From positions 1 through 23,527 of IMG/VR virus record IMGVR_UViG_3300009428_001469: DNA of 23,527 nucleotides. One strand, given 5' to 3'. Shown one piece after another: positions 1-23,527 of this stretch. The translations under genes and the position numbers were made by a program. Numbering within the stretch: position 1 is the stretch's first letter; each line of letters begins with the position of its first letter. The stretch comes from a virus. The notes below the pieces were generated by a model. It ran no database searches, was not told the DNA's origin, and saw only the letters and a program-made list of their open reading frames with translations.

Positions 1-1
1 C

Positions 2-529
2 GATCCGAAATACGAAGACCTAGACACAAACACGGTCATGGACACACAAATGACGGGGACGAACTCAGACGGTGAAAGTGTCTTTGGCTTTAACGACTTG
101 AAGACCGCAGCGGGCGGCGTGTACGACAATCTAAGTTCAAAAGGATTGAAGTATGCGGGTTATGGTGCGGCTGCTGGCCAGCTTTTGGCACCCATCCCAA
201 AGAAGTTTTCGCCTGCCCTAAACATCGCTACGCCCACGCCGACTAGGATGCCCGCTATCGCATCAATGTCAGACTTTGAAGACCAGTTTGTGCAGAACCA
301 GAGGGCCAACCTTTCTGCAACTATTCCGCCGCCCGCGCCTATCGCGCCTGTTGTGCCAGTCGCAATGCCGCAAGGCGTGACTTACCAAGACCGCGTTCGT
401 GACAGGGAAACTGGCGAGTATCGTTATACAGGCGCGTCCAACCCCTCAGATCAGAGCGCGTTTGGTCGAGCAGTTAGAGGAACCAGTCGGCGCAGAGGTT
501 TAGGTTTTGGCAATAGCATAATGGTATGA
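2..529 (+). CDS. Structural-operon protein, 5' end outside window
   Basis: The reading frame is open from base 2, so the gene probably begins upstream; the first ATG, at 38, is only the first internal candidate and has no convincing ribosome binding site. I do not recognise a family. From that ATG the product is 163 residues, with a small Gly/Ala/Tyr-rich patch (about 35-50), a Pro/Ala/Val linker (about 95-112) and a basic C-terminus reading SRRRGLGFGNSIMV. Its tail resembles the ends of the proteins at 1431-3056 and 3070-3753 (Ser/Thr-Arg-Arg, then Gly-Leu). Its stop overlaps the next start as ATGA, indicating translational coupling to the acetyltransferase. Position just ahead of the ejection-type proteins suggests a minor virion or assembly protein, but that is inference from context only. 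Confidence 0.7.
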   Translation, partial: DPKYEDLDTNTVMDTQMTGTNSDGESVFGFNDLKTAAGGVYDNLSSKGLKYAGYGAAAGQLLAPIPKKFSPALNIATPTPTRMPAIASMSDFEDQFVQNQRANLSATIPPPAPIAPVVPVAMPQGVTYQDRVRDRETGEYRYTGASNPSDQSAFGRAVRGTSRRRGLGFGNSIMV

Positions 530-981
530 CGGAAACCGTCAGGCCAGCAGCGGCGAAAGACTTAAAGAATTGTGTAGCCCTTGCCTTAGATATGATTTCT
601 GAGGGCTACTACAAAGACTACGACGTGAATGAAGGCGACATGCTAACGCACGCATTGTTGACATACCATGAGCCAGATTGGCTATTCATGGTTTACGAGA
701 AGGAGGGTAAGGTTGTGGGGTTTTTTTCGGCGCAGATAACTAAGACCTTCTTTGGATCAGACTTAGTGGCAGAGCAAAAGCTAATGTATATCGACCCGTC
801 GCATCGCGGCGGCATTAAAGCGCCGATGGCTTTCATGCGAGGGTTTAGAGACTGGGCAGCGGCCAACAAATGTAAGGGCGCGTTCTTTGCGCCGACTGTC
901 TCTGTTCGCACAGGATTTGACGCGATCGCAAAAAGACTTGGCTACGATTTCGTTGGCCCAATGTACGGGATCAAGCCATGA
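526..981 (+). CDS. GNAT-family acetyltransferase, first of a tandem pair
   Basis: A 151-aa protein with the length and layout of a GNAT N-acetyltransferase: an N-terminal helix pair, a central strand (WLFMVYEKEGKVVGFFSAQ, residues 52-70), the acetyl-CoA-binding strand-loop-helix (MYIDPSHRGGIKAPMAF, 87-103) and a C-terminal strand after RLGYDFVG. The canonical pyrophosphate loop Q/RxxGxG/A is degenerate here (RGGIKA, 94-99). The family transfers acetyl from acetyl-CoA to an amine; the substrate cannot be read from the sequence. The start overlaps the previous stop (ATGA at 526-529), and the stop overlaps the start of a clear paralogue. Such small GNATs occur in marine podophage structural operons, where modification of a virion or host protein is possible but unproven. 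Confidence 0.82.
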   Translation: MTETVRPAAAKDLKNCVALALDMISEGYYKDYDVNEGDMLTHALLTYHEPDWLFMVYEKEGKVVGFFSAQITKTFFGSDLVAEQKLMYIDPSHRGGIKAPMAFMRGFRDWAAANKCKGAFFAPTVSVRTGFDAIAKRLGYDFVGPMYGIKP

Positions 982-1430
982 TTAAAGTACGACTAATTGA
1001 GTTTGAAGATATAGCAACGCTCGCTGAGATGGGTAAGTATATGCACGCCGAAGGTGTGTTCAACAAATCCGACTACGACGTAAAAAAAGTTACAACAATG
1101 CTAACAGATTATTACGCTGATGGAGATAAGCTATCTCTAGTCGCGGTAAACGAAGATGGCATAGTCGGCTGGTTTCTAGCGAGCCTATCAGCACATTACT
1201 TTGGCGCGACGAAGCTCGCCGTCGAGCAGTGTATGTATATTCACCCATTACATCGCGGGTCATCAGCGGCAACACGTTTTATGAAAAAGTTTGAACATTG
1301 GGCGCGGTATATGGAAGCTGAAGCGATGTTGTTTATGCCCTGTAATAATGGCGTGGATGACCGATGGGACAAGTTCGCAAAACGATTTGGATACACTCAA
1401 ACTGGCTATATTTTCACGAGGAATGTTTAG
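978..1430 (+). CDS. GNAT-family acetyltransferase, second of a tandem pair
   Basis: A 150-aa paralogue of the gene just upstream. The two share the pattern [FY]FG, then A-x-E-Q, then MYIxPxHRG, then a helix and K-R-[LF]-G-Y near the end, all at matching spacing. The acetyl-CoA loop is again non-canonical (RGSSAA, residues 93-98). A GNAT fold acting on an unknown amine is the best call. The start codon overlaps the preceding stop (ATGA at 978-981), and the TAG stop abuts the next ATG with no gap, so four genes appear translationally coupled. Identity between the two copies is limited to core motifs, so the duplication is old and the copies may act on different substrates or form a heterodimer. 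Confidence 0.82.
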   Translation: MIKVRLIEFEDIATLAEMGKYMHAEGVFNKSDYDVKKVTTMLTDYYADGDKLSLVAVNEDGIVGWFLASLSAHYFGATKLAVEQCMYIHPLHRGSSAATRFMKKFEHWARYMEAEAMLFMPCNNGVDDRWDKFAKRFGYTQTGYIFTRNV

Positions 1431-3056
1431 ATGTGTTTCGGTGGCAGCGAAGAAAAAACAAGTGACCAGAATGTGGGTGGAAACCCCGACATGAAAACAA
1501 GCGTGATGCCAAAGCTAAGGCCACGTACTGTTACCTATCCTGAGATAATGAACCCTGCCGCTGAGTTTCAAGGCGATACTGGGTCGGACGACTACACCAC
1601 CTACCAGTTAAAGCGTGCGGGCTACGACCCCGGCGGTCACAAAGGCGTAGTCGATCGCTATGGTAACGCAGTCCTAGACGGCAACAAAAACCCTGTCTTG
1701 TCTGGCACTTATGCGAACATAGAAGACAAATCATCAGATAATTATCAAAGCTCGAATGATTACAATATTGCCCGTGTGTCTGCCGTCGAAAAATTTAAGG
1801 CAGCGCAAGCGGGAGCAACGGAGAACATTAGCCCCGCGCTGATAGCGGCTGGCCTTGGTACGAGCCAGTTTGGCTTGCAGGATGGTTACAGCCTTACAAA
1901 CGCGGAGTACGGGACAGCAGCGGCCACGAAAGAACAGCAGCTTGCATACACAAAGATGCTCGCGTCAGCTATGCGAGATAGTTATCTTGGCACCAATGTC
2001 CGAAGGTTTCCCGAAGCCACTTTTGACGATCCGCTTGGCACGTCGTTGGCCAACACGCTCAACGGAACATACCTTGGGTCCGACTTTTCGATGGATCAGC
2101 AGCGGGCGAACTTTGAAAGGTTATCTTCTGCCTACAACCGTGGGCCGTTCAGGTCGAAACTTGAGGCAGATGCAGCAGGCAACGTCGGCACTTCGACTTG
2201 GGGCCAAAGGTTCGGCGGCGGGTTAGCCAATATCATTGAAGGCGTAGTGTTGGGCGGTGTCTTAGGCCCAATTGGCAGCGGGCTTGCAGTTGGGACCGAC
2301 TACAACACTATGGATAATTACGGCACACCAGTCGATGGGTATGGGACAGGCACCACTAGCACAGCCTCTTTCGATATGAAGAACATGATCGGTGGCGTTG
2401 CGGGTGATGCGCTCGCGGGGTACGCGGCCCCGAAGGTTGGGCAAGCAATATACGAAAGCACAGGTAGCGTAGGGCAAGCCACAATGGGCGCGGTCGGAAC
2501 AGGCATCATAGCGTCAGAGCAAGGCGGCGGTGCGATTGGTGGCATGCTGTCTAATGCTTTCGGTCTTTCTCCCAAGATTATGAGCAGCGACATCAGGCAA
2601 CCATTCGAGCAGCAGCAACAACCGCAAGAGCCAGAGGGCGGTTTCGGGGCAAGTCTTTCAGACGGGCAAAGCAACTCATCGGTAGCCCCACAGGCACCAT
2701 CCGTCGCCCCAGCGGTTTCCACGCTAGACAACTCAGGACTAGCGGCCACCTCAACAGACGTAGCCGCAGCCCCGTCCGACTTCGACTATCAAGCGTGGCT
2801 ATTGGCCAATGCAAAGCGGGCAAACCCTAATTCTGGCCAGCCCGTAGACTTGGCGGGCAACTCGCAGAACACCTCATCTAACAACCCATTGTTCAACGCA
2901 CAGCCAAACTTGAATGGAGTGCGATACTTGCAAGGGGGTGGGACGAACAGAACCTATGGAACTGCTAGTATGGCCCCAGTCAACAGCATGCAGCAGCGAC
3001 GTAGTACACGTCGAGCAGGGTTAAACGACAAGCGCGTAGGCGTGATCATAGGATAA
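1431..3056 (+). CDS. Glycine-rich virion/ejection-type protein (MCFGG N-terminus)
   Basis: A 541-aa protein beginning MCFGGSEEK, an N-terminus I associate with podophage structural proteins encoded just before the internal virion proteins. A good ribosome binding site (GAGGA, 1418-1422) lies 8 bases before the ATG. Three glycine/alanine-rich hydrophobic stretches are visible at about residues 262-288, 319-340 and 350-378; these could insert into membranes. They are followed by a Gln/Pro/Ser/Ala-rich, probably disordered region (about 393-470) and a basic tail (QQRRSTRRAGL). Residues 148-155 read GLQDGYSL, an octapeptide also present in the giant protein at its residues 222-229. No catalytic motif is recognised. 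A minor virion or ejected protein is the likely role, inferred from place and composition. Confidence 0.72.
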   Translation: MCFGGSEEKTSDQNVGGNPDMKTSVMPKLRPRTVTYPEIMNPAAEFQGDTGSDDYTTYQLKRAGYDPGGHKGVVDRYGNAVLDGNKNPVLSGTYANIEDKSSDNYQSSNDYNIARVSAVEKFKAAQAGATENISPALIAAGLGTSQFGLQDGYSLTNAEYGTAAATKEQQLAYTKMLASAMRDSYLGTNVRRFPEATFDDPLGTSLANTLNGTYLGSDFSMDQQRANFERLSSAYNRGPFRSKLEADAAGNVGTSTWGQRFGGGLANIIEGVVLGGVLGPIGSGLAVGTDYNTMDNYGTPVDGYGTGTTSTASFDMKNMIGGVAGDALAGYAAPKVGQAIYESTGSVGQATMGAVGTGIIASEQGGGAIGGMLSNAFGLSPKIMSSDIRQPFEQQQQPQEPEGGFGASLSDGQSNSSVAPQAPSVAPAVSTLDNSGLAATSTDVAAAPSDFDYQAWLLANAKRANPNSGQPVDLAGNSQNTSSNNPLFNAQPNLNGVRYLQGGGTNRTYGTASMAPVNSMQQRRSTRRAGLNDKRVGVIIG

Positions 3057-3069
3057 TAGGAGAAGACTT

Positions 3070-3753
3070 ATGGGTGGATTTGGCGGCGGCGGCGGAGCAC
3101 CAGCGGTTACAGCAACACCAGCGGTTACACCAACACCAGCGACGACAGGCCCGACTGTGCCAGACGGCAGCATGGCTCAGACGTTTATCACCAATAACTA
3201 CGGTGAAACGCCTGACATTCAGGCCGACTATGTTCGCAAGGAAGGCGCGGCGGCAATTCCAGGTATGGGAGAAGACGACTTAGCTGCTGTGCTTGGCGGC
3301 GATGGCATGAACCAGATGTTCCAACCCTTTGCAGAACAGCGTGGCGGTGCATCATTTCTAGGCGACCAGTACGAACAGGCCGAAGGCTTGCCCAGTATGG
3401 ACGCAGTAGTGTCGAACCAAAACCCGCAAGCTACAGGCGAAGGCGGTCAGGGATTTGGCAACCGAATTATCGGTGGCGAAGCAGGGGTTGAAGCTGGCGC
3501 TGTACCAGATGGCAGCATGGAGCAGACTGACGTAGTCGGCACAGAAATGGCTTCCGACGTAGCATCGACTAACGAGCAGCCATTGCCCGGACAGGCGCTA
3601 AACAACGACGTAGATTACGAAATGGCGATGGCGGGCGGCGGTCAGCAGGCAGGGTTTATGCCCAATTCACGTCGGGCGGCTGGTCTTGGAACGGGCCAGA
3701 TGTCCCGTGGCTTGATGTCACCGCGTACAGGCTTTGGCCGGAAAATGGGCTAG
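3070..3753 (+). CDS. Low-complexity structural-operon protein, 227 aa
   Basis: No family recognised. The ATG has a strong ribosome binding site (AGGAG, 3058-3062, 7-base spacing). The N-terminus is a poly-Gly run (residues 2-9) followed by an Ala/Pro/Thr/Val repeat (10-28). The phrase VPDGSMxQT occurs twice (residues 30-38 and 145-153), suggesting an internal duplication. The rest is acidic, Gly/Gln/Met-rich and probably flexible, ending in a basic tail (SRRAAGLG at 200-207, then SRG, SPRTGFGRKMG). The tail resembles those of the products ending at 529 and 3056. Lying between large virion-type genes in a tight operon, it is most likely a small virion or assembly protein; nothing indicates an enzyme. 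Confidence 0.7.
   Translation: MGGFGGGGGAPAVTATPAVTPTPATTGPTVPDGSMAQTFITNNYGETPDIQADYVRKEGAAAIPGMGEDDLAAVLGGDGMNQMFQPFAEQRGGASFLGDQYEQAEGLPSMDAVVSNQNPQATGEGGQGFGNRIIGGEAGVEAGAVPDGSMEQTDVVGTEMASDVASTNEQPLPGQALNNDVDYEMAMAGGGQQAGFMPNSRRAAGLGTGQMSRGLMSPRTGFGRKMG
3098..3141 (+). repeat. 18-bp tandem repeat, about 2.4 copies
   Basis: Two 18-base copies, 3098-3115 and 3116-3133, differ at a single base (CAGCAA versus CACCAA at the 3' end), and a third partial copy continues to 3141. The repeat is in frame and encodes the Pro-Ala-Val-Thr stretch near the N-terminus of the 227-aa protein, so copy-number change would lengthen a flexible linker without a frameshift. Confidence 0.85.
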
Positions 3754-3762
3754 GAGTAAGGC

Positions 3763-4680
3763 ATGTTCGGAGAAACAATTGGTAATGTCGTTGGCAGCAA
3801 TTACGACGCTGGCAGCAAGGGTCGGTACAAGGCGCAAGCCTACGGCTCACTGTTTGACATGGGTTATTCCTACCAGCAGTCACGAAAAGACGAAGCCGCT
3901 TTAGATGAGATAACTGCGCTGCAAAGACAGATTGCAGAGGCGCAAATGTCTGCCGCAGCGCAATCGTCTGCCGACGAAGCGGCGTACCGTGCAAGGATCA
4001 TTGAGCGCATCAACGCAATGGACACGTCGCTCAAGTCGTCGATGGCGAAGCTAGGCGCGAGAACGCAAGTCGATGGCGACGACATCGCCGCAAACTACAA
4101 GACGTTTCGCGGGCAGATGATGGACGACTACTATGAAACCGTTGAAATGGTAGGCTCTCAAAACAAAGCCTCAGCCATACGTCGAGGCATGGACCGCTCA
4201 ACGCAATTCACTGACACGCAGGCAGAGCTAATTAAAAAGTCTACAAGTCAGTTAGGCGCAATAGACCAGAGTGCTTTCGACGCAGCGATCTCGCGCAGCA
4301 AAGGCTTTGCTGATGCGATGAACTCTGGACGATCTGAAACCTTCTCCGAGCTTACAAGTGTACTTGGCAAAGCCGCCGAGATGGAAGGCCAGTTCGTTAC
4401 GAACAATGCGCCTAACCAAATGAAGAACGCTTCATCCGCGCTGGATGGGTTTGGCACAAATGCTTACAATAATTTCCAAGATAGCCAAAGCGTTATGGGT
4501 GACACTATGGCGAGCTTTAACGAAAAGCTGGCACCTAACTTCTCCTATGGGTTTGGCGATAAAGGTGTCTACACGGACTTGGCTGGCGGTAAGGACGCTC
4601 GTCGCGACGCCGCGCTTAGGGCCGCGATTGGTGGCGACAAATATGATCAAATAGTATCAGACACGAATGAGGTTGTTTAA
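3763..4680 (+). CDS. Internal virion (ejection) protein, T7 gp14-like by position
   Basis: A 305-aa, largely helical protein. After a short Gly/Tyr-rich N-terminus comes a charged Ala/Gln coiled-coil stretch (about residues 40-98, with ITALQRQIAEAQ and RARIIERINAMD heptad-like patterns), then the segment GSQNKASAIRRGMDRSTQF (131-149) and further amphipathic helices. In T7-like phages three consecutive internal virion proteins (gp14, gp15, gp16) are ejected and build a conduit across the envelope. This gene is the first and smallest of three consecutive genes of increasing size, which matches that order. Sequence similarity to gp14 itself is not evident by eye. A ribosome binding site (AGGAG, 3752-3756) precedes the ATG, and the TAA overlaps the next ATG by one base. 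Confidence 0.66.
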   Translation: MFGETIGNVVGSNYDAGSKGRYKAQAYGSLFDMGYSYQQSRKDEAALDEITALQRQIAEAQMSAAAQSSADEAAYRARIIERINAMDTSLKSSMAKLGARTQVDGDDIAANYKTFRGQMMDDYYETVEMVGSQNKASAIRRGMDRSTQFTDTQAELIKKSTSQLGAIDQSAFDAAISRSKGFADAMNSGRSETFSELTSVLGKAAEMEGQFVTNNAPNQMKNASSALDGFGTNAYNNFQDSQSVMGDTMASFNEKLAPNFSYGFGDKGVYTDLAGGKDARRDAALRAAIGGDKYDQIVSDTNEVV

Positions 4681-7643
4681 TGCGTATAGGTTCAGCTTTT
4701 CTCAAGGCACGCGACAATAAAGAAGACCGCGTACAGAAACGTCGCAGTGACAACATGGCGGCGTTCAACAGCTATGTGAAGACGCAGTCTGAGCTTGGCG
4801 TAGAAGCGTCAGTTCAAGACTTAGAGAAGATGAAGCAGAACCTTGCGGGCGGTGATTTCTTTTACGGAAAGCAGCTACCGTCATCGAACGTCATCGAAGA
4901 AACGTCATCTCGACTTGGGGCTATCAAAGCCGACAAAGAAGCAGAAGAAGCAAGGACGGTTCTGCAAAACGCGAACACAAAAGCGGATGGCATGCGAGCC
5001 TCTATGGCAGGCTTTTTAGGCGCTAATCCTGACAACGCAGCGTGGTGGAACGCTAATAGTCAATCCGGCCCCTTAAAGGCCGTTGTTGATATGTATGGTG
5101 ACACGCAGGCTAAAGTATATCTGAAAAACTTAAATGACCGAGGGGTCGCTGAGTACATACGAGACTTTGACCTGAGTAGCTACAAGACAATTGATGGCAT
5201 TGAAGCCGCTGTCTCAGCCGCCCCAGCGTGGCAGCAGCCAAAGATCAAGGCTTATTTGAAAAGCAATTTGCAGCAATGGACTAATACTGAACGCAACAAT
5301 GGGAAAAACGCCGCTCAAACCGCCCTGCCAGGAATTGTGAAAAACGCGCTCACCGAAGATGCCGCTGTCACAGCCGCACTTGCAGCGGGCAAACTTGGCA
5401 TGTCAGACGACGCGACCACAAATTATGCGTGGCGCGACGCCATTACCCAACAAGCAAAAGCGGCGTTCGCCTTAAGGCTGAAGCCAAGATTTACGAAAGC
5501 GCAAGGCATCGCGTCTGGTCAGAATGATAAGAATTTGTTTACGAACAAGGCAGCTCGCGATTTGGCGGTTAATAAAATACTGGCAGATGCAGAAATTTTA
5601 GATGACGGTAGCAAAGAAGTAGACGATCTTAAGACGCAGCTAAATAACACCCTCAAGACCAACGCATCGGTTGCTAATACAGCTTTCGAAGACGCAACAA
5701 TTACAGCATTATCAGCGAAAATTGCTCTACTACCCCCCTCCACGCTAGACCACTTAACCGCCGAAGATGACCCGCAAAAAAAGGTGATGGAACTTATAAC
5801 AAGTATGGGCTTAGACCTTACTGGCACGCGCTGGGTTGATCCGAATGGCCAGCCCACTCCGTTCTTCAAGATAATTCAAAATAAAGTCTTGGCACAGATA
5901 ACGCCCAAAATTGCACGCGGCCTTGTGCTGGCAAACGACGTAGACGAAGCCAACATAGAATTAGAAATTTTCGGTGGCGTTGCGAATGGAAAGGGCCAGT
6001 CTGCGGCAATCGCAGAATACATAAACATGCCACAAGACGCCGACCGTATGGGCAAGCTATTCACGGAAGTGAACCGCATACGTGTAGAGAATGATAAGCC
6101 TCCGTTTAAGTCGATAGAACTTGCCCAAGGTGACGAGGTAGACGACGGATGGACCGCAGTCTGGAAACAGCTTTCAGATCGGATTGGTTTGTCTCAAACC
6201 ACTCTCTACAACACACGACGGGACGCAGCCGTCAAAACCGCCGACGCCCAAATATTAGAAGCACAGGAAACCGCTCAAGGATTGATCGGCAATTTGATAA
6301 ATGACAACGATAAGGAAAGCCCCGAATTTAAGGCTTTGAACTACGTCGTGGGGAAGTTTTTTCTACCCCAAGGCGAACAAGAGTTGAGCGCAATATACCA
6401 ACAAGTTATGGATGTCATCCGAACTGAGGGCTTAACTTTCGATGATGTGGATGAAGGTGTAGAAGCTAGATACCGAATAAGCCAAGTTGTTAAAAGTTTA
6501 AACGTACTGACTAAGGCCAGTGGGCAGGCTAGATTTCGTGCAGCACTATTGAGAAAATCCGTAGACGGCATTGTGAAGCCCGGAAGCTCTCTAACAGCTT
6601 GGGCCACAACGAACATAGACGGCTTGGACGACAAACAAATGAGGTTCACGCTCGACATGGAGGCGCTGACCCTCGACGCTGACCCCTTAATCATAGCGCA
6701 AAAGCAGAAATTATTAGATAAAGCGATAAAGAATTGGGACGCTCTTAAGATAGCCTTGGCCGCAAGCGCAGAGACACCACAGGTGGGCGGTGTGTTAGCT
6801 AACCCTGAGAAGCATGCAGCGGAGCTTACCCAAGTTTATAAGGATATTGACGAAAAGATTAAAACGCTCAAAAACACAAAGCCGACGGGAACGCCGACGT
6901 TCTTTAACCGCGACCCAGCGTCGAACCGTTTCGAGGTAAGAGAAGGTTTAGGGGACAGTGCAGAACAAATCGGTTTCAAAATGTTCACACTGTATAAGCG
7001 CGACTTAGAAGGCGGGTTTGTAATCGACACGGCGGCTACTTTGGCGAAGTACCCAAATGGCGCACCCGCAGCGGTCGGACCAGACGGCGGTCCAACCACC
7101 AGCGCCCAGCCACCTATCATATCGCCGGAAGACAACGCCGACCCCGTGCGGTTCGCCTCACCACTAGCCGCCGAGCCACTTTATAGCAATATTGTAGACC
7201 CTTATCGCACACTCGACGGCAAAAGTGCGCCCCGATTTATGAACCCTACTGGCGCAGCCACATTGAAAACGGTGAAGGTTAATGCGAAATTCTCAACTGG
7301 CAGGGTGCGTGCGTTAATAAACACCAAGTTCGAAACTGTTTCGGATGAAGATAAGCCAGTCGTTTCAGCTATTTTGAGGAGCGAGGCTTTTGCAAGATAT
7401 CTCACTAAGAACGATGGTAGTAAGGGGGCCATGTTCGGTGTGTGGGATGGGTACAATGGCAATAGCCTAGAAACCATGTTTGCTAACCCAAGACAGTTCC
7501 TAGAAAATATGGCTAATCTTGACCTAGAGAGCGTGGCAAAGGGGGACAGGTATGAAGCAAATCAACTATGGAAACCCACCGCAGATGAAGCAAAAAAACT
7601 ATTAGCGGCTATCTCAGCCTACGAGGAAGATATGTTCGACTAG
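4680..7643 (+). CDS. Internal virion (ejection) protein, T7 gp15-like by position
   Basis: A 987-aa soluble, helix-rich protein with no obvious membrane segment or signal peptide. Charged helical stretches dominate the first 760 residues (for example IKADKEAEEARTVLQNANTK). They are followed by a Pro/Gly-rich linker (about 788-822) and a C-terminal domain with Trp/Tyr-rich patches (GAMFGVWDGYNGNS). Length and place between a gp14-like gene and the giant gene fit the second ejectosome protein of T7-like phages (T7 gp15 is about 750 aa). No lytic transglycosylase or peptidase motif is seen. The ATG overlaps the previous stop (TAATG), with GAGG at 4669-4672 as ribosome binding site. The stop is TAG, followed by the only sizeable gap in the rightward operon. 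Confidence 0.66.
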   Translation: MRIGSAFLKARDNKEDRVQKRRSDNMAAFNSYVKTQSELGVEASVQDLEKMKQNLAGGDFFYGKQLPSSNVIEETSSRLGAIKADKEAEEARTVLQNANTKADGMRASMAGFLGANPDNAAWWNANSQSGPLKAVVDMYGDTQAKVYLKNLNDRGVAEYIRDFDLSSYKTIDGIEAAVSAAPAWQQPKIKAYLKSNLQQWTNTERNNGKNAAQTALPGIVKNALTEDAAVTAALAAGKLGMSDDATTNYAWRDAITQQAKAAFALRLKPRFTKAQGIASGQNDKNLFTNKAARDLAVNKILADAEILDDGSKEVDDLKTQLNNTLKTNASVANTAFEDATITALSAKIALLPPSTLDHLTAEDDPQKKVMELITSMGLDLTGTRWVDPNGQPTPFFKIIQNKVLAQITPKIARGLVLANDVDEANIELEIFGGVANGKGQSAAIAEYINMPQDADRMGKLFTEVNRIRVENDKPPFKSIELAQGDEVDDGWTAVWKQLSDRIGLSQTTLYNTRRDAAVKTADAQILEAQETAQGLIGNLINDNDKESPEFKALNYVVGKFFLPQGEQELSAIYQQVMDVIRTEGLTFDDVDEGVEARYRISQVVKSLNVLTKASGQARFRAALLRKSVDGIVKPGSSLTAWATTNIDGLDDKQMRFTLDMEALTLDADPLIIAQKQKLLDKAIKNWDALKIALAASAETPQVGGVLANPEKHAAELTQVYKDIDEKIKTLKNTKPTGTPTFFNRDPASNRFEVREGLGDSAEQIGFKMFTLYKRDLEGGFVIDTAATLAKYPNGAPAAVGPDGGPTTSAQPPIISPEDNADPVRFASPLAAEPLYSNIVDPYRTLDGKSAPRFMNPTGAATLKTVKVNAKFSTGRVRALINTKFETVSDEDKPVVSAILRSEAFARYLTKNDGSKGAMFGVWDGYNGNSLETMFANPRQFLENMANLDLESVAKGDRYEANQLWKPTADEAKKLLAAISAYEEDMFD

Positions 7644-7644
7644 C

Positions 7645-7673
7645 GGGGTCTGAAGGGGTACGACTTAGACCCC
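7645..7673 (+). promoter_or_regulatory. Stem-loop after the gp15-like gene
   Basis: GGGGTCT (7645-7651) pairs perfectly with AGACCCC (7667-7673). The stem extends by AAG/CTT (7653-7655 with 7664-7666) past a single bulged G at 7652, giving ten base pairs around an 8-base loop. It begins two bases after the TAG stop. No T run follows, so a simple intrinsic terminator is unlikely. An RNA-processing site or a mRNA-stabilising hairpin is more plausible. Confidence 0.6.
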
Positions 7674-7688
7674 TCACGACGATATGAT

Positions 7689-7710
7689 GTTTCCAACGTA
7701 GCGCGGAAAC
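7689..7710 (+). promoter_or_regulatory. Second stem-loop just upstream of the giant gene's RBS
   Basis: GTTTCC (7689-7694) and GGAAAC (7705-7710) form a perfect 6-bp stem with a 10-base loop. It ends directly before the ribosome binding site (GGAG, 7712-7715) of the GTG-initiated giant gene. It could affect initiation on the longest message of the operon. This is a fold read by eye. Confidence 0.45.
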
Positions 7711-7711
7711 T

Positions 7712-7715
7712 GGAG
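7712..7715 (+). promoter_or_regulatory. Ribosome binding site fixing the GTG start of the giant gene
   Basis: GGAG lies nine bases before the GTG at 7725. The next in-frame ATG (7758) would drop eleven residues and lacks a comparable site, so GTG is the better start. Confidence 0.65.
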
Positions 7716-7724
7716 TACCGTCTT

Positions 7725-10700
7725 GTGAGCAATGAAATTGACGCCATCCTTAGCAATATGGATGATGACGTTTCTGACAACGGGTCAGGAATGGGAACTA
7801 ACAGCGGGCTTGGGTACGCAGCCAACTTAAACAAAGCAAACGCCAAGAATGTTTTTGCGCGGCAAGACTTTGTTCAGGACATTTACGACTACTACTACGA
7901 AAGGGACGGAAAGTCTTTTAGTGGTATCGACGAAGCAAAAGATTACTTCATGGAAGACCGCCGCTGGCGCAACATGAACCTCGTATCCATTGGCCGCGAC
8001 TTAGTTGACGCTAATAATCAGTCTGATCAGCAGGGCAAAAGACTTGCACGACTACAGACTACCTTCGACGCCATGCCAAACTTCTACGAGGATGGTGGGG
8101 ATGGCTGGAAAGGTTTTGCTACAAACGCTTTGGCAGTAGTGGCAGACCCAATAAATCTGATTGGTTTCGGTTCTGGTGGTGTGGCCGCAAGAGCGGCAGC
8201 GGCGGGCGTAATAGCAGGCGGCGGTAGGCAAGTCTTGCAGCAGTCGGGCATGGCGGCGGTGCGAGGCACAGCATCAAGGGAAGCCTTGAAGGCGGGCATA
8301 TTCAAAGGTGCATTGTACGAGGGCGGCGTGTCTGGTTTGGCCGAGGGCGTGCTAGACGTAGGGATACAAGCACGTAACACAGAGTTAGGATTACAAGACG
8401 GCTACAGCTTGAAGCAAGGCGCTGTTGCGGTAGCTGGCGGCACGGTAATAGGCGGGGCTATGGGTGGTGCGCTTGGTGGTTTAGCCGCCAAGGTACGAAA
8501 CCCCTTTTCAGACGGCATGAGCCAAACAGACCGTGGCATCCAAGACGGCAGAAACAGGGTAATGGACGCCGAGATGGACGCCGCAAACGCGGATAACATC
8601 GCACTAGATGAGGCAAACGCAAACGCAGACACGGGCGAAACAGCCCAAGAGAGTTTCACTCGGCGCATTGGCGAGACACGGGCAGCGGTCAATCAAAGAA
8701 CGAACCTAAGTCGTGCGTCTGCGGCAGAAGGCGAACGATCAGCCAACGAACAGCGTACAGAGACAGGCCCATATGACACGCAAGACACGGATGGCGTCAA
8801 TGCAGGCCAACTGACCGAAGACGACACTCTCGACTTAGCGGCTCAGAATGTTCAAAGCATGGATGAGTTGGCTCGCAAAGCGGAGCTAGACGCAACAACG
8901 GAAACCGACTTAAACAAACGTAACGCTCTTAATGAACGTGCGGTGAAGCTACGTCGGGCGTCCGAGGCTCTGCATGGCAAGCTGGAAAGGTATCTCAGCC
9001 CCGACGAGGTCACTAGCACTGAGCTAGTTCAAGAGATACTGCAAATTACAGACCAGAGCGATCTGCTAATAAAAATTGGCAACGACCCTGATGCGCCTCA
9101 ACCGACAGGTAATACGGGTGGCGGTACTGCTAGAAACCTGACTGGTGCAGAGGCCGACGCCGACGCCGACGTAGCTAACAATGCTGGCGCAAGACCAGGG
9201 GATGGCGGCAATCTAACTGGCGATGAGGCCGGAGATTTCAGCGACCCTCAAAACTTTACAGGTGGCGATAATCGCATGGGGCCAAATCGGCCTGAAACCG
9301 CGCTGGTTCCTGAAACTGGGCCTGAGTTATCTCAACCTGACCAAGAGTTTAAAGATCGACTTGAGGAAAGTAAGGTTATCGACACAAGGCTTGAAACAGA
9401 CGTTGCAAGTCTCAATGAAGAATTAGTCGGTGAACGGCAGAAGTTTGAGACTGACAGTCCCCTCATTGGCGAAGAACCAGATATCACGGAAATACTAAAA
9501 GCTGGTGACATTGCCGAAGTCGGTGAAGCCGCCGACGCCATGAAAGTACGTCTGTCTGGTGTGGCGCAGCAGAATGGCGTGGACATATCAGGCATACCAG
9601 ACATGGAAAACTCTGGTGGCAAGGTTATTGTCGAGCGACTTAACGCGAAGCGTGCAGAATTACGAAGTGTCCAGCAAGCCAGAATAACTGAACTGGAAGC
9701 TAAGATCGACCAGACTGAGTTACGGCGTGCTGACAACAGTAGGATAAGAGACACTGAAAAAGTAGATTACGAAAAGGCAGTTGTGGAGCGGGACGCCCGA
9801 CTAGCCCAAGAAGAATTAGACAGGGAAGTTACACGGACCCTTGAGAAGCAGCGCAAAGAAGCAGTAGTAGAGCAAGCCGCAGCCGACGCACGCAATCCGT
9901 CTTTAGTCTTTGAAACGCTCAACAGTAAGTCTGATACGGTTGAATACCTAAAGTCGATAGGTGTTAGCGAAGAAGATATGAAGCCGCTTACTAATCTCGA
10001 CGCTCGGACCAACAGGCCAGCGCGACAAGAAGCATTTGTCAAAATCTGGAACGAACGAATGGGCCAAGAGTTGATGGTTCAGTACGCCACTTCCCGCATG
10101 GGTGATAATGGCCCTATCGACAGTTTCTACAACACTGACGTTTTGCCTGATAGTACCATGACCTTTTTTGAGGCCATTCTAGTCGAGCAGGGTTTTGATC
10201 CAGACTTACGCGCAGCAGCGTTAGCCTCTCACAACAAGATATTGGATAACCCCAAAGACCTTAACGACAAAGTCTTGGAATTACATACTTCACCTGAACA
10301 TATAAATAGCCCCGAACTTTTCTTTGAGGCAGCAAAAGAACGGTTTGGCAATGCGTATGCCGAGAGGCTCGCCGTGCATCTTCACGATGACATTATTAAC
10401 GCCCCAATCGCCAAACTCGATAGCTACACTTACAAGCAAGATGGGATAAACGCGACGTTGCCGCCAAGGGACATGGCCAGCCCGTCTGGCGAGCCGCTTT
10501 ACGGTATGAAGGTAGCGGGCGCAGAAAGAACACTGCCCTCTGGCAACCTCTCGACGGAGCCGAACGCTAACCGAGATGGGCGCGTAAAAGAAATCGAAGC
10601 GGTTATGTCCGACGCTATAAACAAAGAGCTTATGGCTTTGAAAGAGCGTGCAAGAAAGACTGCGCTCTTGGCTGGCATAACCGAAGAACAGGCAGACGCC

Positions 10701-13700
10701 GCCGCCACAAGAATTTACTACGACAAGATAGACAAGATGGTGGCTGACCGCGAAGGGTTCTTGGAGCGCAACGATGCGTTCCTTGATGGCCAGATGAAAA
10801 CAGTCGCTAGTAGCATTTTAGAGATGAAGTCGGCGCGAGATGCTTACAACAAGACCCGTTCCGACTTGCCTAAAAAGTTTAATAGCAACCTTACTTCTGA
10901 GGAAGTTATTGTCCAAGAGCTTGATAGCAATGGCGAGTTAGTCGATCTGGATAAGATTAGATACACCTTAACACAGAGCGCGAAGCCGACCATTGAAGAA
11001 AGTGCTCTTTTGAACGCGCACTTCAAAAGCCTTGAGGCTCTAAGGGAGACTAAGCGTCGTTACTCAAGCACGGCTAAGTACAACGTCGTTATGAAAAACA
11101 ATAATGTTCTCCCTATCGGCCAGCTTATTATGGAAGCTGAGAACGAAATACTGACGTTAAAAAGCAAGAAGCAAACCAGCATAAAAATTATCGCGCCTAA
11201 AGATCGTTCGTCGAAAGACATCAGCGTGGGTTTTGACGCAGGCTTGGCAGACTTCATAGGTCGATCACAAAACCGAAAGGGTGACGGCACATACGAGGTG
11301 AAAAACAAAGTTCAGGCTATCCTTAAAGGCTCTAACATCAATGGGTACGAGGGAAAGTTGTTCCGCAGAGGGCAGAAACTTGCTGACAATGGCCGATACG
11401 AGCAACGAACTGCGACCGCAAATGCAATCGACGAAATGCAAGCCTCTCGCATAGCGGCAGGCACGCAGCAGAGAGTGAGAGATGAAATAGAGGCCGAGCG
11501 TAATAAGCCACGGGTCACAGAATTAGACTTTCATATTAAAAAGATCGACGCTCTCAATTCTAAAATCTATCAGGTCACTAAGAACAGAGGGTCTAACAAG
11601 CCAATCAAGTATGATGGCAAAATAGTAACGATTGAAGAACTAACCGACTTGCGTAACTCAGCTATGAGCAAGGCTAGAGCAGAAGTTGTAAACTCATTTG
11701 ACATGGGTCCGAGTGGAAGCGTCCTGACTGGCCTAAAAGCCGAGAGAGCACGACTAACGAGCAACACGCAAAAGGGCATGCTTGGCAACCAAGCCGAGGA
11801 GTACAACAAAAACCGTGCTCGCAACATCATGCTCAGTACATGGAACCAGATCAGGCGTGAACTGAACGATCCAAAAACGTCCGATGATCGGGTGCGACTA
11901 CTGCAAACAATGACCCGCGACTTGAAACGTATGGGCAATGTTCAAAAGCAGAACGGCAAGCCTTACGATGAGAAGCTGGCAGAGAGAATTGCCACGTTCG
12001 CAACGAAGAAGGAAGCCGCTGGTCGCAGGGCCGAGGCCGCTTACAAACGTGATGTCGAGGCTGGCATGTACGACTATGAGAACAGCAGTTACGGTGAAGG
12101 CGCAGACCGCTTTGAACCCGAAGACTTGGGCGTAGCAGATGCTTACGCCGAACAATTAGCCCGACGCGATATGGGCGAATATAAGGTTGATGAAAGCGCG
12201 ACTGAGAATATGTTGTTTGGCGACAACTTACCGCCCCAGTTAAAAGACGAGGTTTTACAAGCCGCCAACCAGAAAAAAGTAGCCGAGGTAGCACGCCTAG
12301 ACGGCCTAGCAGAGTACACTTTACTCTCAGCAAGGGCGCACCGAGGGGAGATTTCAGGAGATGAGCTGGTCGCTGCAATAGGCCGACTTAACCAAGAGAT
12401 CAAACGCCGAGCAGAGGCAGCGCCAGAAGAAGTAACAGTCGCGGGGCGCAAGCACGCAATAGAAGTAGCGTCTACGACTAAGGGTGTGGAAGTAGATATA
12501 AACAACGACATCTCTTACTCTCGACCAGAAGGCAGCAAGATCGTCACAATAAAAATTGACGACGTAAAGCTGGGAGAAGCTATAGAAAAACCCGATGGCG
12601 GCTTTTCTATCATGCACCCCGATGGCCAGCGAATAAATTTTAAAAAATTTGGGCCGCTCAAGAAGTCTCTTGTTCAAATATTTAACAGGCAGATTGATGG
12701 CATCCAAGAAAAGTCTGGCAACACGCGCTTTTCAGTTAAGGAAAATGCGAAGGGCATCCCGCACGTACAGAAAGACCCCTCTCAGACTGCGACTTACAAG
12801 ACTGATCCACCTATCCCAGTCGCAAAAAACGTAGCCGCACCAGACGTAAACATAAAGCCAGAAGCCGACGCTAATGATCCGACCACTTGGAGCGGCTTAG
12901 ACTTTGAAGATATGCCCGCTGGCCGTAAGCTGGCGATACAGTTCTTAGGCGATGGCCCGTTAGTGAAGCGGCAAGTCGTGCGTATGGATAACGAGAAATC
13001 CCCTCAATCAATTAGGGAAATGCTTGGGACAAGTGGCGACGTGCCATACGTCATTGGCCATGTGCAGTCTGGTGGCCCGAAGGCAGCAAGCCAAGAAACT
13101 TTCTTCCCGATGGACCCAGAGAGCATCTTTATCGACCAGCGTGGCGTTGAGGTTGTTGGGCTAGACGTGCCAGAAGGCAAGCGTGGGTTGTCTGGAAATT
13201 CACAGAGCCGACGTAAGCGTGAAAACAGGGCGTCTGACTTAAGCAAGGTCCAAGGTAACAAGCTCAAGATAGCAGAGGACGATCAAGCGTTCTTTGCAGA
13301 AATGGGCGCAGAGCTAAACACGGTAAACGATTTAGTCCTCCACATCGAAAAGCTAGAGACTGCCGATTGGCAGGGCGAAATACGATCCTTAAAGGGGTTA
13401 AAGAAGTACGCGACCGCACGTTCAGCAGCGGCACGCATACTCAAGGCAAACGTACCAAACGGCATTAAGAAGCCTACGACTACCACAGCCAAGGCGAACG
13501 AAACTCTACGGACTATGTTCGATGGCTACCCACAGGCAGAAGTCCAAACAGCGGTAGACTTTATTGAAAGAGTGGCGCTTTTGAACGGTGGGGTTGCGCC
13601 GAAAATGCGAGCAGGCGATAGCCCGCTATTCGACGTAAACACAAATGAGATCCAAATCGACGTAGCGAGCGGTTCAAAGACTGGTGAAGTAAGAAGCACC

Positions 13701-16700
13701 CCTATGTCTATGGAGCTAGTGCATGAGATGGGCCACTGGGTCTATGACAACCTTCTCGACGAAGGTGATCGTCAAAAGTTCTGGTCGTCTATGGAAAAAT
13801 ACTACGATGATAACGGCACCCTTAACTTCAAAGACTTAGAGCGTGGCTTGGTAGACCCGAAGTTTATCAGCAATTCCGCGTCTAACCCGCAAGAGTTTTT
13901 CGCCAACCAGTTTCTAGGGTTTGCGATGCAGACTGACGCGGTTCGCGTGCCGGGTTCCGCTTTGCACCAAGTCTTTGCGAAAGTAAGCAAGATTGGCGCT
14001 GATCTTTTGAACTGGTTGCTAGGTCGTGAGACATTTCAGATCGACAGCGACTTGTATCAAATCTTCCAGAAGCACATGCCGCAAGATGTAATCGACCCTG
14101 AGACTAATTTGCCCACAGCGCAGCCTTCTATGTTCGGACACCTAGAAGCACTTGGCCGTGAACACGGTAATGATGGCTCAATCACCGTTGGTTCGGGCAT
14201 GATGAAGCCAGCAGAATTTGCGGGCAAACAAATGCGCGTCTTAGACACACGTATCCGCGAGCTTCACGCAGCAAAACGCGCCTACCCCACAGGTCTTGGT
14301 GACAGCATGTCTCTGGCAATCGACTTAGAGCGCATAGCCAAGGAGACTTACGGTGAATATGGCGGGGCAAAGGGCCAGCCGTTCCATAAGAAAATCCCAG
14401 GAGCACCTGAGAGCGGTAAAGCTCGGATAATGGCGCTCGACGAAACCGTTTCACGCGAGCCAATCATTCAAGCCCAGTACGCAATCCATACATTCCTCAG
14501 AAAACTACGTGCAGAGGAAGCTGACCACAAATTCTCTACCATGCTAGGCGGCATGTCTACCAAAGACAAAGCAGCACAAGAAGCGATTATCTCTGAGATG
14601 ACGGGTATGGGGGAACGAAACCAGCAGGCGATGTACGAGCGGCTGCTGACAGATAGCAAGTCGGCCTACGAAGGTCTTGATGAAGCTATCGTCGATCACT
14701 TGCACCGCCTGTCTACTGACTTGCAGATCGCGCTACAGGGAGCGGTCAAGGAATACACGGGGATGTTCCAGAGAACTATGCCGTTCACGGAACGCAAGCG
14801 CATAGCGATAGACGAATACACAGGTGCGGCATACGTCGAGACAGATAGCCCGAAGACAGGTCGGTACAAAAAAGCGGCTCGCAAACTAGCGCGGCAAGAG
14901 CTTGCACTGTCTCAGTCTGTAAACGAAGTCGTGAGCAAGATGTCTAGCTCTGGGATTGATTGGCGCACGGTGTCTGAGAAGGATATTATCTCAGCAGCAC
15001 AAGGCAGAAAAAAAGAACTAATCACAATTTCCGAACAAAGACATGAACTTGCTAGGGCGGTTTCCGCAGAGGGGGCAGAAGACTTAGGCGCGAAAGCCAC
15101 AGCCTTTAACCAACTCAAGGCCAGCGAGACACACAAGTCTTTTGACTTGCCTGCTATCTTAAACCGTCTGGAAAACGGCAGCGATACACAGCGAAGACTT
15201 CTTGAAATCTTTAGAAGTGATCGCCAAGACCATAAAAACCATATGTTGAAGATTATTTCTGAGACAGACCTTGAGGACACCCACGACTTAATCATAGCTG
15301 GCCGTCATTATGGTGCGGAACTTCCAGATGCACCAAGCGCCGTTTCAACTGAGCCTATGTCTGGTGCGGTAAGCCAGTTCACAAGCTCTATCAGCGTGAG
15401 GGGTAAGGACAAAAGCCAGCAAGCGATGGCGCAAGACTTGTTCACAAAGATGACAAGAATGATAAAGGGCTTTGAAGACCCCAGCGTCAAGATTGATGAC
15501 GATATCTTTATGACCGCATACGACGTGGCGATGATAAGGAACGATCCAAACGCGCTGGACGCTGACGACATAGACATGGCCTCACCAGTTGGCGAAGCAT
15601 GGGATGATGCGCGAGATGCGATGCGTGACATGGCTGACAACGTGATAGCGATCAACAAGCTACGCGAAAAGTTCCCGTCCGAGCTAAGTGGCACTATGGA
15701 GCAATCCGCTAAGTACGATGCTGAGATTATGAAGTACCGTAAGCCTTTGTTCGACTATCTGTATGACTTCACTTACGCACTACAGACAGGAACAGACCAG
15801 CGGGCGATCAAAGGATTGGACGCAGCAGGCGTAGAGCAAATGAAGGCAAAGTTTGCACGCATGACTACAATAGATTTCACCACGACTGATGCGTTTACAG
15901 TTAAAGGTGGGTCTACCGAGGCTAACGCTTCACTCAGAAAGATGATCGACGAAGCCGTGCAGATATTGGACGGCATCCTGTTCCAGCCACAATCATCAGC
16001 AGACCGATTGATGGAAACCCGACGCATGGGTACTGCCGACTTGCACAGGGCAGAGCGTGACAAGCACGCTATCTTGGGAATGGTTAGAGGTGCTGACGGC
16101 CAAGCATTAGTACACCCATCGGTCGCGAGTAAGTATGCAGATGCCTACCTAGACACTATCGGTGACAGACTTGACGGCTCTGCAAGAGACTTGACTGGCG
16201 CTGGCCCAAAGGCTGACTTAAAAAATCGCCTGAAATTCAACGTGTCGTCTGACCAAAATGTTCGGGGTGTTACATCCACACCGAATGGTCAGTACGGAGA
16301 TGGCGTTTATCTCAAGAGCATTAAGCACGTAGATAAAGGTTTCGACGTAGTAGAAGTTAAGCGGGCAGCGGATGAGGCCGCAAGTTCTTCCAGACTTAAC
16401 TCCAACCAGAAGAAAGAGTTAGATTTCTCGGTCAACTCAACGATTTGGTTGCGTGAAGCTATCAGAGATTTAAACAATAAACTCGATACATCCTTTGATG
16501 AGAAGCAGCTTTTAGAGAGGCTGTTAAAAATGGATCGAACTCACTGGGGTGTAATCGACGACATAACAAATGGCCGTATGAAGGACCAGAAAGTAGCGCC
16601 CGTATTTGCAAGGGTACGCGCACCGCTCGACCTCACAAGCAACACTCAGTATTCTTTGAATGGCGAGACAGACGGGACGATGCGCCATTTCATAATGAAG

Positions 16701-19700
16701 CTGGCCGAGGGTAGAGTGCTAGATGCAGAGGGCGTGCAGGCGGCAGTGGACGCATTTACCGCACCGATGTCAGGCCGCGAAATGTATCAAGTGTTTACGA
16801 ACAACTCGAATGGCTTGCTTCACAAGTATGGCAAGTCGAACAATGGTCCCGCCTCAAGACTAGCGTTCAACCGCATGCTGAAAGACATGGGCTACGACGG
16901 CCTGCACACCGACGAAGGCGACGTAGTCTTTAACCCGGAGATGGTTAAAGAGGCCAATAGCTTTAAACCCGAAGACAACTTACTCCATGATGGAGAGGGT
17001 TTTGGCGGGGACATGAAGCTGACGGGCCAAGTCGTCGAGGAGATGATGGTTCAGAACGGTCGTCTTGGAAACCCAACCTTTGTTGGTGTCGCACGCGAAG
17101 CTCGACGCATGGGTATGCCGCAGGCGATACTCGACGTAACTGAAAAGGTATTCAAGAAGCGCAGTATCCAGCCCGAAGACGTAGAGAAAATATCCAAATG
17201 GTCTACGGTCAAAAACTTCTTCCGCGAAAACTCAAGTCTATTCAGGCAGCTTGGAGCCAATTGGTTTGGTGATCAGATACAGCCCATGAGCGGTGTTGGT
17301 ACTTTTGAAAAGCACGACGCACTGCTGGCCCGCAGAATGTCTCCGATCATTAGAAAGCTAAATGCTCTCCCCGATGGCGGTGGAGCATTTAAGCGGTGGA
17401 ACCGCCGTAACCGTGGCCTTGCTATGGGTGCGCTGGACGCTGGACAACCCGCCAGCCACGAACGCATCATCAATGCGTTGCGCCGTGGCCGTGGTGCGGT
17501 TCAAGCTCTGGGTCTTGCGGAGCGAGAGATCGCTATGGACATAGCCAATGGCTTTAACGATGAGCTAAACCAGATGAAGGCTCTCGGAATAAAAGTGGGC
17601 GATGCACGTAAACTCGGTTCAGACTTTTATGTCCCACAAGTTTACGACAGGGAAAATATCCTATCAAACCCTAGCCGCTTTAGAGAAGGCTTAGTCGAAA
17701 TACTGAAGCGCGAGCAGAACAGACCTGACTTCGATAGCCAGAGAATGACTGAGGATGAGCTTGGCAAGATCGCTGACCTCATGGCTCATAGGCTCACCAA
17801 AGGCTTTGACCCTTCGACCGACGAAGCAATACAGCAAGCACTAGGATCACCGTTTGCGGCTCGCGTCATCAACATTAAGCCAGGTGACTACGACTTTATG
17901 GATGAGTTTCTTGTGCAAGACTTGCAAGGTATCTTGGCTAAATACTACGACCGCACAATCCGCAAGCGCGTGCTGACGGAGCAGTTTGGTGTGAACGGTC
18001 ATGGCTTTAACGCTTATGTAGAGACAGCCCAAGATGGCCTCGACGCTGGGGTCCAGATACTCAACAGTAGATATAGCCCGACTAACGCTGTTACGACTGA
18101 AAGCGGCATGGCGATGGTTGACGATCTGCAAATACCATCCTTACGTCTAACCCCCGATCAGTCAAAAACTTTAGTCGTGAAGCTAAAGCGCCTACTCGAC
18201 GACCCAGAGACTAACGTCAACAACAAGCAGACCGCGATCAATATGATAATCGAAATGGGTGGGCCAGATGCTTACAACAATGTGCAGTTTAAAAAGCGCG
18301 TTGAGGCAGTGGTGAACGCCGCCGTAGACTTTGCTGGCCGTAAGCCTTCCAGTACGACAGTAGCCAAGATGCGTCAGATGATGGACGTGTTGAACAAGAA
18401 GCCGATTGATGGTGGGTCAGGTCAGGAAGCACGCTACAAGGTTAGCCGTGCGCTCAAGTCTTTCACCAGCGTATCTCTTTTGGGCTTCACGACATTTACT
18501 TCTCTACCCGATATTGCTCTGCCCCTAGTTCGCAGCGGCAACATGAGAGCCTTCGCAAAAACATGGGCGAAGTATAGCACTGACCCGTCCTACCGAGCAG
18601 CAGCCAAGAACATCGGCGTAGGCATAGACAATCTTATGCACGAACGAATGGTTCAGATGGCAGGCGACGGCAACCAAAAGTTCGCCAACGCCTTCTTTAA
18701 CGCGACGTTGCTTACGCCTTGGACAAACACCATGCGTGAAGTCGCGTCCTTAGTCGGGTTCGAGAGCTTCAAGAGCGAGATTGACCGGGCTGTTCGACTA
18801 GCCAGCAAAGGCAAGAGGGGCAGCAAGTCGTATGCGACGGCTGTTAGGTATCTGGAACGCTATGGCTTGACGGGAGACAACGCCCCTCACGACTTCTTAG
18901 CGGATGGCAGCTTTAGAATAGACATGCTCCCCAAGGACGAGGGCATTGAGATGCAAGTTCAAATGGCGATGCTTAGGTTTACCAACGAAGCGATCTTTAC
19001 GCCTAATCCGAACGACGTGCCGATGTGGGCGCAGACCCCTTGGGGCAGCATGATGTTCCAACTCAAGTCTTTCCCACTAATGATGATGAAGCTACAGGGC
19101 TACATTGTTGATGAGTTTAAATTGGGCAACGTCGCACCCGCGTTCTACATGCTTACAGCAGGCGTCGGGGCTGGTTCCCTATCGGTTGGCGTAAAAGACT
19201 ATGTGTCTTTGCGGGGCGGGGATGACGAGCGTTCAGCGGAGTTTAGGAAGCGCAAGCTCACAGAAAGCAGAGCGGGCATAGCCGAGATACTTGGCGTAAA
19301 AGAAGGCGACGACCTAGACGCCGCGCTGGGGTGGTACTTGGATGGACTGCTCGCGGTTGGCGGCATGGGCCTAATCGGTGAAATGCTCTACAACACAAGC
19401 GCACAACTCGACAATGGCAAGTATGGTTTTGTACGCACAATGTCGGCAGCGTTTGGGCCACAAGTAGGCACCGCAGAACTAGCGTTCAATGCGGCAGCAG
19501 GCGCAGGGCAAGTGATCAGCAACAAGATAAACGACGAGGATAAAAACGATAAGATCAGAAACACGTTGCGCGATATGTTCGGACGATTACCTGTGGTGGG
19601 TCGTATCGCTGGTGGCCCAACAGGCAGGGAAACCTTCGTCGATGCAGTCGGTGGAGAGGCCAAGAAGGCAGGCCGACCAGCCAAAGGAAAACTTGGCGAC

Positions 19701-19745
19701 AGTAAGTTTGGCGGCGTGGAGTTCGGAGGAGCGTTCGACAAATGA
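7725..19745 (+). CDS. Giant 4006-aa virion/ejection protein with metallopeptidase and ADP-ribosyltransferase-like domains
   Basis: One uninterrupted 12-kb frame with a GTG start. Visible order: an N-terminal domain with aromatic DIYDYYYERDG; hydrophobic Gly/Ala segments at about residues 130-170 and 232-257; helical, acidic, coiled-coil-rich sequence with a linker holding NLTG/NLTG/NFTG (471, 496, 510); further helical and beta-rich regions; and a zincin site HEMGH (2000-2004) with a candidate third ligand E2057 in NPQEFFANQF. Next come more helices and an ADP-ribosyltransferase-like region (about 2830-3085: GVTSTPNGQYGDGVYL, ending MGYDGLHTDEGDVVFNP). The C-terminal third contains LLGFTTFTSLPDIALPLV (about 3586-3602), MFQLKSFPLMMMKLQGYIV (from about 3777) and hydrophobic stretches near 3805-3823 and 3870-3888. 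Size, position and Gly-rich membrane-like ends fit a gp16-like or DarB-like protein packaged in the virion and delivered into the cell. Domains of these two types are known from phage polyvalent proteins. The ART catalytic triad could not be placed with confidence. No T7 gp16 transglycosylase motif or N4-type RNA polymerase motif was seen. Confidence 0.85.
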   Translation: MSNEIDAILSNMDDDVSDNGSGMGTNSGLGYAANLNKANAKNVFARQDFVQDIYDYYYERDGKSFSGIDEAKDYFMEDRRWRNMNLVSIGRDLVDANNQSDQQGKRLARLQTTFDAMPNFYEDGGDGWKGFATNALAVVADPINLIGFGSGGVAARAAAAGVIAGGGRQVLQQSGMAAVRGTASREALKAGIFKGALYEGGVSGLAEGVLDVGIQARNTELGLQDGYSLKQGAVAVAGGTVIGGAMGGALGGLAAKVRNPFSDGMSQTDRGIQDGRNRVMDAEMDAANADNIALDEANANADTGETAQESFTRRIGETRAAVNQRTNLSRASAAEGERSANEQRTETGPYDTQDTDGVNAGQLTEDDTLDLAAQNVQSMDELARKAELDATTETDLNKRNALNERAVKLRRASEALHGKLERYLSPDEVTSTELVQEILQITDQSDLLIKIGNDPDAPQPTGNTGGGTARNLTGAEADADADVANNAGARPGDGGNLTGDEAGDFSDPQNFTGGDNRMGPNRPETALVPETGPELSQPDQEFKDRLEESKVIDTRLETDVASLNEELVGERQKFETDSPLIGEEPDITEILKAGDIAEVGEAADAMKVRLSGVAQQNGVDISGIPDMENSGGKVIVERLNAKRAELRSVQQARITELEAKIDQTELRRADNSRIRDTEKVDYEKAVVERDARLAQEELDREVTRTLEKQRKEAVVEQAAADARNPSLVFETLNSKSDTVEYLKSIGVSEEDMKPLTNLDARTNRPARQEAFVKIWNERMGQELMVQYATSRMGDNGPIDSFYNTDVLPDSTMTFFEAILVEQGFDPDLRAAALASHNKILDNPKDLNDKVLELHTSPEHINSPELFFEAAKERFGNAYAERLAVHLHDDIINAPIAKLDSYTYKQDGINATLPPRDMASPSGEPLYGMKVAGAERTLPSGNLSTEPNANRDGRVKEIEAVMSDAINKELMALKERARKTALLAGITEEQADAAATRIYYDKIDKMVADREGFLERNDAFLDGQMKTVASSILEMKSARDAYNKTRSDLPKKFNSNLTSEEVIVQELDSNGELVDLDKIRYTLTQSAKPTIEESALLNAHFKSLEALRETKRRYSSTAKYNVVMKNNNVLPIGQLIMEAENEILTLKSKKQTSIKIIAPKDRSSKDISVGFDAGLADFIGRSQNRKGDGTYEVKNKVQAILKGSNINGYEGKLFRRGQKLADNGRYEQRTATANAIDEMQASRIAAGTQQRVRDEIEAERNKPRVTELDFHIKKIDALNSKIYQVTKNRGSNKPIKYDGKIVTIEELTDLRNSAMSKARAEVVNSFDMGPSGSVLTGLKAERARLTSNTQKGMLGNQAEEYNKNRARNIMLSTWNQIRRELNDPKTSDDRVRLLQTMTRDLKRMGNVQKQNGKPYDEKLAERIATFATKKEAAGRRAEAAYKRDVEAGMYDYENSSYGEGADRFEPEDLGVADAYAEQLARRDMGEYKVDESATENMLFGDNLPPQLKDEVLQAANQKKVAEVARLDGLAEYTLLSARAHRGEISGDELVAAIGRLNQEIKRRAEAAPEEVTVAGRKHAIEVASTTKGVEVDINNDISYSRPEGSKIVTIKIDDVKLGEAIEKPDGGFSIMHPDGQRINFKKFGPLKKSLVQIFNRQIDGIQEKSGNTRFSVKENAKGIPHVQKDPSQTATYKTDPPIPVAKNVAAPDVNIKPEADANDPTTWSGLDFEDMPAGRKLAIQFLGDGPLVKRQVVRMDNEKSPQSIREMLGTSGDVPYVIGHVQSGGPKAASQETFFPMDPESIFIDQRGVEVVGLDVPEGKRGLSGNSQSRRKRENRASDLSKVQGNKLKIAEDDQAFFAEMGAELNTVNDLVLHIEKLETADWQGEIRSLKGLKKYATARSAAARILKANVPNGIKKPTTTTAKANETLRTMFDGYPQAEVQTAVDFIERVALLNGGVAPKMRAGDSPLFDVNTNEIQIDVASGSKTGEVRSTPMSMELVHEMGHWVYDNLLDEGDRQKFWSSMEKYYDDNGTLNFKDLERGLVDPKFISNSASNPQEFFANQFLGFAMQTDAVRVPGSALHQVFAKVSKIGADLLNWLLGRETFQIDSDLYQIFQKHMPQDVIDPETNLPTAQPSMFGHLEALGREHGNDGSITVGSGMMKPAEFAGKQMRVLDTRIRELHAAKRAYPTGLGDSMSLAIDLERIAKETYGEYGGAKGQPFHKKIPGAPESGKARIMALDETVSREPIIQAQYAIHTFLRKLRAEEADHKFSTMLGGMSTKDKAAQEAIISEMTGMGERNQQAMYERLLTDSKSAYEGLDEAIVDHLHRLSTDLQIALQGAVKEYTGMFQRTMPFTERKRIAIDEYTGAAYVETDSPKTGRYKKAARKLARQELALSQSVNEVVSKMSSSGIDWRTVSEKDIISAAQGRKKELITISEQRHELARAVSAEGAEDLGAKATAFNQLKASETHKSFDLPAILNRLENGSDTQRRLLEIFRSDRQDHKNHMLKIISETDLEDTHDLIIAGRHYGAELPDAPSAVSTEPMSGAVSQFTSSISVRGKDKSQQAMAQDLFTKMTRMIKGFEDPSVKIDDDIFMTAYDVAMIRNDPNALDADDIDMASPVGEAWDDARDAMRDMADNVIAINKLREKFPSELSGTMEQSAKYDAEIMKYRKPLFDYLYDFTYALQTGTDQRAIKGLDAAGVEQMKAKFARMTTIDFTTTDAFTVKGGSTEANASLRKMIDEAVQILDGILFQPQSSADRLMETRRMGTADLHRAERDKHAILGMVRGADGQALVHPSVASKYADAYLDTIGDRLDGSARDLTGAGPKADLKNRLKFNVSSDQNVRGVTSTPNGQYGDGVYLKSIKHVDKGFDVVEVKRAADEAASSSRLNSNQKKELDFSVNSTIWLREAIRDLNNKLDTSFDEKQLLERLLKMDRTHWGVIDDITNGRMKDQKVAPVFARVRAPLDLTSNTQYSLNGETDGTMRHFIMKLAEGRVLDAEGVQAAVDAFTAPMSGREMYQVFTNNSNGLLHKYGKSNNGPASRLAFNRMLKDMGYDGLHTDEGDVVFNPEMVKEANSFKPEDNLLHDGEGFGGDMKLTGQVVEEMMVQNGRLGNPTFVGVAREARRMGMPQAILDVTEKVFKKRSIQPEDVEKISKWSTVKNFFRENSSLFRQLGANWFGDQIQPMSGVGTFEKHDALLARRMSPIIRKLNALPDGGGAFKRWNRRNRGLAMGALDAGQPASHERIINALRRGRGAVQALGLAEREIAMDIANGFNDELNQMKALGIKVGDARKLGSDFYVPQVYDRENILSNPSRFREGLVEILKREQNRPDFDSQRMTEDELGKIADLMAHRLTKGFDPSTDEAIQQALGSPFAARVINIKPGDYDFMDEFLVQDLQGILAKYYDRTIRKRVLTEQFGVNGHGFNAYVETAQDGLDAGVQILNSRYSPTNAVTTESGMAMVDDLQIPSLRLTPDQSKTLVVKLKRLLDDPETNVNNKQTAINMIIEMGGPDAYNNVQFKKRVEAVVNAAVDFAGRKPSSTTVAKMRQMMDVLNKKPIDGGSGQEARYKVSRALKSFTSVSLLGFTTFTSLPDIALPLVRSGNMRAFAKTWAKYSTDPSYRAAAKNIGVGIDNLMHERMVQMAGDGNQKFANAFFNATLLTPWTNTMREVASLVGFESFKSEIDRAVRLASKGKRGSKSYATAVRYLERYGLTGDNAPHDFLADGSFRIDMLPKDEGIEMQVQMAMLRFTNEAIFTPNPNDVPMWAQTPWGSMMFQLKSFPLMMMKLQGYIVDEFKLGNVAPAFYMLTAGVGAGSLSVGVKDYVSLRGGDDERSAEFRKRKLTESRAGIAEILGVKEGDDLDAALGWYLDGLLAVGGMGLIGEMLYNTSAQLDNGKYGFVRTMSAAFGPQVGTAELAFNAAAGAGQVISNKINDEDKNDKIRNTLRDMFGRLPVVGRIAGGPTGRETFVDAVGGEAKKAGRPAKGKLGDSKFGGVEFGGAFDK
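9153..9170 (+). repeat. Three tandem GCCGAC hexamers
   Basis: Perfect GCCGAC triplication within the giant gene, encoding Ala-Asp-Ala-Asp-Ala-Asp in a flexible linker between helical regions. It is in frame, so copy changes would be tolerated. Confidence 0.8.
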
Positions 19746-19999
19746 TGTTCATCACGCTCTTATTCGTCGGGCTGGCCAACCCCACCTACACTACCTGTGG
19801 GTTGGCCAAGCGCACGACGATACAGGGCGAGATGGTCTGCATATACCGTGGGCCAAACGGCACCACGGGTTATCACTATCCATCATTTAGCTTCAAGGAA
19901 TGTCCGAGCACATTTCGGTGTCGTTACACCCCCAACGCCAAGCGCCGACCCACAGTCAAAGAGATCATGGATGGACTGAAAGAGGGATTTGAAAATTGA
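19742..19999 (+). CDS. Small secreted cysteine-containing protein, lysis-cassette border
   Basis: 85 aa; no named family recognised. The N-terminus (MMFITLLFVGLANPTYT) is hydrophobic and could be a short signal peptide or a membrane anchor, although it lacks a typical positively charged start. Four cysteines (19, 33, 54, 60) are suitably placed for two disulfides, including KECPSTFRCRY; this fits a periplasmic location. No canonical lipobox surrounds C19 (YTTC). The start overlaps the giant gene's stop (ATGA), with a strong site GGAGGAG at 19725-19731. Its stop overlaps the holin's TTG start. Being first in the lysis segment it could be a lysis accessory or an envelope-modifying protein; that is inference from context. 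Confidence 0.65.
   Translation: MMFITLLFVGLANPTYTTCGLAKRTTIQGEMVCIYRGPNGTTGYHYPSFSFKECPSTFRCRYTPNAKRRPTVKEIMDGLKEGFEN
19981..19986 (+). promoter_or_regulatory. Ribosome binding site supporting the TTG start of the holin
   Basis: AGAGGG ends nine bases before the TTG at 19996. No ATG or GTG lies in frame near the start of the holin's first membrane segment, so this site decides the unusual start codon. Confidence 0.55.
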
Positions 20000-20202
20000 C
20001 AACAGCCTTTGAGAAAATTCTAGAATACAAGTTGCTACCCCGACTGTGCATGTTCGTAATGATGATCATGTATATTCGCGTAGTCGAATGGTTCATGTCG
20101 CTACCGCAAGACGTAGTGTCTACACAGGCCACCGCGCTAACTGCGACCGTGACAGGCGCACTTACGGGAGCGTTCGCAATATGGGTGGGAAATGAAAAAT
20201 GA
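19996..20202 (+). CDS. Two-TM (class II-like) phage holin
   Basis: 68 aa with a TTG start that overlaps the previous stop (TTGA). Two membrane segments are evident: residues 13-35 (LLPRLCMFVMMIMYIRVVEW) and 45-64 (ATALTATVTGALTGAFAIWV), joined by a short polar turn containing SLPQDVVSTQ. The second segment ends with WVGNEK, a pattern I associate with small holins of marine podophages. Holins accumulate in the inner membrane and open at a set time so that the cytoplasmic amidase reaches the peptidoglycan. The gene is directly followed, with a 4-base ATGA overlap, by a second holin-like gene and then by the amidase, which supports the role. Confidence 0.8.
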   Translation: MTTAFEKILEYKLLPRLCMFVMMIMYIRVVEWFMSLPQDVVSTQATALTATVTGALTGAFAIWVGNEK

Positions 20203-20591
20203 TACTTAGTTCACTCATAGGACCAATCGCCAATCTCGCAGGCACATGGCTGCAAGCCAAGGTCGATACGAAAGCAGCGGAGACTAAGATGAAAGTCTCA
20301 GCAGCCGAGGCCAAGTCGCAGATACTCATGTCGCAGTGTCAGAGCGAAGCGAACTGGGAAGCGATCATGGCCCAAGGATCAACGTCGTCGTGGAAAGACG
20401 AATATATAACAATTTTGATGAGCCTGCCCATAATAATTTGCTTCACTGGTGAGGCTGGGAGGGACATGGTCTTTGATGGTTTCGCTGCTCTCGACGAAGC
20501 GCCCGACTGGTTCATATACACATGGGGTTGTGTCGTCGCAGCGAGCTTTGGAATACGTGGTGCCACTCAATATTTTGGTAACAAGAAGTGA
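20199..20591 (+). CDS. Three-TM holin (GTA holin 3TM-like)
   Basis: 130 aa. There is a short hydrophobic N-terminal helix (LIGPIANLAGTWLQ, about residues 6-19), then a charged Ala/Lys helix (20-48), then WEAIMAQGSTSSWKDEYITI leading into a second membrane segment (68-84, TILMSLPIIICF), and a third at about 103-122 (WFIYTWGCVVAASFGIRG). The order and the W-x-S-W-K-D-E-Y plus LPIIICF pattern fit the 3TM holin family first described in gene transfer agents and common in alphaproteobacterial phages. It overlaps the upstream holin by ATGA. Two holin-type genes in a row suggest either a holin/antiholin pair or a holin plus pinholin-like partner; sequence alone does not decide. Confidence 0.75.
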   Translation: MILSSLIGPIANLAGTWLQAKVDTKAAETKMKVSAAEAKSQILMSQCQSEANWEAIMAQGSTSSWKDEYITILMSLPIIICFTGEAGRDMVFDGFAALDEAPDWFIYTWGCVVAASFGIRGATQYFGNKK

Positions 20592-20671
20592 GCTACGACC
20601 AGTCTGACGATGCGGAATTTACGTCGGTATGGAATAACCAACACAAGGAAAAAACCATTGAGAAATATTAA
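20588..20671 (+). CDS. Possible 27-codon ORF between holin and amidase
   Basis: A GTG at 20588 overlaps the holin stop (GTGA) and opens a 27-codon frame beginning VSYDQSDDAEF, ending with TAA at 20669-20671. It contains the amidase's AAGGAA ribosome binding site and overlaps the proposed TTG start at 20658. The upstream region has only a weak ribosome binding site. It may be a real leader peptide that couples amidase translation to the holin, or a chance frame. The product is polar and resembles no family I know. Confidence 0.25.
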   Translation: MSYDQSDDAEFTSVWNNQHKEKTIEKY

Positions 20672-21095
20672 CGAAATTATAATTCATTGCACCGCGACCA
20701 GACCATCATGGTATGAAGATCGTCCTATAAAGGATGCGGTCAAAGAATTGACAAGGTGGCACGTCGAGGACAATGGCTGGTCAGACTGCGGGTATCATCT
20801 CGCCCTTAGTCGTAGTGGCGAAGTGGGCGAGGCCAGACCTATGCGACGTACAGGAGCGCATTGCCGTGGCAAGAATAAGTCGAGCATAGGCATCACACTT
20901 TTGGGAGGACGGGGCGGTCAGACTGACGACGACTTCTTGGAAAACTTCACCGAAGAACAGGACAAAGCGTTGCGAGATTTGATCGCAGACTTGAAGGCTG
21001 AGTACCCGACTATAACCAAAGTATCGGGCCACTCAAGTTACGCCAACAAGGCATGCCCGTGTTTCGACGTGGAAGATTGGATGATGGGTAAGTAA
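20610..21095 (+). CDS. N-acetylmuramoyl-L-alanine amidase, T7 lysozyme type (endolysin)
   Basis: Cleaves the amide bond between N-acetylmuramic acid and L-alanine of peptidoglycan at lysis; Zn-dependent amidase_2 family. Counting from the ATG at 20610 (161 aa), the expected residues are present: zinc ligands H26 (in IIIHCTAT), H141 (SGHSSY) and C149 (KACPCFD); catalytic-site Y62 (CGYHLALSRSGEV) and K147. H84 (GAHCRGKNKSSIGI) matches the conserved His of T7 lysozyme. No signal peptide is seen, so export depends on the holins just upstream. The better start is probably TTG at 20658, with AAGGAA seven bases before it, giving 145 aa starting at RNINEIIIHC, close to the T7 N-terminus. T7 lysozyme also inhibits phage RNA polymerase; whether this one does is unknown, and no RNA polymerase lies in the window. 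Confidence 0.93.
   Translation: MRNLRRYGITNTRKKPLRNINEIIIHCTATRPSWYEDRPIKDAVKELTRWHVEDNGWSDCGYHLALSRSGEVGEARPMRRTGAHCRGKNKSSIGITLLGGRGGQTDDDFLENFTEEQDKALRDLIADLKAEYPTITKVSGHSSYANKACPCFDVEDWMMGK
20645..20650 (+). promoter_or_regulatory. Ribosome binding site pointing to a TTG start for the amidase
   Basis: AAGGAA lies seven bases before TTG at 20658, which is in frame with the amidase. The upstream ATG at 20610 has no recognisable ribosome binding site. Confidence 0.6.
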
Positions 21096-21098
21096 AAA

Positions 21099-21533
21099 GT
21101 GGAACCTATATCCGCAGCAATGGCGGCATTTGCCGCCATCAAAACTGGCGTTAAGCTAGGTAAGGATGCCCATTCCATGATGGGCGACATAGGAAAAATG
21201 TGGGGTGCGATTGATGATATCAAGCAGGGCCACACCAAAGGTAAGAAAAATCCTTTCTCGTCCGTAGAGGAAGAGGCGCTGTCAACTTTTGCGGCTAAGA
21301 AAAAAGCCGAAGACTTGGAAGAAGAATTAAAAAAATATGTGATTATGACCAGAGGTATTTTTGCGTGGAGAGAGCTACTTCAACTGAGAGGCCAGATACG
21401 CAAAGCTAGAACCGAGGCTGCTAAAAAAAGGAAGGCCGAGATACAGGCTAACATTGAGATCGGCGCAGTGGCTCTGTTGTTCATAGTGCTAGTTGCTGGC
21501 ATGATAGCTGGCGTCTGGCTGTGGTTAGGTTGA
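21099..21533 (+). CDS. 144-aa protein with C-terminal membrane anchor, end of late operon
   Basis: GTG start three bases after the amidase stop; ribosome binding site weak. The product begins MEPISAAMAAFAAIKTGVKLGKDAHSMMGDIGKMWGAIDDIKQG as an amphipathic Ala/Gly helix (described here as residues 1-44), then has an acidic/basic helical stretch SSVEEEALSTFAAKKKAEDL (54-73) and a strongly basic helix (98-116). A single membrane segment (about 120-143) lies at the very C-terminus, so the bulk should face the cytoplasm as in tail-anchored proteins. I recall similar unnamed proteins after the endolysin in marine podophages, but know no function. The i-spanin order (N-terminal anchor, periplasmic coiled coil) is reversed, so I do not call Rz. 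Its stop codon lies inside the interleaved inverted repeats at 21524-21567. Confidence 0.7.
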   Translation: MEPISAAMAAFAAIKTGVKLGKDAHSMMGDIGKMWGAIDDIKQGHTKGKKNPFSSVEEEALSTFAAKKKAEDLEEELKKYVIMTRGIFAWRELLQLRGQIRKARTEAAKKRKAEIQANIEIGAVALLFIVLVAGMIAGVWLWLG

Positions 21534-21567
21534 CCTCGCCGCAGTGCGAAACCTAACAAGCGAGGTC
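21524..21567 (+). promoter_or_regulatory. Two interleaved perfect 8-bp inverted repeats at the end of the late operon
   Basis: GTTAGGTT (21524-21531) is the reverse complement of AACCTAAC (21550-21557). Immediately inside it, GACCTCGC (21532-21539) is the reverse complement of GCGAGGTC (21560-21567). The arms occur in the order A-B-A'-B', so the two stems cross: either alternative hairpins or a pseudoknot. The stop codon TGA (21531-21533) bridges A and B. Neither stem is followed by a T run. Confidence 0.6.
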
Positions 21568-21638
21568 GTGAGGATCAGCGATTAAAAACATATTCTGTGA
21601 CCCAGCAACGCCTTTGGCCAACCCTCTGTAAAACCGTA
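21534..21638. other. Convergent intergenic region
   Basis: About 105 bases separate the end of the rightward late operon from the end of the leftward gene block. Apart from the repeat arms ending at 21567 I see no coding frame, promoter-like pair or classic hairpin/T-tract terminator. It is the expected place for bidirectional transcription stop. Confidence 0.5.
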
Positions 21639-22178
21639 TCATTTTATGTGACCACGCGCAAGAAAGTCTAGCGTTCTAAACAGTCTCTCGTCCAAAGTAT
21701 TGTTGACCTCAACGTCTACGTCGCACGTCAATCCCTCACTACTGTGGACTTCGCCTGTTCCTGTCGAGGGTTGGCCCTTCACGGACAGACGGATTATCAT
21801 CCCGCCCATTCTCCGCACCCGCTACGCTTCGTTTTGAAAGCGACAGTCGTCGGTCACGACTGGATGCGTCGGCAACAATCGCTTGGCGGCGTGTTCCCAC
21901 ACGGTTCCCCATAGGTTCTTGCTTATTAAGTCTCGACCCCATTCCGTTCCCAATGTCTGCATTGCCCATCTCGGCGTCCTTCCATCCAAAATATCACAGG
22001 GCTGCTCTTTGAGCGCACCCTCAAGGTGTTCGTCGGTCAAGCCCATCTCTTTGAGCATGCGCTTAAGCGGTCCAGCAAACTTGATGTTAGTATAACCGTA
22101 ATTCTTACATAAGTATTCCGCACACATCGACTTGCCGCTGCCGATTGGCCCGACGAAAGCTAAGAGACTAGGCTTCAT
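21639..22178 (-). pseudogene. Deoxynucleoside monophosphate kinase interrupted by an in-frame TAG
   Basis: Phosphorylates dNMPs to dNDPs for phage DNA synthesis; P-loop kinase fold. The leftward frame starts at ATG 22178-22176 with Walker A GPIGSGKS (residues 10-17), then FAGPLKRMLKEMGL (34-47) and a nucleotide-binding-type segment RTPRWAMQTLGTEWGRD (67-83). It reaches TDDCRFQNEA, the family's D-x-R-F-x-N-E motif, and then meets TAG at 21824-21822 after 118 codons. The same frame stays open for 60 more codons to TGA (21641-21639) and reads RMGGMIIRLSVKG, then EVHSSEGL, then VNNTLDERLFRTLDFL. This is exactly what the C-terminal lobe of these kinases looks like. One base change (CAG to TAG) would explain the stop. 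Without readthrough the 118-aa product lacks the last third. Several genes here end in TAG, so TAG is a normal stop codon in this genome. Confidence 0.82.
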
Positions 22179-22392
22179 CGTCGATCACTTCTTTTGAAAG
22201 GTCAGCGATCTCTCGTCGAATGTATTTCAGTTTGTCATACGCCTTCCGACGATCAGACAATTCTGTATCCTCGTCGGTCGGGCGGTCGTTGCCATAATTT
22301 ATCATCCACTCTAAGTCAGTGATCCGCGTCTGGATGCTTTCAGCCATGTGGCGTAACTCGACGATCTGTTTTTTCTTAGCATTTAATTTCAT
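22168..22392 (-). CDS. 74-aa coiled-coil protein of unknown function
   Basis: A short, highly charged, helical protein (MKLNAKKKQIVELRHMAESI at the start, KLKYIRREIADLSKEVIDDEA at the end) with two coiled-coil segments split by a polar loop (NYGNDRPTDEDTE, about residues 33-45). No family is recognised. Its ATG overlaps the nuclease stop (ATGA at 22392-22389 on the minus strand) and has GAGG upstream. Its TAG stop lies 11 bases inside the kinase gene, so the three leftward genes are translationally coupled. A small partner or regulator of the nuclease or kinase is possible but not shown. Confidence 0.6.
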   Translation of the reverse strand: MKLNAKKKQIVELRHMAESIQTRITDLEWMINYGNDRPTDEDTELSDRRKAYDKLKYIRREIADLSKEVIDDEA

Positions 22393-23174
22393 GTCGCCCT
22401 CGGCTCATAGAGTTTCCAGTCGGTGCAAGTGGTGCCATCACACACCTCGCATTGTAAATTTCCCATGCGATCAGCGTGGCTATTGCCACAAGTTCTGACC
22501 GACTTCTCGTCTGGCACAAGGCCGTTCCAACACGCATCTCGCTTGAAGCAACCCTTGCAGCGCCAGTCACTTTCGTCCGTTGCTATGCGTGTGGCCCTGT
22601 TGGTAAGTACATCTTCGACCTTAGTCGTCAGGTAGGCCCAGCGAAAATCATCGAAGTCGATATACTGATGGTGATAGGCACTATTGTTTTTATTGTACGC
22701 AATCAGCACAAATTTACGGAGGCCAGACAGCCCCATCATAAACTGCATCTGGTCATAGTAAGAAGGGTGCGATCCCTTCACGCCCTTCTTAACAAACTCC
22801 TGATGCTTGGCCATGTTCATGGACTTGATCTCGACGCCGAATGTTTCGCCGTCTATCTCCATCAATCCGTCAGCGTTGCCCATCACCAAGCCACCGTATC
22901 CCGTCCATCTCCACTGTCGGCCAGTTAGCGGGTCAGTCTCCATGACGTGCATGCCAGCTTTACGCATGTCTTTAACCACGTCGTATTCAATCTTGTGACC
23001 ATCACGAAAGATGCGCTTGAGTTGTGGCTCTGGCGCAGTCTCAGGGTATCCGCGATATGAGTACGCGATTGACGCCAGACACTGCTGGCCTATTCCACTG
23101 GCCCCGATGTACTGCCTCGGCTTGCCGCGCTTCTCGGCGCGATACGCCTCGGTTATTAGCGCGGTTATATCCAT
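22389..23174 (-). CDS. PD-(D/E)XK nuclease, Cas4/RecB-like with probable Fe-S cluster
   Basis: 261 aa. RecB-family nuclease motifs appear in order: H60 in FRDGHKIEYDVV, D102 in GNADGLMEIDG, E115-x-K117 in GVEIKSMN, and Q142/Q144 in YYDQMQFMMGL. One cysteine near the N-terminus (C32, GQQCLASIAY) plus C206, C209 and C215 (RCKGCFKRDAC) match the one-plus-three arrangement that binds a 4Fe-4S cluster in Cas4/AddB-type nucleases. A further C229-H233-C242-C245-C250 group near the C-terminus could bind zinc. The likely role is 5' or 3' resection in phage recombination or degradation of host DNA. AAGGA lies six bases before the ATG, directly after a T tract and hairpin. Its stop overlaps the next start (ATGA). 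It follows a DUF669/SSB-like gene, as expected for a recombination module. Confidence 0.85.
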   Translation of the reverse strand: MDITALITEAYRAEKRGKPRQYIGASGIGQQCLASIAYSYRGYPETAPEPQLKRIFRDGHKIEYDVVKDMRKAGMHVMETDPLTGRQWRWTGYGGLVMGNADGLMEIDGETFGVEIKSMNMAKHQEFVKKGVKGSHPSYYDQMQFMMGLSGLRKFVLIAYNKNNSAYHHQYIDFDDFRWAYLTTKVEDVLTNRATRIATDESDWRCKGCFKRDACWNGLVPDEKSVRTCGNSHADRMGNLQCEVCDGTTCTDWKLYEPRAT

Positions 23175-23185
23175 AGTCGTTCCTT

Positions 23186-23262
23186 AAAAAAAGGGGGCGA
23201 GCTACCAAAGTTCGGGCGCTGCGGCGATATACGTCGGGCATACCCACAGGCTCTCACCCCCT
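23186..23262 (-). terminator. Hairpin plus T-tract between the ssDNA-binding-like gene and the nuclease
   Basis: On the minus strand AGGGGGTGAG (23262-23253) pairs over ten positions, one of them G-U, with CTCGCCCCCT (23201-23192). TTTTTTT (23192-23186) follows at the 3' edge, as in an intrinsic terminator. The G-U pair becomes a C-A mismatch on the plus strand, so the structure belongs to the leftward transcript. The 51-base loop holds a smaller hairpin (TGGG/CCCG). The T tract adjoins the nuclease's ribosome binding site AAGGA, so partial termination or occlusion could limit downstream expression. Confidence 0.5.
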
Positions 23263-23284
23263 AGTTAGTTCCGTCCAAGGGAGA

Positions 23285-23527
23285 TCAGAACGGAATTTCG
23301 TCATCAGGGATAGGCGGTGCAGATGCGGCCTTCGACGAAGATGATGTCTCAGTCTGGAAACCTTTGGGATCAAAGAAACCTTTTACCTGTGAGCCTGTGC
23401 GAGACTGCCCATCCTTTTCATAACTTTCTTGAACGACCAGCACGCCGACCTTCAATCCGTTTATGCTGGCGATGCCAGACTTACCTACATTGTCTGGGTC
23501 TTTGTGACCGCCATGCGTGAGCAACGC
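23285..23527 (-). CDS. ssDNA-binding / DUF669-like recombination protein, C-terminal fragment
   Basis: The leftward frame is open to the window edge, so the N-terminus is missing; the TTG at 23524 is not a real start. The visible part reads ALLTHGGHKDPDN, GLKVGVLVVQESYEKDG, then GSQVKGFFDPKGF. This pattern (strand, Gly-rich turn, V-x-V-V-x-E-x-Y, then V-x-x-F-x-D) fits phage DUF669-type or small ssDNA-binding proteins. A Ser/Ala/Pro linker then leads to the acidic tail PPIPDDEIPF, the form used by bacterial and phage SSBs to recruit partner enzymes. It precedes the nuclease by 110 bases, consistent with a recombination module. DUF669 versus OB-fold SSB cannot be settled from 80 residues. Confidence 0.68.
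   Translation of the reverse strand, partial: ALLTHGGHKDPDNVGKSGIASINGLKVGVLVVQESYEKDGQSRTGSQVKGFFDPKGFQTETSSSSKAASAPPIPDDEIPF

Follow-up and report, generated by a model that had tools for sequence, protein, structure and literature searches.

A giant cysteine-free protein, probably ejected, joins a gp16-type C-terminal core to a zincin and an inert-looking ART-like domain in a putative CRP-810-type phage

The window analysed here, a stretch of 23,527 nucleotides (positions 1 to 23,527 of the IMG/VR virus record IMGVR_UViG_3300009428_001469), carries a single open reading frame of 12 kb encoding a protein of 4006 amino acids (Table 1). In independent contigs sharing only 31-62% identity, the same frame stays open for 4002-4114 aa, indicating that the gene is real. 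A preliminary description made from the sequence had listed this frame, the HEMGH motif (residues 2000-2004), E2057 (within QEFFANQF), the motif MGYDGLHTDEGDVVFNP (residues 3055-3071) and hydrophobic segments at both ends of the protein, and we found all of them where it had placed them. Gly/Ala-rich hydrophobic stretches start at residues 135, 232, 3803 and 3866, and the number of HExxH motifs expected by chance from the composition of the protein is 0.04.

Table 1 Features of the giant gene and its upstream neighbours, in nucleotide positions of the window.
Feature	Residues	Position	Strand	Basis or remark
227-aa Cys-free protein, same block		3070..3753	+	
305-aa Cys-free protein, same block		3763..4680	+	
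987-aa Cys-free protein, candidate companion ejection protein		4680..7643	+	no PHROG match
5' leader able to fold over ribosome-binding site and GTG start		7675..7729	+	weak in the window itself
Gene of the giant ejection/polyvalent protein (probable)	1-4006	7725..19745	+	GTG start; intact frame in relatives
Conserved N-terminal domain, Gly/Ala hydrophobic segments	40-260	7842..8504	+	profile matches in relatives
Variable linker	261-1739	8505..12941	+	no recognisable domain, RNA polymerase or otherwise
Conserved segment preceding the zincin	1740-1849	12942..13271	+	11 of 50 residues invariant at 1751-1800
Zincin-1 domain	1850-2130	13272..14114	+	model pLDDT 86.3, pTM 0.86; alignment
HEMGH; predicted zinc ligands H2000 and H2004, base E2001	2000-2004	13722..13736	+	
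Predicted third zinc ligand	E2057	13893..13895	+	invariant E of E[FY]FANQF
Region of the second HExxH...EEWF domain of many relatives	about 2600-2770	15522..16034	+	motif lost here
ART-PolyVal-like domain, active site degenerate	2780-3130	16062..17114	+	PF18760 in relatives; model; fold matches
Asn where HGT has its catalytic His	N2839	16239..16241	+	
Conserved Tyr of YGxGxY	Y2862	16308..16310	+	
Place of the catalytic Glu	E3064	16914..16916	+	ungapped matching of EGDVVF to ETVVLF
Conserved C-terminal domain	3140-4006	17142..19742	+	74-79% identity in close clade
C-terminal core related to T7 gp16 family	3555-3800	18387..19124	+	phrog_342 match

Upstream of the start codon, the leader (7643-7725) and its counterpart in relatives contain a conserved GGAAACTGGAG(T/A)ACC directly before the start, which is often GTG. 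In many relatives it can base-pair with a segment further upstream, covering the ribosome-binding site, with a Fisher p of 1e-8 over 36 leaders, a value uncorrected for relatedness; 12 of these leaders were individually below 0.05, the stem of the window itself had a p value of 0.53, and an Rfam search of the leader returned no match. Elsewhere in the window, two adjoining acetyltransferase-like genes (526-1430, phrog_1249) lie beside structural genes, at a place where Roseobacter phage CRP-810 has one GNAT gene, and deoxynucleoside monophosphate kinase-like and Cas4-type exonuclease-like genes lie at 21822-23174 on the minus strand, opposite to the giant gene.

Comparison of the window with annotated phage records at the DNA level gave no match. 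Protein searches found phage CRP-810 (E 6e-119); phages of Vibrio, Aeromonas and Escherichia gave weaker matches, limited to the C-terminus, among their internal virion or structural proteins. IMG/VR yielded full-length relatives, with 109 places found by the zincin motif and 399 by the C-terminal core in one scan, and a prophage search found three short contigs only. The first zincin retrieval was biased by its patterns (HExxHW and EFFANQF), and the resulting 53-sequence alignment had been partly chosen by zincin motifs, so relatives were fetched anew through the C-terminus alone. The non-redundant relatives number 77, and their intact open frames reach 4121 aa. These relatives have in common the order of a conserved N-terminus, a variable linker, a zincin, an ART-PolyVal-type domain and a conserved C-terminus; by profiles, the order N-terminus-zincin-ART-C-terminus was found in nearly all sufficiently long proteins, two of which had no recognisable ART match.

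Four longer contigs carrying the gene have terminase (56-64% identity), portal (67-70%) and integrase in common with CRP-810, a comparison made on the contigs of relatives, the window and its 31-kb twin contig being too short for these genes, and a primase-polymerase is present in one relative contig (L008). The common genes together with the primase-polymerase suggest a CRP-810-type phage that is not T7-like in its replication genes, and the earlier label "T7-like" is therefore inaccurate. The window most likely derives from a temperate marine phage of the CRP-810 type, a family described in PMC11288001. In the CRP-810 record (OR671924; PMC11288001), the same Cys-free protein appears in the same order, split into three frames as against the one frame of the window: gp36 is the N-terminus, annotated as internal virion protein D, gp35 holds the zincins and the ART domain, and gp34 is the C-terminus. 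The break between gp35 and gp34, which lies between the ART and C-terminal domains (L010, around 14050-14120), is an exact 31-bp tandem duplication that is absent from a near relative (L043) 91-94% identical to CRP-810 there.

The two ends of the protein are well conserved, with the N-terminal domain showing 75-81% identity within the close clade and 58% to a more distant relative (L028), while mean identity in the linker is mostly 14-40% per 50 residues. An RNA polymerase hidden in the linker was rejected for want of any supported Pfam or PDB-profile match; a profile of the linker region found no N4-type RNA polymerase in the PDB at E ≤ 1, and the PF00940 search was run without a working control. 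Pfam E3_binding matched the linker of three aligned relatives (best 1.1e-06). Pfam and PHROG searches found no lytic transglycosylase anywhere in the window protein, its N-terminal domain included. The C-terminal core matched phrog_342 (E 1.3e-13, profile positions 826-1070 of 1235), the family of internal virion protein with endolysin domain of which T7 gp16 is a full-length member, and also matched several virion-structural PHROGs. The phrog_342 match was obtained with the 246-aa core and was missed by the 867-aa C-terminal segment, and direct comparison with T7 gp16 alone was marginal (E 0.0055), so the link to gp16 rests on the profile.

The giant gene contains no in-frame Cys codon among its 4006 codons, as against 111 and 115 TGY triplets in the two other frames, an absence that the preliminary description had overlooked. 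At the background rate of CRP-810, a protein of this length would contain about 16 Cys, and the 77 relatives contain 6 Cys in 233,813 residues. T7 gp15, T7 gp16 and the N4 virion RNA polymerase (vRNAP) likewise have no Cys, and Cys absence has been tied to injection (PMC3715699, PMC2784036, PMC3915230); some coat and fibre proteins also contain none, and low Cys content is not exclusive to ejected proteins. Searches with the window's own copies of the three consecutive upstream proteins (3070-7643) found no family matches. These proteins of 227, 305 and 987 aa are Cys-free too, which suggests that they and the giant protein form an ejection block. This Cys-free gene block precedes the lysis genes, and the giant protein is encoded among virion genes. 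The gp16-family core, the Cys-free sequence and the gene order all support the earlier proposal of a virion or ejection-type protein, which is probably ejected into the host with the DNA. The same three observations and the virion-structural PHROG matches speak against a late intracellular protein in place of a virion protein, and we regard that explanation as highly improbable.

Structure prediction of the zincin-1 domain yielded a confident model with strands ahead of the HExxH helix. Zincins dominated the top Foldseek matches, which comprised a carboxypeptidase, a lethal-factor-type zincin and Pro-Pro endopeptidases, all of them weak (best E only 0.11). The zincin fold that the preliminary description expected structure prediction to return is suggested, at low match strength, by the nature of these matches. 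Pfam M91 and lethal-factor names matched weakly around HExxH and membership was not accepted; an iterated zincin profile strayed into neighbouring regions, and the original match bounds were kept. Both His and the Glu of HExxH, as well as the Glu of E[FY]FANQF, were invariant in the 53 aligned sequences, and HExxH was intact in 65/65 relatives of the combined non-redundant set that includes the C-terminus-based retrieval. The zinc metallopeptidase first proposed for this locus is supported as a zincin-type site, and because HExxH was intact in all 65 relatives, zincin-1 is probably an active metallopeptidase.

As for the role of this domain, a purely structural zinc-binding fold that does not cleave proteins but keeps the chain in place within the virion, or regulates a neighbour, would have a precedent in N4 vRNAP, which keeps HExxH in its C1 subdomain, whose C-terminal domain inhibits the polymerase, and which is packaged unprocessed (Iyer et al. 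2017, PMC5512222), a fact that also counts against self-processing by the zincin. Since the general-base Glu is strictly conserved besides the ligands, we consider this structural role improbable. Somewhat less so, although still doubtful, is an effector protease directed at host proteins after entry: an effector role has been suggested for peptidases of polyvalent proteins (Iyer et al. 2017, PMC5512222) and the weak fold matches include effector-type zincins, but zincin-1, unlike the ART and second zincin sites, was never lost in 65 relatives, which internal housekeeping fits better. Because it is the sole catalytic site never lost, action of zincin-1 on the phage's own proteins, either the giant or its companions, is the reading we prefer, at just short of even odds.

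The second domain named in the preliminary description, an ADP-ribosyltransferase (ART), is supported as a fold by the model of the window protein. PF18760 (ART-PolyVal) matched 22 of the 41 aligned rows (best 7.3e-10) and gave no match to the window protein itself. The model (pLDDT 86.7) found as its best solved match in Foldseek the cyanophage A4 pre-ejectosome chain PDB 9k3a_B (E 0.029, probability 0.91); the best BFVD match had an E of 0.0021, and a PolyVal ADP-ribosyltransferase was among the matches to viral models. The chain 9k3a_B may correspond to gp27 of Anabaena phage A-4L, a protein of about 1700 aa with HGT and GxGTYF motifs in which, unlike the window protein, no HExxH was found. 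The motifs of relatives read [FY]HGTP ... YGPGxY ... HExxVLF. In the window clade, FNVS (N2839) stands in for the first and YGDGVY (Y2862) preserves the second, and the place of E3064 varies to Gln, Val or Ile among clade members. The catalytic H-Y-E set is N-Y-E in the window, with Asn for His throughout the clade. ADP-ribosylation by this domain is unlikely in the window clade because the catalytic His is Asn and the Glu is not kept. The domain is nevertheless not simply decaying, since its identity (52-68%) exceeds that of the linker (36-48%).

The preliminary description had gone further, proposing that a live zincin and a live ART are both injected as effectors, perhaps for anti-defence or host takeover. 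The intact zincin-1 site, the retained ART Tyr, the presence of E3064 in the window and the fair conservation of the ART domain agree with this proposal, but the clade-wide Asn, the variable Glu position and the missing Pfam match of the window protein make it very unlikely. What stands of the ART claim is a polyvalent-type fold, seen by Pfam in relatives and by a confident model that matches a pre-ejectosome chain, albeit with weak Foldseek E values; the working enzyme does not, and as judged from its residues the protein would deliver probably one live enzyme, the zincin, rather than two.

Many relatives, CRP-810 included, carry a further HExGH ... EEWF motif between zincin-1 and the ART domain, about 150 residues before the latter, which the window clade does not have; in one relative (L033) this second HExxH...EEWF domain lies at about aa 2545, and 31 of 70 scored relatives were positive. 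With zincin-2 and ART His states scored by scripted motif patterns, these 70 proteins divided into 30 with both, 29 with neither, 10 with the ART His only and 1 with zincin-2 only (L171), and most relatives with an intact ART His thus also carry zincin-2. On a C-terminal tree, which cannot tell loss from gain, zincin-1 changed 0 times, zincin-2 at least 6 times and the ART His at least 4 times. A test of joint ART and zincin-2 loss on 6 independent pairs (2.8 the same way, 0 opposed) was not significant. The window was placed in a clade with neither the ART His nor the zincin-2 site, unlike CRP-810, in which both are intact. Tentatively, and with odds below even, we suggest that the giant ejected by CRP-810-type phages carries three enzymes, of which zincin-1 would be the indispensable protease of a gp16-type machine, and zincin-2 and ART an optional effector module that has been switched off several times, the window being one such branch.

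Several known systems resemble this protein in part. T7 gp16 (internal virion protein D, phrog_342) has the related C-terminal core, is encoded by the last gene of the ejection block and is Cys-free, as is the window protein; it has 1318 aa and an N-terminal transglycosylase, whereas the window protein has 4006 aa, no transglycosylase found, and a zincin and an ART-like domain added. The N4 vRNAP (gp50, Schitoviridae) is an ejected, Cys-free protein of 3500 aa with an HExxH zincin in its C-terminal part, and its traits of more than 3000 aa, absence of Cys and an HExxH domain recur in the window protein, which differs in that no RNA polymerase domain was found. Direct homology to N4 vRNAP was rejected, as profiles gave no match. 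Among polyvalent proteins (Iyer et al. 2017, PMC5512222) are giant phage proteins, encoded next to virion genes, in which a zincin-like peptidase and a PolyVal ART occur together; that survey cites a podovirus vRNAP with peptidase and ART and connected the peptidase domain of N4 vRNAP with the superfamily of our zincin fold matches. The window protein likewise combines at least two unrelated domains in one chain, zincin and ART-PolyVal-type, one of which looks catalytic, and differs from those cases in a gp16-type C-terminus without a polymerase and an ART that looks inactive in the clade. Giant proteins that phages inject have been described for N4 and in computational surveys, but this family joins a gp16-type C-terminus to polyvalent enzymes. 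The protein is a probable variant of the known injected polyvalent proteins, with probably one live enzyme in the window clade.

Taken together, we propose, with a probability of roughly 0.7, that the window encodes a giant ejection (internal virion) polyvalent protein of a CRP-810-type phage in which zincin-1 is probably active and the ART fold is kept and inert. The protein would be produced late, incorporated into the head and expelled through a short tail, either before the DNA or together with it and probably in an unfolded state; a chain with no Cys at all would be suited to crossing the oxidising periplasm. Structural roles serving delivery would fall to the conserved N- and C-terminal domains, of which the gp16-type C-terminal one probably works at the inner membrane or within the ejection channel. 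Zincin-1 may cut the giant protein itself or its companions, either inside the head or while ejection proceeds, and the ART-like domain, its fold kept and its catalytic residues gone, may have a structural or binding role here. Many relatives would deliver an active-looking ART and a second zincin too, both sites having presumably been lost in the window clade.

The protein family is widespread in marine phages, judging by the C-terminal matches of the single IMG/VR scan (399), and the copy of the isolate CRP-810 had been annotated as three mostly unnamed pieces. If the suggested division between an indispensable protease and an optional effector module is true, protease action would be a required step of genome delivery and the ART/zincin-2 pair would be host-directed; the contrast of a never-lost protease site with repeatedly lost effector sites would then split machinery from weaponry within one chain.
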